From Phycisphaeraceae bacterium (GTDB taxonomy: Bacteria; Planctomycetota; Phycisphaerae; Phycisphaerales; UBA1924): a DNA stretch of 64,000 nucleotides. Where the stretch lies: positions 1-64,000 of the forward strand of contig JAJTHN010000022.1 in NCBI GenBank assembly GCA_021297895.1, in the 5' to 3' direction. Below are positions 1 through 64,000 of this stretch, piece after piece; within the stretch, counting starts at the first letter, position 1; each line of letters begins with the position of its first letter. Below the pieces are notes generated by a model. The model was not told where the DNA came from and searched no databases. It saw only the letters and a list, made by a program, of their open reading frames with translations. A program made the translations under genes and the position numbers.

Positions 1-174
1 CACTCCCCTCTCTTCTCTTCCCACTCCCCCCTCTTCCCCTCCCCCTCTTCTCTCTTCTCTTCCCTCTTCTCCCTCTTCTCTTCCCTCTTCCCTTCCCTCC
101 CGTCTTCCTTCGCGTCTTCGCGTCTTCGTGCAAATCCCGTCGCGGTTGGCGGAGGGGAGGGGGGGTGTGTGGGG
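1..174. repeat. polypyrimidine tract, no gene
   Basis: Positions 1 to about 115 are almost purely C and T on the plus strand, made of irregular CTTC, CTCTT and CCCT runs, ending in short GCGTCTTC repeats near 110-128. No start codon with a ribosome site and no gene is visible. The left edge of the window cuts the tract, so its full length is unknown. Long homopurine-homopyrimidine stretches can form triplex DNA; whether this one does is not known. Confidence 0.7.
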
Positions 175-1134
175 TCAGCCGCGCGATACAAGGTAGCAGA
201 GGAAGGTTGGGTCGGGGTTATGTTTGGTGATGGGGCGGTACGTGCCCGTTCCTTTGCCCTTTGTGTCCTCTCGTTCGGCCCAGACCTGGGTTTCGGCGAA
301 GCCCGCATCGGCGAGGCAGTCGCGCAGCTCGGGGATGGTCCAGATTCGCCAGGGGTAGGTGTAGGCCCGATCGAGTCTGCTGCCGTCTTTGAACTCAAAG
401 TGGATGTGATTGACGCATCGGCCGTCGATCGGGTTGTAACTGGCCTGGTCCCAGATGTAGGTGAAGCCTTTGCAGCGGCGTCGTTCCTGCTGCGGGACGA
501 ACACTTCGCTCCCGCCGACGAAGTCCATGATCAGCAGGCCCCCTTTGGCAAGGGCCCGGCGGCAGCTCTCGAAGTATCGCACCAAGTCGGCGCGGGTGTG
601 GAGGATCCAGTATGAGAAGTTCAGGGCCATGATGGCGTCGGGCTTGTCTTCAGCGCGATTTGAAATGAGACTTTCGGAGAGAACATTGTCATGGACCAGC
701 CGCAGGCGCGATCGCTGCTCGGGGGAGAGGGGCTCGGTGTGGCGGCGGGAGGTTTCAAGGAGTGTCCGGCGGTCAAGGTCGACGGCCACCGCGCGGTTGA
801 GCGGGCTCCGCTTGACCCATTCGACGCTGTTCCAGGCACTGCCGGCGAAGTCCTCGCGGATGAGGCGGGGTCGGGCCGCGCGGCCGTGATGATGGCGGTA
901 TGCGGCGCAGAGGAAGTCGAGTTCGGGATCGGGTTCCTGCACGGCGGCCTCGTAGCAGCGCTGCTTGTCGGCGGCTCTGGCCGTGAGGACGGGGCGTGCG
1001 GGGCGTTTGCCAAACCGCGAAGCGCCAGAGGCGGAGCGCGAAACGCGGGCGGCGGAGCGCGAGCCCGCTTTGGCGGACGATCGGCGGTCTTTTGGGGGGA
1101 GGGGCTTCTCTTTTTGGGGGCTGCGCTTGGGCAT
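175..1134 (-). CDS. class I SAM-dependent methyltransferase
   Basis: A 319-residue protein read from ATG 1134. Residues 1-60 are a basic, low-complexity tail rich in Lys, Arg, Ser and Ala. The rest looks like a Rossmann-fold methyltransferase of the type with REDFAGSAWNSVEW as the SAM-binding region, AVAVDLD as the acidic strand-2 motif and ALNFSYWILH after strand 4. The substrate cannot be told. The tail contains heptads of the form SRSAARV/SRSASGA, which come from a 21-bp period in the DNA. A TATCCT hexamer lies 9 nt before the ATG and there is no Shine-Dalgarno, so the mRNA may be leaderless. It is divergent from the UDP-glucose dehydrogenase gene. A 15-codon upstream extension with ATG 1179 is possible but would cross the TATCCT box. 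Confidence 0.8.
   Translation of the reverse strand: MPKRSPQKEKPLPPKDRRSSAKAGSRSAARVSRSASGASRFGKRPARPVLTARAADKQRCYEAAVQEPDPELDFLCAAYRHHHGRAARPRLIREDFAGSAWNSVEWVKRSPLNRAVAVDLDRRTLLETSRRHTEPLSPEQRSRLRLVHDNVLSESLISNRAEDKPDAIMALNFSYWILHTRADLVRYFESCRRALAKGGLLIMDFVGGSEVFVPQQERRRCKGFTYIWDQASYNPIDGRCVNHIHFEFKDGSRLDRAYTYPWRIWTIPELRDCLADAGFAETQVWAEREDTKGKGTGTYRPITKHNPDPTFLCYLVSRG
1015..1089. repeat. in-gene 21-bp period repeat
   Basis: Three units, anchored by GGCGGA at 1030, 1051 and 1072, repeat every 21 bp inside the 5' end of the methyltransferase gene. They encode successive seven-residue units of the basic N-terminal tail. The period is the same as that of four other arrays in this window. Confidence 0.6.
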
Positions 1135-1143
1135 GGGGGGCCG

Positions 1144-1149
1144 AGGATA
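1144..1149 (-). promoter_or_regulatory. TATCCT, -10-like box before methyltransferase
   Basis: TATCCT on the minus strand ends 9 nt before ATG 1134. No ribosome-binding site is visible between them, which fits a leaderless or near-leaderless start. Confidence 0.45.
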
Positions 1150-1250
1150 GCGGAAACCGCCCCGTCGTGCGTGTACCATTGCCCCCCACTGTTGATCGAT
1201 CCCGTCCGGATTCGCGCCAAAGTTCTCCCAAATCGCTCACGGAGCATCCC

Positions 1251-2603
1251 ATGCGTCTCTCCATGGTCGGCACCGGCTACGTCGGCCTCGTCACCGGCGT
1301 CTGTCTGTCCAACACCGGCAACGAAGTGGTCTGCCTCGACCTGGATCAGAAGAAGATCGAGACTCTGCGGCAGGGCAGAAGCCCCATTTACGAGCCCGGA
1401 CTCGACGAACTGCTCGACCGAAACATCAAGGCCGGCCGCTTGTCCTTCTCGACCGACGCCCATGCGGCCCACAAAGACGCCGATGCGATCTTCATCTGCG
1501 TCGGAACCCCTTCGGACGACCGCGGACACACCGATCTGAAGTACATCGACGGCGCGGCGGATGCCATCGCGGATGTTCTGATCAAACTCGGGCCCGGTCA
1601 GAAGCCCAAACTCATCGTGGTCAAGAGCACCGTGCCCGTGGGGACCACCTTCCGCGTGCGTGACCGCATCAGAGCGAAGGTCGGCCCGTCGATTCCCTTC
1701 GATGTGGCCGACAACCCCGAGTTCCTCAAGGAAGGCGCGGCCATCGAGGACTTCAACAAGCCCGATCGCGTCGTCGTCGGCGTCGAGAACGAGCGCGCAG
1801 CCCAGTTGATGCGCGACCTTTACGACCCGTTCGTCCGCAACGGGCACCCGATCTACATCATGGATGTCCTGAGCGCCGAGATGGTCAAGTATGCCAGCAA
1901 CGCCATGCTCGCGTGCAAGATCTCATTCATCAATGAGATGGCCAATCTCTGCGAAGCCTACGGCGCAGACGTCGGAAAGGTCCGCGAAGGGATGTGCGCC
2001 GACCGGAGAATCGGCAATCAGTTCCTCTATCCGGGTTTGGGCTACGGCGGATCGTGTTTCCCCAAGGACACACTCGCCTGCATCATGATGGGTGAGAAGG
2101 CGGGCGTGCCCACACCGGTCAACAAGGCCGTCCATGACCTCAATCAGGCCCAGAGAGAGCGCTTCTTCTCCAAAATCATGAAGCACTTCGGCGGCAAAGA
2201 GCTCGCGGGGGGCCTCAGCGGCCGCAAACTGGCCTTCTGGGGCATCGCATTCAAGCCCAGAACGGATGATATCCGCGAAGCACCGGCCATCACCCTCATG
2301 AGAAAGGCCCGAGGGATGGGCGCATCGGTCAGCGCGTTCGACCCTGTCGCCTCGGAGAACGCCAAACGCGAGATGGGCAGCGGCTTTGACATCGTTGACG
2401 ACATGTATGCGGCCGCGGAAGGCGCCGATGCCCTGGTTGTCTGCACCGATTGGGATGATTTCAAAAGCCCAAACTGGGAAAAGCTCGCCGCAACGATGCG
2501 CGGCAGGGTCGTCTTCGACGGTCGGAACCTCTATCGCCCCTCAACAATGAAGGAACACGGCTTTGCGCACTACAGCGTGGGCCGTGCGCCGGTGAAGCCG
2601 TGA
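1251..2603 (+). CDS. ugd: UDP-glucose 6-dehydrogenase
   Basis: This 450-residue protein oxidises UDP-glucose to UDP-glucuronate with two NAD+, feeding exopolysaccharide and nucleotide-sugar synthesis in the cytoplasm. The N-terminus has the NAD-binding motif GTGYVGLVTG at residues 7-16. The catalytic cysteine is Cys269 in GYGGSCFPKDT, and the C-terminal UDP-binding domain has GIAFKPRTDDIREAP. The length is normal for the family. The frame is open much further upstream, but ATG 1251 is preceded by GGAG with 6 nt spacing and starts exactly at the Rossmann strand, so it was chosen. The stop codon lies inside the first unit of a 21-bp tandem array shared with the convergent aminotransferase. Confidence 0.95.
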   Translation: MRLSMVGTGYVGLVTGVCLSNTGNEVVCLDLDQKKIETLRQGRSPIYEPGLDELLDRNIKAGRLSFSTDAHAAHKDADAIFICVGTPSDDRGHTDLKYIDGAADAIADVLIKLGPGQKPKLIVVKSTVPVGTTFRVRDRIRAKVGPSIPFDVADNPEFLKEGAAIEDFNKPDRVVVGVENERAAQLMRDLYDPFVRNGHPIYIMDVLSAEMVKYASNAMLACKISFINEMANLCEAYGADVGKVREGMCADRRIGNQFLYPGLGYGGSCFPKDTLACIMMGEKAGVPTPVNKAVHDLNQAQRERFFSKIMKHFGGKELAGGLSGRKLAFWGIAFKPRTDDIREAPAITLMRKARGMGASVSAFDPVASENAKREMGSGFDIVDDMYAAAEGADALVVCTDWDDFKSPNWEKLAATMRGRVVFDGRNLYRPSTMKEHGFAHYSVGRAPVKP

Positions 2604-2758
2604 TGAGGGCGGGTGAAGCCGTGATGAGGGCGGGGTAAACCGCGCTGGCGGCAGGCCGAACCGCGTCGTCGCGCGCCGAAACGGCGTCGCCGCGCGGTCA
2701 AGCCGCGCCGTCGCCCGGGAACACGCGGCCGCCGCCACGCCGAACCGCTCAGCGAAGC
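2591..2758. repeat. eight 21-bp units between convergent genes
   Basis: Eight consecutive units of exactly 21 bp fill the space between ugd and the aminotransferase gene and include both stop codons. Units 1 and 2 (2591-2611, 2612-2632) are identical. Units 3-8 are progressively diverged but keep a GAA(C/G)CCG-type core and the period, with no indel. On the minus strand the array reads as heptapeptides such as RLHPPSS. No hairpin with a T tract is present, so it is not an ordinary terminator. Confidence 0.75.
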
Positions 2759-3999
2759 CCCGCGATGAACGCGTTCAGCCGCGCGATGCCCTTGCGGATC
2801 TGATCCTCGCCGCAGGCGAAGCTCATGCGCACATGGCGGTGGCCCATGCTGCCAAAGTCCTCCCCCGGAACGACGGCGACCTGCTGCTCATCGAGCAACG
2901 CGGCGGCAAAGTCCGCTGCGCCCGAGAGCAAACGCCCGCCGGCGCTGGTTCGGTGCAGATGGGCGGAGATATCAGGGAATACGTAGAAGGCCCCCATCGG
3001 TCTGGCGACCTTCACGCCCGGTACGGCACGGAGCAGGTCGTACATGAGCGCGCCACGGACCGCAAAGGCCGCCCGCATGACCTCGAGGTCGCTCTGGCAG
3101 TGCGAAAGGGCCTCGCGCAGACCCGCAAGGCAGAAGGCCGGAACGCACGTGGTGCTCTGACCCTGGAGTTTGGTCATCGCCGAGACGACCTTCTTGCCGA
3201 ATTCGCCGCTTCCGCTGGCCCAACCGAGCCGCCAGCCGGTCATCGCGAAGCTCTTGCCGGGGCCGTTGATCGTGATGGTGCGCTCGCTCACCGATGCGAA
3301 CGACCCGATGCTGGCAAAGGGAACATCTCCGAAGACGATGTTCTGGTACAGCTCATCGCTGACGATGACCAGATCCGGTGCGACGGTGCGCGAAGCCTCG
3401 GCGACGACCTCCGCCAGGGCTCTGAGCTCGTCGGGGGTGTACATGGTGCTGCACGGATTGCTGGGGGAGTTGATCAACAGGGCACGCGAGCGCGGCGAGA
3501 TCGCTCCGCGGAGCTGCTCGGGCGTGATCTTGAAGTCCGACTCGGGTGTGGTGGGCAGCTCGACGACCTTCGCCCCCGCCAACTGGGCCATGGGCGCGAA
3601 ACTCACCCACGCGGGAACCGGCAAAAGCAGTTCCTGAGCCTCCTGATCGCCGGCGGGAACATCAAAGAGGCACTGGAAGGCCATATACAGGGCCATCTTC
3701 ACGCCGCTGGTGATAATGACGTGATCCGCGGTGACTCCGGGGATGCGATTGCGCTCACGCAGAAAGCCCGCGATGAGTTCGCGGCTTGCCAGATCGCCGG
3801 CGGTCTCGATATAACGCGTCTGGTTGGCGCTGATCGCCGCGATGGCGGCGTCTTTGGCCCGCTGCGGGGAGTTGAAGTCCGGTTCGCCGGCGCTGAAGTT
3901 GAGTACGTCGACGCCCTGAGCCTTCAGGGCCTTGGCCCGGTTCATCACGGCGACGGTCGAGGAGGGCTTGAGCGAGTTCGCGCGGGCGGAGATACGCAT
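2749..3999 (-). CDS. class I/II aminotransferase (aspartate-type)
   Basis: A 416-residue PLP enzyme of fold type I, related to aspartate aminotransferases. Visible family marks are NFSAGEPDFNSP near the N-terminus, INSPSNPCSTMY for the substrate/PLP contact (usually NPxNPTG), VSDELYQNIVF, and the PLP-lysine region GPGKSFAMTGWRLGW. The C-terminal domain has the arginine segment HRHVRMSFACGED. The amino donor and acceptor cannot be fixed from sequence; aspartate or an aromatic amino acid is likely. The chosen ATG 3999 lies 6 nt after a TATCCT box. The frame continues 100 codons upstream, but that stretch is antisense shadow over priA. The C-terminal codons lie in the 21-bp array. Confidence 0.9.
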   Translation of the reverse strand: MRISARANSLKPSSTVAVMNRAKALKAQGVDVLNFSAGEPDFNSPQRAKDAAIAAISANQTRYIETAGDLASRELIAGFLRERNRIPGVTADHVIITSGVKMALYMAFQCLFDVPAGDQEAQELLLPVPAWVSFAPMAQLAGAKVVELPTTPESDFKITPEQLRGAISPRSRALLINSPSNPCSTMYTPDELRALAEVVAEASRTVAPDLVIVSDELYQNIVFGDVPFASIGSFASVSERTITINGPGKSFAMTGWRLGWASGSGEFGKKVVSAMTKLQGQSTTCVPAFCLAGLREALSHCQSDLEVMRAAFAVRGALMYDLLRAVPGVKVARPMGAFYVFPDISAHLHRTSAGGRLLSGAADFAAALLDEQQVAVVPGEDFGSMGHRHVRMSFACGEDQIRKGIARLNAFIAGLR

Positions 4000-4005
4000 G
4001 GACCG

Positions 4006-4011
4006 AGGATA
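4006..4011 (-). promoter_or_regulatory. TATCCT, -10-like box before aminotransferase
   Basis: TATCCT ends 6 nt before ATG 3999 on the minus strand. There is no Shine-Dalgarno in the gap. It sits just beyond the end of priA, so the aminotransferase probably has its own promoter. Confidence 0.5.
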
Positions 4012-4033
4012 TGCCCGGCACCGGAGGCATCGG

Positions 4034-6601
4034 TCAGAGCAGCGACACGGGGTCGACATCCACCGCCGTGCGATCGTCGCTGACCAGAAGGCCCCGGGCA
4101 CGCGCCGAAGCGAGTATGGCCTGGATCGTGCCGCGCGTAGGGGCGATGAGCTCGATCGATTGGCGGTGATGATGGGCGATGCGAGAGATCGGAGCCGCCG
4201 CGGGCCCGCGGATACGCACCGCGTGCGACTCCGGCCCGCGCCCGGGAGCGCCCAGAGCCGCCGCGGCCTCCCGCAGCGCCGCGGCGACCTCCTGCGCATG
4301 CCTCACGCACGCGGCAAAGTCCAAGTCCCGGCAGACAATGCGTGCCATTTTCGATGACGGCGGCAGCCCGGCCTGCGCCCGCGTGCGCAGTTCCTCCTGC
4401 GCAAAGCGCTCGTACTCGTGCCGCGCGGCCAGAACGATCGCCGGCTGCTGCGGATGCACCGTCTGCACGATCACCCGCCCCGGCACCGTGCCGACGCGCC
4501 CCGCGCGACCGGCCACCTGCGACACCAGCTGGAACGTGCGCTCGCTGGCGCGGAAGTCGGGCATCTCCAAGCCCGTATCGGCGTGCACCACACCGACAAG
4601 GACCACGCCGGGGAAGTCGAGCCCCTTGGCGATCATCTGCGTGCCCAGCAGCACTCGGGCCCGGCCGGATGCGAACGCGTCAAGGGCCCGCGCGTAGTCA
4701 GCCGCGGTGCGCATCGTGTCGGCATCGAACCGGAGCATCGTCGTGCCGATGTTCAGCCCGTGCGTGGACCCGAACTTGCGCTCGAGCTCCTGCTCCAGCC
4801 GCTGCGTTCCGAGCCCGAAGGTGTTCACCGGCCGCGCGCACAGCGGGCACTTGGCGGGCAGCCTCGTCTCGGCGAGGCAGTGATGGCAGCGCACGAACCC
4901 CGGCAACGACCGCGAGGGCATGCCGCTGGCGTGATCGATCGCAAGGTGATAGACACTCGTCGCGTCGCACGCGTCGCACCGCATGATCCAGCCGCAGCGC
5001 GCATCCGGGCAGCACAGATAATTCGCGAATCCGCGGCGGTTGAGCAGCAGAATGGCCTGCGCTCCGGGCGTATCGAGCGTTCGCGTCAGTTCGGCCTCCA
5101 GCGTCGGGCCGAGCAGGTGCAGATGCCGGTCCCGAACGCTCGCGGGAACGTGCTGAGCGCGAATGCGGCGCTCCTCGAGCAGGTCCACGATCCGCACCGC
5201 GGGCATAGGGCTGCCGGTCGCGCGGCGCGTCAGCCGGTGCATGGTCCACTTCGATCCGCCGCTCGCGGCCGCGGCGCTCGCGTTGGCGTAACTCTCCAGC
5301 GACGGCGTCGCGCTCCCGAGCACCACCGGGCAAGACTCAAGGTGCGCACGCTTGATAGCCACGTCGCGCGCGTGATACCGGGGCAACTGGTCCTGCTTGT
5401 ACGACGTGTCGTGCTCCTCATCGACGATGATCAGGCCCACGCGCGCCATCGGCGCGAACACCGCCGATCGCGCGCCGACGACCACACGCACCGCTCCGCT
5501 GGCGACCAGCGACCACTGACGATGCCGCTCGCTGTTGCTCAGGCCCGAGTGCAGGACCGCGACGCTCGAGTGCCCGAACCGATCCGTAAACCGTCGGCAG
5601 GTCTGCGGCGTCAGCGCGATCTCCGGCACAAGCACGATGACGCCCGGCGGCGGCCCCTCGCTCTCCCCGCCGCGAGCGGACGGTGCCAGCATTTCGCTGA
5701 TGAGCCGGAGATAGACCTCCGTCTTTCCGGACCCGGTTACACCGAGCACCAGATGCGAATGAAACGATCCGAACGTCGATGCGACAGCGTCGATGATCCG
5801 CTGCTGTTCCGCGTTGGGTTTCGGGCCGATGGCCGCGGCGGGCGCATCGACGGCGCTGTTTGCTGCGCCGCGTGCGACGACCTCGCTGCTGGTGCTCTCG
5901 ATCAGCGCCCCTTCTCGCACCAGTCGCGCGAGCGTGGGTGTGGTCAGATCCGGGATCGCCGCCCGCAGGGCCGCGGGGGTTGCGGGCAGGGCGACCTCGC
6001 CCGCTCGCGCGGCATCACGCAGACGATCGAGCGCTGCGCCGAGCCGCTTGCCGATACGCGGAAGACCACGCACCCGTTCATCAGCCTCACCGGGCGAAAG
6101 CGTCGCGAGTGTCAGACGGCGAACGCGTGTGCGCCCGACCTGCTTCTTGACCGCCGACGGGAGCAGCGCCTGCAGCACCATGCCCAGCGGGCATACGTAG
6201 TACGTGCTCAGCCATCGGCCAAGTTCCAGCAGCGAGCCCGGGATCGCCGCGGGGGTGACCTCGAGAAGCGGCTTGATCTTGCTCGGATCAAGCCGGGCCA
6301 GTTCGCGAATCTGTTCCGCAGTGGGCGTGCCGATGACGACGCCCGTTGTCGGCGTGTTCTTTCGGCCCAGGGGCACACGCACCAGTTGCCCCGGCACGGG
6401 CACTTCCTGCCCCGGCCCGAGCCGATACGCCAGCGACACATCCTCCGCGAGCGCGGCACCGGACGCGCCGCCCGCGCTCGACGACGCACCCGCTCCCGCC
6501 GCTCCGCGAGCCGTCCCGACGCGCTCGATCCCGCGGTGGACCACCACGCTCACAAGCGTGCCGAGTGCCGAGGCTTCAGCCTGAGGAAACAGCGATTCCA
6601 C
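4034..6601 (-). CDS. priA: primosomal protein N' (PriA helicase)
   Basis: PriA is the superfamily-2 helicase that reloads the replisome at stalled forks. The 855-residue product has an N-terminal DNA-binding region, Walker A GVTGSGKTEVYLRLI, the DEEH box in VDEEHDTSYKQDQLPRYHAR, motif III LGSATPSLES, and motifs V-VI ending in QVAGRAGR. Between them lies a zinc module with paired cysteines (CCPDARCGW, RCDACDA, VRCHHC, CPLC). It is about 120 residues longer than the usual PriA, partly from an Ala/Gly/Ser-rich insert near residues 25-50. No ATG fits the start. GTG 6601 is preceded by GGGAG with 5 nt spacing; GTG 6607 is an alternative. It begins 40 nt after the RsmB-like gene on the same strand, so the two are probably co-transcribed. 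Confidence 0.92.
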   Translation of the reverse strand: MESLFPQAEASALGTLVSVVVHRGIERVGTARGAAGAGASSSAGGASGAALAEDVSLAYRLGPGQEVPVPGQLVRVPLGRKNTPTTGVVIGTPTAEQIRELARLDPSKIKPLLEVTPAAIPGSLLELGRWLSTYYVCPLGMVLQALLPSAVKKQVGRTRVRRLTLATLSPGEADERVRGLPRIGKRLGAALDRLRDAARAGEVALPATPAALRAAIPDLTTPTLARLVREGALIESTSSEVVARGAANSAVDAPAAAIGPKPNAEQQRIIDAVASTFGSFHSHLVLGVTGSGKTEVYLRLISEMLAPSARGGESEGPPPGVIVLVPEIALTPQTCRRFTDRFGHSSVAVLHSGLSNSERHRQWSLVASGAVRVVVGARSAVFAPMARVGLIIVDEEHDTSYKQDQLPRYHARDVAIKRAHLESCPVVLGSATPSLESYANASAAAASGGSKWTMHRLTRRATGSPMPAVRIVDLLEERRIRAQHVPASVRDRHLHLLGPTLEAELTRTLDTPGAQAILLLNRRGFANYLCCPDARCGWIMRCDACDATSVYHLAIDHASGMPSRSLPGFVRCHHCLAETRLPAKCPLCARPVNTFGLGTQRLEQELERKFGSTHGLNIGTTMLRFDADTMRTAADYARALDAFASGRARVLLGTQMIAKGLDFPGVVLVGVVHADTGLEMPDFRASERTFQLVSQVAGRAGRVGTVPGRVIVQTVHPQQPAIVLAARHEYERFAQEELRTRAQAGLPPSSKMARIVCRDLDFAACVRHAQEVAAALREAAAALGAPGRGPESHAVRIRGPAAAPISRIAHHHRQSIELIAPTRGTIQAILASARARGLLVSDDRTAVDVDPVSLL

Positions 6602-6641
6602 CGTCACTCCCGCTCGTGCGCGTTCATGAAACGCTCGCCGC

Positions 6642-8258
6642 TCAGCGCTTTCGCCGCAGAACCGCAAGATAGCTCCCGTCGCTGTACGCCTGGCCCGCGG
6701 CGCTGGGCATGTGGGCATGCTCCGCGACCAGTTCCAGCCCCAGTTCCGCGCAGGCCCAGCGTGCCTGGTCCTGATTCTCAGCTGGCTCGATGCTGCACGT
6801 GCTGTACGCGAGCACGGCGTCCTTATCTGCTGAGAGCAACTCCGCACCGCGGCGGATGATGCGCTGCTGCAGATCGATGAGCTCCTTCATGGAGATGTCG
6901 CCGAAGCGGTACTTGGCCTCGGGCCGACGCGCCAGCACGCCCGTGTTCGAGCACGGCACATCCAGCAGCACAAGGTCCGCGCCGCCCCGGCTCTTCCCTC
7001 GCGCCGGCCCGCTCGCGACAGCTTCCTCGAGGCCGTCGAACGCGACCACACTGACGCGGCGCGCATCGCGGAAGACATCCCGCAGGATCAGGCGACGCCG
7101 ATCGTCGGCATCGGTGGTGATGACCTTGGCATCGGGAAACGTCATCGTCAACTGCCGCGTCTTCGTGCCCTGGCCGGCGCAGGCATCGACGATCAGCGAC
7201 GGCTTGAGTCCCATCTCCGCCAGTGTCCGCACCGGACGCTGCGATCCCGCATCCTGCACCCACACGGCAGGTGATACACCCAGCAGGTCCGTCAACGACT
7301 CACGCGTGCCGACAAACAGCCTGCAGCCATTCTCGGGATGAGGCCGGAAATCCTCAACAAAGGCAGCGATCGCATCGGCATCGACATGCGCAACGTTCAG
7401 CGTCACGGGGGGCTCAACAAGACTCCGAGCCGCGAGCGCCATCGCGCCCGGAACACCCATGCGCTCGACCCACGCCTTGATCAGCGCGCGGGTGTGGCTC
7501 GTCGCGACACCAAGCCGCTCGACCTCGTCCTCAGGCAGGACCGTGTCGCGCAGGACCAGTGCCGTTCCGTCGGCCATCGGCAGTTCGTCGCGTCGGTTTG
7601 TCCAGGCGGGCCTTCGCGGCGTCGCGTGATCCACCAGCGCCGCGATCTTCCGCAGCACCGCATTGGTCAGGTTTCCCGCACCGCGACGGATGTTCACCTT
7701 GGCCCACTGCACGCAGTGGTCGATCGCCGCATACGCGGGCACGCGGTCGAGCAGAATCAACTGCGCGGCACCGCACAGAAGCGTCGCCCGCAACGGTGCC
7801 TCCAGCCCGTCGAAGCCCTGGTCGAGTCGGGACTGAATCAAGCACCGCAGCGTCAGCAGCCTCGCGACCGCGGCGTCGGCAATGGCGTGCGCGAGACTCG
7901 CGTCTCTCTGCATGACCTCCGGCGGCAACCGAAGCGGCTTGAGATCCAGCAGCGGGTACCGGCGGACCTGATGGTTGAGAAACAGCACGACCGTGTCGCG
8001 GCCGGGGTCGCCGGTTCCCGTCGGGCCGGAGCGTTCGGCGTGCGCGGGCTGAGCCGGACCGTTGCCGCGACGCTGGGCGTTGGTCTTCTGCGAACGCGGG
8101 ATCCCCTTGCGGGCGGGCTTGCCGCCGGGCGCCGTGCCGGGCCGATTGCCGGGCCGCGCCCCGGGCGTGGATCCTGGCTTCGCTCCGGTCGGCTTGGCGG
8201 GCCTGGCGGGCTTGGTTGGGTCAGAGTCGCGACTTGGCCGACGGTCAGATGGGGGCAT
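6642..8258 (-). CDS. rsmB: RsmB-like 16S rRNA (cytosine-C5) methyltransferase
   Basis: A 538-residue RNA m5C methyltransferase of the NOL1/NOP2/Sun family, probably methylating 16S rRNA C967. Residues 1-75 are a basic Pro/Gly/Lys/Arg-rich tail likely to touch RNA. A NusB-like helical domain follows (DRVPAYAAIDHCVQWAK). The catalytic domain has the SAM motif VDACAGQGTKTRQL, LLDVPCSNTGVLARRPE with the release cysteine, and YSTCSIEPAENQDQ with the nucleophilic cysteine. ATG 8258 is 7 nt after a TACGCT box with no ribosome site. The frame is open for another 747 codons upstream, but that part is antisense to the histidine kinase and was excluded. priA follows 40 nt downstream. Confidence 0.88.
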   Translation of the reverse strand: MPPSDRRPSRDSDPTKPARPAKPTGAKPGSTPGARPGNRPGTAPGGKPARKGIPRSQKTNAQRRGNGPAQPAHAERSGPTGTGDPGRDTVVLFLNHQVRRYPLLDLKPLRLPPEVMQRDASLAHAIADAAVARLLTLRCLIQSRLDQGFDGLEAPLRATLLCGAAQLILLDRVPAYAAIDHCVQWAKVNIRRGAGNLTNAVLRKIAALVDHATPRRPAWTNRRDELPMADGTALVLRDTVLPEDEVERLGVATSHTRALIKAWVERMGVPGAMALAARSLVEPPVTLNVAHVDADAIAAFVEDFRPHPENGCRLFVGTRESLTDLLGVSPAVWVQDAGSQRPVRTLAEMGLKPSLIVDACAGQGTKTRQLTMTFPDAKVITTDADDRRRLILRDVFRDARRVSVVAFDGLEEAVASGPARGKSRGGADLVLLDVPCSNTGVLARRPEAKYRFGDISMKELIDLQQRIIRRGAELLSADKDAVLAYSTCSIEPAENQDQARWACAELGLELVAEHAHMPSAAGQAYSDGSYLAVLRRKR

Positions 8259-8265
8259 TCGAGGG

Positions 8266-8271
8266 AGCGTA
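8266..8271 (-). promoter_or_regulatory. TACGCT, -10-like box before rsmB
   Basis: TACGCT on the minus strand ends 7 nt before ATG 8258 with no Shine-Dalgarno between, the same arrangement as at several other genes here. Confidence 0.4.
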
Positions 8272-8537
8272 GTGCGCGGGCCAACAATGAGGCGGGCGAA
8301 ATCAGTTCGCCCCGCCGGGCCCGAACGCCCCACTCTCGCGTCATCGCCGGACCGATCTTGAGCCGAACACCTCCGCCATCCCGCTCGACGCTGCCATCTC
8401 CCGGACCGGGCGAGCCACAGGCCGGACCCATCGCTGGAACTCCGCCCCCGGGCGGTCCGCCGTCCGCACGCGTCATTCCGACCATTCTCAAGAACCGGGT
8501 CGCAGGTCGGTTCTCTCGCGGCGGATTGCTCGCGACG

Positions 8538-10214
8538 ATGCGGATCCGCAAGAAGCTCATCGTCCTTCACACGCTCTTCTCGATCATCCTTGCGGTTGTG
8601 CTCGTGGTGGCGATGAAGCCCACGCTCGATCGCATCATCGATCAGGCCGAAGTCCACGAAGCGCGCCTGGCCATCGCGCTCGTGCGTGCCCAACTCGGAG
8701 CAACCCGGACGCTTCAGCCGGGGCCGGAGGCCCACCAGCGCCTCATCAACGAGCTCGCCCCGACGCTCCCGGAGGGCGTCCGGCTTCAGGCCGGGACCGG
8801 CGAACTGCTGGGCGTCAACGCCGTCGCGCTCGCCGAGGCCCGCGCGACACCCGGCCAAGCGGTGGAGTTCCGCCTGAGTCCGATCTCGGGTCCGGATACG
8901 GGACTGCTCACGCCCCCGGGCTACAACGCCGCGGTGCTCATCGACCCGGTCGACGGTTCGGCATTCGTCGCGAGCGTGTACCTGCGAGAGTCGCGTGCCA
9001 GCGTCCTTCGGCTGTACGTCGTCATGACCGTTGCACTGCTCGGCGTTTACGCGCTGATTGCTCTGGCTCTGGAGGTCCTCGTCCTTCCCCAGCACGTGTA
9101 CGGCCCAATTCGCAGGCTGCTCAACGCCGACGAGGCCGTTCGAACGGGATTCGTTGCGGAGGAACTCATCGATGAGCGCACCATCCCAGCGGACGAACTC
9201 GGCGAGATCATGCGTTCGCGCAACCGGACCGTGCGCGATCTGCGTCGCCACGAGACTCAGCTCGCCAGAGCCCTGAAGGAACTGGAGACCACCGCGACCG
9301 ATCTGCAGCGAAAGAACCACTTGCTCGAAACAGCTCGGCGGAATCTCGCCGACGCGGACCGACTGGCGAGCCTGGGCATGATGAGCGCGGGCCTTGCTCA
9401 CGAGATGAACACGCCGCTGGCGGTGGTCAAGGGGCTCGTCGAGAAACTGCGTGCGCAGGGCGGACACCTCGATGACGCCGAGGCTCAATTGCTGCTCAGG
9501 GTCACCGGCAGGCTGGAACGACTGAGCGACAGCCTGCTGGACTTCGCCCGCGTCCGCCCGCCAAAGGCCGTGAGCACGAATCTTCGCTCGCTCGTGGATG
9601 AAGCATGGACACTGGTCGGGCTCGATCGCGATGTGCCGCGGGCCGAGTTTCTCAATGAGATCGACTCGACTACGCAGGTCCCATGCGATCCGGATCGGAT
9701 GCTCCAGGTGTTCGTGAACCTGCTTCGAAACGCCGCGGAGGCCACCCAGATCGGCGCCCGCGGCAGTGTCGGCCGGCTCGATGAGCCGGCTCCGGGTCCG
9801 CGCGAGCCGCGGGTCGAAGCCCGTGCGCAAGGTCTGACGCGTGACGGTCGATGCTGGATCACCGTCACCATTCGCGACAACGGCCCGGGGCTCGACCCCG
9901 CGGTGCTCGCGCGACTCTTTGAGCCTTTCGCGAGCACCAAACTCGATTCCCGCGGCACCGGTCTGGGTCTGGCCGTGAGCGAGGGCATCGTTCGGGAGCA
10001 TGGCGGACTCCTCATTGCCCGAAACGCCGCGACGGCCGACCCGACGGCGCACTCCGGCCACGGCGACACGCCCGCCACGGGTGCCATTTTCGAGATCTTG
10101 CTGCCACTGGGTGGCGAAGGGCGGGGCGAAACCCTTCGTCCACCAGATCCCGTACACTCCCAAACTCCGCCCGTGCCACTCAATGCGGGCGAAGCCTTCA
10201 CCGAGCACCGATGA
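8538..10214 (+). CDS. membrane sensor histidine kinase
   Basis: A 558-residue sensor kinase. The N-terminus has a membrane segment at about residues 9-28 and a second at about 158-180, bracketing a periplasmic sensor of roughly 130 residues. A HAMP-like linker and coiled coil lead to the H-box SAGLAHEMNTPLAVVKG with phosphoacceptor His288. The ATPase domain shows the N-box FVNLLRNAAEAT, the G1 box DNGPGLDP and the G2 box GTGLGLAVSEG. The signal sensed is unknown. The 3' end overlaps the response-regulator start by 4 bp (ATGA), so the two are translationally coupled. ATG 8538 begins at the first membrane segment; the frame is open upstream, so a proline-rich N-terminal extension from a TTG or GTG codon cannot be excluded. 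Confidence 0.85.
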   Translation: MRIRKKLIVLHTLFSIILAVVLVVAMKPTLDRIIDQAEVHEARLAIALVRAQLGATRTLQPGPEAHQRLINELAPTLPEGVRLQAGTGELLGVNAVALAEARATPGQAVEFRLSPISGPDTGLLTPPGYNAAVLIDPVDGSAFVASVYLRESRASVLRLYVVMTVALLGVYALIALALEVLVLPQHVYGPIRRLLNADEAVRTGFVAEELIDERTIPADELGEIMRSRNRTVRDLRRHETQLARALKELETTATDLQRKNHLLETARRNLADADRLASLGMMSAGLAHEMNTPLAVVKGLVEKLRAQGGHLDDAEAQLLLRVTGRLERLSDSLLDFARVRPPKAVSTNLRSLVDEAWTLVGLDRDVPRAEFLNEIDSTTQVPCDPDRMLQVFVNLLRNAAEATQIGARGSVGRLDEPAPGPREPRVEARAQGLTRDGRCWITVTIRDNGPGLDPAVLARLFEPFASTKLDSRGTGLGLAVSEGIVREHGGLLIARNAATADPTAHSGHGDTPATGAIFEILLPLGGEGRGETLRPPDPVHSQTPPVPLNAGEAFTEHR

Positions 10215-10921
10215 GCCCGCAGCACGAACACCAGCCCGGCACACCCGACGACCGCGCTCCTTCAATCGCCAGAGGTAGCGATGCGAACGCGCCGATCCCG
10301 CCGCTGCGAATCGTCGCCCTTGATGATGACGCGGACTTCCGCCAGTACCTTTCGGCCCTGCTGAGCTCTCCGAGCGCGTGCGTAACGCCGCCGGGTGTGC
10401 ACGATGTGCGCACGTGCAGCACTCCCGATGAACTGCTTGCGGCGTGCACCGAGCAGCTGCCGGATGTCGTGCTGCTGGACATGAAGATGGGCCGGGCATC
10501 CGGAGAGGATGTTCTGGTGGAGCTGCGCAAGCGCTGGCCGCGGATGTGCGTCATCGTGATCACCGGCTTCCCATCGATGGACTCCATGCGGCAGACGTTT
10601 CAGCAGAACGTCTTCGACTACCTGGCCAAGCCGTTCTCGATCGCCGACCTGAACAACAGCCTCCGCGCGGCGGTCGCCAAACTCGGTCTTGGACAGCGGC
10701 CGCAGGATCGGCTGCGCATCGAACTTGGCCGCCAGCTCCGCCTGGCACGCACCGAGCGCGACTGGACACTCAAGGAACTCAGCGAGGCCTCTGGCATCAG
10801 CATCAGCCAGTTGAGCAGCATCGAGCGCGGTGCGCACCTGCCCAGCCTCGAATCGCTCGTGGATATCGCCCGAGCGCTCGAGAAGCAGCCCAGCGCATGG
10901 TTGATCGCCGCGGGGCTGTGA
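10211..10921 (+). CDS. response regulator fused to XRE-type HTH
   Basis: A 236-residue protein with a receiver domain (residues about 32-155) and a C-terminal Cro/C1-type helix-turn-helix (about 172-235). The receiver keeps the acidic cluster DDDAD, the phosphoacceptor Asp90 in VLLDMKMG, the Thr of VITGF and the Lys of YLAKPF. The HTH reads WTLKELSEASGISISQLSSI followed by ERG, typical of XRE repressors. Most response regulators carry winged-helix, LuxR or Fis-type outputs, so the XRE output is uncommon. It overlaps the kinase gene by 4 bp and is very likely its partner. The target genes are not obvious; the next gene is on the opposite strand. Confidence 0.88.
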   Translation: MSPQHEHQPGTPDDRAPSIARGSDANAPIPPLRIVALDDDADFRQYLSALLSSPSACVTPPGVHDVRTCSTPDELLAACTEQLPDVVLLDMKMGRASGEDVLVELRKRWPRMCVIVITGFPSMDSMRQTFQQNVFDYLAKPFSIADLNNSLRAAVAKLGLGQRPQDRLRIELGRQLRLARTERDWTLKELSEASGISISQLSSIERGAHLPSLESLVDIARALEKQPSAWLIAAGL

Positions 10922-10951
10922 TGACCCGTCCGTCGCTCCGCACGCGAGCGA

Positions 10952-11860
10952 TCAGACGAAGTGCCGCGACCAGATCGGACCCAGTCGGCGGATCTCATAC
11001 GGATCGATCCGGTCCTTGCTCGTCCAGATCGCCAGTCCGAGCGCATCGTGGGCAGCGCTCGGAGCGCCGCGCAACGCTGACACATCGCGGATCGCGTGCT
11101 CGATCAGCCGGGCCGCGGCGTCCGCCGACGCCCGGAGGTTGCCGATGATCTCCGAAAGCAGCGACTGGCCCGATGCAACGGACCGCTCGCGCCAGCAGTC
11201 GTAGTCCGTTGGCAGCGCGACAAGGGCATACGCCATCTCGGCTTCGCGCACCAAACGAGCCTCGGGCAGCGCGGTCATGCCCACGACGTCCGCACCGAGC
11301 GTGCGATGCATCACGCTCTCCGCTCTCGTGCTGAACGACGGCCCGTCGATGCACACGTACGTTCCGCCGTTGCGCACGGCAATCCCAACGCCCTGACCAT
11401 CGGTCGCCGCGGCCATCAGCCAGGAGCGCATCTGTGCACACGTCGGCTCGGCAAATTCCACGTGAACGGCCGCTCGGTCAAAGAAGGTGCGGTTGTGCCC
11501 GCGCGAGCCCGTGCCGCTCGTTCGGTCGATGAACTGATCTACAAGCATGACGCCGCCCGGCCTTACCTCCTCGCGGAGCGAACCCACGGCTCCCGTGGCG
11601 ATCACGTGCGTCACGCCGAGCGACTTGAGCGCCCAGATATTGGCGCGATACGGAACTTCGTGAGGCGGGATGACGTGGCCCTCGCCATGTCGCTTGAGAA
11701 TCGCCACGCCAACCCCGCTCCCGGCGATAGTGCCCACCGCGATCGGGGCACTGGTGGGACCAAAGGGTGTGTCCAATCGCACCAACTCTGCCCCCAAAAG
11801 CAACCCACTCTCAGAAAGCCGGTGTTCGAGTCCACTACCGCCGATGATCGCGATCCGCAT
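10952..11860 (-). CDS. mtnP: methylthioadenosine phosphorylase family protein
   Basis: A 302-residue purine-nucleoside phosphorylase of the MTAP type, which splits 5'-substituted adenosines with phosphate into adenine and a 5-substituted ribose-1-phosphate. Visible motifs are GGSGL for the phosphate loop, RANIWALKSLG, VDQFIDRTSGTGSRGHNRTFF, GPSFSTRAES, VVGMTALPEARLVREAE and PTDYDCW; the Asp pair of TDYD marks adenine rather than 6-oxopurine specificity. A good ribosome site (AGAGGTAG) precedes ATG 11860. It is divergent from arsM across 189 bp. The usual role is methionine salvage. Next to an ArsM-ArsS operon it may instead or also remove adenine from the 5'-deoxy-5'-dimethylarsinoyl-adenosine made by ArsS; this is inference from position. 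Confidence 0.88.
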   Translation of the reverse strand: MRIAIIGGSGLEHRLSESGLLLGAELVRLDTPFGPTSAPIAVGTIAGSGVGVAILKRHGEGHVIPPHEVPYRANIWALKSLGVTHVIATGAVGSLREEVRPGGVMLVDQFIDRTSGTGSRGHNRTFFDRAAVHVEFAEPTCAQMRSWLMAAATDGQGVGIAVRNGGTYVCIDGPSFSTRAESVMHRTLGADVVGMTALPEARLVREAEMAYALVALPTDYDCWRERSVASGQSLLSEIIGNLRASADAAARLIEHAIRDVSALRGAPSAAHDALGLAIWTSKDRIDPYEIRRLGPIWSRHFV

Positions 11861-11938
11861 GACTACCTCTTTTCGGTGACGACTCGTCTCAGGTGGACCC
11901 TCGAAACCCTCGACTTGGCCCAACCCCGCGCACCTAGA

Positions 11939-11966
11939 GGAATAGGCGGGGACAGAACCCTATTCC
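11939..11966. promoter_or_regulatory. inverted repeat in divergent mtnP/arsM promoter region
   Basis: GGAATAGG at 11939-11946 and CCTATTCC at 11959-11966 are perfect inverted copies with 12 nt between, so their centres are two helical turns apart. The site is 79 bp from the mtnP start and 84 bp from the arsM start. It could be an operator for a dimeric repressor or a short RNA stem-loop. No ArsR gene is in the window. Confidence 0.45.
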
Positions 11967-12049
11967 CCATAAGGATGACACCGTCACACCGCATCGGACT
12001 GACGATCAGCCGGTGAGGTGGACGCACACTCGACCTTCGGAGCACACCA

Positions 12050-13264
12050 ATGTCCCCAGCCGCACAGGCCGCCGCCAACAACTCGACCTCCGTTGAACCT
12101 CGATCAGGACTGGAGCACGCAGTCAGAACGCGTTATGCCAGTGCATCGCGAGTCGCGGAGGCTGCGTTGTGTTGCCCGACGATCAACTACGACCGATCGT
12201 TGCTCTCGGTTCTCCCGGCAGAGATCATCGAAAAAGACTACGGCTGCGGCGACCCGACACGCTATGTGCAGGCCAGCGAAACCGTCGTGGATCTTGGCTC
12301 CGGCGGCGGCAAGATCTGCTACATGCTCTCGCAGAAAGTCGGTGCTGCCGGGAGCGTCATCGGTGTGGACTTCAACGACCCCATGCTCGCGCTCGCACGC
12401 AAGTACCAGCACCAGATCGCCGGAAAGATCGGCTGGAACAACACCCGCTTTGTCAAGGCCCGCATTCAGGACATGGGACTCGACCTGGATGCGCTGGAGC
12501 GCTGGATCACCGAGCACCCTGTTCGTTCGCTCGATGACATCGACGCGCTGGAGGCCCACAAGCGTCACCTTCGCGCGACGGCGCCGGCGGTGGCGGAAGG
12601 CGTGGCGGACGTCGTCGTCTCGAACTGCGTGCTGAATCTTGTCGCGACCGAGGAGAAGGACCGGCTCTTCGCCGAGATCTTCCGTGTGCTGCGAAAGGGC
12701 GGCCGAGCCGTGATCAGCGACATCGTCTGCGACGAGACGCCATCCGAGGCCATGCGGAGCGACCCCGATCTCTGGAGCGGCTGCATCTCCGGTGCGTTCC
12801 GTGAGGACGAGTTTCTCACGCGATTCGAGCTCGCCGGCTTTCACGGCATCGAGATCCTCGATCGCGCCGCCGAGCCCTGGCAGGTCATCGATGGCATCGA
12901 ATTCCGCTCCATGACCGTCCGCGCGTTCAAGGGCAAGCAGGGTCCGTGCTTCGAGCACAACCAAGCCGTCGTGTACAAGGGCCCGTGGAAGAAGGTCATC
13001 GATGACGACGGGCACACGCTCGTTCGCGGCGAGCGAATGGCGGTCTGCGACAAGACCTTCAAGATCCTCACCAACGACCACGGCCCGTACTCGGGGCAGG
13101 TCCTTGGGATCGAGCCCCGCACGGCGGTGGATCCTGCGGACGCCAAGCCCTTCGCTTGCAACACCCAGGCTCGACGCGATCCGCGCCAGACCAAGGGTCT
13201 GAACTACCGCGAGAACATCGCGCCGTCCAGCGACGTTTGCTGCACCGACGGGACCTGCTGCTGA
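12050..13264 (+). CDS. arsM: arsenite S-adenosylmethionine methyltransferase
   Basis: ArsM adds methyl groups from SAM to As(III), giving mono- and dimethylarsenite. The 404-residue product has SAM motif I VVDLGSGGGKICYML and acidic GVDFNDPM. Cysteines at 41/42, 66 (YGCGDP), 193 (SNCVLNL) and 245 (SGCISG) match in order and spacing the four arsenic-binding cysteines of characterised ArsM enzymes. The C-terminus carries further cysteines (CCTDGTCC), as in many ArsM proteins. It starts an operon whose next members are an aquaporin and ArsS, and is divergent from the MTAP homologue. The start is ATG 12050; no strong ribosome site is seen. Identity as an arsenic enzyme is strongly supported by ArsS two genes downstream. 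Confidence 0.9.
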   Translation: MSPAAQAAANNSTSVEPRSGLEHAVRTRYASASRVAEAALCCPTINYDRSLLSVLPAEIIEKDYGCGDPTRYVQASETVVDLGSGGGKICYMLSQKVGAAGSVIGVDFNDPMLALARKYQHQIAGKIGWNNTRFVKARIQDMGLDLDALERWITEHPVRSLDDIDALEAHKRHLRATAPAVAEGVADVVVSNCVLNLVATEEKDRLFAEIFRVLRKGGRAVISDIVCDETPSEAMRSDPDLWSGCISGAFREDEFLTRFELAGFHGIEILDRAAEPWQVIDGIEFRSMTVRAFKGKQGPCFEHNQAVVYKGPWKKVIDDDGHTLVRGERMAVCDKTFKILTNDHGPYSGQVLGIEPRTAVDPADAKPFACNTQARRDPRQTKGLNYRENIAPSSDVCCTDGTCC

Positions 13265-13330
13265 TCGTCACGCCCTGCTCCCGCCGGAACTGAATCCAAG
13301 ACAGCCACCTTGATCAAGGTCGACTCCCCC

Positions 13331-14044
13331 ATGAAGCAACGCATCGCCAATGAAGTGATCGGGACCTTCGTTCTCTGCTTCGGCGGGACCGGTGCGATCG
13401 TCGTGAACAACGTGTCCGGCGGAGCCATCACGCATCCGGGAGTTGCGTTGACATTCGGCCTGGTCGTGGCCGCGGCGATTCTGGCCTTCGGCGCGACCAG
13501 CGGCGCACACTTCAATCCCGCTGTGACGGTCGCGCTCTGGCTCGATGCCAAGGTGGCCGGTCGCTCGGTGCTGCCTCAGATCGTCGCGCAGTGCTGCGGT
13601 GCGATCGCCGCTTCGCTGCTGCTGCGAGCACTGTTCCCCGCCGCGACCACGCTCGGGCAGACAATGCCTGTCGCCGGCGTGTGGCAGTCGTTCGTGCTTG
13701 AAGTCACGCTGACCTTCATTCTGCTGCTGACGATTCTTCGGGTTGCGGCCGTGCCCGGGGCGAGCTCGCTCGTAACGGCGATCGCGGTCGGGGCGGTGGT
13801 CGCGCTGGAGGCGATGTTTGCCGGGCCGATGTGCGGAGCGTCGATGAATCCCGCCCGCTCGCTTGGCCCCGCGGTCGTGTCCGGCCAGCTCGAAAGCCTC
13901 TGGATCTATCTCTCCGCGCCGCCGCTCGGCGCCGCCGCGGGTGTTCTGATCGACAGACTTTTTCTGCGAGAAGTACCGCCAGCGCCGTCCGCGATCGAGC
14001 CCGCTCCTTCGCCCGCCGTTCGCCCTCTGGAGTCCCTGGCATGA
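13331..14044 (+). CDS. aquaporin/MIP channel with wide selectivity filter
   Basis: A 237-residue major intrinsic protein with six membrane segments and two NPA boxes (HFNPAVT, N62; SMNPARS, N173). Aligned by eye to E. coli AqpZ, the four filter positions are Phe42, Ala161, Ala170 and Arg176. AqpZ has Phe, His, Thr, Arg, so the two small alanines should widen the pore enough for neutral solutes such as As(OH)3 or glycerol. It lies between arsM and arsS, 66 bp after arsM, and overlaps arsS by 4 bp. The likely role is arsenite entry or exit, or glycerol supply for arsenosugars; this is inference. ATG 13331 was chosen over TTG 13310. Confidence 0.9.
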   Translation: MKQRIANEVIGTFVLCFGGTGAIVVNNVSGGAITHPGVALTFGLVVAAAILAFGATSGAHFNPAVTVALWLDAKVAGRSVLPQIVAQCCGAIAASLLLRALFPAATTLGQTMPVAGVWQSFVLEVTLTFILLLTILRVAAVPGASSLVTAIAVGAVVALEAMFAGPMCGASMNPARSLGPAVVSGQLESLWIYLSAPPLGAAAGVLIDRLFLREVPPAPSAIEPAPSPAVRPLESLA

Positions 14045-15138
14045 GCCTCCGAGACACCCACGCCGAGGACTGTTGCTCGCACGAGTCGCCGTGCGGGGAT
14101 TCATCGCACGCCGCCTCACCACCGCCACCTGCCTCACCCGTCCGGCTCACGCTCGACGGCTGCCCGTCGTTCGAGCCCAATGAGTTCGACCTCGCCATCG
14201 CGCGACATACCGGTTCCATGCTGCGAGCGATGGACATCCGGACTGTGCAGCTGAACGTCGGCCTGCGATGCAATCTCGCGTGCCATCACTGCCATGTCGA
14301 GAGCGGTCCGAAGCGAAACGAGGAGATGTCCTGGGATGTCATGCTCGATGCGCTCGAGGTGGCCCAGCGAGCCGGTGCACGCACGATCGACATCACCGGC
14401 GGCGCGCCGGAGATGAACCCCTGCTTCAAGCCGCTCGTCGCGCGCGCTCGCTCGATGCGCTTCGAGGTCATTGTCCGGACAAATCTGACGATCGTTCTCG
14501 AGCCGGGCTATGCGGATCTTCCCGAGTTTTTCCGATCACACAACGTGCACCTGGTCGCGTCGCTGCCCTGCTATCTCGAAGTCAACGTCGATCGCCAGCG
14601 GGGCAGGCATGTCTACGCCGAGAGCATCGAGGTCATCCGCCGGCTCAACGCGCTCGGCTTCGGCATCATGCCCGACCTCGAGCTCGACCTCGTGTACAAC
14701 CCGGGCGGCCCGTCGCTCCCGCCCGATCAGCATGCGCTCGAGCGGGATTATCGACGCGAGCTCGAGCGTCAGTTCGGCCTCAAGTTCACGCGGCTCTACA
14801 CGATCACCAACATGCCCATTGGCCGATTCCAGCGCGACCTGGAGCGCGCCGGAAGGGCCGACGCATACCTGAGCAAGCTCCGCAACGCCTTCAATCCGTC
14901 GACGATCGATGCTCTGATGTGCCGGCATCAGATTCACGTCGCCTACGACGGCACGCTCAGCGACTGCGACTTCAACTTCGCTCTCAAGCTCGGCGTGAAC
15001 GGAACGAGCTCCAAGGTCCGCGACCTTCTGCGGCCCGAAGTGCTCCACACTCTCACGACCCGCCCGATCGCGACCGCCCCCCACTGCTTCGCCTGCACCG
15101 CAGGCTGCGGCAGTTCCTGTACCGGCTCCCTGACCTGA
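14041..15138 (+). CDS. arsS: radical SAM enzyme of arsenosugar synthesis
   Basis: A 365-residue radical-SAM protein. Cys77, Cys81 and Cys84 in CNLACHHC bind the 4Fe-4S cluster. ITGGAPEMNP follows as the SAM-contact strand. The C-terminus ends with HCFACTAGCGSSCTG, the cysteine-rich tail of the ArsS family. In cyanobacteria ArsS is reported to transfer the 5'-deoxyadenosyl group of SAM to dimethylarsenite, giving the nucleoside precursor of arsenosugars. Some family members are selenoproteins; here the positions are plain cysteine codons. The Cys/His-rich N-terminus (EDCCSHESPCGDSSH) is a possible extra metal or arsenic site. Its ATG overlaps the aquaporin stop (ATGA), so the two are coupled. 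Confidence 0.9.
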   Translation: MSLRDTHAEDCCSHESPCGDSSHAASPPPPASPVRLTLDGCPSFEPNEFDLAIARHTGSMLRAMDIRTVQLNVGLRCNLACHHCHVESGPKRNEEMSWDVMLDALEVAQRAGARTIDITGGAPEMNPCFKPLVARARSMRFEVIVRTNLTIVLEPGYADLPEFFRSHNVHLVASLPCYLEVNVDRQRGRHVYAESIEVIRRLNALGFGIMPDLELDLVYNPGGPSLPPDQHALERDYRRELERQFGLKFTRLYTITNMPIGRFQRDLERAGRADAYLSKLRNAFNPSTIDALMCRHQIHVAYDGTLSDCDFNFALKLGVNGTSSKVRDLLRPEVLHTLTTRPIATAPHCFACTAGCGSSCTGSLT

Positions 15139-15195
15139 CGCACGTTGCCTCAGCAAGCACCCTCCCACTCGCGACTGCCTTCGCCCCCGACCACC

Positions 15196-16854
15196 ATGAA
15201 CACACCAGTCGCACCGGCAATGGTCGGAACCGCATCGCGATCGGCGCAGTCGACGCGTCAAGTACTCCGCGTTGTCCTGTGGGCGCTGATCATCGTCGCC
15301 GCGTTTGTGATTCTGCGCTCGCTTCCGATCAGCGCCGGGTTGGACCTGCTCCAGCGAAAGGTCACCGCATTCGGTCCGTGGGGACCGATCATCTTCGGCG
15401 TTGCGTACTTCCTCGCGGCGGTCCTTTTCGTCCCGGGGTCGGCGCTCACGCTCGCAGCGGGCGCGATCTTCGGCATCCCCGGAGGATTCGCGACCGTGTC
15501 GATCGCTTCCACGGCCGCGGCGGGCACATCCTTCCTGATCGCTCGATACCTCGCGAGGGACAAGGTCCGCGCCCTGGCCGACAGCAACCGCACGTTCGGT
15601 GCCATCGATCGCGCGATCGCGCAGGGCGGGTGGCGCATCATCGCGCTGCTACGGCTCTCACCGGCGGTGCCGTTCTCGCTGGGCAACTACCTCTATGGCC
15701 TGACCCCCGTGAAGTTCTGGCCGTATGTCATCGCCTCGTGGATCGCCATGATGCCGGGGAGCTTTCTGTACGTGTATCTCGGCTTTGTCGGCAGAACCGC
15801 GGCGGGCGCCGCGTCGTCCGCCGCGCCCGCGGGACGCAACGTGTGGCAGTACGTGCTGCTGGCCGCGGGCCTGCTTGCCACCGTCGCCGTCAGCGTTTAC
15901 GTGACACGACTCGCACGAAAGGCCCTGAAGGAGACCGCCTTGACAAAACCCGCGGCCAGCAATGAAGAGACACAGGCTCCCGCCGCGAAACCCGCGGCTC
16001 GCGCCCGTTCGCTCGTCGGTCTGGGTGCGGTCGCCGCGCTCGCCGTTGGCCTGGCGGCGTGCGCTCATATCGCAAAGCCGCGCCTCGCTGGGCTCTTCGG
16101 CCCACCAAAGGCCACGCTCACGGAGGCTTATGCCGACACGACCGCGACGGGCACGTTCGATCACTCGGCGCTCGATCGAGTCCTCAAAACGCACGTGCGC
16201 GACGGCGGCTTCGTCGACTACGCCGCGCTCGCCGGAGATTCGGCGCAGCTGGATGCGTACATCGCCTCGCTCGCGAACGCCACGCCCGACGGCCTCAGCC
16301 GTGATGAGCGACTCGCCCTGCTGATCAACGCCTACAACGCCTTCACACTCAGGCTCATTCTCGATCACGCCCCCGTCGCCTCGATCCGGGACATCCCGGC
16401 GGAGAAGAGATGGAAGGCGGTCCGTTGGAACCTCGCCGGCACGCTCTACAGCCTTGATCAGATCGAGCATGAGCAGATCCGTCCGAGGTTCGCCGAGCCC
16501 CGAGTGCACTTCGCGCTCGTGTGTGCCGCCGTGGGCTGCCCTCCACTGCGACAGGGGGCGTACGTCGGCTCGCGGATTCAGGAACAACTGACCGACCAGG
16601 CCGCGTACGTCCATGCGAGCCCGCGCTGGCTGCGACTGGACACGAAAGCCGGCGAACTCCGCCTCACGGCGCTGTACGACTGGTTCGCCGGCGACTTCCT
16701 GCAGCAGGCTCCCACCGTCGCGGCGTTTGCCGCACGATCCTCCCCGGAACTCATGACACTCATCAAGTCGGGCAGAGAGCCACGCGTGACCTTCCTGGAT
16801 TACGACTGGACTCTCAACAGCATCGAGAACGCCGCGCGAGCGACCGCACCTTGA
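15196..16854 (+). CDS. TVP38/DedA-type membrane protein fused to DUF547
   Basis: A 552-residue two-part protein. Residues about 15-235 form a VTT (TVP38/TMEM64, SNARE-associated) membrane domain with the two re-entrant motifs FVPGSALTLAAGAIFG and LRLSPAVPFSLGNYLYG; members of this superfamily include lipid scramblases and DedA transporters. A further hydrophobic segment near residues 275-295 is followed by a DUF547 domain (about 320-545) with LLINAYNAFTLRLILDH and HFALVCAAVGCPPL. DUF547 has no agreed biochemical function. The two domains are usually separate neighbours near arsS genes; here they are one chain. It starts 57 bp after arsS and ends 34 bp before the flavoprotein gene. A role in moving arsenosugar lipids across the membrane is possible but only inferred. 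Confidence 0.82.
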   Translation: MNTPVAPAMVGTASRSAQSTRQVLRVVLWALIIVAAFVILRSLPISAGLDLLQRKVTAFGPWGPIIFGVAYFLAAVLFVPGSALTLAAGAIFGIPGGFATVSIASTAAAGTSFLIARYLARDKVRALADSNRTFGAIDRAIAQGGWRIIALLRLSPAVPFSLGNYLYGLTPVKFWPYVIASWIAMMPGSFLYVYLGFVGRTAAGAASSAAPAGRNVWQYVLLAAGLLATVAVSVYVTRLARKALKETALTKPAASNEETQAPAAKPAARARSLVGLGAVAALAVGLAACAHIAKPRLAGLFGPPKATLTEAYADTTATGTFDHSALDRVLKTHVRDGGFVDYAALAGDSAQLDAYIASLANATPDGLSRDERLALLINAYNAFTLRLILDHAPVASIRDIPAEKRWKAVRWNLAGTLYSLDQIEHEQIRPRFAEPRVHFALVCAAVGCPPLRQGAYVGSRIQEQLTDQAAYVHASPRWLRLDTKAGELRLTALYDWFAGDFLQQAPTVAAFAARSSPELMTLIKSGREPRVTFLDYDWTLNSIENAARATAP

Positions 16855-16888
16855 TCGATGGCACGCCCACATACGACCGAGCACACAC

Positions 16889-18472
16889 ATGACCATCGCT
16901 CCCTCCGAGCATCCATCAACCCCGCTTGCCGACGCCGACTCGCTCGGCGGGCTTGACCCGCACATCCTCGATGACCTTCAGCCGCTCGACGAGCACAATC
17001 TCGCGCTGCTCAGCGCCGTTCGGCCCACAAACTGGGTGAATCCACAGCCGGCGGGGCGATACAACATGGTCGTCATCGGCGGCGGCACCGCGGGGCTCGT
17101 GACCGCGGCGGGGGCGGCGGGGCTCGGTGCCCGCGTTGCCCTCATCGAGCGTCGGCTCATGGGCGGCGACTGCCTGAACTTCGGCTGCGTGCCCAGCAAG
17201 GTCCTGATCCGTGCCGCCCGCAGCGTTGCCGAGGTGCGCGATGCCCATGAACACGGCGTCGACGCGAGTCTGAACGACATCGACTTCGCGACCGTCATGC
17301 GGCGCATGCGTCGCCTCCGCGCCTCGATCGCCCCACATGACTCGGCCGATCGATTCCGCTCGCTGGGGATCGATGTCTTCATCGGCGATGCACGCTTCAC
17401 CAGCCCGAGCACGATCGAGGTCGATGGCCAGACGCTCCGGTTCTCCCGCGCGTGCATCGCCACCGGCGCGCGACCGACGGTGCCGCCCATCCCTGGGCTT
17501 GCCGAAGTCGGCATGCTCAGCAATGAGAACGTGTTCACACTCACGACACTCCCGCGTCGCCTCGCGGTTCTGGGGTCAGGCCCTATCGGCTGTGAACTTG
17601 CGCAGAGCTTCGTACGGTTTGGCTCGCGCGTCACCATCATCGAGCGCGACCGGCAGATCCTGCCTCGCGAGGATCGCGATGCCGCCGAGCACGTCATCGA
17701 GTCGATGCGCCGCGATGGTGTCGAGTTCTGCCTTGAGACCTCCGTGCTGAGAGTCTCCCGATCGGCCACGGGGAAGTTGCTCACGATCAAGTCCGCCGCG
17801 GGCGAGTCGATGCTGGAAGTCGACGAAATCCTCGTCGGCATCGGACGCTCGCCCAACGTCGAGGGCCTCGGGCTCGACGCGGCGGGGGTGAAGTTCGATG
17901 TCCGCACGGGCGTCGACGTGAACGACAACCTGCGCACGACAAACCCGCACATCTTCGCCGCGGGGGATGTGGCCAGCAAGTACAAGTTCACCCACGCCGC
18001 GGACGCGATGGCCCGCATCGTCATTCAGAACGCGCTGTTCTTCGGCCGGGCCCGTGCTAGCAAACTCGTCATGCCCTGGTGCACATACACCGACCCCGAA
18101 GTCGCACACGTCGGTCTGTACCATAAAGAAGCGATCGAGCGCGGCATCGCGGTGGATGTGATCGGCCTCAAGCTCGAGACCGTCGACCGCGCCATCCTCG
18201 ACGGCGAGACAGGGCTTCTCAAGGTCATCCTCGCCAAGGGCTCCGACCGCATCCTTGGAGCCACGCTCGTCTCGCGCCATGCCGGTGAGACAATCTCCGA
18301 GCTCACCTCCGCCATCACGCTGGGCATCGGTCTGAAGAAGCTCGCCAGCGTGATCCATCCGTATCCGACGCAGGCCGAGATCATCAAGCGCGCAGCCGAC
18401 GCCTACAGCCGCACACGTCTGACGCCGGGCGTCAAGCAGCTCTTCACCAGGTTCCTCGCGTGGCGGCGATGA
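16889..18472 (+). CDS. MerA-like pyridine nucleotide-disulfide oxidoreductase
   Basis: A 527-residue flavoprotein with FAD-binding GGGTAGLVTAAG, the redox disulfide Cys95/Cys100 in GGDCLNFGCVPSK, NADPH-binding GSGPIGCELAQ, and the second FAD motif ATNPHIFAAGDV-like TTNPHIFAAGD. The dimerisation domain contains the HPYPTQAEI segment where glutathione reductases have the catalytic His-Glu. It resembles mercuric reductase but lacks both the N-terminal heavy-metal domain and the C-terminal vicinal cysteines, so it is not a mercury detoxifier as such. About 55 extra residues precede the FAD domain. In this operon it could reduce a pentavalent arsenical or a protein disulfide. The stop overlaps the next start by 4 bp. 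Confidence 0.88.
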   Translation: MTIAPSEHPSTPLADADSLGGLDPHILDDLQPLDEHNLALLSAVRPTNWVNPQPAGRYNMVVIGGGTAGLVTAAGAAGLGARVALIERRLMGGDCLNFGCVPSKVLIRAARSVAEVRDAHEHGVDASLNDIDFATVMRRMRRLRASIAPHDSADRFRSLGIDVFIGDARFTSPSTIEVDGQTLRFSRACIATGARPTVPPIPGLAEVGMLSNENVFTLTTLPRRLAVLGSGPIGCELAQSFVRFGSRVTIIERDRQILPREDRDAAEHVIESMRRDGVEFCLETSVLRVSRSATGKLLTIKSAAGESMLEVDEILVGIGRSPNVEGLGLDAAGVKFDVRTGVDVNDNLRTTNPHIFAAGDVASKYKFTHAADAMARIVIQNALFFGRARASKLVMPWCTYTDPEVAHVGLYHKEAIERGIAVDVIGLKLETVDRAILDGETGLLKVILAKGSDRILGATLVSRHAGETISELTSAITLGIGLKKLASVIHPYPTQAEIIKRAADAYSRTRLTPGVKQLFTRFLAWRR

Positions 18473-19869
18473 GGCCTCCAACATCGCGCGCCTGGGCTCT
18501 TCCGGCGGTGCTCGGGCTGCCGATGTACGCCATCGCTCTGGCCGCGCTGTCGCCGGCTCTCAGTCACGGCCTCATCGACCGCGTCACGGCCGCCAACTCG
18601 GTCGCGATCGTTGGCGTTCTTGCCGGCGCGGCGTACTTCATCACACTTCTGCTCCTTCGTCACTGTGCGCATCTGGCCGATCTTCGCATGCTCCTGGCCG
18701 CCGCGATCGTGGCGAGGCTCATCGTTTGTGCGTCGCCGCCGATGCTCGAAACCGACTACCAGCGATACCTGTGGGACGGCGCATCGATCATCGCAGGCGT
18801 CAATCCCTACCGCCATGCGCCGGCGAGCGCACTGGCCATGCCCAGCGACCAGCCCGACGCTCCGGCACTGGCCCGTCTCATTCGTGACTCCGCCGCAGCG
18901 GACAACGTGCACTCGAAGATCAACCACCCCGAAGTCCGGACTGTGTATCCGCCCCTCGCGCAGGCCGCGTTCGCGCTCGCCGCGCTGCTCCGCCCCTTCG
19001 ATCCTCTGGGACTTCGCCTTGTTTTCGCGGCGGCCGACGCGCTCGCGGCGGTGCTGATTCTGCGTCTGCTCCGGACGCTCAATCTTCCGGACGGTCAACT
19101 CGCGTGGTACGTGCTCAACCCACTCCTTCTGCGGGAGGTGTACTCAGGGGTGCACATGGAGGCCCTGCTGCTGCCCATGATCGCCGGTGCCGCGCTCTTG
19201 GCGGCAGGTCATCGCCACATGCTGGCATCATGCATCGCGGCGGCTGCGTCGGCGGTGAAGGTCTGGCCCGCTTTTCTCATCATCGCCCTCCTGCCGCGCG
19301 GATCCCCGCGGCGGCTGGTTCTCGCGGGCATCGCCGCCGGGGCCGTGATCGCCGCGCTCTGGGCGCCGGTGCTCAGCGTGACACACGACCACACCAGCGG
19401 CTTTGTCGCGTACACCGAACGGTGGCAGTTCAACGACGGGTTCTTCCGGGCGAGCACGTGGGCGCTGTCGAACGTACTGCCGCTCTTCTCGGTCGACGCG
19501 TCGCAGGCCCGGAGCATCATGCGGCCGGTTGCCGCCGCGCTCGTTTTGCTGACGGCATTCTGGGTCTGCCGTAGACCGCCGGCGGGTGTAACGGACTCCT
19601 GCCGACGGATGCTCATCATCACCGCGTCCCTCTTCCTGCTCAGCCCGACGCAGTTTCCGTGGTACTGGCTCTGGCTGCTGCCAATGCTCACGGTCATTCC
19701 CGCGCCCGCGCTGCTGCTATACACCGTGCTCCTGCCGATCTACATCCTGCAGGAGTATGTGATGTCGCCATGGATCAACGCGGCACAGCACGCGCCGGTG
19801 TGGGCCGCACTTGGGCTCACCGCGCTTGTGTCGCTCCTCTCTCACCCTCAGGAACACGCCCATGCGTAA
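18469..19869 (+). CDS. GT87-family integral membrane glycosyltransferase
   Basis: A 466-residue polytopic membrane protein with about ten hydrophobic segments. Early acidic motifs (LETDYQRYLWDG) and the later VYPPLAQAAFALAAL resemble the GT87/DUF2029 family, which transfers a sugar from polyprenyl-phosphate donors on the outer face of the membrane. It overlaps the flavoprotein gene by 4 bp and the triple-domain glycosyltransferase by 8 bp, so it is co-translated with both. The adjacent N-terminal GT2 domain looks like a polyprenyl-phosphate-sugar synthase, which could supply its donor. The acceptor is unknown. Confidence 0.78.
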   Translation: MRPPTSRAWALPAVLGLPMYAIALAALSPALSHGLIDRVTAANSVAIVGVLAGAAYFITLLLLRHCAHLADLRMLLAAAIVARLIVCASPPMLETDYQRYLWDGASIIAGVNPYRHAPASALAMPSDQPDAPALARLIRDSAAADNVHSKINHPEVRTVYPPLAQAAFALAALLRPFDPLGLRLVFAAADALAAVLILRLLRTLNLPDGQLAWYVLNPLLLREVYSGVHMEALLLPMIAGAALLAAGHRHMLASCIAAAASAVKVWPAFLIIALLPRGSPRRLVLAGIAAGAVIAALWAPVLSVTHDHTSGFVAYTERWQFNDGFFRASTWALSNVLPLFSVDASQARSIMRPVAAALVLLTAFWVCRRPPAGVTDSCRRMLIITASLFLLSPTQFPWYWLWLLPMLTVIPAPALLLYTVLLPIYILQEYVMSPWINAAQHAPVWAALGLTALVSLLSHPQEHAHA

Positions 19870-22069
19870 CGGAGCCTCCGTCGCGGTGATCATTCCCGCG
19901 CTGAACGAAGAAGCCGCGATTCCCGGCGTGATCGCCCGGATTCCCACCTGGGTCGATCGCATCATCGTCGTTGACAACGGCTCGACCGACGCCACCACCC
20001 GTGCCGCCATCGACGCGGGTGCGCGGGTCGTGCACGAGCCGCGCCGGGGGTACGGGCGCGCGTGCCTCGCGGGAATTCGTGAACTGGAGCCGCCGAACGC
20101 CAATGCGGACATCATCGTCTTTCTTGACGGTGATGGGAGCGACTTTCCGGAGCAAATGCCGGATCTGGTCGAGCCCATTGCCAATGGTGTTGCCGACATG
20201 GTCATCGGCTCCCGCACCCGCGGCATCATGAGCGTCGGCGCAATGACACCGCCGCAGCGCATCGGAAATGCCCTTGCGCCCTGGCTTATCGGGCTGCTGT
20301 GGGGTGCACGCTTCAGCGACCTCGGTCCGTTCCGCGCAATCCGCGCATCCTCGCTCCGCGCACTCCGCATGGATGACACCACCTTCGGCTGGACGGTCCA
20401 GATGCAAATCCGCGTTGCTCGCGCCCGCCTGACCTTTCTCGAGGTTCCCGTCGACTACGGACGCCGCAAGGCCGGCCGATCCAAGATCTCCGGCACGGCG
20501 CTCGGCGTGATCCGCGCGGGCGCGAAGATTCTCTCCAGCACCGCGCGCGAGTTCATCCTCCGACCCACCATCGACACCAACGCCCGCGAAGCCCTCGGCA
20601 TCATGGCCAAGCACCCGGTGCCGGGCCTGGCCAAGACTCGACTCATCCCCGCGCTCGGCGCCGATGGTGCCGCCGAGATTCACGATTCGATGGTGCGCCA
20701 CACGCTCCGCCAGGTTCTCGCCGCTCGTCGGGAGCGCGGACTACACGCCCACGTCTGGGTTTCCGGGGCCGAGCCGGCGCACTTCAAGCGTCACTTCGGC
20801 GTTGATCTCGATGCATCCCCTCAGCCCGCGGGCGACCTGGGGGCTCGCATGCAGCAGGCATTTTCGTCCCTGCTGCGCAGCGCCTCCAGCGCCGTGCTCA
20901 TCGGCACCGACTGCCCCGAACTCTCTCCGGGAGTCCTCCGGCTGGCCTTCGAGCAGTTGCGTTCGGCCGATGTCGTTCTCGGCCCCGCGGTCGACGGCGG
21001 CTACTACCTCATCGGCATGCGTCGCCCGACACCCGCTCTCTTCGCGGACATGCCCTGGAGCACCAGCGACGTGCTGCGAATCACGGTTGATCGAGCCCGC
21101 GCGCTGGGGCTGCGCACAGCGCTGCTCCCGACGCTGTCCGACGTCGACGAACCGTCCGACCTGCCGCTCTGGGAGCGCATCCGCGGCGCGGCCCACGTCC
21201 CGGCTCCCGGGCTCTCGATCATCATCCCGACTCTGAACGAGTCCCAACGAATCGGCGAGCTCGTCTCATCGCTCACCGGTAGCGATGTCGAGGTCATCGT
21301 CGCCGATGGCGGAAGCACAGATCAGACGCGAGAGCTCGCCGCGGCTTCGGGAGCTCGCGTCGTGCTCTCGCAGCGGGGGCGAGGCAGCCAACTCAACGCC
21401 GGTGCCGCGCTCGCCCGTTCCGAGAATCTGCTGTTCCTTCACGCGGATACCCGTCTGCCGGCACGCTTCGTCGATCATGTGCGAGAGACACTCGGGGCAG
21501 ATGGCGTCGCGCTCGGCGCCTTCGGCTTTGCGCTCGACCGTCCGGGCCTGCGTTTCCGCGCGCTCGAGCTCGCCGTTGCTCTGCGTTGCCGATGGCTCGG
21601 TCTGCCCTTCGGCGATCAGGCACTGTTTCTGACGCGGCAGACCTTCACCGCGCTCGGCGGTTTTGCGGACATGCCCCTTATGGAGGACTTCGAGCTTGTC
21701 CGGCGGGCCCGCGCGATGGGACGCATCCGCACCCTATCGGTCCCCGCCGTCACCTCGGCGCGACGCTGGTCAAACACGGGGGTGCTCAAGATGGCGTTGA
21801 TCAACGCCGCGTGCATCGCCGGGTACGCGCTGAATGTTCCTCCGGCGCGCCTCGCGGCCTGGCGCAACCGTGCAACCAGACCACTCGGACCTGCATCGAC
21901 GCACGCCGTGTCATCTCCCGCACCGGCAGCCAGCACGAGCGACGGAGCGAGTTCGCCAGACACTCCTGCCGGATCGTCCGACGTTCAGATCGTTCCGCTG
22001 GGTGGTTCTGCGCCGAGCGCTTCCACCACTCCGGTCATCGCCTCGGGCGAACCCGACGTCAGGAAGTAG
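19862..22069 (+). CDS. triple fusion: GT2 + TIGR04282 + TIGR04283
   Basis: A 735-residue protein with three GT-A-like domains. Residues 1-230 are a GT2 of the dolichyl-phosphate-mannose-synthase type (VIIPALNEEAAIPG, FLDGDGSDFPEQM, GSRTRG, FRAIRASSL). Residues about 238-445 match TIGR04282/DUF2064 (MAKHPVPGLAKTRLIPALG, LIGTDCPELSPG, GPAVDGGYYLIGM). Residues about 450-670 match TIGR04283, the arsenosugar glycosyltransferase family (IIPTLNESQRIGEL, VADGGSTDQT, LFLHADTRLPA, GDQALF, MEDFELVRRAR, TSARRWSNTG). A Ser/Pro/Ala-rich tail ends the chain. TIGR04282 and TIGR04283 are commonly separate genes beside arsM and arsS, so this fusion ties the chain to that pathway. The last 85 bp overlap the convergent anti-sigma gene. 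Confidence 0.88.
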   Translation: MRNGASVAVIIPALNEEAAIPGVIARIPTWVDRIIVVDNGSTDATTRAAIDAGARVVHEPRRGYGRACLAGIRELEPPNANADIIVFLDGDGSDFPEQMPDLVEPIANGVADMVIGSRTRGIMSVGAMTPPQRIGNALAPWLIGLLWGARFSDLGPFRAIRASSLRALRMDDTTFGWTVQMQIRVARARLTFLEVPVDYGRRKAGRSKISGTALGVIRAGAKILSSTAREFILRPTIDTNAREALGIMAKHPVPGLAKTRLIPALGADGAAEIHDSMVRHTLRQVLAARRERGLHAHVWVSGAEPAHFKRHFGVDLDASPQPAGDLGARMQQAFSSLLRSASSAVLIGTDCPELSPGVLRLAFEQLRSADVVLGPAVDGGYYLIGMRRPTPALFADMPWSTSDVLRITVDRARALGLRTALLPTLSDVDEPSDLPLWERIRGAAHVPAPGLSIIIPTLNESQRIGELVSSLTGSDVEVIVADGGSTDQTRELAAASGARVVLSQRGRGSQLNAGAALARSENLLFLHADTRLPARFVDHVRETLGADGVALGAFGFALDRPGLRFRALELAVALRCRWLGLPFGDQALFLTRQTFTALGGFADMPLMEDFELVRRARAMGRIRTLSVPAVTSARRWSNTGVLKMALINAACIAGYALNVPPARLAAWRNRATRPLGPASTHAVSSPAPAASTSDGASSPDTPAGSSDVQIVPLGGSAPSASTTPVIASGEPDVRK

Positions 22070-22959
22070 ATCAGCCCATCGCGATGCCAGACATAGATCT
22101 TGCTCGCCGCATCGATCGCGTCGGGCTTCGTCGGCTCAAGCAGGAACGTCCGGCCGGGCTCGAACGAGAGATCGCCCGTGTCCTGCTGGATGTGAACCGA
22201 CACCATCGAACCGTTCAGACTCGCCGGCGCACGCAGAACAAGCCTGAACGATCGACCCCGCCCCGGTACGGCGCACGGCCCAGCCCCAAGAAGTGTGAAG
22301 CCCGCCGACTGAATCGTCGACACATCCGGAGCCTGTCCCAGGACGCGCTCGAGCCCCGCCGGCACCTGATTCATGCTCGTGATCCGGTACCACTGCGGCA
22401 CCAAGTCCGCATGAATCTCGCACTCTTGGTGATACGTCGCGACGAACGTCGTAATCGCCTCTCGCAGCGGCATCGGGATGTCTTGACGCACCATCGCCGC
22501 CGGCCTCTGCGGGAACACGTGGCCCGCGAAGTACCAAAGCCCGCCCGAGAGCATGACCGCCGCGGCGACCGACATGGCCACCATCACCCGCCCACCCCGG
22601 GCCCGAGCCCGCTCACCGTTGGTCGAATTCTCGGACGACTCCGAGCGCACTGCCTGCTCGATCGTCCGATGCGTCCGTTCGGCCAGACCCTTCGGCAAAG
22701 GCTCGCTCGCCTCGGGCATGCTCGCGACGGCACGCCGCAGGCCACGCTCAAACTCGATCACGAGCGCATCGTCCGGCGAGTTCCGCAGATGCCGCTGGAG
22801 CGCCGCTTCGTCGGCAGCGGACAGCTCACCGTCCGCCGCCGCGCGCAGCAAACCAGACCGCGAGCTCGCCGCTTCCGCCAGCCTCCCGCATTCGTGATCC
22901 CCTTGCTCCGTTCCCAAGCTCATCGCATCGCTCCTGGATCCGAACTCACGGTTGTTCAT
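21985..22959 (-). CDS. putative anti-sigma factor, single-pass membrane
   Basis: A 324-residue protein starting 4 bp inside the end of the ECF sigma gene (ATGA overlap), the standard place for an anti-sigma factor. Residues about 34-75 (LLRAAADGELSAADEAALQRHL) resemble the helical head of anti-sigma domains, which binds the sigma factor; His and Cys residues just before it (DHECGRL) could make a partial zinc site. A membrane segment lies at about residues 124-146, and about 175 residues are outside the cytoplasm. The outer part ends in YVWHRDGLIYFLTSGS, resembling the extracytoplasmic region of other planctomycete anti-sigma proteins. Its last 85 bp are antisense to the tail of the triple glycosyltransferase. 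Confidence 0.75.
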   Translation of the reverse strand: MNNREFGSRSDAMSLGTEQGDHECGRLAEAASSRSGLLRAAADGELSAADEAALQRHLRNSPDDALVIEFERGLRRAVASMPEASEPLPKGLAERTHRTIEQAVRSESSENSTNGERARARGGRVMVAMSVAAAVMLSGGLWYFAGHVFPQRPAAMVRQDIPMPLREAITTFVATYHQECEIHADLVPQWYRITSMNQVPAGLERVLGQAPDVSTIQSAGFTLLGAGPCAVPGRGRSFRLVLRAPASLNGSMVSVHIQQDTGDLSFEPGRTFLLEPTKPDAIDAASKIYVWHRDGLIYFLTSGSPEAMTGVVEALGAEPPSGTI

Positions 22960-23564
22960 GGACGGCCATCCCGGTCACCCGCATCTGCCGTGTTGCTCAT
23001 CGACCCCAGACGCCGAACCGCCGCCGCCGTTGCCGGGTCAGACAGCAGGACCCTCGCGGCCTGCGCCCTCGCTCGATGAAGCCTGCTCATGACGGTGCCG
23101 ATCGGTGTGGACATCACTTCGGCAATCTCCTTGTACCGCAGGCCCTCCACGCCCCATAACCACAGAACCTCGCGCAGCTCCGCGTTCATCATTCCCATTC
23201 GCTCGTACAGAACTCCTGAAGCGGCCGACCAATCCAGCTCATCGAGGCTCACGCCAGTCGGCGCGTCGTCTTCACCTCCCGAAGCACAGCGGGCCAGATC
23301 TCGAGCACCTTCGATCACCCGGGCCCCGGCCTGCTCGCGCTCGAGCATCCCGTAGAAGCGCGTCCGCGCAATGGTCATCAGCCAGGCACGCATGCCTCCA
23401 CCTCGGCTCACAAACGAAGCGATCGATTCGGCACGGAATGCTCGCGCGTAGACCTCCTGCACCAATTCCTCGGCGCGATCGGTATCCCTCGTCAATGAAC
23501 GAGCAAACCGGTACACCGGCTCCAGTTCAGCCAGTGCAAGCCTCTCGAATTCGTCTCGCAACAT
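22956..23564 (-). CDS. ECF RNA polymerase sigma factor
   Basis: A 202-residue group 4 sigma factor. Region 2 is seen as VYRFARSLTRDTDRAEELVQ with VYARAF, and region 4 as the HTH around REVLWLWGVEGLRYKEIAEV plus GTVMSRLHRARAQ. A short linker joins them, with no region 3. It redirects RNA polymerase to a small regulon and is likely held inactive by the coupled membrane anti-sigma gene. The start at ATG 23564 has no strong Shine-Dalgarno. The 147 bp upstream may hold an autoregulated promoter, but no convincing -35/-10 pair was fixed. Confidence 0.9.
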   Translation of the reverse strand: MLRDEFERLALAELEPVYRFARSLTRDTDRAEELVQEVYARAFRAESIASFVSRGGGMRAWLMTIARTRFYGMLEREQAGARVIEGARDLARCASGGEDDAPTGVSLDELDWSAASGVLYERMGMMNAELREVLWLWGVEGLRYKEIAEVMSTPIGTVMSRLHRARAQAARVLLSDPATAAAVRRLGSMSNTADAGDRDGRP

Positions 23565-23711
23565 GCTTCACCCACAAGAACAGTCGGTCACGCCCCCTTA
23601 TTCCCGGCACTTGCGAATCTTGGAACATTGGGGTGTTGTCCGAACCCGTCACCACCGCACACCCCCAAGATCTGTGGCGCACACCTTCAGGACGCACCAG
23701 ATGTAGACAGG

Positions 23712-24185
23712 TCACGCCTCCGGATCACCGATGTCCTCCTGCCACAGGTCGGGGCTCGACTCGATGAACGCCTTCATGAGCGCAACGCACCGCTGGTCAT
23801 TGAGATTCACCAGTTCCACACCGTGTGCCGCGAAGAGCTCCTCTCCGCCGACAAAGGTGCTGTTTTCGCCGATAACGACCCGCGGAACGCGGTGCAGCAG
23901 GGTGGTGCCCGTGCACATGACACAGGGCGAGAGCGTCGAGTAAAGCGTGAGGAATCGCCAATCTCGCCGTCGACCCGCGTTCCGCATGCACACGACTTCG
24001 GCGTGGGCGGTTGGGTCCCCCGTCTGGACCCGGAGGTTGTGGCCGAGCGCGACGATGGTCCCCGTGGGGTCCATCAGGGCCGATCCGATCGGAATGCCGC
24101 CCTCTCGCCGCGACTTGTTTGCTTGGGCCAATGCCGCGTCGATGCCGAGTTCATCCAGCGTCTGTCGATCGAGTTTGCGGGCCAT
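23712..24185 (-). CDS. Fcy1-like cytosine/nucleobase deaminase
   Basis: A 157-residue zinc deaminase of the CDA fold. His61 and catalytic Glu63 are in HAEV, and Cys88 and Cys91 in SPCVMCTG bind zinc. Several stretches closely resemble the fungal cytosine deaminase Fcy1: EGGIPIGSAL, GHNLRVQ, LYSTLSPCVMCTG, VVIGEN and the C-terminal WQEDIG. Bacterial cytosine deaminase is usually the unrelated CodA type, so this looks like the eukaryotic-type enzyme or a close bacterial relative; guanine or other nucleobases remain possible. The start ATG 24185 is 5 nt after a TATCCT box without a ribosome site. Confidence 0.85.
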   Translation of the reverse strand: MARKLDRQTLDELGIDAALAQANKSRREGGIPIGSALMDPTGTIVALGHNLRVQTGDPTAHAEVVCMRNAGRRRDWRFLTLYSTLSPCVMCTGTTLLHRVPRVVIGENSTFVGGEELFAAHGVELVNLNDQRCVALMKAFIESSPDLWQEDIGDPEA

Positions 24186-24190
24186 GGTCG

Positions 24191-24196
24191 AGGATA
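24191..24196 (-). promoter_or_regulatory. TATCCT, -10-like box before deaminase
   Basis: TATCCT on the minus strand ends 5 nt before ATG 24185, with CGACC between and no Shine-Dalgarno. Confidence 0.5.
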
Positions 24197-24233
24197 GCGC
24201 ACGCCCGCAACAGGCCGGAACGACCCCGGGCTG

Positions 24234-25793
24234 CTACCAAAAACTCAATCCCGCTCGGCGAGCGGGATCCTCACCGTCGCGCTCCGCCTCACCCGTTCCC
24301 CAAGCGAGAGACGTGCCGGCGTTCCCCGGCGAACCTTCGGCGGCGACCGCATCGCCGGCCGTCGCGGCACGAGCATCCGCCGCACGCAGCACCGCGGGCA
24401 GCAACGCCCCTGCACGCTCGGGCTTCATGATCTCTCGCAGGACCGCCGTCGCGAACGACCCCGGCGGCAATTCGAACGAGCAGAGGATGTACACCCCGTG
24501 TTCGTCCGCACCAGCGCTGACGCTGGGATACGCCACCGGCACCCGCATCGGCCTTCGCGAGCCCGGCATCGCGTCCGCAACGGTCAGGCCGCTCCGCGAA
24601 TCCTGAACGCGCGCGTCGTACGCACGGAGCTGCTCGACGCTGAGACCCAGCGACTCCAGAGCCGCGACCTCCGCCGCGTCGGTCGCCCCAGCGGCCCGCA
24701 TGTGCCGATCCCCGCCGCCCCACATCGGCCCGCTCGGCGAAATCTCCAGCCGCTCCAGGCGGCCCGCGGTCGCCGCATCCTGCAGGGTCTCGCTGGTCAC
24801 GGCGAAGCACGCTCCGTTCTCGTGCTTGAACGCGACGTCCCCCTCGAACAGCGTCCGAAGACCGTCCGGTCCCATGCGCCCCATGCGTTCATCCAGAACA
24901 CGGTTGAAGACCGCCGACTGAAGGGCGCTGATAAAGAACCCTCGGCGCGTGCCGCCGAGACGCGCGATCGCACGCCGCGCATCGGCTTCGCCCCACGCCC
25001 CCTTCGCTCTGGCGAGCTCCTCGAGCGCCAGTCGCTCAGCATCCACGAACCGCGGCATCAGCCTGGCCGCCTCTCGCACGTTCCCCGCCGCGAAAAGCTC
25101 ACGTGCCCGCGCCTCCAACTCGTCGGGCACGTGCGGCTGGCCTTCCAGCGAGGGGAGCATTTCCGGCCCCTCGGCGCTGTCCGCCGCATTCCGCGGCCGG
25201 AGCAACTCGTTCACGAATCCCGAAGCATCGTCGAGCACAAGCGCACGCCCGAGCAGATGGTTGTTCTGGAAGTACCCGAATCGCTGCTCGCCCGCACGGT
25301 TGGGTACGCCGAGCTTCGTGAGCGCCTCGAGCACACGCCGGGCCGTCGTCACGTGAGCGATCGGCGTGCGCCGGATGCGAATCGCGAAGCGATTGCCCTT
25401 GAGCTGCCCCCGTCGTAGCTTGTTGGTATGCAGATCCGTCCACAGCACCTGAAGGCGATCGTGCTGAATCTTGCCGAAGTCCTCGGGCGTCTTGCCCGGC
25501 GTGTGGATCGAGATCACCTGCCGCGTAACGGCGCGCTTGTCCTTGAGCCCGGCATAGCCGACATCGCCCTCGCGCACTCCGAAGTGCCGCGCGATGAGCC
25601 GGACCATGTCCAGCGTGCTCATGTTGTACTTCTGGATGTAGAGGTAGATGTGCTCGCCGCTGCCGCAGGGCTCGTACGCCGGGATCTCTTCGACGATGAA
25701 GTCCTCCGGCCGCTGGCGCAACACACCGCCCACCGCTGGCTCGCCATCGGTCACATACCTCATGCCGCGTGCTCCATCACGAGTGCGCGGCAT
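24234..25793 (-). CDS. truD: tRNA pseudouridine-13 synthase TruD
   Basis: TruD converts U13 of tRNA-Glu to pseudouridine. The 519-residue product has FIVEEIPAYEPCGSGEH-type N-terminal strand residues, the catalytic aspartate in YAGLKDKRAVTRQ near residue 86, and NRFAIRIRRT. The family's second motif appears as RFGYFQNNHLLGRALV and the third as FISALQSAVFNRVLDER. It is longer than E. coli TruD (349 residues); the TRUD insertion domain and about 55 C-terminal residues rich in Ala and Gly account for the difference. ATG 25763 (MRYVTDG) is an alternative start ten codons in. The deaminase gene follows 48 bp downstream. Confidence 0.93.
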   Translation of the reverse strand: MPRTRDGARGMRYVTDGEPAVGGVLRQRPEDFIVEEIPAYEPCGSGEHIYLYIQKYNMSTLDMVRLIARHFGVREGDVGYAGLKDKRAVTRQVISIHTPGKTPEDFGKIQHDRLQVLWTDLHTNKLRRGQLKGNRFAIRIRRTPIAHVTTARRVLEALTKLGVPNRAGEQRFGYFQNNHLLGRALVLDDASGFVNELLRPRNAADSAEGPEMLPSLEGQPHVPDELEARARELFAAGNVREAARLMPRFVDAERLALEELARAKGAWGEADARRAIARLGGTRRGFFISALQSAVFNRVLDERMGRMGPDGLRTLFEGDVAFKHENGACFAVTSETLQDAATAGRLERLEISPSGPMWGGGDRHMRAAGATDAAEVAALESLGLSVEQLRAYDARVQDSRSGLTVADAMPGSRRPMRVPVAYPSVSAGADEHGVYILCSFELPPGSFATAVLREIMKPERAGALLPAVLRAADARAATAGDAVAAEGSPGNAGTSLAWGTGEAERDGEDPARRAGLSFW

Positions 25794-25865
25794 GATCCAC
25801 GATCAAAATTGCCTGTTTTCACGCTCAAGCGTAGCGGACCTGAGCGGCCGCTAAAGCCGCGGGCG

Positions 25866-27347
25866 TCAGAAGAGCAACTGGAACTGCGCCCGCACCACCG
25901 CCTCCAGCCCCTTGGCCGAGCCGAGCAGTCCGACGTTTGTGCTGGGCAGTACGCCGAGTTCGACCAGGTCCGTGTATGAGCCCGTCGGTGCCGGCGCGCC
26001 GTCGAACAGCCGCGCCGTCCGGTTGAGGCTCAGCACGGTGTCCACCGTCAACTGCACGGCGCGACCCGCGAAGAGCCACGTCGCGCCGGTGGTCACGAAG
26101 TTGTACGAGCGGCTGCGAATCTCTCGATCCGGGTCGGTCGATGCGAACGCGCCCTGCTGCGAGCCAATCATGAGAGCCTCGTACCGCACGAACAACTCCA
26201 GCTCATTCCTAGGCCGGACGGTTCCGAGCGCGACAAAGCCGAGGTTCCACGCTTCGACGCTGCGACCACTGCCCGCGCCGGCGTTGTTCCGCTCGGCACG
26301 ATTCCATTGCGACACCACCGCCCCGAAGAGTCCGAGCCCGCCACCGTCGATCTGAACATCGACGGTCGAGCTGAAGGCATCAAAGTCACGCCAGTTCCCG
26401 CCGTCCACGCTGTCCCGAATGCGGCGACTCTGATTCCAGGACGCGGCGACCCCGATCTGGGCCGCGAGATCCTGCCCCGGCGGCGCACCCAGATCGGTCA
26501 GATTCTCACGCTTGCCCTGGAGGATCCACTCACCTCGAGCCGACAACCCGAGCGCCCGCTCGCCCCGCGGGGCCAGCCGTGTTCCGGGCCGCACGCTCTC
26601 ACTCGTCCACGATGTGTTGTTCGAGGAGAACCCGTCGTGCAGCCCCAGAAGCACCCGCGACCCGGGCGTGGTATGCCCGATCTCAACGCCCTGTGAGCGG
26701 CCGGCACCGAAAATCTGCTCCACGAGCGAACGCTCGACCGCAACCTGCACCGAATCGTCGATCAACGACTCGCGCATGAACGGGAACTTGAACTGCCCAA
26801 AGCGAATGTTCCATCCCTCGCCGACGCCCGCAAACCCCTGCGGGATCCGGTAGTTCATGGCCGCGTCTTCGAGCTGCGGCGACCCGCCGTTTCCGGCGGG
26901 ATTTTCGCTCGAGAAGCTCAACGTGTACCGCAGGTCGGGCGAGATCGCATGACCGGCGAATCGCACCATCACCTTGCGGACTTCAAAGCCCGAGTTCACG
27001 CCCGTCCGGGGCGATCCGCCCGGATCCGTCGCACCACCGGAAACGCCACGAACTCCATCATCGGTGCGGAGGTTCGCGATGTACCGCATGCGGAGAACAC
27101 CGTCGATCCGCATACGGAAGTTGCCATCCGCGGAGCCGATAAAGAACCCGTTCTCGTGCCCTGCGGTTGCTTTGTTGAGCGCGAGAAGGCTGCTGCGCGA
27201 CTGTGCGTCGCTGAGCATCTCCGCGACGATCGCCCTGACCTCGTCGCGAACGCCGTCATTCTCCGCAGGGAGTGTCTGCGCCGAGCAATGGCCAAGCCCC
27301 AGTATCGCCGAGCAACTGAGTGCAGCATAGTTATTGACTTTGTTCAT
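25866..27347 (-). CDS. PorO/P-type outer-membrane porin
   Basis: A 493-residue protein with a signal peptide (residues 1-23, ending CSAQ) and a beta-barrel of alternating hydrophobic strands ending in phenylalanine (RAQFQLLF). FFIGSADGNFRMRIDGVLRMRY at the barrel entrance, FEVRKVMVRFAGHAISPDLRY and IRFGQFKFPFMRESLI are typical of phosphate-selective porins O and P and their planctomycete relatives. The solute is unknown; the family name does not prove phosphate. ATG 27347 is preceded by GAGGAG. The frame stays open 68 codons upstream but with no signal sequence there. No phosphate genes are nearby. Confidence 0.82.
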   Translation of the reverse strand: MNKVNNYAALSCSAILGLGHCSAQTLPAENDGVRDEVRAIVAEMLSDAQSRSSLLALNKATAGHENGFFIGSADGNFRMRIDGVLRMRYIANLRTDDGVRGVSGGATDPGGSPRTGVNSGFEVRKVMVRFAGHAISPDLRYTLSFSSENPAGNGGSPQLEDAAMNYRIPQGFAGVGEGWNIRFGQFKFPFMRESLIDDSVQVAVERSLVEQIFGAGRSQGVEIGHTTPGSRVLLGLHDGFSSNNTSWTSESVRPGTRLAPRGERALGLSARGEWILQGKRENLTDLGAPPGQDLAAQIGVAASWNQSRRIRDSVDGGNWRDFDAFSSTVDVQIDGGGLGLFGAVVSQWNRAERNNAGAGSGRSVEAWNLGFVALGTVRPRNELELFVRYEALMIGSQQGAFASTDPDREIRSRSYNFVTTGATWLFAGRAVQLTVDTVLSLNRTARLFDGAPAPTGSYTDLVELGVLPSTNVGLLGSAKGLEAVVRAQFQLLF

Positions 27348-27560
27348 GGCTCCTCGATCCACTCGTGCCGGTCCGTCCATCTTGATCGTCCTCCGCGTCG
27401 CCGCGTGGCGTCCGCGTTCCTCATCTTCCCCCTTTTGCCCGGGCCTCGTCAATTCCTCACACCGGGACGGACGCGATTCCAGTCCACGATGAACTCCGTC
27501 TTCCGGTCCCGCATCACATGGCCTCTTCGCTCTGCGTCTCGCCCACCACACCCGACAAGA

Positions 27561-28667
27561 TCAATCCCTGCGCACGTCGCCGCGTTCATTCACCGCCCGA
27601 ACAAAGGCACCGAACGTACTGCCCTCGACCGCCGCGAGATACTGGTCCAGCGCTGCCCGCATCTCCGTTGCCGGCCCGGGCCACGACTCAACAAACAGGC
27701 GGATCCCATCGTCGGCTTGTCCGCCATAGATGCGCTCGCTGACCATTGCCAGCAGTGTGGCCACCCGGTCCTCGCCGGCCGCGTCGGCCATCAAGACCGC
27801 CTCACGCGCCCGCACGTACTCCTCGGTCGACCACGCGGGAACGCGCTGCAGATCGAGGGCCGGAACAAACATCCGTCGGCTCGAATCCCATCGATGCACG
27901 AGCGTCGGCCGCGGCGATCCTGCATTGCTCGTCAGCACATACGCCAGCGCGTGCTCGATCGCCAAACCTTCCGCAATGCCGTCGCCATCAACATCGCGCA
28001 GGAGCAAGTCTTCATACACGCCGAGCAACCGCGGCTGCACGAACGGCTCATCGCTCTCGGGAATCGCAACCAGGGTCATCGAGAACCGTCCGCCGCTGCC
28101 GCCGCTGTGCTCCATGATCGCCAGCACCGCCGACGAGTCCGGGCTCAGGAGAAGTCTCCGCCCCGCGGGCGTGTCGTCGATCGAGTAGATCTCGGGATAG
28201 AACGTCGCCAACTCGATCACCGTCCGACCGCGATGATCCACCCTCACCCGCCGAGGAGGCAACGCGTCCGGGTCCGTCGCCTCCTCGATGCTCACACGCA
28301 GCGTCCCAATCTCCCAACGCTCGACGACCGAAAAACTGGGCATCACGAGCGCGCGGCCCAGACGCACGCTCATCGGCCAGCACGCCGCGATCAGCAGACC
28401 CGCGGCGATGCTCAGCAGCGCCAAGGTCAAAGCCCGCCGCCTGGGCCGAAGATACATCGCCGACTCCTCTGCCCCCTCATGTCCGCACTCGGGACACCTC
28501 CGACCGGCGACTCCGACCATGGCGTACGAACAGCGCGGACACGCCCGCTCCCGTCGAGGCTGACGCGAGTGCAAGTAGACCAGCACGCCGCCGAGACCAA
28601 GCCCGAAACTCACGACCGCGAGCATCAGCGCGAGCCAGACGGGTTGGAGAAACAAGCCATTCGGCAT
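27561..28667 (-). CDS. zinc-ribbon membrane protein, unknown function
   Basis: A 368-residue protein not assigned to a named family. Residues 10-32 and about 75-97 are hydrophobic membrane segments. Between them is a zinc ribbon, CPRCSYAMVGVAGRRCPECG, a type common in Planctomycetes. The outer part of about 270 residues contains LLLRDVDGDGIAEGLAIEHA, resembling the calcium-binding DxDGDG repeat of VCBS/FG-GAP proteins, suggesting a small beta-propeller-like domain. ATG 28667 was preferred to an upstream ATG at 28793 because it starts just before the first membrane helix. It is divergent from the broken PEP-CTERM gene and upstream of the porin gene, 213 bp apart. Confidence 0.7.
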   Translation of the reverse strand: MPNGLFLQPVWLALMLAVVSFGLGLGGVLVYLHSRQPRRERACPRCSYAMVGVAGRRCPECGHEGAEESAMYLRPRRRALTLALLSIAAGLLIAACWPMSVRLGRALVMPSFSVVERWEIGTLRVSIEEATDPDALPPRRVRVDHRGRTVIELATFYPEIYSIDDTPAGRRLLLSPDSSAVLAIMEHSGGSGGRFSMTLVAIPESDEPFVQPRLLGVYEDLLLRDVDGDGIAEGLAIEHALAYVLTSNAGSPRPTLVHRWDSSRRMFVPALDLQRVPAWSTEEYVRAREAVLMADAAGEDRVATLLAMVSERIYGGQADDGIRLFVESWPGPATEMRAALDQYLAAVEGSTFGAFVRAVNERGDVRRD

Positions 28668-28888
28668 GCGGCACCGAGGGAACGCTGCGTGAGGGAGAAC
28701 GATAATCTGGGCAATTGAGTCACGGTAGCTCGGGACAAATGCTGTGAGCAGAGAATGAAGACTCGCGAATCCAGCGGGACGAACACCGGACAATCCTTGA
28801 CTTCATGCGGATATATGCAAGACTGCCGCTACGCGTTGCCAGACGCCCGCGCGACAGTTGGGACGCTGTTCACAGAGGAGAGAGATTC

Positions 28889-29851
28889 ATGGGGCGCACT
28901 TGCGCGCGTGGGGTGTCAGGTCAGTTCATGATTGTCGGCATGATCGCCGGTGTGGCACTGTTGGGCGTCAACGCTCCGACCGCCGAGGCCTAAACGCCGA
29001 ACCTCCTTGGTGAATGGTCGCTGATCGCCTTCGAGAACGCCTCCAGCAACTCCAACAATCAGGGCCTCGCCTGGATCGGCGGCAACCTCACCGGCAGCGC
29101 GTCCGACTACGGCACGCGGCTCAACCGCAATCTGTTCCGCCCGCAGGACGTTCTTCGCGTCGGCGGCAGCATTCAGGTCTCGAACATCAACATGGAAGCC
29201 GGCAGCATCCGGCACGGCGGTTCCATCACCGGCAACACGAACTTTAACGGTGGCGGCCAGCGCTTCGCCGCTTCGTCGGTCGCGAGCCTTATGCCCGCCG
29301 CCCGCGGCCAACTGCTCTGGAACTCCAACTTCCTGCGCCAGATGACCGCCACCAGCACCCTGACCATCCCCACCGGCCAGCCCGGCCCGCTGAACTTCAA
29401 CGCCGTTCCGGCCTCATCCGGGCCCTCGGCCGGTGTCGCCGTCTTTAATGTCTCGGGCGCGAGCGTGTTCAACAACTCCCGCGTTCAGCAGATGGATGTG
29501 AACTTCGGTGCGGCCACCTCGATCGTCATCAACGTCTCGGGAACGACGATCAATTGGACCAACGGGAACATGATCGGCAACCTCGCCACTGACTTCGCCC
29601 GCGCGAGGATCATCTGGAACTTCTTCGAGGCGACCAGCATCAACCTCCAGGGACGGGCCTTCAGCGGCGCAATCCTCGCGCCGTTGGCACACCTCACCCA
29701 CGAGGGCGTCATCTCCGGCTCGGTCGCGGTCAAGAGCATCGACCAGCGCAGCGAGATCCACCTCCCGTCGTTCGTCGGATACATCCCCTCGCCCGGCGCC
29801 GCCGCGGCTCTGGTGATGGGCGGTCTGATCGCGTCGCGTCGCCGTCGCTAA
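28889..29851 (+). pseudogene. choice-of-anchor A PEP-CTERM protein, in-frame stop
   Basis: One continuous frame of 320 codons broken once, by TAA at 28991-28993. It has a strong ribosome site (AGAGGAGAG) and a signal peptide (MIVGMIAGVALLGV, ending PTAEA) directly before the stop. After the stop comes a choice-of-anchor A domain (LLGEWSLIAF, WIGGNLTGS, INVSGTTINWTNGN, FSGAILAPLAHLTHEGVI, GSVAVKSI). The C-terminus is PEP-CTERM-like: IPSP, a hydrophobic helix and RRRR. The reading frame is otherwise clean, so the loss is recent, a sequencing error, or suppressed. A one-base change from TAC or CAA would create it. If intact, the protein would be exported and anchored at the cell surface. Confidence 0.75.
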
Positions 29852-29912
29852 GCACGCAGGCCGAAATCCACGCACGCGTCCGCGGGCTTCTCGGCGTCTT
29901 CATGCCGTCTGC

Positions 29913-29918
29913 TATCCT
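29913..29918 (+). promoter_or_regulatory. TATCCT, -10-like box before PD40 protein
   Basis: TATCCT ends 6 nt before ATG 29925, with GCGTAC between and no Shine-Dalgarno. Confidence 0.5.
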
Positions 29919-29924
29919 GCGTAC

Positions 29925-31310
29925 ATGAGCACTTCGCCTTCGGCTCGCGGCCGCCTCGTGTCGTTCTCAGTCGGCCAACGTGTGTACTTCGTGCTGGCGT
30001 TGACCGCAGGCCTCGGCGTGGCGGTGACTCCGTCCTGGGGCCAGGACCGCCCGGCATCCGCCGCGCCCGTTTCGGCTTCGGCGCCCGCACCCGCACCCGC
30101 CGCCGCCGCGCCGCCGGCCCCGCCATTGGACTGGGCTGCGCTCGAGGCCGGCACCCTCAGCGATCACGTTCAGCTCACATACCCCGAGCAGTTCTCCCGA
30201 GCGGGTGAGGCGTACTTCGATCACCAGACGCCGCCTCGGTGGATCGTGTTCCAGGCCGTCGCGGCACCCGCATCGGGCCAGGCCCCGTCCCCCCACTTTG
30301 CCATGTACGTCGCCCGCCTCCGCTGGCAAGGTGAAGGAGCCGAGGCGAAACTCGCGGGCATCGACGAACCGATGCTCATCTCCGAACCCGGATCGGCCAA
30401 CACCTGCGGCTGGTTCCACCCGACCTCCGTCGGCACGCTGATGTTCGGGTCAACGGTCATCCCCCCGACGGAAGAGACTCCCGCCGGCTTCTCGCGTGAT
30501 CGGAGCAGATACCAGTGGCAGTTCCCGAAGGAAATGCGCGTTATGCAGCGCGTGATCCGGCCGATCCTCGAGGATCATCGCACGCGCACACCGATCAGCA
30601 TTCCGATGGACGAGGGTGTGTTCGCGGCACGTCCGCTCTTTGAACGCCCGGGCGGACAGGACGCGGGCGGATACGCCGCGGAGTGCTCGTGGTCGTCCGA
30701 CGGCCGGCACATCCTGTACACGTACGTTGATCCCCGCACGAAGAACCCGGACCTCTGGGCCTACGACACACGAACGCAGACCCACACGGTGCTGATCAAC
30801 GCCAAGGGCTACAACGGTGGCGGGTTCTTCGCGCCGGATGATCGCGCGATCGTGTACCGCTCCGATCGCCGCGGCGACAATCTCCTTCAACTCTTCACCG
30901 CGACACTCGCGTTCGACGATCCCGCCGACGCGGGCCGGATCACCGGCGTGCGCCACGAGTTTGCGCTGACCGACAATCAGCAGGTGAATTGGGCGCCGTT
31001 CTACCACCCGTCGGGTCAGTTCATCGTCTACGCCACGAGCGAAGAGGGGCACAGCAACTACGAGATCTTCTCCATGCAACTGCCCGATGCGTCGACTATG
31101 GCCGCGGGCCCGGCCGAATCATGGCCCGCCAAACGCGATGCGCTTGTCAAGCGCCGGATCACGCACGCGACTGGATTCGACGGCCTTCCGGCGTTCAGTT
31201 CCGATGGATCGTGGTTGATCTTCACCAGCCAGCGAGCCGGCCCTCGCCCCGGCGAGCAGCGCCCGACATCGCAGGTCTGGGCCGCGCGATGGTCTGTCGA
31301 GGGCAAGTGA
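29925..31310 (+). CDS. secreted PD40/TolB-like beta-propeller protein
   Basis: A 461-residue exported protein. A signal peptide spans about residues 1-39 (membrane core YFVLALTAGLGVAV, cleavage near SWGQ), followed by a Pro/Ala-rich linker (residues 42-68). The body has WD40-like PD40 blades: CSWSSDGRHILYTYVD, FFAPDDRAIVYRSDRRGDN, PFYHPSGQFIVYATSEEGH and PAFSSDGSWLIFTSQR. Such propellers, related to TolB, bind proteins or peptidoglycan partners in the periplasm. No Tol-Pal genes are nearby, so a TolB role is not claimed. It probably has its own promoter, from the TATCCT box just upstream. Confidence 0.85.
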   Translation: MSTSPSARGRLVSFSVGQRVYFVLALTAGLGVAVTPSWGQDRPASAAPVSASAPAPAPAAAAPPAPPLDWAALEAGTLSDHVQLTYPEQFSRAGEAYFDHQTPPRWIVFQAVAAPASGQAPSPHFAMYVARLRWQGEGAEAKLAGIDEPMLISEPGSANTCGWFHPTSVGTLMFGSTVIPPTEETPAGFSRDRSRYQWQFPKEMRVMQRVIRPILEDHRTRTPISIPMDEGVFAARPLFERPGGQDAGGYAAECSWSSDGRHILYTYVDPRTKNPDLWAYDTRTQTHTVLINAKGYNGGGFFAPDDRAIVYRSDRRGDNLLQLFTATLAFDDPADAGRITGVRHEFALTDNQQVNWAPFYHPSGQFIVYATSEEGHSNYEIFSMQLPDASTMAAGPAESWPAKRDALVKRRITHATGFDGLPAFSSDGSWLIFTSQRAGPRPGEQRPTSQVWAARWSVEGK

Positions 31311-31329
31311 GCCCGCCCGCTCCGTGCCG

Positions 31330-32376
31330 TCAGGTCCACTTCGTCGGGGCCTGATCCGCGAACAGATCGCGGAGCCAGTTGACGTCCGCATCACTCATCA
31401 CCGGGTCCTTCGCTGCGCGGACATTGGCCTTGGCCTGCGCCGCGTTGCGGAAGCCCGGAATGACTCCGGCGACGTTCTCGTGGGCGAGCACCCACCTGCA
31501 CGCCACGCTGCCCAGAGCCGAGGTGACATCCTCCGGCGTGCCGGCGATACCGAAGTACGCTCGAACCTTGGCCAGCTTCTCCCGAACCTTGCGGAGCGTT
31601 GCCGGCTCGAAGTCCTTGCGATTGAGGCGGTAGTCGCCCTCCCCGAAGCGCGGCGGCTTCTCCGGATCAAACTTATCCAGCAGGATGCCCTGATCGAGCG
31701 GCCCGAAGCCGATCATCGTGCACCCATGCTCGCGCATGAGCTTCTGGACGCGCGAGCCCGGACGGATGAAGCCATCAGCACGCAGGTTCACCTTTGTCTG
31801 CAGCGCGTGAGGCTTGAGCACGGGGATCGCACGCTCGAAGTCCTCATCGGTGTACGCGCTCTGTCCGATGGCCCGCACCTTGCCCTCGCGCACGAGCGCA
31901 TGCATCGTCTCCGCCGCCTCCTGCAGGTAGTCGTGGTCGCGTCCGTCGTAGTCCGGGCCCACATACGTTCCGTGGTGGAAGTAGTAGAGATCGATGTAGT
32001 CCGTCCGCAGGTTGCGGAGCGACTGCTCGCACTGGTTGCGGATGTGCCGCGGCTCGTAAGCGTGCGGGGCGGTGCCCTTGAAGTGCCCGACCTTCGTCGC
32101 GATAACCATGCGTGAACGATCCACGCCCAACAACCGAAGCGAACGGGCCAGCAACCTCTCGGCGCGCCCGTTGCCGTAGACATCGGCGTTGTCCCAGTGA
32201 TTTACGCCCGCATCGATGCCCGCGCGGATTCCCTCGACGATGTCGTCCTCGTTCACGTCGGCCCAGCCGATGGGCGCACCGTTGACCGGCGAGAAGTTCG
32301 CCCCGCCCATGGTCCAGCAGCCGAAGCCGATCTCGGAGATCATCACGCCCGAATTGCCCAGGGGTCGCATTTTCAT
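31330..32376 (-). CDS. aldo/keto reductase
   Basis: A 348-residue NADPH-dependent oxidoreductase of the aldo/keto reductase superfamily. The catalytic tetrad is visible: Asp and Tyr in WDNADVYGNG, Lys in IATKVGHF and His in DLYYFHHGTY. The C-terminal cofactor region shows VIPGFRNAAQAKANV. It resembles the stress-type reductases annotated YajO/IolS rather than the sugar-chain enzymes. The physiological substrate is not evident. It is convergent with the PD40 gene (19 bp apart) and downstream of the dockerin-tailed gene, separated by a strong terminator. Confidence 0.92.
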   Translation of the reverse strand: MKMRPLGNSGVMISEIGFGCWTMGGANFSPVNGAPIGWADVNEDDIVEGIRAGIDAGVNHWDNADVYGNGRAERLLARSLRLLGVDRSRMVIATKVGHFKGTAPHAYEPRHIRNQCEQSLRNLRTDYIDLYYFHHGTYVGPDYDGRDHDYLQEAAETMHALVREGKVRAIGQSAYTDEDFERAIPVLKPHALQTKVNLRADGFIRPGSRVQKLMREHGCTMIGFGPLDQGILLDKFDPEKPPRFGEGDYRLNRKDFEPATLRKVREKLAKVRAYFGIAGTPEDVTSALGSVACRWVLAHENVAGVIPGFRNAAQAKANVRAAKDPVMSDADVNWLRDLFADQAPTKWT

Positions 32377-32421
32377 GCCGGATCATTGCCCCGGCATAGC
32401 CAACTCGTCTGGGCCAAAACC

Positions 32422-32452
32422 AAAAAAGCCCCGGGATCGACTCCCGGGGCCT
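32422..32452 (-). terminator. rho-independent terminator after the dockerin-tailed gene
   Basis: On the minus strand, GCCCCGGGA-type arms at 32442-32450 and 32428-32436 form a perfect 9-bp GC stem with a 5-nt loop, followed by six T residues (32427-32422). It lies 42 bp after the stop of the gene at 32494-34338 and before the aldo/keto reductase start. Confidence 0.88.
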
Positions 32453-32493
32453 TGAGAACTCAAACGGTCATCTCGATTCGCGATGAGCCGCGA

Positions 32494-34338
32494 TTACGGG
32501 CAGCCCGTGAAGAACGCGCTGAAGAACAGCGTGAAGTCGCCGTTGTCGACCGTACCGTCCGCACCCGGATCGCCGTCGGTGTTGGCGATGTCAGCGAGGA
32601 GGTTGTTGGGATCGGACGGATCGAGGAAGAACGCCGCGAAGAACAGCGTGAAGTCGCCGTTGTCGATCACGCCATCCGGAGCGGGGTCGCCGTCGGTGTT
32701 GGCGATGTCCGCGGGCGAGCAACCGCCGCCGCCACCGCCATTGACCGTCAACGTCGCAGCGGCGCTGGTGATACTGCCGGCGACGTTGGTGATCACGACG
32801 TCATAGGAGCCCGCGTCGGCCGCGGTCGCGCCGGTGATCGTCAGCGTCGGCGAGTTCGCGCCCGCGATGGCCCCGCCGTTGGTCAGGGGGTTGCCGCCCT
32901 TGCGCCACTGGTACGACAGATTGCCCCCGGCGGCCGTCACGCTGAACGTGGCGTTGTCGCCGGAGTTGATCGTCAGCGACTGAGGATCGGTGCTGACCGT
33001 CGGGGCAACGATCACGTCGAAGACGTAGATCTCGCCGTTGAAGGCGTCGTTGACCATGATGATCCGCTGCTCGCCGGGAACCCAGGCGAAGTCCGCAACG
33101 CCGCCGGAGGTCGGGAACGCGGCCTCGAGCGCCGCATCATCCATCAGCACGCCGGCCTGATTGAAGATGTTGATGCGGTTGGCCGGGTTCGCGTCATTGG
33201 GAGTGAGCGTCGGGAACGGATTCGGATCGGTAAAGTCCGTGACCTTGGTGATGCGGAAGAGCGTCTTGAACGAGATCCCGCCGAAGGCGTTGCGGTTGTT
33301 CCACACGATCATGTCGCCACCCGCGGCGTTATCCATATAGCGCACGTTCTGGGCCACGATGTTCGACGCCAGAGGAATATCGAAGCGAACGCGATTGATC
33401 GTCTGATTATCCGTGCCACGCTGGATAACGATCAGGCTGTTGTTCGCACGGGCGACGGCATAGCCGTTGTCCGTCGGGCTGAAGTCCATGTCGCGATACT
33501 GCGAGTTGGTCGTGTCAACGACAAGGTTCGGATCCGTCGCCAGCAGCGGCATGAACCGCGGCGAGTTGGGGAGGTTGCCGAAAATCGAGCCGCCGACGTT
33601 CTGCCCGAAGAAGTACGCCGCACCGTCCGGATAGATGTCCAGCGGCGAAAAGTCGCCGCGGAACATGCCGATCGGCCCGGTGAACCCGCCGCCAGAACGG
33701 AAAGTGATGAACGAAGCCACCGGGAAACCGCTGCGCAGCGGCTCGGGTGTGCCGAGATTGCCCGTCGACGGACGCGGACCGAAGTCCCACGCCGAGCCGC
33801 CCGCGGCGAGGCTCCCGACGGCGGTCTCAAAGTCCGTCGCGACCGGCGGCGTCGTCGCCGTCAGGTTGTAGATCGTGTGCCGCGACGTCGTGTTGAAGTC
33901 GGTGCCGACAAGCAACTGCGCCGGCGAGGTGTCCTTGGCCGGGCGATAGTCCATGCTCACATAGCCCTGCGCCTGGGCACCCTGCGTCGGATTCCGGCTC
34001 GCGACGATCGGCGTAAACGCACGGTTGCCAGTGCCGAGAATGCCGTCCGGGCCGGAGAAGTCCAGACGAACGATCTGAGACTTCCAGCTCTGGTTGGCGG
34101 GCGTCGCGCCGGGCGAAAGACCGCCCAGGAACAGCGTGCTGCTCGAGCCGCCGTGCTCGACCGAGCCGATGAAGCCACCGATGTAGAAGTTGTTCGGGCC
34201 GGCGTTGTTCACCTTGAGCGGGAACAGGCTCTCAGCGCCGACCCACGAACGACGAAGCTGGAGCGTCACCTGAGCCGACACCGCGGAGGTGAGCCCCGCC
34301 GCTGCCGCCAACGCCAGAGCAATGCACTTGGTCTTCAT
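32494..34338 (-). CDS. secreted Ig-like protein with GC-type dockerin tail
   Basis: A 614-residue exported protein. The signal peptide is residues 1-22 (KTKCIALALAAAAGLTSAVSA). The central part is a low-complexity secreted domain of unknown fold, with FAWVPGEQRIIMVNDAFNGE near residue 430. An immunoglobulin-like domain follows (LSYQWRKGGNPL, AGSYDVVITNVAGS). After a Gly-rich linker, two copies of a calcium-type repeat, each with DIANTDGDP and DNGDFTLFF, end the protein. This tail is characteristic of Phycisphaerales and may anchor proteins at the surface. ATG 34338 has GGGAG 8 nt upstream; it was preferred to ATG 34353. A terminator follows. Confidence 0.85.
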   Translation of the reverse strand: MKTKCIALALAAAAGLTSAVSAQVTLQLRRSWVGAESLFPLKVNNAGPNNFYIGGFIGSVEHGGSSSTLFLGGLSPGATPANQSWKSQIVRLDFSGPDGILGTGNRAFTPIVASRNPTQGAQAQGYVSMDYRPAKDTSPAQLLVGTDFNTTSRHTIYNLTATTPPVATDFETAVGSLAAGGSAWDFGPRPSTGNLGTPEPLRSGFPVASFITFRSGGGFTGPIGMFRGDFSPLDIYPDGAAYFFGQNVGGSIFGNLPNSPRFMPLLATDPNLVVDTTNSQYRDMDFSPTDNGYAVARANNSLIVIQRGTDNQTINRVRFDIPLASNIVAQNVRYMDNAAGGDMIVWNNRNAFGGISFKTLFRITKVTDFTDPNPFPTLTPNDANPANRINIFNQAGVLMDDAALEAAFPTSGGVADFAWVPGEQRIIMVNDAFNGEIYVFDVIVAPTVSTDPQSLTINSGDNATFSVTAAGGNLSYQWRKGGNPLTNGGAIAGANSPTLTITGATAADAGSYDVVITNVAGSITSAAATLTVNGGGGGGCSPADIANTDGDPAPDGVIDNGDFTLFFAAFFLDPSDPNNLLADIANTDGDPGADGTVDNGDFTLFFSAFFTGCP

Positions 34339-34567
34339 TCTGAGTTCTCCCATGTATCCCGCAAAAAGGTTGGCCGCCAAGCCAGAACGGGGGCGCGGAT
34401 CGCGCCAGGCTCGACGTACTAACACAGATTCTAGAACGTGATGGCGAAGCTGCCAGAAATCCGACGGCGATCGCCGATTCTGAGCCCCGACCGCCTGCAT
34501 ACCGGCGCGCGCAGCACGACCGCCCGTACGACTACTGATGCCAAGACATGTCTCTGTTTGAATTATG
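34339..34567. other. intergenic, relatively AT-rich
   Basis: This 229-bp gap precedes the dockerin-tailed gene and follows the ROK gene, both on the minus strand. It has the lowest GC of the neighbourhood around 34525-34580 and must hold the promoter of the dockerin-tailed gene, but no clear -35/-10 pair was identified. No gene is seen. Confidence 0.5.
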
Positions 34568-35491
34568 TTAGTGTTCTGTGCCGCCAACAGCGACCCGCGC
34601 CGCACCGGCAGCCGCGTGGTGGGCTGAACGTGCAAACTCAAGGGTCCATGCGGGGCGAGCGATGCTCGTGAGGCCGTCTGCAACAGCCTGCCGCAGACGG
34701 GCCGCGACCGGAGAACCGGCGAGCCCCAAACCGACGCCACCCAGAAGGGCAATCGCGTCAGGTCGGTAAACTGCATGGGCGATCCGCAGGGCCTGGATGA
34801 GGGCCCGGATCGGAACGTCTGCCAGATTCGCACGCGGGAACCAATCCGAGATCGGATCTCCGAATCGGCCGCGCAGGCCCGGAACGCCAATGTACGCCTC
34901 CAGCGACCCTCTCCCGTGATCCGGCCCGATCGGAATCGTGCCGTCGGCGTCCGCGATGTTCACGTCGATCTGTCCGAGATGCCCCGGAGAACTCCCCGAA
35001 ACTCGCAGCGGTACATCGCCATCGAGCACCGCGGCCCCGACGCCCGTGCCGAGCGATATCGCCAGCAGCCGGGGCGGACTCGGTGAGTCCGGCCCGGCGG
35101 GTCGCGTAGGAACCGTCGCGGCGAAGTCGATCGCGGCGGCGAGGGCATCGGACACGATCGTCACTGGCGACGGCGTCGCCCCTGCCAGCCCGGCCTCCGA
35201 CAGCGCACCGCGAACGAGCTCATCGAGACTGACACCCACGAGCGCAGGCAGATTCACCGAACGGGTGACCTCTCGGCGCACCGGATCGACAAGCCCGGGG
35301 ACGCAGAGGCCGACCGCCGCGATCTGATCCGGGTCCGAACGGGTGATGGCCTGAGCGATCGCCGCGACCACCCCGCGAGCGTCCGGACGGGCATAGGGAT
35401 CGGACTGTCCGACACCCGCGACCCGGCCATCGGCGAGCCGGGCGACCTTGACCGATGTTCCCCCGACGTCAAGCCCGAGAACCTCGCGCAT
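34568..35491 (-). CDS. ROK-family sugar kinase-like protein
   Basis: A 307-residue member of the ROK/hexokinase-actin superfamily. The phosphate loop is LGLDVGGTSVKVARL at the start, AVGLCVPGLVD is the second loop and AISLGTGVGAAVLDG the third. The PGHLGQIDVN segment corresponds to the ExGH substrate motif. The CxCGxxGCxE zinc motif of most bacterial ROK kinases is absent; the region reads DHGRGSLEAYIG instead. It may phosphorylate a sugar such as glucose. ATG 35491 follows a TACCAT box by 5 nt. It is divergent from the next gene across 165 bp. Confidence 0.82.
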   Translation of the reverse strand: MREVLGLDVGGTSVKVARLADGRVAGVGQSDPYARPDARGVVAAIAQAITRSDPDQIAAVGLCVPGLVDPVRREVTRSVNLPALVGVSLDELVRGALSEAGLAGATPSPVTIVSDALAAAIDFAATVPTRPAGPDSPSPPRLLAISLGTGVGAAVLDGDVPLRVSGSSPGHLGQIDVNIADADGTIPIGPDHGRGSLEAYIGVPGLRGRFGDPISDWFPRANLADVPIRALIQALRIAHAVYRPDAIALLGGVGLGLAGSPVAARLRQAVADGLTSIARPAWTLEFARSAHHAAAGAARVAVGGTEH

Positions 35492-35496
35492 GGACG

Positions 35497-35502
35497 ATGG
35501 TA
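35497..35502 (-). promoter_or_regulatory. TACCAT, -10-like box before ROK gene
   Basis: TACCAT on the minus strand ends 5 nt before ATG 35491. No ribosome-binding site is seen. Confidence 0.42.
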
Positions 35503-35644
35503 GGGCTCCGCCTGCGAGGGTCGGTGCAGACCTGCGGATGAGCCCGGAGGCGCGGCACCGCGTCTGTGAAGATGGGCAAAGATGCCGATGTGCGGGATTT
35601 GAGGCCAAGATTCGAGGAAAACATGGCAGCGTGGGCATGGGTGG

Positions 35645-35650
35645 TAGACT
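35645..35650 (+). promoter_or_regulatory. TAGACT, -10-like box before 228-residue gene
   Basis: TAGACT ends 6 nt before ATG 35657. The gap contains TGGAGC, a purine run too close to the ATG to act as a normal ribosome site. Confidence 0.4.
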
Positions 35651-35656
35651 TGGAGC

Positions 35657-36343
35657 ATGACAGGCTTCGGCGCCGAGAGCCGCCCACAGATCGACGCGGG
35701 CCGACACCCAGATGCAACCGAGGCGACCAACGTCGCGGGCGGTGCCACGGGCGTTCGGTGCCTGGTGCTGGTGCCGCGCGGCGAGCGGGTGGAGCCGATT
35801 CTGCGCGAGAGCTTCGCCAAGCGCGGCATCAGCACAGTCGCCTGTGATGACCCGTTCGCGCTGGTCGCGCGGGCGGTGAAGCAGTCTTGTGATCGCGCGG
35901 TGCGCGGCGTGGTGATCGTCTTCGCCGAGCCCTGTCGGCTCGCGTTCGCCGGTGATGTTGTCGATTCGATCCGGCGCTACGCGCCGCGTGCGGCGTGCTG
36001 GGCGTTCGCCAGCGACGGTGCTCAGTCCACGCTGCGCGCCGTGACGGCGAGTGAGGCGCAGACCTGGTCACGAAGGGGTGAAGTTCGGATCGGGACGATT
36101 CCGGAGTCATTTGGCGCGACAGGTTCACGATCGAATCCCGCTCGAGGTGGTCCGGCCGCGGCCGGCGGAACCGCGAGCGGAACGCCGCGACTTCGCCTGG
36201 CGGGCGATGTAGAACTTCCCGGCGATACACGGGCCGATGGCGGCCGCGCGGCGCACAACGTCGGTACCTCGGCGAGCGAGGTGCTCACCCCCGAGGAGCT
36301 GGACCTGCTGCTCGGCGATCAGGGCCCGGGAACGTCGGTTTAG
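35657..36343 (+). CDS. hypothetical protein, receiver-like with FliM-type tail
   Basis: A 228-residue protein of no recognised family. Residues about 32-130 alternate strands and helices (VRCLVLVPRGERVEPILRE, RGVVIVFAEPC, RRYAPRAACWAF) like a degenerate receiver domain, but no phosphoacceptor aspartate is visible. A Gly/Ala/Arg-rich linker follows. The last 15 residues, EVLTPEELDLLLGD, resemble the short FliM/FliN-type LSQEEIDALL motif that binds CheY or FliG in flagellar switches. It is followed, 195 bp later on the same strand, by a GGDEF-type protein, which has a similar N-terminal half. A shared signalling role is possible but not shown. Confidence 0.65.
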   Translation: MTGFGAESRPQIDAGRHPDATEATNVAGGATGVRCLVLVPRGERVEPILRESFAKRGISTVACDDPFALVARAVKQSCDRAVRGVVIVFAEPCRLAFAGDVVDSIRRYAPRAACWAFASDGAQSTLRAVTASEAQTWSRRGEVRIGTIPESFGATGSRSNPARGGPAAAGGTASGTPRLRLAGDVELPGDTRADGGRAAHNVGTSASEVLTPEELDLLLGDQGPGTSV

Positions 36344-36538
36344 TTCGCGGGTCTCAGGGTCAAGGACGATCGAGTCCCGCTCGGCAGAGAGGAGCGAGCG
36401 GACAACGCGGAGGCCGAAGGGTCTTCGCTGACGGGCAGACCGACGGAGAACCGAACGCCGAATGCGACCGCGCGTTCGGTGCCGGGGTGAACGCACGACG
36501 GGTTGTTTCGGCGAGGAACCAAAGGCACCGAGAACGCG

Positions 36539-38068
36539 ATGGCCATCAGAGAAGACGAGAGTTTTGCGACGATGACGATGCCCAGGGCCAACACGCTGCG
36601 ATCACCCGGCTCCGATGCCGGCGGCGGCGGCGCACCCACGGGCGGCGGCGGCGGCGGCGAGATCGGCGGGGCGTCGCTGCGCGTGATTCTCGTGGGCAAG
36701 CTCCCGCTGGAACAGACCCTTCGACGCGAGGCGGGGGTTCGACTCGTGCGGGCGCGAACCGCGCTGGAAGCCGTGGGCGAACTGGCCGAGGACATGACCG
36801 AGACCGGCGCACAGCGTTCGGTCGTGCTCGTCGGGGCGGAGGCCGAACCGATCGATCCGACGGAGACCTCGCCGCCCGGCACGCGGGGAACGCTGCTCGA
36901 GTCGTTCATTTCGGCGCTTCGCGAGATCGATCCCGGCGTGCTGGTGCTGCGCGTGGCGGACAATCGGCTTAGCCCGGGGCCGTCGGACGGCGCGTATGAC
37001 GCGATCGTGCCGTCGGACGCGAGCGCGGGGCTGCTGCGGACACTGGTGGAAGCGAAGCTCGCGCCGCGCGGGCGACCGTCGGCGGACCAGTCGGCCGCGC
37101 CGATGGCCAGCGCGGACCTGACGCGCGCGATCGTCGGCGAGGCGACGCCGACGGACGGAGCGCCCGCTCCGACCGAAGCTCCGATCGGCGCGAGCACGTC
37201 GGTGATCACCGATCCGGCGATGGGGCCGGTGATGGGGTCGGCGGGGGATTCGCAGCTTGTCGCCGCGGTCATGTCGGGACGCGATGTGCTGCTGCCGGCG
37301 CTGGGCATGATCCGGCGTCGGCTGCTCAACGCGGGGATCTCGTACCTTCAGACCGGCGGCACGAATCAGCCGGCGGGAACGCGCACGGCCGAGGTGCGGT
37401 ACCGCACGCGGGTCTTCGGGTCGCTCGTGGACTCATCGGGACAGGTCAGCGAGTCCGGGCTCATCGCCGCGGCGGACTGGCTGGGCCACTGGCTGGCGCT
37501 GCAGGAACAGCAGAGCGAGCTGCGTCGCGGCGCACTGGTCGACGATCTGACCGGCGCGTTCAACCGCCGCTACTTCGAGCGGTTCATGAAGGCGGCGATC
37601 GAGGAATGCCGCAAGAACAAGCACTCGCTGAGCGTGCTGCTGCTGGACGTGGACAACTTCAAGTTCTTCAACGATCGCTTCGGTCACGCGGCGGGCGATG
37701 AGATCCTGCAGGAGGTCGTGCGCCTGCTGCGCTCGTGCATCCGCGGCAACGACCGTGTCTGCCGGCTCGGTGGTGACGAGATCGCCGTAGTGTTCTACGA
37801 GCCCGCGGGCCAGCGCGAGCCCGGGTCGCGGCCGATGACCGATGTGATGCCGGTGGCCATGCGCTTCCAGCAGCAGATCAAGGAGCACCGCTTCCCGAAG
37901 CTGGGCACCGCCGCGCCGGGGCCGCTGAGTGTCAGCGGCGGGATCGCCACGTACCCCTGGGACGGGGCCACAACCGCCGAGCTGCTGGCGCGGGCCGATG
38001 AGTTCCTTCTCCAGAGCAAGCGCGAGGGGAAGAACCGCATCACGATCGGGCATCATCCGCAGCCATGA
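36539..38068 (+). CDS. GGDEF-family diguanylate cyclase with GGDEI motif
   Basis: A 509-residue cytosolic protein. Residues 1-45 are low complexity with a polyglycine stretch. Residues about 46-180 look like a receiver-type sensor fold without an evident phosphoacceptor. A GGDEF domain occupies about 335-505: DDLTGAFNRRYFERFMK, DVDNFKFFNDRFGHAAGDE, and the active site RLGGDEIAVVF. The last motif residue is Ile instead of Phe. The inhibitory RxxD site (RGND) is kept five residues before GG, which favours a working c-di-GMP synthase. SGGIATYPWDG and ADEFLLQSKREGKNR follow. The start ATG 36539 was chosen over TTG 36503. Confidence 0.85.
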   Translation: MAIREDESFATMTMPRANTLRSPGSDAGGGGAPTGGGGGGEIGGASLRVILVGKLPLEQTLRREAGVRLVRARTALEAVGELAEDMTETGAQRSVVLVGAEAEPIDPTETSPPGTRGTLLESFISALREIDPGVLVLRVADNRLSPGPSDGAYDAIVPSDASAGLLRTLVEAKLAPRGRPSADQSAAPMASADLTRAIVGEATPTDGAPAPTEAPIGASTSVITDPAMGPVMGSAGDSQLVAAVMSGRDVLLPALGMIRRRLLNAGISYLQTGGTNQPAGTRTAEVRYRTRVFGSLVDSSGQVSESGLIAAADWLGHWLALQEQQSELRRGALVDDLTGAFNRRYFERFMKAAIEECRKNKHSLSVLLLDVDNFKFFNDRFGHAAGDEILQEVVRLLRSCIRGNDRVCRLGGDEIAVVFYEPAGQREPGSRPMTDVMPVAMRFQQQIKEHRFPKLGTAAPGPLSVSGGIATYPWDGATTAELLARADEFLLQSKREGKNRITIGHHPQP

Positions 38069-38146
38069 TCGCCGCGGCGCTCGGCGGCGCTACGCTGCGC
38101 CGTGTCGGTGCGCGGGCGGTGGTGATCGAGCGGAGGCGTGTGCGCG

Positions 38147-38845
38147 ATGTCGGGCGTGCGGGTCTACTTGTTGCCGGGGCTTGCGGCCGATGCGCGGCTG
38201 CTGCGGCCTGTGGCGGAGCTTGTCGAGCAGGTGCGATTGCCCGCGTGGCTGCCGCCGGAGCGCGATGAGGCTCTGTCGGCCTACACGCGGCGAATGGCGG
38301 AGGCCGTCGCGGCGCAGCACCAGCGTGAGGGCGGCGGGGAGATGTTCATCGGCGGGTTCAGTTTCGGCGGGCAGGTCGCGATGGAGATGGTGCGGCACCT
38401 CTCGCCGCTGCCGCGCGGCGTGGTGCTGATCTGCGGCGTGCGCGGGCGGGAGCAGTTCACGCGGGCCTTTGCCGCGCAGCAGGTGATGGGGCGTTTCGTG
38501 CCGCTGTTCATCCAGCGGCGGCTTTACGGGCCGATGGCGCGGCGGTTTGCGGCGCGTTGCGGCCTCAGCGCCGAGCACACGCGCACGCTGGTGGAGATGG
38601 CGCGCGACAACGACCCGTCGTTCCTGCGATGGTCGGCGCGTGCGTGCACTTCGTGGACGGGCGAGCCCGACCTCTGCGGGGTCCGCGTGTGGCACATCCA
38701 CGGCCAGCGCGATGATGTGATCCCCGATCCGCGCTCGCGGGCGGACCTGACGCTGCCGGGGGCGCACCACCTGATCACCTGGACGCATGCGCGCGAGGTG
38801 GCGTCGTTCATCCGCATGGCGGCGGGGCTTGGGCTGGGTTCGTAG
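38147..38845 (+). CDS. alpha/beta hydrolase
   Basis: A 232-residue small hydrolase. The nucleophile elbow is GGFSFGGQVAMEM near residue 73, the acid is probably Asp in HGQRDDVIP and the catalytic His is in PGAHHLI. YLLPGLAADARLL near the N-terminus supplies the oxyanion strand. The ester or other substrate is unknown. GGAGG lies 10 nt before ATG 38147, supporting the start over GTG 38138. It begins 78 bp after the GGDEI gene and may be transcribed with it. Confidence 0.82.
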   Translation: MSGVRVYLLPGLAADARLLRPVAELVEQVRLPAWLPPERDEALSAYTRRMAEAVAAQHQREGGGEMFIGGFSFGGQVAMEMVRHLSPLPRGVVLICGVRGREQFTRAFAAQQVMGRFVPLFIQRRLYGPMARRFAARCGLSAEHTRTLVEMARDNDPSFLRWSARACTSWTGEPDLCGVRVWHIHGQRDDVIPDPRSRADLTLPGAHHLITWTHAREVASFIRMAAGLGLGS

Positions 38846-38880
38846 CCTCGGCGGCGCGGGTTGTCGCCGCGTGGCGGGGC

Positions 38881-39375
38881 TCAGAGCATCGCCAGGACAT
38901 CATCGAACTTCATCGCGTCCTTGATCTCCCGGCGCTGGGTCCACTTGACCTTCCCGTTGCTGCCGACGATGACGGTCCCGCGCCCGCTGACGTTCAGATC
39001 GGGCCAGTAGATGCCGTACGCCTTGCACACCTGGCGGTGCATATCGGCAAGGAGGGTCTGCTTGAGGCCGAGGCTGGCGGCCCAGGCCTCGTGGACGAAG
39101 AACGAATCGCACGAGATGCCGACGACGGTCGCGCCCTTGCTTGTCCAGCGGGCGAACTCATCGTTTGCGCACTTCATCTCGGTGGTGCAGACCGGCGAGA
39201 AGTCCAGCGGGTAGAAGCACAGGACGACATCGCCCTTCTTCAGCGCCTCGCTCAGCCGCCAGTCGGCCTTGGTCTGGTCCTTGAGGATGAAGTCGGGCGC
39301 TGTCTCGCCGGGCTGGATGAACGTGTCGCGGGGCGTGAGCGAGGCGTTGGGGTTGCTGGCGGCGGCGGAGGACAT
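38881..39375 (-). CDS. peroxiredoxin (AhpC/TSA family)
   Basis: A 164-residue thiol peroxidase that reduces hydrogen peroxide and organic peroxides. The peroxidatic cysteine is in FYPLDFSPVCTTEM (PxxxSxxC form), at about residue 62. The thioredoxin-fold features PGETAPDFILKDQ and TVIVGSNGKVKW are present. Other cysteines, ISCDSFF and VCKAYG, could act as resolving cysteine; which one does so is not clear. The length suits the AhpE/BCP-sized class. It is divergent from YggS across 266 bp that contain a short 21-bp-period array. Confidence 0.9.
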   Translation of the reverse strand: MSSAAASNPNASLTPRDTFIQPGETAPDFILKDQTKADWRLSEALKKGDVVLCFYPLDFSPVCTTEMKCANDEFARWTSKGATVVGISCDSFFVHEAWAASLGLKQTLLADMHRQVCKAYGIYWPDLNVSGRGTVIVGSNGKVKWTQRREIKDAMKFDDVLAML

Positions 39376-39477
39376 ACAAAGCTCCTTCGGCGTGCGGACG
39401 TGGTGGTTGTCGCGATGACGGCGGAGGGTAGCCCGGCTTCGGCCCGGCGCGGTCCGGCATCGGGGCCCGGCGACGGC

Positions 39478-39540
39478 ATCGCCGAGCGCAGCGGCGGGGG
39501 TGACGAGCGCGGCGGCGGGACTGCCGAGCGCAGCGGCGGG
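39478..39540. repeat. three 21-bp units between prx and yggS
   Basis: Units at 39478-39498, 39499-39519 and 39520-39540 each end in GAGCGC(A/G)GCGGCGGG. The first and third differ only in their first few bases. The period is 21 bp with no indels. The rest of the 266-bp divergent intergenic region is GC-rich with no recognised gene. Confidence 0.6.
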
Positions 39541-39641
39541 AGCCCAAACCTTGTCCCCGTCGCGCCGGGCCGCGCCGGCGGTTGTGCAGCGATCAGCGTC
39601 CGGCGGTATGATGGGCGCAACTCCCCGAGGGCCACGGTGTG

Positions 39642-40472
39642 ATGACGCTCGAGACGCTCCGGCAACGCTACGAATCTGTGCGCGATCGTGTCGCCGCGGC
39701 GGCGCGCAGCGCCGGCCGCGCGCCGGAGTCGGTCGTGCTCATCGCGGTGAGCAAGTACGCGGGCGCGGACCAGGTCCGCGAGCTGATCAACCTCGGCCAT
39801 CGCGACTTCGGCGAGAACCACGCCCAGCAGCTCTCCCAGCGCGCGCTGATGATGGCCGAGTGGCTGCAGCGGCAGAAGGGCATCATCGTTCCGCCGGTGC
39901 GCCACGCCGCGCCGGGCTCCCCGGCCAGCGTCGTGGCGGCCACGGGGGGCATCCGCTGGCACATGATCGGCCACCTGCAGCGCAACAAGGTGCGCAAGGT
40001 GCTCGATGTTTCGCGGCTGATTCACTCGGTGGACACGCTGCGCATCGGCGAGGAGATCCAGCAGGCCGCCGCGCGGCAGGAGCAGACGGTCGACATCCTT
40101 CTGCAGGTCAACTGCTCGGGAGAGAAGAGCAAGTTCGGCTGCTCGATCCCCGCCGCGCTGCACCTGGCCGAGCAGCTGGACACGATGGTGGGCGTGCGTG
40201 TGCGCGGGCTGATGACCATGGCCCCGCACAGCGACAACGCGGAGGACAGCAGGCCGACCTTTGCGCGCTGCCGCGACCTGTTCGAGGAAGCGCTCAAGGC
40301 CGGTATCGGCGGGCCGCACTTCAACATCCTGAGCATGGGCATGAGCGGCGACTTTGAGGTCGCCATCGCCGAGGGGGCGAACATGGTGCGGGTCGGCAGC
40401 ACGATCTTCGGGCCGCCGGTGCCGGGGAGCGAGGAGACGATGGTCGATGAGCAGGATGACGGGCGGGACTAG
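39642..40472 (+). CDS. YggS-family PLP homeostasis protein
   Basis: A 276-residue member of the YggS/PLPBP family, which holds pyridoxal phosphate as a TIM barrel without a known catalytic reaction and helps control free PLP and amino-acid balance. The PLP lysine is in LIAVSKYAGADQ, followed by FGENHAQQL, WHMIGHLQRNK, LLQVNCSGEKSKFGC, RGLMTMAP and LSMGMSGDFEVAIAEGANMV with RVGS. About 25 extra residues (the WLQRQKG segment through the Pro/Gly-rich stretch) are inserted between strands 2 and 3. The chosen ATG 39642 overlaps an in-frame GTG one codon earlier; a CCCCGAGGG run lies upstream. Confidence 0.92.
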   Translation: MTLETLRQRYESVRDRVAAAARSAGRAPESVVLIAVSKYAGADQVRELINLGHRDFGENHAQQLSQRALMMAEWLQRQKGIIVPPVRHAAPGSPASVVAATGGIRWHMIGHLQRNKVRKVLDVSRLIHSVDTLRIGEEIQQAAARQEQTVDILLQVNCSGEKSKFGCSIPAALHLAEQLDTMVGVRVRGLMTMAPHSDNAEDSRPTFARCRDLFEEALKAGIGGPHFNILSMGMSGDFEVAIAEGANMVRVGSTIFGPPVPGSEETMVDEQDDGRD

Positions 40473-40517
40473 TGGCGCTGGCCGGCGGGCCTTACGACAT
40501 CGCGGGGGGGTGGCGCG

Positions 40518-41052
40518 AAATGGTCAAATTCTCAAATGGCCAAATGGTCAAATGAAGGCCGTCGGGGTCGTGCGCGTTCGGGGTTGGTGTGGTGGTTTGC
40601 GCGTTCGGGGGGCGGGCGGGCGATGATGGGCCGGTCGGGGCACCTGCTGAGGGGTCTGCGGGCGACGCGGAGGGGGTTTTTGCCGCTTTGAGGGCGTTTT
40701 TCCGCGCGCAGATGGAGTTCGTACGCGCGCAGATGCTCCATCTACGCGCGCACAAGGAGCACCTACGCGCGCAGATGGAGCTTGTACGCGCGCACGAGGA
40801 GCTTCTACGCGCGCACGAGGAGCTTCTACGCGCGCACGAGGAGCTTCTACGCGCGCAGATGGAGCACCTTCGCGCGAAGGTAGAGCACCATTGCGCGAAG
40901 ATGGAGCACCTTCGCGCGAAGGTGGAGCATCTTCGGACCACCAAACCCCTTCGCTGCCCCTTTCCCCCCTCCCAAACCCCTGACAAACCCCCCGACGCCC
41001 CCTCCCGCATGACTCGCTTTGACCATTTGGCCATTTGAACATTTGACCACTT
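40518..41052. mobile_element. 535-bp element with inverted repeats and 21-bp units
   Basis: The ends are inverted copies of a 35-bp AT-rich sequence (40518-40552 and 41018-41052) with 32 of 35 positions matching; they contrast sharply with the GC-rich surroundings. The interior holds eleven tandem 21-bp units at 40703-40933. No transposase is encoded. The arrangement resembles a non-autonomous, MITE-like element, but no target-site duplication was found by eye, so mobility is unproven. It occupies most of the 654-bp gap between yggS and the CoA-transferase gene. Confidence 0.55.
40703..40933. repeat. eleven 21-bp units, heptad-encoding
   Basis: Eleven units of exactly 21 bp, each starting with CGCGCG(C/A)A or a close variant, run from 40703 to 40933 without an indel. 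On the plus strand they read as RAxxExL-type heptads (RAHEELL three times, RAQMELV, RAKVEHL) within an open frame 40589-41038, which would fold as a coiled coil. On the minus strand the same DNA is also open (CARRSSS heptads). Three central units are identical. Confidence 0.85.
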
Positions 41053-41115
41053 GCCCCCCCCGCCCCCCCACTCCCGCGCGCCCCGCCCCGGCGCTCCGCC
41101 GCCCCGCCCCGGCAC

Positions 41116-41121
41116 TACGCT
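41116..41121 (+). promoter_or_regulatory. TACGCT, -10-like box before CoA-transferase A
   Basis: TACGCT ends 5 nt before ATG 41127 with TGGGC between and no ribosome-binding site. Confidence 0.4.
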
Positions 41122-41126
41122 TGGGC

Positions 41127-41909
41127 ATGAAGCAACGCCTCTTCCCCTCCCCGCACGCCGCCATGGCCGATCTGACCTCCATGGGCGTGCTGACCGATGG
41201 CGCGACGGTGATGGTCGGCGGCTTCGGGCTCTGCGGGATCCCCGAGCAGCTGATCCTGGCCCTCCGCGACAGCGGCGTGAAGGACCTGACGTGCATCAGC
41301 AACAACGCCGGGGTCGATGACTGGGGCCTGGGGCTGCTGCTCAAGACCCGGCAGATCCGCCGCATGATCTCCAGCTACGTCGGCGAGAACGCCGAGTTCG
41401 AGCGGCAGTTCCTCGGCGGCGAGCTGCAGATCGAATTCAACCCGCAGGGGACCCTGGCCGAGCGCATCCGCGCCGGCGGCGCGGGCATCCCCGCCTTCTA
41501 CACCGCCACGGGCGTCGGATCGCCGGTGCAGGAGGGCAAGGAGACGCGCGAGTTCTTCCGCCCCGATGATGATCCCCGCGGCATGAACCGCGTGAAGGGC
41601 TCGGCGCGCCCCGGGGCACGCCCGCGCGCGTACGTGCTGGAGACCGCGCTCTTTGCCGACCTTGCGCTGGTCAAGGCGTGGAAGGCCGATGCGGCGGGGA
41701 ACCTCATCTACCGCAAGACGGCCCGCAACTTCAACCCGATGATGGCCACCGCAGCGCGCTTCGTCATCGCCGAGGTCGAGGAGTTCGTCCCCACCGGCAC
41801 GCTGGACCCCGACAGCGTGCACACGCCGGGGAACTACATCGATCGGCTGGTCATCACCACGAGCCAGAAGCGCATCGAGCAGCGCACGGTGAGCAAGAAG
41901 GCGACGTGA
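41127..41909 (+). CDS. 3-oxoacid CoA-transferase subunit A, orphan
   Basis: A 260-residue alpha subunit of a class I CoA transferase (AtoD/ScoA type), which moves CoA between succinyl-CoA or acetyl-CoA and a 3-oxoacid. Marks are MVGGFGLCGIPEQLI at the CoA loop, TCISNNAGVDDWGLG, MISSYVGENAEFER, FNPQGTLAERIRAGGAGIPAFYT, and AARFVIAEVEEFV near the end. The catalytic glutamate is on subunit B, which is normally the next gene. Here the next gene is on the other strand and no B subunit is in the window. The start ATG 41127 follows a TACGCT box. Confidence 0.9.
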   Translation: MKQRLFPSPHAAMADLTSMGVLTDGATVMVGGFGLCGIPEQLILALRDSGVKDLTCISNNAGVDDWGLGLLLKTRQIRRMISSYVGENAEFERQFLGGELQIEFNPQGTLAERIRAGGAGIPAFYTATGVGSPVQEGKETREFFRPDDDPRGMNRVKGSARPGARPRAYVLETALFADLALVKAWKADAAGNLIYRKTARNFNPMMATAARFVIAEVEEFVPTGTLDPDSVHTPGNYIDRLVITTSQKRIEQRTVSKKAT

Positions 41910-41919
41910 GGAGCCGGGA

Positions 41920-42003
41920 ACGCGGCCCGCGACAGCGCTGGAGAGGTTCGGTACGGCGGCGGTGAGGTTCGCGGCGGCGGCGATGGGGTTTGCTGCGCGG
42001 GCT
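41920..42003. repeat. four degenerate 21-bp units between convergent genes
   Basis: Units at 41920-41940, 41941-41961, 41962-41982 and 41983-42003 repeat every 21 bp between the CoA-transferase gene and the convergent membrane-protein gene. The middle two share GAGGTTCG and a GCGGCGGCG end. Reverse-complemented, they contain GAACC plus GCC runs, like the 2591-2758 array. Confidence 0.5.
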
Positions 42004-42458
42004 TAGGCGTTCGACAGCACCGCCAGCCAAACCGCGATGATGCTGCGCCCCACCCACGCGACCGTGCGCACCCAGTGCCACGCGACAAGCCCCCTGTGCG
42101 TCGCCTCATCGAAGCCGCGCGAGAGTCGCTCGTGCTGCGGCACGCTGGCGATGAACGTCACGCCCCAGCAGACGGCCAGCAGCACGATCCCGGCGATGCT
42201 CAGCGCCCCGCCGAGCGTGCCGATCGTCCCGCCGGTGACCTGCCGCGTGAGGATGAGCCCCGCCGTCGCCGCCTCGGTGAGCATCAGCGGCCCGACGATC
42301 AGCCCCGTCCGCGAGACGTGCCGCTTCTCGTAGGCGACAAACGCCTCGCGCCCCACCGCCGCCATGAGCGGGTAGTGCACAACGGCCACGAAGAGCACCA
42401 GCCCCGTCATCCAGAGCGTGCCGGCAAGGTGCAGCGCGTGGATGAGCGTCTCGATCAC
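42003..42458 (-). CDS. four-helix membrane protein, unknown function
   Basis: A 151-residue integral membrane protein with four hydrophobic helices: near residues 4-24 (LHLAGTLWMTGLVLFVAVVH), 50-70, 80-105 and 130-148. Conserved-looking polar residues include His8, His25 and the HYPLM motif, which could bind haem or metal. No family was recognised. It begins with GTG overlapping the stop of the FAD oxidoreductase by 4 bp (GTGA), so it is translated as the last gene of that operon. A membrane partner for the flavoprotein is a reasonable guess. Confidence 0.7.
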   Translation of the reverse strand: MIETLIHALHLAGTLWMTGLVLFVAVVHYPLMAAVGREAFVAYEKRHVSRTGLIVGPLMLTEAATAGLILTRQVTGGTIGTLGGALSIAGIVLLAVCWGVTFIASVPQHERLSRGFDEATHRGLVAWHWVRTVAWVGRSIIAVWLAVLSNA

Positions 42459-43786
42459 GGCCGCTCTCCGCGCTGCGGCAGCGCCACACCCAGGTCGGCC
42501 ATGATCGCCTCGGCCGCGCGACGCCCCGATCGCATCGCGCCGTCGATGCTGGCGGTGTCGACATCGTCCCCCGCCCGATAGAGCCTCTCCGCGAGGCGCG
42601 TGGGACCCGTCGCGAGGCGCACGGGCCACTCCGCCCGCGTGTACCACGGCGGCGATTGATCCGGGAGCGCCGACGCGATGCGCTGAATCCGCAGCAGGCC
42701 CCACCGGGCGGTGTCCTCTGACGGGAACCAGCGCGACAACTGGCTCCGGCAGGCCGAGAGAAGCTCCGTGTCGCTGCGGTGATCGACGCCGAGCACGCTC
42801 AGACTCGCCAGGCTCTTTCCCGCAGGGGCGTACAGCGGCGAGACCGAGGACATGAACGCCAGGTTGGTGATCGGACCGGTGTTCTCACCGTCCAGCAGCA
42901 GCACCGCATCGCGCCCGGGCTGCGGCGGCGGGCCATCGATGGCCATGCACACGTTCGTGACACCCCTCCACGGCCGCCGCCAGCGCGCTGAACCGCTCTG
43001 TGCGCCCAGCAGTGCCTCCGCGGATGATCCCGGCGCGGCCACGACCACCGCCCGAGCCCGCATGGTGCCCACGTTCGCGATATCGACCTCCCCCGGCGCT
43101 GCACGCTCGACCTTCGCATTAAGCCAGAGCGTCCCCGGAGCCAGCCGCGAGGCGAGCTGATCGCTGATGCGCCCCATCCCGCCGCTCGGGACCGCCGCAT
43201 CTCCCTCGCTGAACATCTTGAAGACGAACTCCATCATCCTGCTCGAGCTTTTCAGCGATGAATCGAGCATGATGCCGCCCATGAAAGGGCGGAAGAAGCG
43301 GTCGATCATCGACTGGCCGAACCCGCGATCGCGCAGGAGCTGCTCGATCGTGCGTTCGGGACGCTCCGGCGCAAAGAGCCCGGCGACCGGGAGCTTCTGG
43401 ACCTCCGCCCGCAGCGTGCCGACCCGCACCTTATCGCTGATGGAGCCGACCTTTGCCAGCGCACCATCGAGCAAAGAGCCCGGACGCCGCCACGGATCCA
43501 TGAGCGTGTGCCACGATGAGCCGAAGAAGACCCTCGAGCCGGGCTCGAACGTCCGCAGATCCAGCGCGGGAAGGTCCAGAACCGCCCGAGCCTCCGGGTA
43601 CGCGGTCAGGAAGACCTGGAAACCGCGGTCGAGCAGGAAACCATCGACACGGTCGGTCCGCACACGGCCCCCGGGAGCATCGCAGGCCTCGAAAACCTGC
43701 GCCGAGAGCCCCGCACGCTGCAGCGAAAGGGCGCAGCACATCCCCGCAAGCCCCCCGCCGATGATGATCACGTCCGCCTGGTTCAT
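42455..43786 (-). CDS. FAD-dependent amine-oxidase/desaturase-like protein
   Basis: A 443-residue flavoprotein of the NAD(P)-binding FAD superfamily. DVIIIGGGLAGMCCALSLQRAG is the dinucleotide-binding fold, then GGRVRTDRVDGFLLDRGFQVF, matching amine oxidases and phytoene desaturases. The PFMGGIMLDSSL and SGGMGRISDQLASR segments are seen in the same branch. The C-terminal FAD motif reads LYRAGDDVDTASIDGAMRSG. The substrate is unknown. The ATG shares a base with the redoxin stop and the stop overlaps the next start, so the three genes are coupled. TTG 43789 is the next possible start and less likely. Confidence 0.88.
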   Translation of the reverse strand: MNQADVIIIGGGLAGMCCALSLQRAGLSAQVFEACDAPGGRVRTDRVDGFLLDRGFQVFLTAYPEARAVLDLPALDLRTFEPGSRVFFGSSWHTLMDPWRRPGSLLDGALAKVGSISDKVRVGTLRAEVQKLPVAGLFAPERPERTIEQLLRDRGFGQSMIDRFFRPFMGGIMLDSSLKSSSRMMEFVFKMFSEGDAAVPSGGMGRISDQLASRLAPGTLWLNAKVERAAPGEVDIANVGTMRARAVVVAAPGSSAEALLGAQSGSARWRRPWRGVTNVCMAIDGPPPQPGRDAVLLLDGENTGPITNLAFMSSVSPLYAPAGKSLASLSVLGVDHRSDTELLSACRSQLSRWFPSEDTARWGLLRIQRIASALPDQSPPWYTRAEWPVRLATGPTRLAERLYRAGDDVDTASIDGAMRSGRRAAEAIMADLGVALPQRGERP

Positions 43787-44388
43787 CAACGAGCATCTCC
43801 ATCACGCCGCGGGCCGCTGGCATGGGCCGCGCAGGCGATGGCAACGTAGTCAGGCCGATCGGCGGCCGATGCGTGCCGGTAGGCGGAGGTCACGACCCCA
43901 TCGCGGATGAGAAAAGCCCCGGGCATCTGGAAACCGTCGCCGACCAGGCGGCCGACGATGTGCCCGCGGAGGGTCGCCGCAACACCGCGGACAAAGCAGC
44001 GAAGACCGAAGAGCTGCCGCAGCGAACCGCGGCCGAGCCCCATCGCGCGGTAGAGCCGGCGATCCGGATCGGAGAGATGATCGACGCCGCCGAGGCCCGA
44101 GGACTCGAGCCAGTCGCCGGCCCGATGGGCAGGGGTCATGTGCACGAGCACGATGCGGACGCCCGAGGCCTCGATGCGGGCCCGCCGCGCGGCGATGTCG
44201 GCCAGCGCTTCCTTGCAGAAGGTGCACCCGGAGTGCCTGAGAAAGACCAGCAGCACACCCGCGCCCGCGCTGGCCGCGGCGATGCTCCGCCCGTCGGCGA
44301 GCGCGGCGGTCGAAAGGGCCTCATCGGCCGATCGGAACTCATCGCCGGGGGGCAAAGCCGCGCCGGCACGATCGCGATGGTTGTTCAT
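43786..44388 (-). CDS. thioredoxin-fold redoxin (PrxL/SelU-like)
   Basis: A 200-residue thioredoxin-fold protein of the AhpC/TSA antioxidant branch. The redox pair is CxxC in LRHSGCTFCKEAL, around residues 55-58, placed where peroxiredoxins have the peroxidatic cysteine. PDRRLYRAMGLG and GAFLIRDGVVTSAYRHASA are family-like. It is probably a thiol-disulfide or peroxide reductant working with the FAD oxidoreductase encoded immediately downstream. It lies 27 bp after the upstream membrane-protein gene. Confidence 0.8.
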   Translation of the reverse strand: MNNHRDRAGAALPPGDEFRSADEALSTAALADGRSIAAASAGAGVLLVFLRHSGCTFCKEALADIAARRARIEASGVRIVLVHMTPAHRAGDWLESSGLGGVDHLSDPDRRLYRAMGLGRGSLRQLFGLRCFVRGVAATLRGHIVGRLVGDGFQMPGAFLIRDGVVTSAYRHASAADRPDYVAIACAAHASGPRRDGDAR

Positions 44389-44415
44389 GGTGGGACACTC
44401 CGCACGCCCGGTGCA

Positions 44416-44889
44416 TCAACCGCGAACGCCGCCGCGGCTGCGCCACGCGGCAAGGAGGATCAGCGCGAAGGGGACCCACCAGATCAGATCGTTGAAGATG
44501 ATGGTGAGCCAGAACTCGCTCGGGAGCGTGCCGTCGTTCCACGGTTTGACAAGGCCGATCGGCCCGAAGATCTTGCCGAGGAAACCGACGAGCACGATGG
44601 GCCAGTGACGCAGCGGGTCGCGCGCCGCGGCGAGATAGCCGACGCCGTACACGCCGACGATCATCCCGATGCACGCCCAGAAGTTCAGCGTGACGGCGCT
44701 CTGATCCGGCAGATCGAGCAGCGAGAGGGTCCACTGCGGAAAGAGGATCACCACGGCCCCCCAGAGGATGTTGTAAAGCCCCGCGACGGCGAGCACGGGG
44801 CCCATCCAGGGACGACGGTCGCCGCCGCGGGCGATCCAACCCGGTGCTCCGTGATGAACGGTCGATGCGGCGGAGGTCGTGGTGCTCAT
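44416..44889 (-). CDS. five-helix membrane protein, unknown function
   Basis: A 157-residue membrane protein with about five hydrophobic helices: LAVAGLYNILWGAVVILF, FWACIGMIVGVYGVGYLAAA, WPIVLVGFLGKIFGPIGL, FWLTIIFNDLIWWVPFALIL among them. The N-terminal 25 residues are Thr/Ser/Ala-rich and polar. No named family was recognised. The ATG overlaps the stop of the esterase gene by 4 bp (ATGA), so it is co-translated with it. The position in an operon with a redoxin and a flavoprotein suggests an envelope redox system, but the role is not known. Confidence 0.75.
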   Translation of the reverse strand: MSTTTSAASTVHHGAPGWIARGGDRRPWMGPVLAVAGLYNILWGAVVILFPQWTLSLLDLPDQSAVTLNFWACIGMIVGVYGVGYLAAARDPLRHWPIVLVGFLGKIFGPIGLVKPWNDGTLPSEFWLTIIFNDLIWWVPFALILLAAWRSRGGVRG

Positions 44890-46652
44890 GGGGCGTCCTT
44901 TGGTGCGTTCGGTGCGTCGCCGGCCCGCGCTCCGGCCAGGAGCCAGTCGATCGCGCGGGGGAGTTCGTCGTTGACAACAAGTGTGTGCCCCGCGCCGGCG
45001 GCCTCGATGAACTCGATCGGCGCTCCGGCGGCCGCCGAGGCCTCGGCCGCGCGCTGCAGCGGGGCGGCGGGGATGATCGGATCGTTCTCGGCGGCGATGA
45101 CCAGCATCGGCGCGACATCCGGCGGCTGTGCGCGCCTCGGCCCGCCAGCGATGCACGCCACCGCCGCCAGTCGATCGCGCTCGCTCAGGGCCAGGGCCGA
45201 CGCCGCCGCCGCGCCCATGGAGTGTCCGACGACGTACACGCGCGCCGGATCGATGTCCCACCGCTCGCTCGCGAAGTCGAGCAGCGCCGCGAACATGGCG
45301 TTGCCCTGCGGTCGGCCATCACCGGCACGCAGCGTCGTCGCGCCCATGATCGTCTCGGTCCGCGGCGAGAGCACGATGAAGCCGCGCTGCTCCGCGAGTC
45401 TCGCGATGAGGCCCGCGCCGTAGGCGTCGAGGAACATGTTCTCATCACCGCCCGCGCCGTGAAGGGCGATGACGACCGGAACACGCCGACCCGCACCGAT
45501 CGCGGCCGCCGCGGACTCCGGAACGACCACGCGCACCGGCAGCGTCGGGACACCGTCGATCGGGAGCGTGAGATGCCAGTCTCCCGCGCCCGCGAAAGCG
45601 TGCAACCCCGCGCGCATGTTCTCGATCTCGCGCTGGATCTGCTCGGTGAGCGAGATCGGGTGGCTCTGGAACTCGGCGCTGTTGTTGGGCGAAGGCTCGT
45701 CGACGAGCAACGCGATGCGCGAGCGAACGAGCAACGCATCACCGGGCCGCGCCGTTGCCTCGGCCTCGCCGACCGCGCGTTCGAGGCGATCTCGCGTCGT
45801 GCTCATGGGCTCGGGCAGCACGTAGAAGACACCGAGATTCTGCTCGGCGAACGCTGCGGGGACCGCGGCCTTGTCCGGGTCCACGCCGTCGCGATCCATG
45901 CGCAGACGCAGTTCGTGCCAGCCCTGTGCAAGATCCTTGGTCGGGACCGCGATGGTGGTGTCAACCCAGACCCAACGGGCGTTGTCCGGGCCGGACTCGA
46001 TGCGGGGCACGCCCACGTCGATCGTGATTCCGGGCCCGCAGGTGTGCTCGCTGCCGATGTGCAAGACGAGACCGACACGCTTATCGGCAGCCGGTTGGCT
46101 GTCAGGACGCCACTGCACCCGGTACATGGACGTCAGGCGGACCTGCACGGATTGGATGGTGCCGCCGAGTGATGGCTGCACAAGGCGCGAGGGTGTGACG
46201 GAGGCCTTGACGGAACTGACCAGTTGTTGCGGCAGATCGAAGCGGAAGTCGCTCACGCCCGCCGCGGAGAGCAGTTCCGCGTGCAGAGCGTTGACCTTCC
46301 GCACCGCGTTCGCGAAGTTTCCCGTAAAGAAGTCGCTCGTCAGCCCATCGAACGAACGGTGGGCCGACAGCCGAAGCGGCGACTCCGCCCACCCACTGCC
46401 CCCCGGTATCGACGCGGCCGCCGCCGCGGCCATGTACGCGCGATCCAGCGCGACATACGCCCTCGCCAGATCCGCACGCGTGACGCTCACCGCCGGTCGC
46501 CACGGCCTTGAGGGCTCAGAGATGCGCACTTGCGCCGCCGCAAGGGCGGCGGGCGCCTGCGCGAACGCGCGCGCCGTGTCGAGCGTTGCGGTTGTCACGT
46601 TGGCAACCAGCAATGCCGCCAGGGCGAGGTTTGCCGTGCGTGCGATGGGCAT
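44886..46652 (-). CDS. exported alpha/beta hydrolase (esterase)
   Basis: A 588-residue protein. Residues 1-32 are a signal peptide. Residues about 45-320 form an N-terminal domain of unknown fold. The C-terminal 260 residues are an esterase/dienelactone-hydrolase domain: VVIALHGAGGDENMFL for the oxyanion hole, nucleophile in YVVGHSMGAAAASAL, acid in AAENDPIIP and His in GAGHTLVV. It resembles feruloyl-esterase or PHB-depolymerase-type lipases in the periplasm or secreted; the substrate is unknown. It is 18 bp after the SDR gene and overlaps the next gene by 4 bp. Confidence 0.85.
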   Translation of the reverse strand: MPIARTANLALAALLVANVTTATLDTARAFAQAPAALAAAQVRISEPSRPWRPAVSVTRADLARAYVALDRAYMAAAAAASIPGGSGWAESPLRLSAHRSFDGLTSDFFTGNFANAVRKVNALHAELLSAAGVSDFRFDLPQQLVSSVKASVTPSRLVQPSLGGTIQSVQVRLTSMYRVQWRPDSQPAADKRVGLVLHIGSEHTCGPGITIDVGVPRIESGPDNARWVWVDTTIAVPTKDLAQGWHELRLRMDRDGVDPDKAAVPAAFAEQNLGVFYVLPEPMSTTRDRLERAVGEAEATARPGDALLVRSRIALLVDEPSPNNSAEFQSHPISLTEQIQREIENMRAGLHAFAGAGDWHLTLPIDGVPTLPVRVVVPESAAAAIGAGRRVPVVIALHGAGGDENMFLDAYGAGLIARLAEQRGFIVLSPRTETIMGATTLRAGDGRPQGNAMFAALLDFASERWDIDPARVYVVGHSMGAAAASALALSERDRLAAVACIAGGPRRAQPPDVAPMLVIAAENDPIIPAAPLQRAAEASAAAGAPIEFIEAAGAGHTLVVNDELPRAIDWLLAGARAGDAPNAPKDAP

Positions 46653-46670
46653 GTCCGATGCTCCTGAACG

Positions 46671-47447
46671 TCACATCTTCATGCGCGGTCGGACACGCGA
46701 GAGGCCGCCGTCGACCGCGAGGGTCTGGCCGGTGATCCATGAGTTGGCGGGATCGAGCAGGAACACCACCGCCGCGGCGACTTCAGCGGCCTCGCCGAGC
46801 CGTCCCAGCGGGTGCATCGCGATCGAGGCCTTCTCGGCGACTTCGCTTGAGACCAGCGGCTTGGCCATCGGCGTGCGCGTGAGGCCCGGGGCAACGGCGT
46901 TGACGCGGATGGCCGGGGCGTACGTCGCGGCGGCGGCGCGAACGAGTCCGCTCACGCCGGCCTTGGCCGCGGCGATGGCCTCGTGGTTGGGCAAGCCCAC
47001 CTCGCCGGCGGTCGAACTCATGAGCACGACCGCGCCGCCGGAGCTGCGCATCACGCGGCCAGCGCTGCGCACGATCGCAAAGGCGCTGGTGAGATTCTGA
47101 TCGATGACCGAGCGGAAGTCCGCGGCGCTGGTCTGATGCGCCGCCTTGAGCATGATCGACCCGGCAAGGTTGGCCGCGCCGACGAGCGAGCCGAACTTCG
47201 CGATGGCTTGGTCAAAGAGGGCATCAACCTGCTCGAAACTCGTCGCGTCGCAGACAGCGTGCTCGCACCCGAGCCGCGACGAAACCGCCGCCAAACGCGC
47301 CTCATCGCGGCCGGCGATCATGACCCTCGCGCCCGCCGCGACGAGCCTCTCGGCCACGTTCGCACCGATTCCGCCCGCGCCGCCGATGATGAGCACACCC
47401 TGCCCGGCAAAGGCCGGGGAACCCGCAGAACCTGATTGTCCGTCCAT
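46671..47447 (-). CDS. short-chain dehydrogenase-like, atypical active site
   Basis: A 258-residue SDR-fold protein. The cofactor motif is LIIGGAGGIGANVAERL near residue 20, with AGRDEARL choosing the cofactor and ANLAGS replacing the usual NNAG. Ser is present in VLMSSTAGE. The expected YxxxK reads IAAAK (LPNHEAIAAAKAG), so the catalytic tyrosine is replaced by isoleucine. A C-terminal GQTLAVDGGLSRV is normal. Standard dehydrogenase activity is doubtful; it may be a variant with another mechanism or a non-catalytic protein. GGAAAGG lies ahead of ATG 47447, and a TATCCT box is 38 nt upstream. Confidence 0.85.
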   Translation of the reverse strand: MDGQSGSAGSPAFAGQGVLIIGGAGGIGANVAERLVAAGARVMIAGRDEARLAAVSSRLGCEHAVCDATSFEQVDALFDQAIAKFGSLVGAANLAGSIMLKAAHQTSAADFRSVIDQNLTSAFAIVRSAGRVMRSSGGAVVLMSSTAGEVGLPNHEAIAAAKAGVSGLVRAAAATYAPAIRVNAVAPGLTRTPMAKPLVSSEVAEKASIAMHPLGRLGEAAEVAAAVVFLLDPANSWITGQTLAVDGGLSRVRPRMKM

Positions 47448-47519
47448 GGTCCGCCTTTCCAAAGCGACCTTCAAGGTGGGATCGGAGGATAGGCCCGGCG
47501 CGATCGCGTGCCGATGGGC

Positions 47520-47579
47520 GAGGCCGGGGGTGAGGCCGGGGGTGAGGCCGGGGGTGAGGCCGGGGGTGAGGCCGGCAAT
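47520..47579. repeat. 12-bp tandem repeat, four perfect copies
   Basis: Four perfect copies of a 12-bp unit beginning GAGGCCGGGGGT (47520-47567) and one diverged copy (47568-47579) sit in the 191-bp gap between the SDR and ABC ATPase genes. On the plus strand it reads as repeats of Gly-Glu-Ala-Gly. Slippage at this tract is likely between strains. Confidence 0.85.
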
Positions 47580-47638
47580 GGGACCGGTAACGGGGACCGG
47601 AACTGCGCCAAGTTGCCGAAGCGCGCCCGAAGCGCGGC

Positions 47639-48619
<981 letters not shown>

Positions 48620-48669
48620 GCGCGGTGAATCCCCCCCACTTCGGCGACGACGCCGTGACGTCGGACTGG

Positions 48670-48957
48670 TCAGCGGGTGGTCGAGTAGTTGCCGGTCAGT
48701 TGGTCGCCGAAGAAGCGGTGCACAACGCCCATGAGCAGGCCCATGGAAACGGTGGTCACGGCAATGGTCAGGATGATGATGCAGGTGGCAAAGGTCACCT
48801 GGTTCTTGCGGACCCACTTCAGGCACATGCCCAGCAGCGCAACCAAGGTGAGAATGCCCAGGCAGATGAAGATCGCGATCGGGCCGGAGCCATCGCCGAG
48901 CAGCATCACGCCGGGGGTCATCGTCGAGTCGGTGATAGTCGCAAGCGCCTGCGTCAT
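48670..48957 (-). CDS. small two-helix membrane protein
   Basis: A 95-residue protein with two hydrophobic helices (IAIFICLGILTLVALLGMCL and FATCIIILTIAVTTVSMGLL). The N-terminus has TMTPGVMLLGDGSGP and the C-terminus is short and polar. No family was recognised; the shape resembles MotA/ExbB-type or small transporter accessory proteins. It sits 50 bp before the OppF-type ATPase gene on the same strand and next to the rest of the transporter, so it may be an accessory. ATG 48957 has no clear Shine-Dalgarno. Confidence 0.65.
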   Translation of the reverse strand: MTQALATITDSTMTPGVMLLGDGSGPIAIFICLGILTLVALLGMCLKWVRKNQVTFATCIIILTIAVTTVSMGLLMGVVHRFFGDQLTGNYSTTR

Positions 48958-49337
48958 GTCGTGAGTCCCTTCGTGCGTCGTGCGGGAAAGTCGCGTGAGT
49001 TGCAGAGCGGCCAATGGCTGCGGGGGAATGGGTACCGGAGTCGGATGAAGTGTACGTGCGCTGACAGCCGAGCCGCAAATCCGCCGGAGTGATCGCTCCG
49101 TCGCCTGTCGTGCATCCCCCCGTGCACCGGGGACGAAGCCAGCGGGAGCCCGAGAGTCGGGCACCCTTGGGAGCACTTCCGGCCGCCGGCATGGGCCATG
49201 TTTCGGGGATGCACATGCCGCGGCGGACGTACCATCGTCGGGCCGGTCGGCTAGTCTGAGGCCGGACCGCGTCAAGCGGTGCCGGGGCCCGATCGGGACT
49301 CTTTCACCTTGCGATTTTCATCCGTCTGGAGGCGATC
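48958..49337. other. divergent regulatory region of the peptide transporter
   Basis: This 380-bp gap separates the two arms of the transporter. GGAGG at 49329-49333 is the ribosome site of the binding-protein gene. A perfect 10-bp inverted repeat encloses 49110-49214, described separately. No gene was identified. Confidence 0.6.
49110..49214. other. candidate structured RNA, long closing stem
   Basis: GTGCATCCCC at 49110-49119 is perfectly complementary in inverted order to GGGGATGCAC at 49205-49214, which would close a 105-nt domain. Inside are GCCCGA/TCGGGC (6-bp hairpin) and other GC helices. The first arm's GTGCA can also pair with TGCAC at 49123-49127, so two mutually exclusive folds are possible. 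No known riboswitch or RNA class was recognised; which strand is transcribed is unknown. Confidence 0.35.
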
Positions 49338-51263
49338 ATGAGCGACCATCCGCGCAACCGTCCATGCACCGGGGCACAGATCCGCCCGAGCTCGTCGGTG
49401 ACTTCTCGATTGGGCGAACTGTCTCGGCGTGCGGCCCTGAGGGCCATGGCCCTGGCCGCGGCGGGCGTCGCGTCGATCGGGCTGCTCGCCGGCACACTCA
49501 CGGCCACCGCGCACGCCGGCCAGGCCGCGGCGTCGGCGGGCGCTCGCAAGGTGCTCCAGATGCCCATGCGGACCGATGGCCCCAAGAGCCTCGATCCGGC
49601 GCAGGGCAGCACGCAGTACGACAACATCGCCGTGTCGCTGATGTTCGAGACGCTCCTGACCTTCTCGTACGCCAACCCCAGCGTGCTCGAACCCGTGCTG
49701 CTGAGCGAGATGCCCGTGCGCTCCGAGGGCGGCAAGGTGATCACCTTCAAGCTCAAGCCCGGTGTTGTGTTTCACGACAACGCGTGCTTCCCCGGCGGCA
49801 AGGGCCGAGAGATCACCGCCGACGACGTCTTCTACTCGATCAAGCGTCTGGCCGACAAGCGCAACGGCCTGAAGAACTGGTGGCTGCTCGAGGGCGTGAT
49901 CGACGGACTGGACGAGTACAAGGACGAGCAGAACAAGGCGCTGGACTCCGGCGGCACCTTTAACTACGACGCGCCGGTACGCGGCTTCCAGAAGGTCACC
50001 GACAAGGAGTTCCGCATCGTTCTGACGCGTCCGGTCTACCGGTTCCTGTACACGCTCGCGCAGTTCCAGTTGTCGATCGTGCCGCGGGAAGCCGTGGAGA
50101 AGTACGGCGATCGTTTCTCATTCAACCCCGTCGGCACCGGGCCGTTTGTCCTCGACCAGTGGGAGCCGAAGCAGCGTCTCAACGTCAATCGCAACCCGAA
50201 CTATCACGACGTGCGCTACCCGGCCCGCGAGGCGTGGAGCCGCGAGGATCGGCGGCGTCGCATGGACCGTGCGGCGGGGCAGCGCGTGCCGTTTGTCGAC
50301 CGCATGGAATTCACGATGTTCGTGCAGGACCAGCCCATGTGGCTGGAGTTCCAGTCCGGCAAGCTCGGCTACATCGAGGTCCCCAACGACTACTTCGAGC
50401 AGGCCTTCGACAAGCGCACCCGCGGGCTCAAGCCCGAGATGGCCGAAAAGGGCATCACGTCGCACAGCGACGTTCTGCTGGACTTCATCTTCACCGGCTT
50501 CAACATGGCCGACCCGGTCGTCGGCGGCCTGACTCCTGAGGCGCGTGCGCTCCGGCAGGCGTTGCACCTGGCCGTGGACCACGGTGAACTCAACGAGGTC
50601 GTGTACCAGGGGATCAACAGCGTGTACGACGGTCCGATCCCCGTGGGCGTGCCGGGGCACCCCGAAGGCGGCAAGGCACCCATTTCATGGACCACGCCCG
50701 ATCTCGATCGCGCCAAGGAACTCCTCGCCAAGGCCGGATGGCCCAACGGCAGGAACGCCAAGGGCGAGCAGTTGACGCTCCGATACTCAACAAGCAACAG
50801 CGAGCAGAACCGCAAGATCAGCGACCTGCTCAAGCGGCAGATCGAGCGTCTGGGCGTGTCCTTCAACCCTGTGCTGCTGGACTTCTCGACACTCATCGAG
50901 AACGTCAACAACAAGAAGGCCCAGATGTTCGGCTTCGCCTGGGGCAGCGACTATCCGGACGCCGAGAACAACCTCGCGCTCTTCTACGGCCCCAACGAGA
51001 GCCCGGGCAGCAACCACTACAACTACAAGAATCCCGCGTACGACGCTCTTTACGACCAGATCCTCGTCATGGAGCCGAGCCCTGAGCGCACAAAGATCTA
51101 CGAGCAGATGCGCGACATGCTCCTGGCGGACGTGCCCTACATCGGCAGCATGGGGCGCACGCGGTTCTACCTCATGTCCCCGTGGATCGTGAACTGCCGC
51201 CCGACGGAGCGGACGTGGTCGTGGCTCAAGTACCTGGATGTTGACGACTCCAAGAGGAAGTGA
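49338..51263 (+). CDS. peptide ABC transporter substrate-binding protein
   Basis: A 641-residue extracytoplasmic solute-binding protein of family 5 (DppA/OppA type). The N-terminus has an SRRAALRAMAL stretch followed by a hydrophobic helix and AHAG, like a Tat signal. Family marks are SLDPAQGSTQYDNIAVSLMFETL, FKLKPGVVFHDN, ITADDVFYSIKRL, NPVGTGPFVLDQWEP and ALRQALHLAVDHGEL. It is about 100 residues longer than E. coli DppA, with inserts around residues 185-205. It delivers peptides or related ligands to the permeases encoded downstream. GGAGG precedes ATG 49338 by 4-8 nt. Confidence 0.93.
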   Translation: MSDHPRNRPCTGAQIRPSSSVTSRLGELSRRAALRAMALAAAGVASIGLLAGTLTATAHAGQAAASAGARKVLQMPMRTDGPKSLDPAQGSTQYDNIAVSLMFETLLTFSYANPSVLEPVLLSEMPVRSEGGKVITFKLKPGVVFHDNACFPGGKGREITADDVFYSIKRLADKRNGLKNWWLLEGVIDGLDEYKDEQNKALDSGGTFNYDAPVRGFQKVTDKEFRIVLTRPVYRFLYTLAQFQLSIVPREAVEKYGDRFSFNPVGTGPFVLDQWEPKQRLNVNRNPNYHDVRYPAREAWSREDRRRRMDRAAGQRVPFVDRMEFTMFVQDQPMWLEFQSGKLGYIEVPNDYFEQAFDKRTRGLKPEMAEKGITSHSDVLLDFIFTGFNMADPVVGGLTPEARALRQALHLAVDHGELNEVVYQGINSVYDGPIPVGVPGHPEGGKAPISWTTPDLDRAKELLAKAGWPNGRNAKGEQLTLRYSTSNSEQNRKISDLLKRQIERLGVSFNPVLLDFSTLIENVNNKKAQMFGFAWGSDYPDAENNLALFYGPNESPGSNHYNYKNPAYDALYDQILVMEPSPERTKIYEQMRDMLLADVPYIGSMGRTRFYLMSPWIVNCRPTERTWSWLKYLDVDDSKRK

Positions 51264-51288
51264 TCCGCAAGGCGGCAGGAGAAGAGAG

Positions 51289-51555
51289 ATGGGTCGACGG
51301 GGCATCCCCGGCTTGTCGTTCTCGTGGAAGCGTGCCGTGGGCATCTCGGGCGCGAAGGCCCGGCTCTCGCGACGGCTCGGCGTGCCGCTGACCCGGTCGG
51401 GTCGGCAGCGCTGGGTAGGCAAACAGATGGGATGCGCGGTGGTGCTCATCGCGGGCATCGCGCTCTCGGTCATCGCCGCTTCGGCGGCCTGGGCGGGCAT
51501 CCGCGCGATCGCCAACACGCCCGCAGCCTCGACGCAGGGCCATCGTTCGGGCTAA
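51289..51555 (+). CDS. small membrane protein in transporter operon
   Basis: An 88-residue protein with a basic N-terminus (residues 1-45 with many Arg and Lys) and one hydrophobic helix at about 48-70 (CAVVLIAGIALSVIAASAAW). AGGAGAAGAG upstream of ATG 51289 is a strong ribosome site. It lies 25 bp after the binding-protein gene and 93 bp before the first permease, in the same direction. No family was recognised. An accessory role for the transporter is possible. Confidence 0.6.
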   Translation: MGRRGIPGLSFSWKRAVGISGAKARLSRRLGVPLTRSGRQRWVGKQMGCAVVLIAGIALSVIAASAAWAGIRAIANTPAASTQGHRSG

Positions 51556-51648
51556 TCTGAGCGTTCGGCGAACGGGGTCGTACCCGATCCGCCGGTTGCT
51601 CTGAGCGTTTCCTTTCCGCCTCACTCCGCCCCGTGTGAATCCCTTCCC

Positions 51649-52608
51649 ATGCTCTCGTTCATCCTTCGCAAGCTGCTCGCGAGCATCCCGGTGTATCTGG
51701 GGATTGTGCTCATCGTGATGCTCTGCCTGCGGGTGAACGACCCTGTTCAGGCGTACCTGGGCAAGTCGGCGAGCCCCGAGTCGATCGCGGCCCAGCGTGA
51801 GAAAATGGGGCTCGATGAGCCCTTCGTGTCTCAGTACGTCTCGTTCATCGGGCGCATCGTCACGCTGAACTTCAGCGAAGAGTCGTGGGAGCGCAAGCAG
51901 CCGGTCGGAGAGATCCTCGCCTCGGCGGTGGTTCCGAGCCTGGCCATCACCGTGCCGGCGTTGCTTCTGACGACGATCGTGGCCATCGGGATCGCGCTTC
52001 TGTCGGCGTACATGCGCGGCTCGATCACGGACAAGGCGCTCATGTTCGCCGCGGTGCTGGGCATGAGCATCTCGTTGCTGGTGTACGTGGTCATGGGTCA
52101 GTACTTCGGCGCGTACTGGACCGCCCAGCAAGGGTTGGATGTCTTTGCCATCAGCGGGTACGAACCCGTGCACGAGAGCGTGCCGGGGAACTGGATCCGC
52201 TATTGCCTGCTGCCGGTCATCATCACGGTCATCCTGACCATCGGCTACGACACGCGTTTTTACCGCGCCGTGATGGTCGAGGAAACGGGCCGCGACTACA
52301 TCGTCACAGCTCGAGCCAAGGGCGCGACCAAGCCCAAGATCATGTTCGTGCACATGCTCAAGAACGCGATGATCCCGATCATCACGCACGTGATGATCAC
52401 CCTGCCGTTCCTCATCACCGGCAGCATCGTGATGGAGACCTTCTTCCGGATCCCGGGCATGGGCCAGACGCTCATCACCGCGATCAACAGCAAGGACTTT
52501 CCGCTTATCCAAGCGTTCACCGCGGTGTTCGCCGCGATCTTCATCGCCACAAACATCCTCACCGATGTCCTCTACGCCCTTGTCGACCCGCGCGTCCGCC
52601 TTGGTTGA
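51649..52608 (+). CDS. oligopeptide ABC transporter permease (DppB/OppB type)
   Basis: A 319-residue inner-membrane permease with about six helices. The ABC coupling motif is present as RDYIVTARAKGATKPKIMFVH, together with FLITGSIVMETFFRIPGMGQ. The N-terminal MLSFILRKLLASIPVYLGIVLIVML helix is typical of the OppB group. It forms the pore with the DppC-type partner encoded 12 bp downstream. The length is normal. Confidence 0.95.
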   Translation: MLSFILRKLLASIPVYLGIVLIVMLCLRVNDPVQAYLGKSASPESIAAQREKMGLDEPFVSQYVSFIGRIVTLNFSEESWERKQPVGEILASAVVPSLAITVPALLLTTIVAIGIALLSAYMRGSITDKALMFAAVLGMSISLLVYVVMGQYFGAYWTAQQGLDVFAISGYEPVHESVPGNWIRYCLLPVIITVILTIGYDTRFYRAVMVEETGRDYIVTARAKGATKPKIMFVHMLKNAMIPIITHVMITLPFLITGSIVMETFFRIPGMGQTLITAINSKDFPLIQAFTAVFAAIFIATNILTDVLYALVDPRVRLG

Positions 52609-52620
52609 GCCTCGCGATCC

Positions 52621-54210
52621 ATGTTCCAGCGACTGAAGAAATCCCGTGGTATCGGCAAGTTCAGGCGAAATCGCTGGGCGATGGTGTCGCTGGCGGTCAT
52701 CGGCCTGTACGCCGTCATCGCGGCGGGCATCATGCTCGTTGAAGCGCTCGACGCCCTCGGTGAGCGGATGGGCCATCGCCTGATTCCCGCCAACGGCTGG
52801 GCCTCGATGCTCACGTCGGGCTCGGTCGCTGAACGCGTCGGGCCGCGATGGGTCGGGGGCCTCGGGAGCGAGAGCACGTCATCGCGGAGGATCGATCAGG
52901 CGGACTTTGTCTTCAGTCGCGCCAGCGAGGCGATCTCCGCCGCGACTCTTGTCGGCCCGGCGGACCCGGCGGGCGCGCAGCAGAAACTCGACCAGGCCGC
53001 GATGGCCGAGCGACGCATCGCCGACCTGCCTCTGGATGAACTCGTCCGCCTTCGGGACGCTGCGCGAGCGCTCTTCGAGGCGTTCGACAGCGGCAAGCAA
53101 GTCCGCGTGCTGCTGAACAAACTCTCGACCGCCGTCACGGGCGCCGAGCGTGCTCTTGCGGACCTGCCAGGTGCAGGCGATGCCGCGAAGGCTCGTGATG
53201 ATGCCTCGCGTTCGGTCGAGGATGTGATGTTCGCCTTGGAGGACCTCAGCAAGGCGAACGCGTCGACGCGGATCATCGCCGGACAGAGCGAAGTCGACGC
53301 GTGGCAGACCATCGCCGATGCCGTTCGTGAGGGAAAGACCGACGGCGCCGGTCCGAAACTCGCGGCGCTTCGCGATGCGCTTGCGGCTGAACTCTCGGCC
53401 ACCTCACCCGGTGCCGCGGGCTCGGACTCGCCCGAGACGCTGGCCAAGATCGCCGCGATCGAGTCGGCGGTGCAGCGGCTCATGCCCATGCCCACCGGAG
53501 CCGCCGGACTGCGAACGGACATTCGTCTGCTGCTGGGCACCGATGCGAGCGGGCGGTCGATCTTCCTCCGCGGCATCTACAGCGCCAAAACCGCCATTCA
53601 GGTCGGCGTCGTTGTCGCGCTGCTCGCGGTGCTGATCGGCGCCCTGATGGGCTCCGCCGCGGCGTACTTCGGCGGGTGGATCGATATCTTCGTGACCTGG
53701 TGCTATTCCACGCTCTCGAGCCTGCCTCAGCTGGTGTTGCTGGCGGTGCTGGCGTTCATGTTCCTGAATACGCGCTGGGAAACGACGCTCGTGCCGATCT
53801 ACGTCGCGCTCACGCTGACGTTCTGGATCGGCCCGGCCCGCGTGATCCGCGGCGAGGTGATGAAGATCAAGGAACTCGAGTACGTTCAGGCGGGCAAGGC
53901 CATCGGCTTCTCTCGCGTGTACATCCTCATCCGCCACATCATCCCCAACACGTCGCACCTGATGTTCATCAACTTCTCGCTGCTGTTCATCGGCGCGGTC
54001 AAGACCGAGGTCATCCTGACGTTTCTTGGCATCGGCGTGAAGGAAGGTGCCAGTTGGGGCCGCATGATCTCCGACGCCGCGCCAGAGGTAATCAACGGCG
54101 TGTTCTGGCAGATCGGCGCGGCGACGTTCTTCATGCTCGTGCTCGTCCTGGCCTTCAACGTTGTCAGCGATGCGCTGCAGGACGCTTTCGATCCCCGTCA
54201 CGTCGGTTGA
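52621..54210 (+). CDS. DppC/OppC-type permease with 265-residue insertion
   Basis: A 529-residue permease, where family members are about 300. Helix 1 is residues 18-40. Residues about 41-305 are an insertion before LLGTDASGRSIFLRGIYSAK, which normally follows soon after helix 1. The insertion is mostly helical and polar, rich in Ala, Glu, Arg and Asp (AQQKLDQAAMAERRIADLPL), and would lie outside the membrane. The remaining helices, and the EAA coupling loop around YVQAGKAIGFSRVYILIRHI, are intact. The rest of the operon is standard, so the insertion may contact the binding protein or envelope. Confidence 0.92.
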   Translation: MFQRLKKSRGIGKFRRNRWAMVSLAVIGLYAVIAAGIMLVEALDALGERMGHRLIPANGWASMLTSGSVAERVGPRWVGGLGSESTSSRRIDQADFVFSRASEAISAATLVGPADPAGAQQKLDQAAMAERRIADLPLDELVRLRDAARALFEAFDSGKQVRVLLNKLSTAVTGAERALADLPGAGDAAKARDDASRSVEDVMFALEDLSKANASTRIIAGQSEVDAWQTIADAVREGKTDGAGPKLAALRDALAAELSATSPGAAGSDSPETLAKIAAIESAVQRLMPMPTGAAGLRTDIRLLLGTDASGRSIFLRGIYSAKTAIQVGVVVALLAVLIGALMGSAAAYFGGWIDIFVTWCYSTLSSLPQLVLLAVLAFMFLNTRWETTLVPIYVALTLTFWIGPARVIRGEVMKIKELEYVQAGKAIGFSRVYILIRHIIPNTSHLMFINFSLLFIGAVKTEVILTFLGIGVKEGASWGRMISDAAPEVINGVFWQIGAATFFMLVLVLAFNVVSDALQDAFDPRHVG

Positions 54211-54234
54211 GTCTTCTCGCGGAGCCCGGACACC

Positions 54235-55332
54235 ATGACCGCCGACCGAAAGGCCATCCTCAGCGTGCAGAACCTCACGACGTGCTTCCGCACCGATCGG
54301 GGCGTCGTCCGCGCGGTGGATGATGTCTCGTTCGAGGTCTTTCCCGGCGAAGTTCTGGGCATTGTGGGCGAGTCCGGCTGCGGCAAGACCGTCACGAGCA
54401 AGTCCGTCATGCGGCTGCTGCCGGAGCGCACGAGCTTCTTCGCACCGGGCTCACGCATGCTCTTCCGCCCCGCTTCCCGGAGCGCCCCGGACACACCCGG
54501 GAACGCCAAGGACACGCTGCCGCGCGAAGTCGATCTGGCCTCGTGCGACGACGCGACGATGCGACGCGTGCGCGGAGCGCGGATCGCGATGATCTTTCAG
54601 GAGCCCATGACCTCGCTCAACCCGGTTTTTACCGTGGGCTGGCAGATCGAAGAGGCCCTGAAGTACCACACCAATCTGTCGCACGAGCAGCGCCGCGCCC
54701 GAGTGATCGAGATGCTCAAACTCGTCGAGATCCCCAACGCCGAGAGGCGCGCCGGCGAGTATCCGCACCAGCTCTCCGGCGGCATGCGTCAGCGCGTGAT
54801 GATCGCGATCGCGCTGTGCTGCGAGCCCGAGCTGCTCATCGCCGATGAACCCACCACGGCGCTCGATGTGACGATCCAGGCCCAGATTCTCCAGCTCATC
54901 GAGGGCTTGCGTCGCCGTCTCGGCACCGCGGTGATGCTCATCACGCACAACCTCGGCGTGGTGGCGCAGGTCTGCGACCGCGTTATGGTGATGTACGCGG
55001 GGCGTGTGGTGGAGCAAGGCGGCGTGCACGAGATCTTCCGCTCGCCGCGGCACCCGTACACCGCCGCGCTGCTGAGCAGCATCCCTAAAGCCGGCAAGCG
55101 AGAGGCCGGCCGTCGGCTGCCGATCATTCCGGGCATCGTGCCGTCGCTGTTCGACCTGCCCAAGGGCTGCCGATTCCAGGATCGCTGCGCGTACAGACAG
55201 GACCGCTGTGTGAACAGCGAGCCGACGCTCGACACCATCGAGAGCGGCCCCACCGGCGAAACGCGTCTGGTGCGGTGCCACTTCCCGGTTGCGGCGGTCA
55301 GCACGCCGCGTTCGGCGGGCTCGGCGACCTGA
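54235..55332 (+). CDS. oligopeptide ABC transporter ATPase (DppD/OppD type)
   Basis: A 365-residue ATP-binding subunit. Walker A is GESGCGKTVTSK near residue 44, Q-loop MIFQEPMTSLNP, signature QLSGGMRQRVMIAIAL, Walker B ELLIADEPTTALDVT and switch His in LITHNLGVVAQ. The C-terminal cysteine cluster (GCRFQDRCAYRQDRC) and HPYTAALLSSIPK are typical of DppD. Residues about 80-105 are an extra loop (RPASRSAPDTPGN). It is the last gene of the plus-strand arm, 24 bp after the permease. Its partner ATPase is on the opposite arm. Confidence 0.93.
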   Translation: MTADRKAILSVQNLTTCFRTDRGVVRAVDDVSFEVFPGEVLGIVGESGCGKTVTSKSVMRLLPERTSFFAPGSRMLFRPASRSAPDTPGNAKDTLPREVDLASCDDATMRRVRGARIAMIFQEPMTSLNPVFTVGWQIEEALKYHTNLSHEQRRARVIEMLKLVEIPNAERRAGEYPHQLSGGMRQRVMIAIALCCEPELLIADEPTTALDVTIQAQILQLIEGLRRRLGTAVMLITHNLGVVAQVCDRVMVMYAGRVVEQGGVHEIFRSPRHPYTAALLSSIPKAGKREAGRRLPIIPGIVPSLFDLPKGCRFQDRCAYRQDRCVNSEPTLDTIESGPTGETRLVRCHFPVAAVSTPRSAGSAT

Positions 55333-55360
55333 GCCGTTGAACCGCGTGCCGCCGCAGCGA

Positions 55361-56455
55361 TTACGCCGCGGAGCCCGCGGGTTCACCGGATCGACCGCGT
55401 GCCCGAGAAACGGCCCAGACAATCAGCGCCGCGCCGATGATGACCATCGCGACGCTGAGCCACTGCCCGCGCGAGAGCCCGGCGATCCTCGCCGAGGCGC
55501 CGAACTGCGGATCGGGCAGCCGGTAGAACTCCGTCGCGACCCGCAGCACGCCGTAGGCCACAAACGCACAACCGCTGACCACGCCGTGAATCGTGCGATT
55601 GCGAACACGCATGAGCCACCACACGCCCCATGCGACCGCACCGACGAGAACGCCCTCGGCGATGGCCTGATAGAGCTGCGATGGATGCCGTGCCGAAAGG
55701 AGCGGCTCGAGATCTTGCCGGTACTGCTCGGCATTGCGGATCACCTTGGTCAACCCCTCGCTCCAGAGGCGCGGGTCGGTGATCGGCGCACCGACCGCCT
55801 TGGTCACCAGCGCGAGCAACTGCTCCTGCTGAGCGGGCGAGAGTTCAGGGGTATGCGAGATCGCCGGATCGATCTTGTCCGGCGCGATCCAGCCGGAAAG
55901 TTCCTGAGGAAACCGCACGCTCCACCACGGCCCGGGCTCGCCGGGCTTGGCGACGATCGCGCCGAGAAGCTCGCCGTTGATGAAGTTCGCGATGCGGCCC
56001 AGACCAAGGCCCACCGGCCCGGCCAGGCAGAGCATGTCCAGCACGTGCATCGCGGGCACGCGATGGGTTGTCGTGGGCGTGAGCCGCGTGCCTTCCTGCG
56101 CGTGCCATCGCGAGATGAACCAGCACGCGACAGCGCAGCCGATCATCCCGCCGTGAGAGGCCATGCCGCCGTGATGGATGCTGAAGAACTTGGGGCCGAG
56201 CATCTCGGGGCTGTAGATCAGCGCGTACCCCAGCCGCCCGCCGATCATCGTGCCCAGCATGATGTAGAGCATGGCGTCGATGACCCGCTCACGCGGGATC
56301 AGGCACAGCCCCCGCCGACCCAGCTGCACGAGCATGACAAAGCAGAACAGGAACCCGGCGACGTACGAGAGCCCGTACCACCGTACGGCAAGATCTCCGG
56401 AGATCGGGACGACCACCGGGTCGAGTGTGTGGAAGTACGCGGCGAGCGTGTTCAT
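55361..56455 (-). CDS. lgt: prolipoprotein diacylglyceryl transferase
   Basis: Lgt attaches a diacylglyceryl group from phosphatidylglycerol to the lipobox cysteine, the first step of lipoprotein maturation, in the inner membrane. The 364-residue product has about seven helices, the signature GRIANFINGELLG, IGGRLGYALIYSP and HGGMASHGGMIG. It is longer than E. coli Lgt (291), from a loop of about 70 residues around ISHTPELSPAQQEQLL. ATG 56455 follows a TAGCGT box by 8 nt. It converges with the DppD gene over 28 bp. Confidence 0.95.
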   Translation of the reverse strand: MNTLAAYFHTLDPVVVPISGDLAVRWYGLSYVAGFLFCFVMLVQLGRRGLCLIPRERVIDAMLYIMLGTMIGGRLGYALIYSPEMLGPKFFSIHHGGMASHGGMIGCAVACWFISRWHAQEGTRLTPTTTHRVPAMHVLDMLCLAGPVGLGLGRIANFINGELLGAIVAKPGEPGPWWSVRFPQELSGWIAPDKIDPAISHTPELSPAQQEQLLALVTKAVGAPITDPRLWSEGLTKVIRNAEQYRQDLEPLLSARHPSQLYQAIAEGVLVGAVAWGVWWLMRVRNRTIHGVVSGCAFVAYGVLRVATEFYRLPDPQFGASARIAGLSRGQWLSVAMVIIGAALIVWAVSRARGRSGEPAGSAA

Positions 56456-56463
56456 GCGACCGA

Positions 56464-56469
56464 ACGCTA
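56464..56469 (-). promoter_or_regulatory. TAGCGT, -10-like box before lgt
   Basis: TAGCGT on the minus strand ends 8 nt before ATG 56455 with no ribosome site between. Confidence 0.35.
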
Positions 56470-56606
56470 GCCGCGCTGGCGACGAGGAAGGGATGCCGCC
56501 GAGCATCCGCAGCAGTGGGCCGCTCAGCAGGACGAACTGACGGCCACACGCCGGCCCTATTGTCCCCGATGATCCGGAGCCCGCCGACGATGGCGCGGCG
56601 AGCCCG

Positions 56607-57800
56607 ATGCGTTTTCGCGGGCCGGTCAGGCCCCGAGGAACCGACCCCAAGGAACCGAACTTGAGCAGCAACCGTCAGGAACTCGATCCCGTCCCCTCCC
56701 CCACCGCCAGCGGCCCGGCCGCGAACAACCCGGCGATCATCCGCGACCCCGTCGGCCCGGAGGGTCTGGCGCAGAAGCGCGTTGATGACGCGGACATCGC
56801 GGCGCGGATCGATCAGCTCGTGCGTGACGTCGGCGGGCAGCCCGGGACGTTTGACAGCGATCTGGTCCACGAACTGGTTGCGTCGGGCCTCAAGCTCATC
56901 CCCGACGGTCGCCACACCGGCGAACTCAAGCTCATCACCGCCGCGGTGAAGGAATTGCGCTACGCCTTCCGGGTCTTTGGCAAGTATCCGGAGCCGCACA
57001 AGATCACGATCTTCGGGTCGGCACGCACGCCCAAGGACCACCCGGACTATGCCGCGACGGTCGAGTTCTCGAAGCTCATGGCCGACTCGGGCTGGATGGT
57101 GATCACCGGCGCGGGCGGGGGCATCATGGAGGCGGGGCTGGTCGGGCCGGGACGCGAGAAGTCATTCGGCGTGGCGATCCGCCTGCCGTTCGAGCAGACG
57201 ACCAACGAGGTCATCGCCGGCGACAGTAAGCTCATCACCTTCCGCTACTTCTTCACGCGCAAGCTGATGTTCATCTCGCAGGCCGAGGCGGTGGCACTGT
57301 TTCCGGGCGGCTTTGGCACGATGGACGAGGCCTTCGAACTGCTCACTCTCGTTCAGACGGGCAAGGCAAGCATGGTTCCGATCGTCCTCTGCCAGGGCAA
57401 GGGCGAGACGTTCTGGGATGAGTGGCTGGCGTTCATCAAGGGCGGCCTGCTCAAGCGCAAGTGGATCAGCGAAGAGGATGTCCATCTGTTCCACATCTGC
57501 CGCAGTGCTGAAGAGGCTCGCGACCACGTCCTGAAGTTCTACAGCGTGTACCACAGCTCGCGCTACGTGCGTGATGACCTGGTCATCCGTCTGCGCCGTC
57601 CGCTGGCCAACGCCGATGTGCAACGCCTCGCGAGCACCTACGCGCGGCTGATCAAGAGCGGGACGATGGTGCAGCGAGGACCGCTGGAGCAGGAGAACGA
57701 CAACCTCCACCTGCCACGGCTGGTCTTTACGCACACGCGCCGCGAGTTCGGGCTTGTCCGCAAACTCATCGACGACATCAACGAGTGCCCGCAGGCGTGA
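56607..57800 (+). CDS. LOG-family (lysine-decarboxylase-like) protein
   Basis: A 397-residue protein of the LOG/TIGR00730-like Rossmann superfamily; characterised relatives split nucleotide 5'-monophosphates such as cytokinin ribotides. The signature is PGGFGTMDEAFELLTLVQTGK, with ITGAGGGIMEAG supplying the nucleotide loop. It is larger than typical LOG proteins (about 200 residues) because of an N-terminal extension of about 130 residues and a C-terminal extension; this large form is known in several bacteria. Enzyme activity is inferred only. ATG 56607 was chosen; TTG 56661 is possible. Its last 23 bp overlap the convergent gene. Confidence 0.85.
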   Translation: MRFRGPVRPRGTDPKEPNLSSNRQELDPVPSPTASGPAANNPAIIRDPVGPEGLAQKRVDDADIAARIDQLVRDVGGQPGTFDSDLVHELVASGLKLIPDGRHTGELKLITAAVKELRYAFRVFGKYPEPHKITIFGSARTPKDHPDYAATVEFSKLMADSGWMVITGAGGGIMEAGLVGPGREKSFGVAIRLPFEQTTNEVIAGDSKLITFRYFFTRKLMFISQAEAVALFPGGFGTMDEAFELLTLVQTGKASMVPIVLCQGKGETFWDEWLAFIKGGLLKRKWISEEDVHLFHICRSAEEARDHVLKFYSVYHSSRYVRDDLVIRLRRPLANADVQRLASTYARLIKSGTMVQRGPLEQENDNLHLPRLVFTHTRREFGLVRKLIDDINECPQA

Positions 57801-58293
57801 TCGTCGGCGCGGCACCCGGAATCTGCTCGACATCGCCGCCAGTGTGCTGACCGGGCATTCCGTGGTTGAGCCACGGGACGCCAAACGGTCCTCGCGGCGG
57901 ATGAACGATCGTGAAACTGATCCGGTCGTCACCGGTTCGGCGCACATAGTCACTGCGTGCGATGACACCCGGCGGCAGCGTCCGCGGGCGCGGACCTGCG
58001 AGCGGGGCCGGCGGCAAACTGCTCACCGCGGGCTGTCCGGCTGCTCGGCCACCGGTGTTTGTCGGCACGGCGATAAGGCCGCTGGGCCGGTCTGACGAGG
58101 CGAGTTCCTGCCCCGGTCGCGGGACGATGATCGTCGCGGTGTTGAGTGGCGACTTCTCGTCAGCGCTCGCCGGGGAGGTCAGCGTCGTCAAGACGCCCGC
58201 GCCGAGCGCTCCCCACGCCGCTGCCGAAACGAGCAGCGTCGCGAACCGCTGGATGCGAGTACCGCCGGGAAAGTTGCCCGTAGATGTCTTCAT
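57778..58293 (-). CDS. secreted hypothetical protein
   Basis: A 171-residue protein with a clear signal peptide: basic N-terminus, a hydrophobic core around VSAAAWGALGAGVLTTL and an AxA cleavage site at PASADE (about residue 45). The mature part is Pro-, Gly- and Arg-rich with no recognised domain (APLAGPRPRTLPPGV, RISFTIVHPPRGP). It is divergent from the lipoprotein gene by 58 bp and converges with the LOG gene with a 23-bp overlap. Confidence 0.65.
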   Translation of the reverse strand: MKTSTGNFPGGTRIQRFATLLVSAAAWGALGAGVLTTLTSPASADEKSPLNTATIIVPRPGQELASSDRPSGLIAVPTNTGGRAAGQPAVSSLPPAPLAGPRPRTLPPGVIARSDYVRRTGDDRISFTIVHPPRGPFGVPWLNHGMPGQHTGGDVEQIPGAAPTITPAGTR

Positions 58294-58351
58294 GCTGTGC
58301 TCCGAGCCGATCGCGGACGGCGTCGGCTCAATCCTCCATACGATCGAGGTG

Positions 58352-59512
58352 ATGCGTCGGTTCTCCAAACCCGGGTACCCCGTGGCCGCGCGAACGCAAG
58401 TGTCGCGGAACCGTGTTCCGCCGCTCAAGGCCATGGGGTTGCTCGCCGCGACGCTCCTGATGGCCGCCATCGCTGGCTGTACCGCCGACGCGACCCGACC
58501 GAACGACGCCGGGGGCCTGTCTCCCGACGCCGCGGCACAGTTGGAAGCCAGACGAGCGCTGGACATTGCCACGCTCCGGGGTGTCGGCCTCAACCAGCCG
58601 CCGGTTGCGGGCGCGGTCGGCATGGAAGTCCGGTCGTGGTCTGTCCGACCCACCAGCGAGGACCTGGAGTCCGCGATCGCCGTCGCGGCACTCGAGCCTG
58701 CGGACATCGGCGGCGATGCACTGCTCGCGTGGGATCGTCTGGGCGTTCGGGTGATGCAGGTGCGTATCGAGCGACTCGCGGCGTTCCATGCGGCGATGGC
58801 CGGCGGTCCGCTCAATATCGCGTCCTCCGCGAACCCGGTGTCAACACGCCCGCTGAACATCGAGCGCCAGTGGATCAACCAGGGGCCTCGGTGGTCCGAG
58901 GCGGTTCGCGGCGCGAGCGTCGCGCCGGGAAGCGTGATCACGCTCGACCAATCCCGGCTCGTGGTTGATGGCGGGCAGGTCCGGCTGCTCGCGCGATGCT
59001 GGGTCACGCCCGGGCTCGCGGCTTCTGCGGAGCGGACGACGGCCAACGGCCTGCTCGCGGTCGAACTCCTCCCTCAGCTTCAGGATTTTGCCGGGCGAGC
59101 CGACGACCCTCTCTTGCCGTCGCGATCGACAACGCGGGCGGAGAGTCAGGGACTCTCCTTTGAACGCCTCACTCTGCGGAGCCGTCTTGCGCCCGGTATG
59201 GCTCTGGTTCTGCTGCCGAAGGTCGCTCCGCGCGCGGAGGAACAGCCCGCAGAACCGTCGCGTCGCGCTCCGCGAGCGGGCGAGGTCGCAACGCTCGACG
59301 CGCCGCCGGCGAAGGATGATCCTCGTCCGTCAGTTCGGCCGATCGGGGAAGAATTCTCCGATTCGCCGGAGCCGCCAACACTCGGACAGCTGCTTCTCGG
59401 CGGCACCGGCACGGCGGCAACAGATGTGTCCGCGCCCTCTGGCCAGCGCCGCCAATCGGCGGTCATCATCGTGGTGCCCAGCGTGCCCGAGCGATTCAGG
59501 TTGTTGCCCTGA
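58352..59512 (+). CDS. putative lipoprotein, unknown function
   Basis: A 386-residue protein with a lipoprotein signal: a basic N-terminus, LLAATLLMAAIAGC as hydrophobic core and lipobox, with the modified cysteine near residue 42. No domain was recognised. VAPGSVITLDQSRLVVDGGQ in the middle looks like an exposed beta structure, and the last 120 residues are Pro/Arg/Ala-rich. GAGG precedes ATG 58352, though very close; ATG 58433 is another possible start but would lack positive N-terminal residues. It is divergent from a secreted hypothetical and upstream of the HD-GYP gene by 115 bp. Confidence 0.65.
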   Translation: MRRFSKPGYPVAARTQVSRNRVPPLKAMGLLAATLLMAAIAGCTADATRPNDAGGLSPDAAAQLEARRALDIATLRGVGLNQPPVAGAVGMEVRSWSVRPTSEDLESAIAVAALEPADIGGDALLAWDRLGVRVMQVRIERLAAFHAAMAGGPLNIASSANPVSTRPLNIERQWINQGPRWSEAVRGASVAPGSVITLDQSRLVVDGGQVRLLARCWVTPGLAASAERTTANGLLAVELLPQLQDFAGRADDPLLPSRSTTRAESQGLSFERLTLRSRLAPGMALVLLPKVAPRAEEQPAEPSRRAPRAGEVATLDAPPAKDDPRPSVRPIGEEFSDSPEPPTLGQLLLGGTGTAATDVSAPSGQRRQSAVIIVVPSVPERFRLLP

Positions 59513-59627
59513 CGCGGGGGAGTCATCGTCTCAGCGTCCGAGAACGTGATGAAGTTCGCGTCCGCTCGGGCGTATCTTGGCTTCATCGCAAAACAAATCG
59601 GAAGTTTCCGTCTGGAAGGATCTTTCG

Positions 59628-60924
59628 ATGCTCCGAGTGAACCTTGCCAGCGCACGACCCGGCATGACCCTTGCCATGCCGATCTTCCACCCGACGCTGC
59701 CGGGACACACCCTGCTCAGGCCGGGGTTCACGCTCGACGAATTGACCATCGCTCGACTGACCGAGCTCCACGTCGGCAGCATCTGGATCCGCTACCCGGC
59801 TCTGGCCAACGTGCTCAAGTATGTCAGCCCGACGATCGCGTTCGAGCACGCGGCGGTCACGCACCTTCTGGGCCGCCTTCTGGACTCCGCTCGCCTTGGC
59901 AACGGCGCGGGTACGGCGGAGATGGACTTCCACATCTACGCCGGCGCTGTACGCTCGCTGGTCGGCAAACTCGTCGCCGAACCCAACGCCGCGATCCTGA
60001 TCGGGGATCTTCTCTGCGCGACCTCGCCGCTTGCGCTGCACAGCGGCAATGTGTGCTTCATGAGCCTGTTGATGGGCCTGAAGCTCGATGCATATCTGAT
60101 CGAGGAACGCCGACGGGTCTCGGCCAGGGCCGCGCGCGGTCGAGAGCCTCGGGCTCGGCGCACTGCTTCACGATGTCGGCGTCGAGCGCCTCGCACCCGA
60201 TGTCCGTCGACGCTGGCTCGAGGGACTCGGCGAAGACGACCCCGCGTGGCGCGAGCACGTCCGTCTCGGATTTGATCTTGTCAGGGGCAAGGTCGAGCCC
60301 TCCGCCGCGGCGGTGGTGCTCCACCACCACCAACGCTTCGATGGCTCCGGATATCCCGCGGTCCGAGGAATCCCGGCTCGCCCGCTCATCGGCAGTAAGA
60401 TCCATGTCTTCGCACGCATCTGCGCGGTTGCGGATCGCTTCGATGCCCTTCGCAACCCGGTTCGCGGCTTGTTCGCCGAGCAGCACCGAACGCCCGTGGT
60501 GAGGGTGCTCAGAACCCTGCTCACGGAGGCACGGTCGGGCGCGATCGACCCCGTGGTGTTCAAGGCCCTGCTGCACGCGGCACCCGCCTACGCGCCGGGG
60601 ACGATCGTGCGACTGAATACCGGCCAGACCGCGGTCGTCGAACGCTTCACACCCTCAAGCCCGTGCCGCCCGGTTGTGCGGCATGTCCGATACATCGGTG
60701 CGGACATGGAGGTCAGCGACGAGAACCTCGGCGATACGTGGGACCTGTGCGAGCGCCGCGACCTCTGGGTCATCGAGGCCGAAGGGCACGACATCGAGCG
60801 GGACAACTTCGAGGCAGCGACGCCCGACGAGTTCGACCTGCGCGTGCTCCACCCCCCTCAGCGTGCCGTGCCGGGCCGCGTCGCACGCCGCGTTCATCCC
60901 TCGCTCTCGAGAACGACGCGATAG
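59628..60924 (+). pseudogene. HD-GYP phosphodiesterase split by a frameshift
   Basis: An HD-GYP protein, normally a c-di-GMP phosphodiesterase, in two frames. The first part (from ATG 59628, with GGAAGGA upstream) covers a planctomycete N-terminal domain (LASARPGMTLAMPI, LDELTIARLTEL) and runs to about 60130. The HD motif (LLHDVG, at about 60163-60180) and GYP motif (HHHQRFDGSGYP, at about 60320-60355) are in the frame shifted by one nucleotide, which then stays open to 60924. The switch lies near a CG-dinucleotide run at 60130-60138, where two missing bases would restore one frame. The tail (residues after GYP) is about 180 residues. It overlaps the convergent ADH gene by 31 bp. Confidence 0.72.
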
Positions 60925-61904
60925 CGAGCCTGACCCGATCGCAGTCGATCCATCGCGCGGTTCACATCGCTCATCTTGAACTTCTCGATCATCGGACGGA
61001 CGCCCGTCCGGGCCGCGAAGTCGAGCATCTGCGTGACGTCGGCCGGCGAGCCCAGACGCCCGCCGGCGACGGTGCGTTCGCTGGCGATCATCGGGAACGC
61101 GGCGATCGACAGCGGTGAGTTCGGCACGCCGACGATGACCAACCGTCCCTGCGGACGCAGGGTGTTGACCAGCGCGTTCCAGTCGGCATCAGCCGAGATC
61201 GTCGAGATGATGTAGTCAAAGCTGTTGGCCGCGCCGGCCAGCGCGGCGGGCTCCGATGTCGCGAGAAATGCGCTCGCTCCGAAGGCCCGCGCCTCGGCCT
61301 CCTTGCTGCGCGTCGAGGAAATCGCCGTCACTGGGCAGCCCCACTTGCTCAGGAACTGCAGCGCCAAATGGCCGAGCCCGCCGATGCCGACCACCGCGCA
61401 CCGATCGCCCGCGGTCACCTTGTGCGTAAGCATCGGCGTGAAGACCGTCGCGCCGGCGCACATGAGCGGTCCGGCCAGTTCGCTGCTGATCGCATCAGGG
61501 ATCGGCACGGCGAACTCCGCCTGAGCACGCACGTGCGTCGCGAATCCGCCGTGGCGACCGACGATCGTCGCGGCCTGCGTGCCGCAGAGATGCTGGCGTC
61601 CGCGCGAGCACCATTCACATCGCATGCACGCGCCGCACTGCCACCCGAGCCCGACGCGCTGACCTGCTCGCAGATGCGTGACGCTCCGCCCGACGGACTC
61701 GACAACGCCGACAACCTCGTGTCCCGGCACGAGCGGATACTGCGAGATGCCCCACTCATTGTCGAGCATGCTCAGATCGCTGTGGCAAATGCCGCAGTGC
61801 GTCACGCGCACATGCACATCGCCGTCGGCGAGCGGTCCGGGATCGAACGTCATGGGCTCGAACGAGGACTTGACGGCTTTGGCAGCGAACGCGCGAACGG
61901 ACAT
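60894..61904 (-). CDS. zinc-dependent alcohol dehydrogenase
   Basis: A 336-residue medium-chain dehydrogenase of the cinnamyl-alcohol-dehydrogenase type, oxidising alcohols with NAD(P)+. The catalytic zinc site is CGICHSDL (Cys near 37) and PGHEVVG. The structural zinc cysteines are GACMRCEWCSRGRQHLC. The cofactor motif GIGGLGHLALQFL is near residue 170. The substrate is likely an aromatic or aliphatic alcohol, not proven. GGAGG precedes ATG 61904, clear support for that start. It lies 76 bp after the FtsX-type permease gene on the same strand. Confidence 0.93.
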   Translation of the reverse strand: MSVRAFAAKAVKSSFEPMTFDPGPLADGDVHVRVTHCGICHSDLSMLDNEWGISQYPLVPGHEVVGVVESVGRSVTHLRAGQRVGLGWQCGACMRCEWCSRGRQHLCGTQAATIVGRHGGFATHVRAQAEFAVPIPDAISSELAGPLMCAGATVFTPMLTHKVTAGDRCAVVGIGGLGHLALQFLSKWGCPVTAISSTRSKEAEARAFGASAFLATSEPAALAGAANSFDYIISTISADADWNALVNTLRPQGRLVIVGVPNSPLSIAAFPMIASERTVAGGRLGSPADVTQMLDFAARTGVRPMIEKFKMSDVNRAMDRLRSGQARYRVVLESEG

Positions 61905-61980
61905 GAGAACCTCCGTGAAGTCAGAGCCGGGTCGATCCACCAGGATGGTACCCGCAGCGCAAAGCCTCACAGAACGCGGC

Positions 61981-63126
61981 TTATGCCCGAAACACCGTGG
62001 CTGGCTCGACCTTGCCGACGCGAACCAGCGCGGCGATGCTCGCGAGAACGCTGATGGTGAGCATGACCGCGCTGGTGCCGGCGAGGATCTGCGGATAGAG
62101 CCTGAAGTTCCGCAGGTGCGGGATCTCCGCGGTCGCATCGAAGAACACGGCGCACGCGCCGAGCCCGATGCCCAGACCGAGCACGCCGACGGTGAGTGCC
62201 TGAAGCACGATCATCGCGCTGAGCGTTCGCTGCGTCGTGCCCATCGCTTTGAGCCCCGCGAAGACCTTGATGTTCTCGAAGACGAACACCAGAAACGTCT
62301 GCCCGGTGATGACGACACCGACGATGACCGCGACACAGATCGTGATGCCGAAGTTGACGGGGATGCCGGTGTTGGCGATATAGAAGAGCACCGTCCGCCA
62401 GGCAAAGGCCGATGCGGGCATCGCCTTGAGCCCGGTGCGCTCGGCGATGCGCTCGCTGAGCTCGTCGGCCGAAACACCCTCGTCCGGGTTGGCGACGACG
62501 AAGTTGATGAAGTTCCGCTCGCGCCCCACAAAGCGCCTCGCATCGGAGATCTTGGCGTAGATCACCGGAAACGTCGCAAAGGGCGGCGACACCCGGCAGA
62601 TTCCGACGATCTTCGCGCGACGGTCGCTCAGTTCGATCTCGTCTCCCACGCGAAGCGGCTGACCGGGGAACAACGCCGCGAAGCCTCGGTCGTCGATGAT
62701 GATCCCGTCCGGCTCGCGCAGAGCCGCGGCATCGCCGACGACCATCCAGCCCGGCGCACCGAAAAGCGTGTGATCATCGACTCCCAGCAGCACCGCCTGC
62801 CGGAACTGCCCCGCAACCGTCGCGCGCGTGAAGCTCTTGGACACTCCGAACGCCGCGCCGACACCGGGAACCGACCGAACCCGATGAACCTGCTCGTCGG
62901 CGATCGGCCGGAGTTCATCGATGTACCGCACCGACGGGTCCATCGCCCACACCGCACCGCCCACATCGCGGATCTGGCTGGTTGTACGCACCATGAGCCC
63001 CGTGAAGATCGCCACCTGCTGGCTGATCAGGAACGCGCACGAGGCGATGGTGAAGACCAGCGCGGCGAACTTGAAGCGATCGCCAACGAGCATCTTCAGA
63101 CCGATGAGGAGCATCGCGATATTCAT
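61981..63126 (-). CDS. FtsX/MacB-type ABC transporter permease
   Basis: A 381-residue membrane protein with one N-terminal helix (FAALVFTIASCAFLISQQVA), a periplasmic domain of about 210 residues, and three C-terminal helices (ITICVAVIVGVVITGQTFLV, IVLQALTVGVLGLGIGLGA, SAVMLTISVLASIAALVRVG) as in FtsX, MacB and DevC. No ATP-binding partner is encoded in the window, so the ATPase must be elsewhere or supplied in trans. It is 71 bp after the MarR gene. A sequence resembling the MarR palindrome overlaps its start codon. Confidence 0.87.
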   Translation of the reverse strand: MNIAMLLIGLKMLVGDRFKFAALVFTIASCAFLISQQVAIFTGLMVRTTSQIRDVGGAVWAMDPSVRYIDELRPIADEQVHRVRSVPGVGAAFGVSKSFTRATVAGQFRQAVLLGVDDHTLFGAPGWMVVGDAAALREPDGIIIDDRGFAALFPGQPLRVGDEIELSDRRAKIVGICRVSPPFATFPVIYAKISDARRFVGRERNFINFVVANPDEGVSADELSERIAERTGLKAMPASAFAWRTVLFYIANTGIPVNFGITICVAVIVGVVITGQTFLVFVFENIKVFAGLKAMGTTQRTLSAMIVLQALTVGVLGLGIGLGACAVFFDATAEIPHLRNFRLYPQILAGTSAVMLTISVLASIAALVRVGKVEPATVFRA

Positions 63127-63138
63127 TGTACATGCATC
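63125..63138 (-). promoter_or_regulatory. second, degenerate copy of the MarR palindrome
   Basis: GATGCATGTACAAT on the minus strand matches GATGTATATACATC at 10 of 14 positions and covers the ATG of the FtsX-type permease gene. It could be a second MarR site, but it overlaps the start codon and may be a chance match. Confidence 0.25.
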
Positions 63139-63197
63139 TTTCTGGCCGAGACTCCGAGCCGCCGCCCGGCGGGCCGGTGACGTCAAGAGCTTCGGCC

Positions 63198-63632
63198 TCA
63201 GAGGTCTTCCGCGGCGACCGTGCCAACACGCAGCAGGCTCGCCCGCACTTCCGCAAACGCCGGCTCGCCGAGCAGGCGAGCCATCCGCTCCTGTGCCGCC
63301 TTCCAGCCGGGCTCGGCCTTCTCGAGCGTGCGCCGGCCCGCCGGGGCGATGCCCCAGAGTTTTACGCGGCGATCATCTCCCGCATGCGGGCGGATCCATG
63401 CGCGGCCATGCATCGTCGCGAGCACGCGCGAGAGCGTCGTCGGGTCCGCAGCGAGAATGTCCGCCAGTTCGTGCTGGGGCATCGGCCCCGCGGCAGAGAG
63501 CACACTCAGCAGCGTGTACTGCGTGCTGCTGAGCCCCGAAACCTGCATCTGCTCATCGTACAGACGCGTGACCGCCCTGCTGGCTCGACGCAGCGCGGCG
63601 CACAGACACGGGATGCGATCCGCAACGGACAT
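63198..63632 (-). CDS. MarR-family transcriptional regulator
   Basis: A 144-residue winged-helix repressor. ALRRASRAVTRLYDE is the N-terminal dimer helix, SSTQYTLLSVLSAAGPMPQH plus ELADILAADPTTLSRVLATM the recognition HTH, and DDRRVKLWGIAPAGR the wing. MarR proteins usually repress their own operon until a phenolic or oxidised ligand binds. A perfect 14-bp palindrome lies 3 nt upstream of ATG 63632. The downstream FtsX-type permease and zinc alcohol dehydrogenase are likely targets. Non-ATG starts further upstream would run through the palindrome and are less likely. Confidence 0.9.
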   Translation of the reverse strand: MSVADRIPCLCAALRRASRAVTRLYDEQMQVSGLSSTQYTLLSVLSAAGPMPQHELADILAADPTTLSRVLATMHGRAWIRPHAGDDRRVKLWGIAPAGRRTLEKAEPGWKAAQERMARLLGEPAFAEVRASLLRVGTVAAEDL

Positions 63633-63635
63633 GAA

Positions 63636-63649
63636 GATGTATATACATC
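63636..63649. promoter_or_regulatory. perfect palindrome at the MarR promoter
   Basis: GATGTATATACATC is its own reverse complement. It contains a TATATA/TATACA-like -10 region just 3-16 nt before the marR ATG, so bound protein would block RNA polymerase. This is the expected site for autorepression. Confidence 0.65.
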
Positions 63650-63697
63650 CAATTGACGGCAAGTCGAGCCCCGGGCCGCGAATCTCCGCCCGGCGGC

Positions 63698-64000
63698 TCA
63701 GACGTTGAAGAGGAAGTGGCAGATGTCCGCGTCCTGCATGACGTACGACTTGCCCTCGGTCCGCATCTTGCCGTGTTCGCGGATGGCCTTCTCGCTCTTG
63801 TAGTGCTCCAGGTCGGCAACGCTGTAGATCTCCGCCCGGATGAAGCCCCGCTCAAAGTCCGTATGGATCACGCCAGCCGCCTGCGGCGCCGTCGCCCCAA
63901 CGGGGATCGTCCACGCCCGCACTTCCTTTTCGCCAGCAGTGAAGTAGCTCTGCAGCCCCAGCAGCGCGTAGGCCTCGTGGGCCAGTGCGCTCAGCGCCGG
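63698..64000 (-). CDS. ychF: redox-regulated ATPase YchF, C-terminus, partial
   Basis: The C-terminal 100 residues of YchF/Ola1, an Obg-related P-loop protein that binds ribosomes and prefers ATP to GTP. Only the TGS domain is inside the window: [52 protein letters not shown]. The gene continues beyond 64000, where the GTPase motifs must lie. It is upstream of the MarR gene on the same strand, separated by 65 bp. Confidence 0.93.

Follow-up and report, generated by a model that had tools for sequence, protein, structure and literature searches.

Arsenosugars are a major arsenic form in marine algae, and the natural compounds are beta-ribosides. The ArsS family has been characterised in other organisms, and members of the MTA phosphorylase family accept 5'-modified 5'-deoxyadenosines. 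Arsenic adenosylation by a radical SAM enzyme has been described within arsenosugar biosynthesis (PMC12159101); in the open literature, we found no paper on the steps after ArsS or on the function of TIGR04282 and TIGR04283. Arsenosugar phospholipids and phytyl arsenosugars have been described (PMC11009773), and arsenolipids from Synechocystis are cited in PMC12159101, so that a lipid end-product would not be unusual, as a first-pass annotation of the present DNA had called it.

Here we describe a locus within a stretch of 64,000 nucleotides, referred to as the window, which is well supported as a putative operon for arsenosugar biosynthesis in a phycisphaeran planctomycete. Together with related loci, it suggests candidates for the missing steps: adenine could be removed by an MTAP or PNP, the sugar activated as a nucleotide by TIGR04282 and the glycoside formed by TIGR04283, and a GT2/GT87 pair could provide a membrane branch. 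New here are the observations that TIGR04282 is structurally a nucleotidyltransferase and that MTAP is present in every ArsS-positive genome of the order.

Gene order and its recurrence in relatives

Seven co-directional genes encode, in this order, ArsM, a MIP channel, ArsS, a VTT-DUF547 protein, a MerA-like flavoprotein, a GT87 protein and a triple-domain glycosyltransferase protein, with intergenic gaps of 34-66 bp and three overlaps of 4-8 bp. In detail, the gap between arsM and the MIP gene is 66 bp when counted from the ATG of the latter and 45 bp from an alternative TTG, the MIP gene and arsS overlap by 4 bp, and arsS is separated from the VTT-DUF547 gene by 57 bp. The MerA-like gene follows after 34 bp and overlaps the GT87 gene by 4 bp, which in turn overlaps the fusion gene by 8 bp. 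The MTAP gene is divergent, 186 bp away from arsM. Genes, direction, gaps, overlaps and the divergent MTAP had all been listed in the first-pass annotation and were confirmed by coordinates and profile scores. An Rfam scan of the window gave no match above threshold, and in a promoter and terminator search signals were no more frequent than chance.

Largely the same gene order is found again in other Planctomycetota. ArsM, ArsS, VTT/DUF547, MerA-like protein, GT87 and the fused GT2, TIGR04282 and TIGR04283 domains follow each other in the loci L039, L043 and L085 (the contig of L085 begins after arsM), the same set is rearranged in L067 and L071, and L044 carries it without VTT and MerA-like genes. 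The triple fusion together with GT87 was found in six other genomes. This recurrence of gene set and order in other planctomycetes is far beyond chance. Including the window, GT2 and/or GT87 accompany ArsS in 14 distinct loci, 11 of which also contain ArsM, and conservation thus supports the predicted membership of both genes in the operon.

The gene content around ArsS is nevertheless highly variable and many ArsS loci of the order stand alone. One could therefore regard the locus chiefly as an arsenic detoxification cluster, with the glycosyltransferase genes as passengers that have unrelated roles in the cell envelope. The presence of TIGR04282 in ArsS-negative genomes would fit this, and had the glycosyltransferase genes proved to be conserved without arsM and arsS, the original reading of the operon would have suffered. 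This holds in part for TIGR04282, which is found in 86/91 planctomycete genomes with ArsS and still in 75/203 without it, suggesting additional roles. It does not hold in the case of the close GT87 subfamily (hits of at least 330 bits), where 14 of the 16 members lie near ArsS or TIGR04282. Together with the repeated fusions, the conserved order and the near-constant presence of TIGR04282 in genomes with ArsS, this makes mere detoxification quite improbable. We consider an arsenosugar pathway that leads from ArsM via ArsS, MTAP and TIGR04282 to TIGR04283 or GT2/GT87 to be the best explanation, with a probability slightly above even.

ArsM, ArsS and the proposed removal of adenine

The ArsM gene (12050..13264, plus strand) encodes an As(III) methyltransferase homolog that stays below the cut-offs of both NF040538 (309 vs 500) and the arsenosugar model NF038099 (116.3 vs 400). 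Alignment to 4kw7/4fr0 showed that all three As(III)-binding cysteines of CmArsM (Cys72/174/224) are matched, in the motifs YGCG, SNCV and GCISGA, and the protein ends in a CC tail. Judged by homology and motifs it clearly is a member of the ArsM family, which we do not file in the NF038099 subfamily. ArsS (14041..15138, plus strand) reaches 403.5 bits against the curated TIGR04167 cut-off of 300 and contains the PF12345 and Radical_SAM domains, with the radical SAM motif CNLACHHC and a C-terminal Cys-rich tail CxxCTAGCGSSC (CFACTAGCGSSC). The radical SAM and Cys-rich columns are invariant across 19 aligned homologs. The nearest ArsS comes from a Phycisphaerales MAG (63% identity), which supports the assignment to the planctomycetes. 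The arsenosugar character claimed for the operon is borne out by the ArsM cysteines and by ArsS, TIGR04282 and TIGR04283, which all score above cut-off. By homology, ArsM would convert arsenite to dimethylarsenite, and ArsS is predicted to add the 5'-deoxyadenosyl group in this organism, giving 5'-deoxy-5'-dimethylarsinoyl-adenosine.

In the proposed pathway, MTAP would then remove adenine and release alpha-arsenoribose-1-phosphate (5-deoxy-5-dimethylarsinoyl-ribose-1-phosphate). The MTAP/MtnP homolog (10952..11863, minus strand) scores 261.6 bits, below the TIGR01694 equivalog cut-off of 274.85, as does the same family in 18 other genomes of the order. Despite this score, homology and the presence of both the purine-site motif TDYDCW and the phosphate-site motif RHG clearly point to MTAP family membership. 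The divergent copy beside arsM is the sole MTAP of the window genome and MtnA is absent from it, so that canonical methionine salvage does not take place there. Within the order, MTAP occurs in 32/32 genomes with ArsS and in 20/89 without it (Fisher 7e-16, on raw genome counts that ignore phylogeny). The sets are nested, as the 19 genomes with full-length ArsM all lie within the 32 with ArsS, and these within the 52 with MTAP; a close ArsM is missing from thirteen ArsS-positive genomes. Among the genomes of the order that lack MtnA, MTAP is present in 9/9 with ArsS vs 4/73 without.

The main alternative for this step is that MTAP is a housekeeping neighbor which salvages MTA or 5'-deoxyadenosine, the latter being a known MtnP substrate (PMC8102628), while another nucleosidase removes the adenine. 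In most relatives MTAP is indeed unlinked, and the search for a special arsenic clade ended with the window MTAP clustering among ordinary unlinked MTAPs of the order (48–58% identity), in a grouping that left out the sequence L169. MTAP also had to be rejected as a phylum-wide partner of ArsS (42/91 genomes with ArsS vs 73/203 without, p = 0.12), and L067 and L071 possess the full glycosyltransferase set in genomes without MTAP, which is therefore not obligatory everywhere. Against a housekeeping role speak the distribution within the order, above all among genomes without MtnA, and the situation in the family of the window organism, where MTAP was seen in two genomes only, in one of them, the carrier of ArsS, adjacent to arsM. 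The other one, G365, has MTAP without ArsS and shows no synteny at the MTAP locus. In addition, an MTAP or PNP gene directly adjoins ArsS independently in other phyla, namely in L124 (Bdellovibrionaceae), L127 (Rhodospirillales) and L139 (Fulvivirga), and lies one gene away in L046 and L047 (two genomes of one genus); if all are counted, 5 such cases outside the window compare with 0.67 expected (P 7e-4). Taken together, we give the housekeeping explanation a substantial chance, clearly short of even, and retain MTAP as the favored enzyme. The earlier designation as a full pathway nevertheless goes too far, as the loss of adenine is a proposed step and the acceptor a presumed one.

Proposed nucleotide activation and glycosyl transfer, and a possible membrane branch

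The last gene of the operon (19862..22069, plus strand) had been recorded as a fusion of TIGR04282 and TIGR04283. Both domains are indeed there, but a third, N-terminal GT2 domain makes it a three-domain protein.

The central TIGR04282/DUF2064 domain (20597..21163, plus strand) scores 203.9 against a cut-off of 134, and its residues K13, R15, D105, D133, D182 and D184 are invariant. Its structure model has a pLDDT of 97. Both by profile and by fold, the best solved match is 3cgx, an uncharacterised 'putative NDP-sugar transferase', followed by 3-phosphoglycerate and 2-phospholactate guanylyltransferases and then by KdsB and GlmU, so that the matches in the PDB include guanylyl- and cytidylyltransferases. 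As the nearest characterised solved relatives are nucleotidyltransferases, we consider a glycosyltransferase function of this CofC-like domain improbable. The widespread NCBI name 'TIGR04282 family arsenosugar biosynthesis glycosyltransferase' is thus probably wrong as to activity. Judging from the fold, the domain would convert arsenoribose-1-phosphate to NDP-arsenoribose, for which we know of no precedent.

The TIGR04283 domain with its tail (21212..22069, plus strand; 278.6 vs a cut-off of 182) retains the invariant GT2 metal/base motifs HxD, GDQ and ED. We propose it as a candidate arsenoribosyl transferase yielding a beta-riboside: as an inverting GT2 enzyme it would move arsenoribose to an acceptor, e.g. 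a glycerol derivative. A route through an alpha-sugar-1-phosphate and then an NDP-alpha-sugar, closed by an inverting GT2 enzyme, would account for the beta-configuration of the natural compounds.

The N-terminal GT2 domain (19862..20594, plus strand) resembles AglJ and dolichyl-P hexose transferases, although it stays below the cut-off of the AglJ model TIGR04182 (168.6 vs 325). Its best solved match by profile is the DPM synthase 5mlz (2.5e-16), and the motifs DGD and RGYG are conserved; a function as polyprenyl-phosphate glycosyltransferase is proposed from this resemblance. The GT87 gene (18469..19869, plus strand) encodes a putative GT-C type integral-membrane enzyme with ~9 hydrophobic segments (PF09594, 39.3 bits vs a gathering score of 25), whose profile resembles mannosyltransferases and whose family presumably depends on polyprenyl-P-sugars. 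Both proteins might therefore form an alternative or additional branch via a polyprenyl-phosphate-linked sugar at the membrane, a step we regard as weaker than those above.

The first-pass annotation had gone further and let the operon end in a membrane-linked arsenosugar. In such a membrane- or polyprenyl-linked route GT2 would load polyprenyl phosphate with arsenoribose, VTT would flip the product and GT87 would transfer the sugar outside the cytoplasmic membrane. GT2 and GT87 speak for it: besides their linkage to ArsS described above, they can replace TIGR04283, as in L040, L059, L078 and L095, where they occur with TIGR04282 but without TIGR04283, and in L040 GT87 is even fused to GT2 and TIGR04282. 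The VTT domain lends no specific support, as VTT domains, often fused to MerA-like proteins, are common in ArsS loci of many phyla without GT2/GT87. In addition, 52 loci have TIGR04282/TIGR04283 without GT2/GT87, so that the polyprenyl branch is not the general route, and the sugar handled by GT2/GT87 could be an ordinary hexose. We therefore consider such a membrane-linked end of the operon unlikely. Slightly more doubtful still is the specific chain in which TIGR04282 makes NDP-arsenoribose from the MTAP product, GT2 transfers this sugar to polyprenyl phosphate and the lipid-linked arsenosugar serves as the GT87 substrate outside the cytoplasmic membrane; if true, such a route would imply arsenic-bearing glycoconjugates in some planctomycetes.

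Enzymes of the DPM/AglJ-like and mannosyltransferase-like families normally use hexoses. GT2 and GT87 might accordingly add an ordinary sugar to an arsenosugar or a membrane lipid, leaving arsenoribose to TIGR04282 and TIGR04283, as their resemblance to hexose and mannosyltransferases would suggest. However, TIGR04282 stays with GT2/GT87 also in loci without TIGR04283, suggesting that GT2 accepts what TIGR04282 makes; we hold this division of labor to be rather unlikely, if a little less so than the membrane-linked end-product.

The remaining proteins may serve transport or membrane handling (VTT, DUF547, MIP) or redox chemistry. The Pfam matches of MIP, VTT and DUF547 all exceed their gathering scores. 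The VTT-DUF547 fusion (15196..16854, plus strand; a DedA/TVP38-type domain, PF09335 with 88 bits, joined to PF04784 with 84 bits) recurs in L043, L067, L070, L071, L083 and L085. For the DUF547 model (pLDDT 87.5, ~97 across the folded part) Foldseek gave no PDB match below E = 1 and VIA-align reached at best Z 4.1 with unrelated proteins, which is no proof of a new fold. The MIP/aquaporin channel (13331..14044, or from the TTG at 13310, plus strand; PF00230 155 bits, TIGR00861 141) is a possible route of arsenic uptake or efflux; with no other match among the first 117 distinct loci compared and one weak match of 42 bits in L178, it was found essentially in the window alone and was dismissed as a conserved part of the operon. 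The MerA-like FAD disulfide oxidoreductase (16889..18472, plus strand; NF004991 782 vs 620) has the redox pair CLNFGC and no HMA domain. Mercuric reductase MerA itself was rejected (TIGR02053 394 vs 454; the tail FLAWRR lacks the C-terminal Cys pair), and the flavoprotein is a probable thiol or organoarsenical reductase, which probably holds arsenic/thiol chemistry reduced.

Comparison with known systems

The arsinothricin cluster arsQML of Burkholderia gladioli (PMC8552651) likewise combines an ArsM relative with a radical SAM enzyme for C-As bond formation, and the best-scoring model for the window ArsM is in fact the arsinothricin-cluster ArsM model. The radical SAM enzyme there belongs to another family, however, and the window lacks an ArsL-type 3-amino-3-carboxypropyl transfer.

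TIGR04282 shares its fold, the KTRL motif and acidic residues with CofC/FbiD and 3-phosphoglycerate guanylyltransferases, but has only ~20% identity to them, is fused to glycosyltransferases and is tied to ArsS. MtnP and 5'-deoxyadenosine salvage offer a parallel for the TDYDCW-bearing MTAP family, as cleavage of a 5'-deoxyadenosine derivative would yield a sugar-1-phosphate; here, the gene is divergent from arsM, the genome is without MtnA and the proposed substrate bears arsenic. DPM1 and AglJ paired with GT-C enzymes (GT87/PimE, GPI-MT-I) resemble the adjacent or fused GT2 and GT87 genes, from which the window differs by the linkage to arsenic genes and by a GT2 domain without a TM segment inside a triple fusion.

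A further close system is the cyanobacterial arsenosugar pathway (ArsM, ArsS; Synechocystis; NCBI naming of TIGR04167/TIGR04282/TIGR04283), with which the locus shares an ArsM-type methyltransferase, as well as ArsS, TIGR04282 and TIGR04283 above cut-off. The window ArsM lies below the NCBI arsenosugar ArsM model (116 vs 400), and a single operon here adds MIP, VTT-DUF547, MerA-like, GT87 and DPM-like GT2 components.

The operon and its flanking genes

The open reading frames, directions and spacings of the first-pass annotation proved correct on re-checking the window: arsM, the MIP channel, arsS, VTT-DUF547, the MerA-like flavoprotein, GT87 and a last, fused gene are separated by gaps of 66 (or 45), 57 and 34 bp and overlaps of 4, 4 and 8 bp, counted from the likely starts, and the MTAP gene is divergent from arsM at a distance of 186 bp. 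NCBIfam and Pfam checks supported ArsS (TIGR04167, 403.5 against a cut-off of 300), the TIGR04283 domain (278.6 against 182), the TIGR04282 domain (203.9 against 134) and the MerA-like FAD oxidoreductase (NF004991, 782 against 620); the MIP, VTT, DUF547 and GT87 assignments were likewise found. The N-terminus of the last gene is a third domain, a GT2 similar to AglJ and dolichyl-phosphate hexose transferases. Neither ArsM nor MTAP reaches the NCBI equivalog cut-offs; ArsM carries the three arsenic-binding cysteines of CmArsM plus a CC tail, and MTAP retains its family motifs despite the low score.

A histidine kinase and, after it, a response regulator that ends in a Cro/C1-type HTH (8538-10921, forward strand), convergent with the MTAP gene, possibly regulate the locus; the receiver-HTH_3 combination is uncommon. 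At the other end, two genes (21985-23564, reverse strand) converge on the operon and overlap it by 85 bp; one encodes an ECF-type sigma factor, the other a putative zinc-finger anti-sigma factor.

Conservation of the locus and its neighbours

ArsS was found above the cut-off in 91 of 294 planctomycete genomes, and 40 planctomycete loci and 80 from many phyla were read and compared by iterated profile search. The same gene set and order, which the first-pass annotation had suggested looking for elsewhere, recurs: ArsM-ArsS-VTT/DUF547-MerA-like-GT87-[GT2+TIGR04282+TIGR04283] is found whole, rearranged or partly reduced in six comparison ArsS loci (L039, L043, L044, L067, L071 and L085), and locus L040 encodes GT87+GT2+TIGR04282 as a single 913-aa protein. 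Among 118 distinct ArsS loci, including that of the window, the neighbours were TIGR04282 (59), TIGR04283 (53), ArsM (40), MerA-like (34), VTT (31), DUF547 (16), GT2 (13), GT87 (12) and MIP (1). TIGR04283 is absent from 7 of the 14 loci carrying GT2 or GT87; the two endings thus seem able, in part, to replace each other. A phylum-wide search with a profile of the GT87 subfamily, which was made from ArsS-linked members and is thus biased towards them, gave 16 matches of at least 330 bits, 12 of them at most 13 kb from ArsS and 14 linked once TIGR04282 within 5 kb is also counted; just 4 of the following 55 matches are similarly placed.

A redox module repeatedly adjoins ArsS, either the MerA-like protein or, in L040 (11747-14371) and L059 (12474-14687), a 4Fe-4S-domain flavoprotein. 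The latter adjoins arsM where the MerA-like gene is absent and is possibly its replacement as redox partner. In several proteobacteria (L107, L126, L127, L146, L153, L156) VTT and the MerA-like flavoprotein are one fused protein adjoining ArsS, which suggests that they work jointly. DUF547 is joined to VTT in the window (15196-16854) and in L043, L067, L070, L071, L083 and L085; in L059 its fusion partner is a GT2 domain. Foldseek matched the confident DUF547 model to no solved structure. A PiT-like phosphate transporter, named by sequence and not by profile, repeatedly lies near ArsS (L043, L055, L058, L067, L070, L071) and is possibly an entry route for arsenate.

All 19 genomes of the order with full-length ArsM have ArsS, and 13 ArsS-positive genomes lack a close ArsM. 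Ten ArsS loci of the order (L173, L174, L177, L179, L182-L185, L188, L189) have no gene for ArsM, a MerA-like protein or TIGR04282 closer than about 10 kb; ArsS may there use another arsenic source or substrate.

Association of MTAP with ArsS

Among 121 genomes of the order, MTAP is present in all 32 with ArsS and in 20 of the 89 without, as raw genome counts that include shared descent. The window genome and eight further ArsS-positive genomes have MTAP and lack MtnA, so that MTAP does not serve canonical methionine salvage in these nine; counted in the same way, MtnA-negative genomes carry MTAP in 9/9 cases with ArsS versus 4/73 without. In the window's family, the only other genome seen with MTAP is G365; six relatives that are 96-100% complete have neither MTAP nor ArsS. 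MTAP or PNP directly adjoins ArsS in Bdellovibrionaceae, Rhodospirillales and Fulvivirga. In two planctomycetes of the same genus, a single gene separates it from ArsS. At phylum scale the association is gone (MTAP in 42 of 91 ArsS-positive versus 73 of 203 ArsS-negative genomes). The genomes of L067 and L071 have the glycosyltransferase set and no MTAP, and the window MTAP is an ordinary member within its order, in no special grouping.

TIGR04282 and a proposed pathway

A profile of 36 ArsS-linked TIGR04282 domains matched, in order, the uncharacterised 3cgx, CofC/FbiD, 3-phosphoglycerate guanylyltransferase and 2i5e, and an AlphaFold model (pLDDT 97) gave the same structural matches, followed by KdsB cytidylyltransferases and GlmU uridylyltransferases. 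The domain's K, R and Asp residues that also occur in CofC are invariant. The NCBI name 'glycosyltransferase' is therefore probably wrong. Activation of a sugar phosphate with a nucleotide fits the predicted fold and the fusions with glycosyltransferases.

From family knowledge, ArsM would make dimethylarsenite and ArsS, by its radical SAM step (PMC12159101), 5'-deoxy-5'-dimethylarsinoyl-adenosine. MTAP might then release alpha-arsenoribose-1-phosphate, 5'-deoxyadenosine being a known MtnP substrate (PMC8102628). TIGR04282, judged by its fold, would convert this to NDP-arsenoribose, from which TIGR04283 could form a beta-riboside, and GT2 with GT87 are candidates for a polyprenyl-phosphate branch. 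GT2 enzymes are inverting. Natural arsenosugars are beta-ribofuranosides, according to the compound name in PMC6656958.

The first-pass annotation had proposed a full pathway to a membrane-linked arsenosugar; the operon it described is confirmed, and this interpretation is supported in part only. Its view that a lipid end-product would be unusual does not hold as such, since lipid-linked arsenosugars have been described (PMC11009773). A polyprenyl-phosphate route to arsenosugars, if true, would be new. The general arsenosugar cluster is already known and NCBI has names for its families. What is new is its planctomycete form, which has the triple fusion, GT87 and the divergent MTAP.
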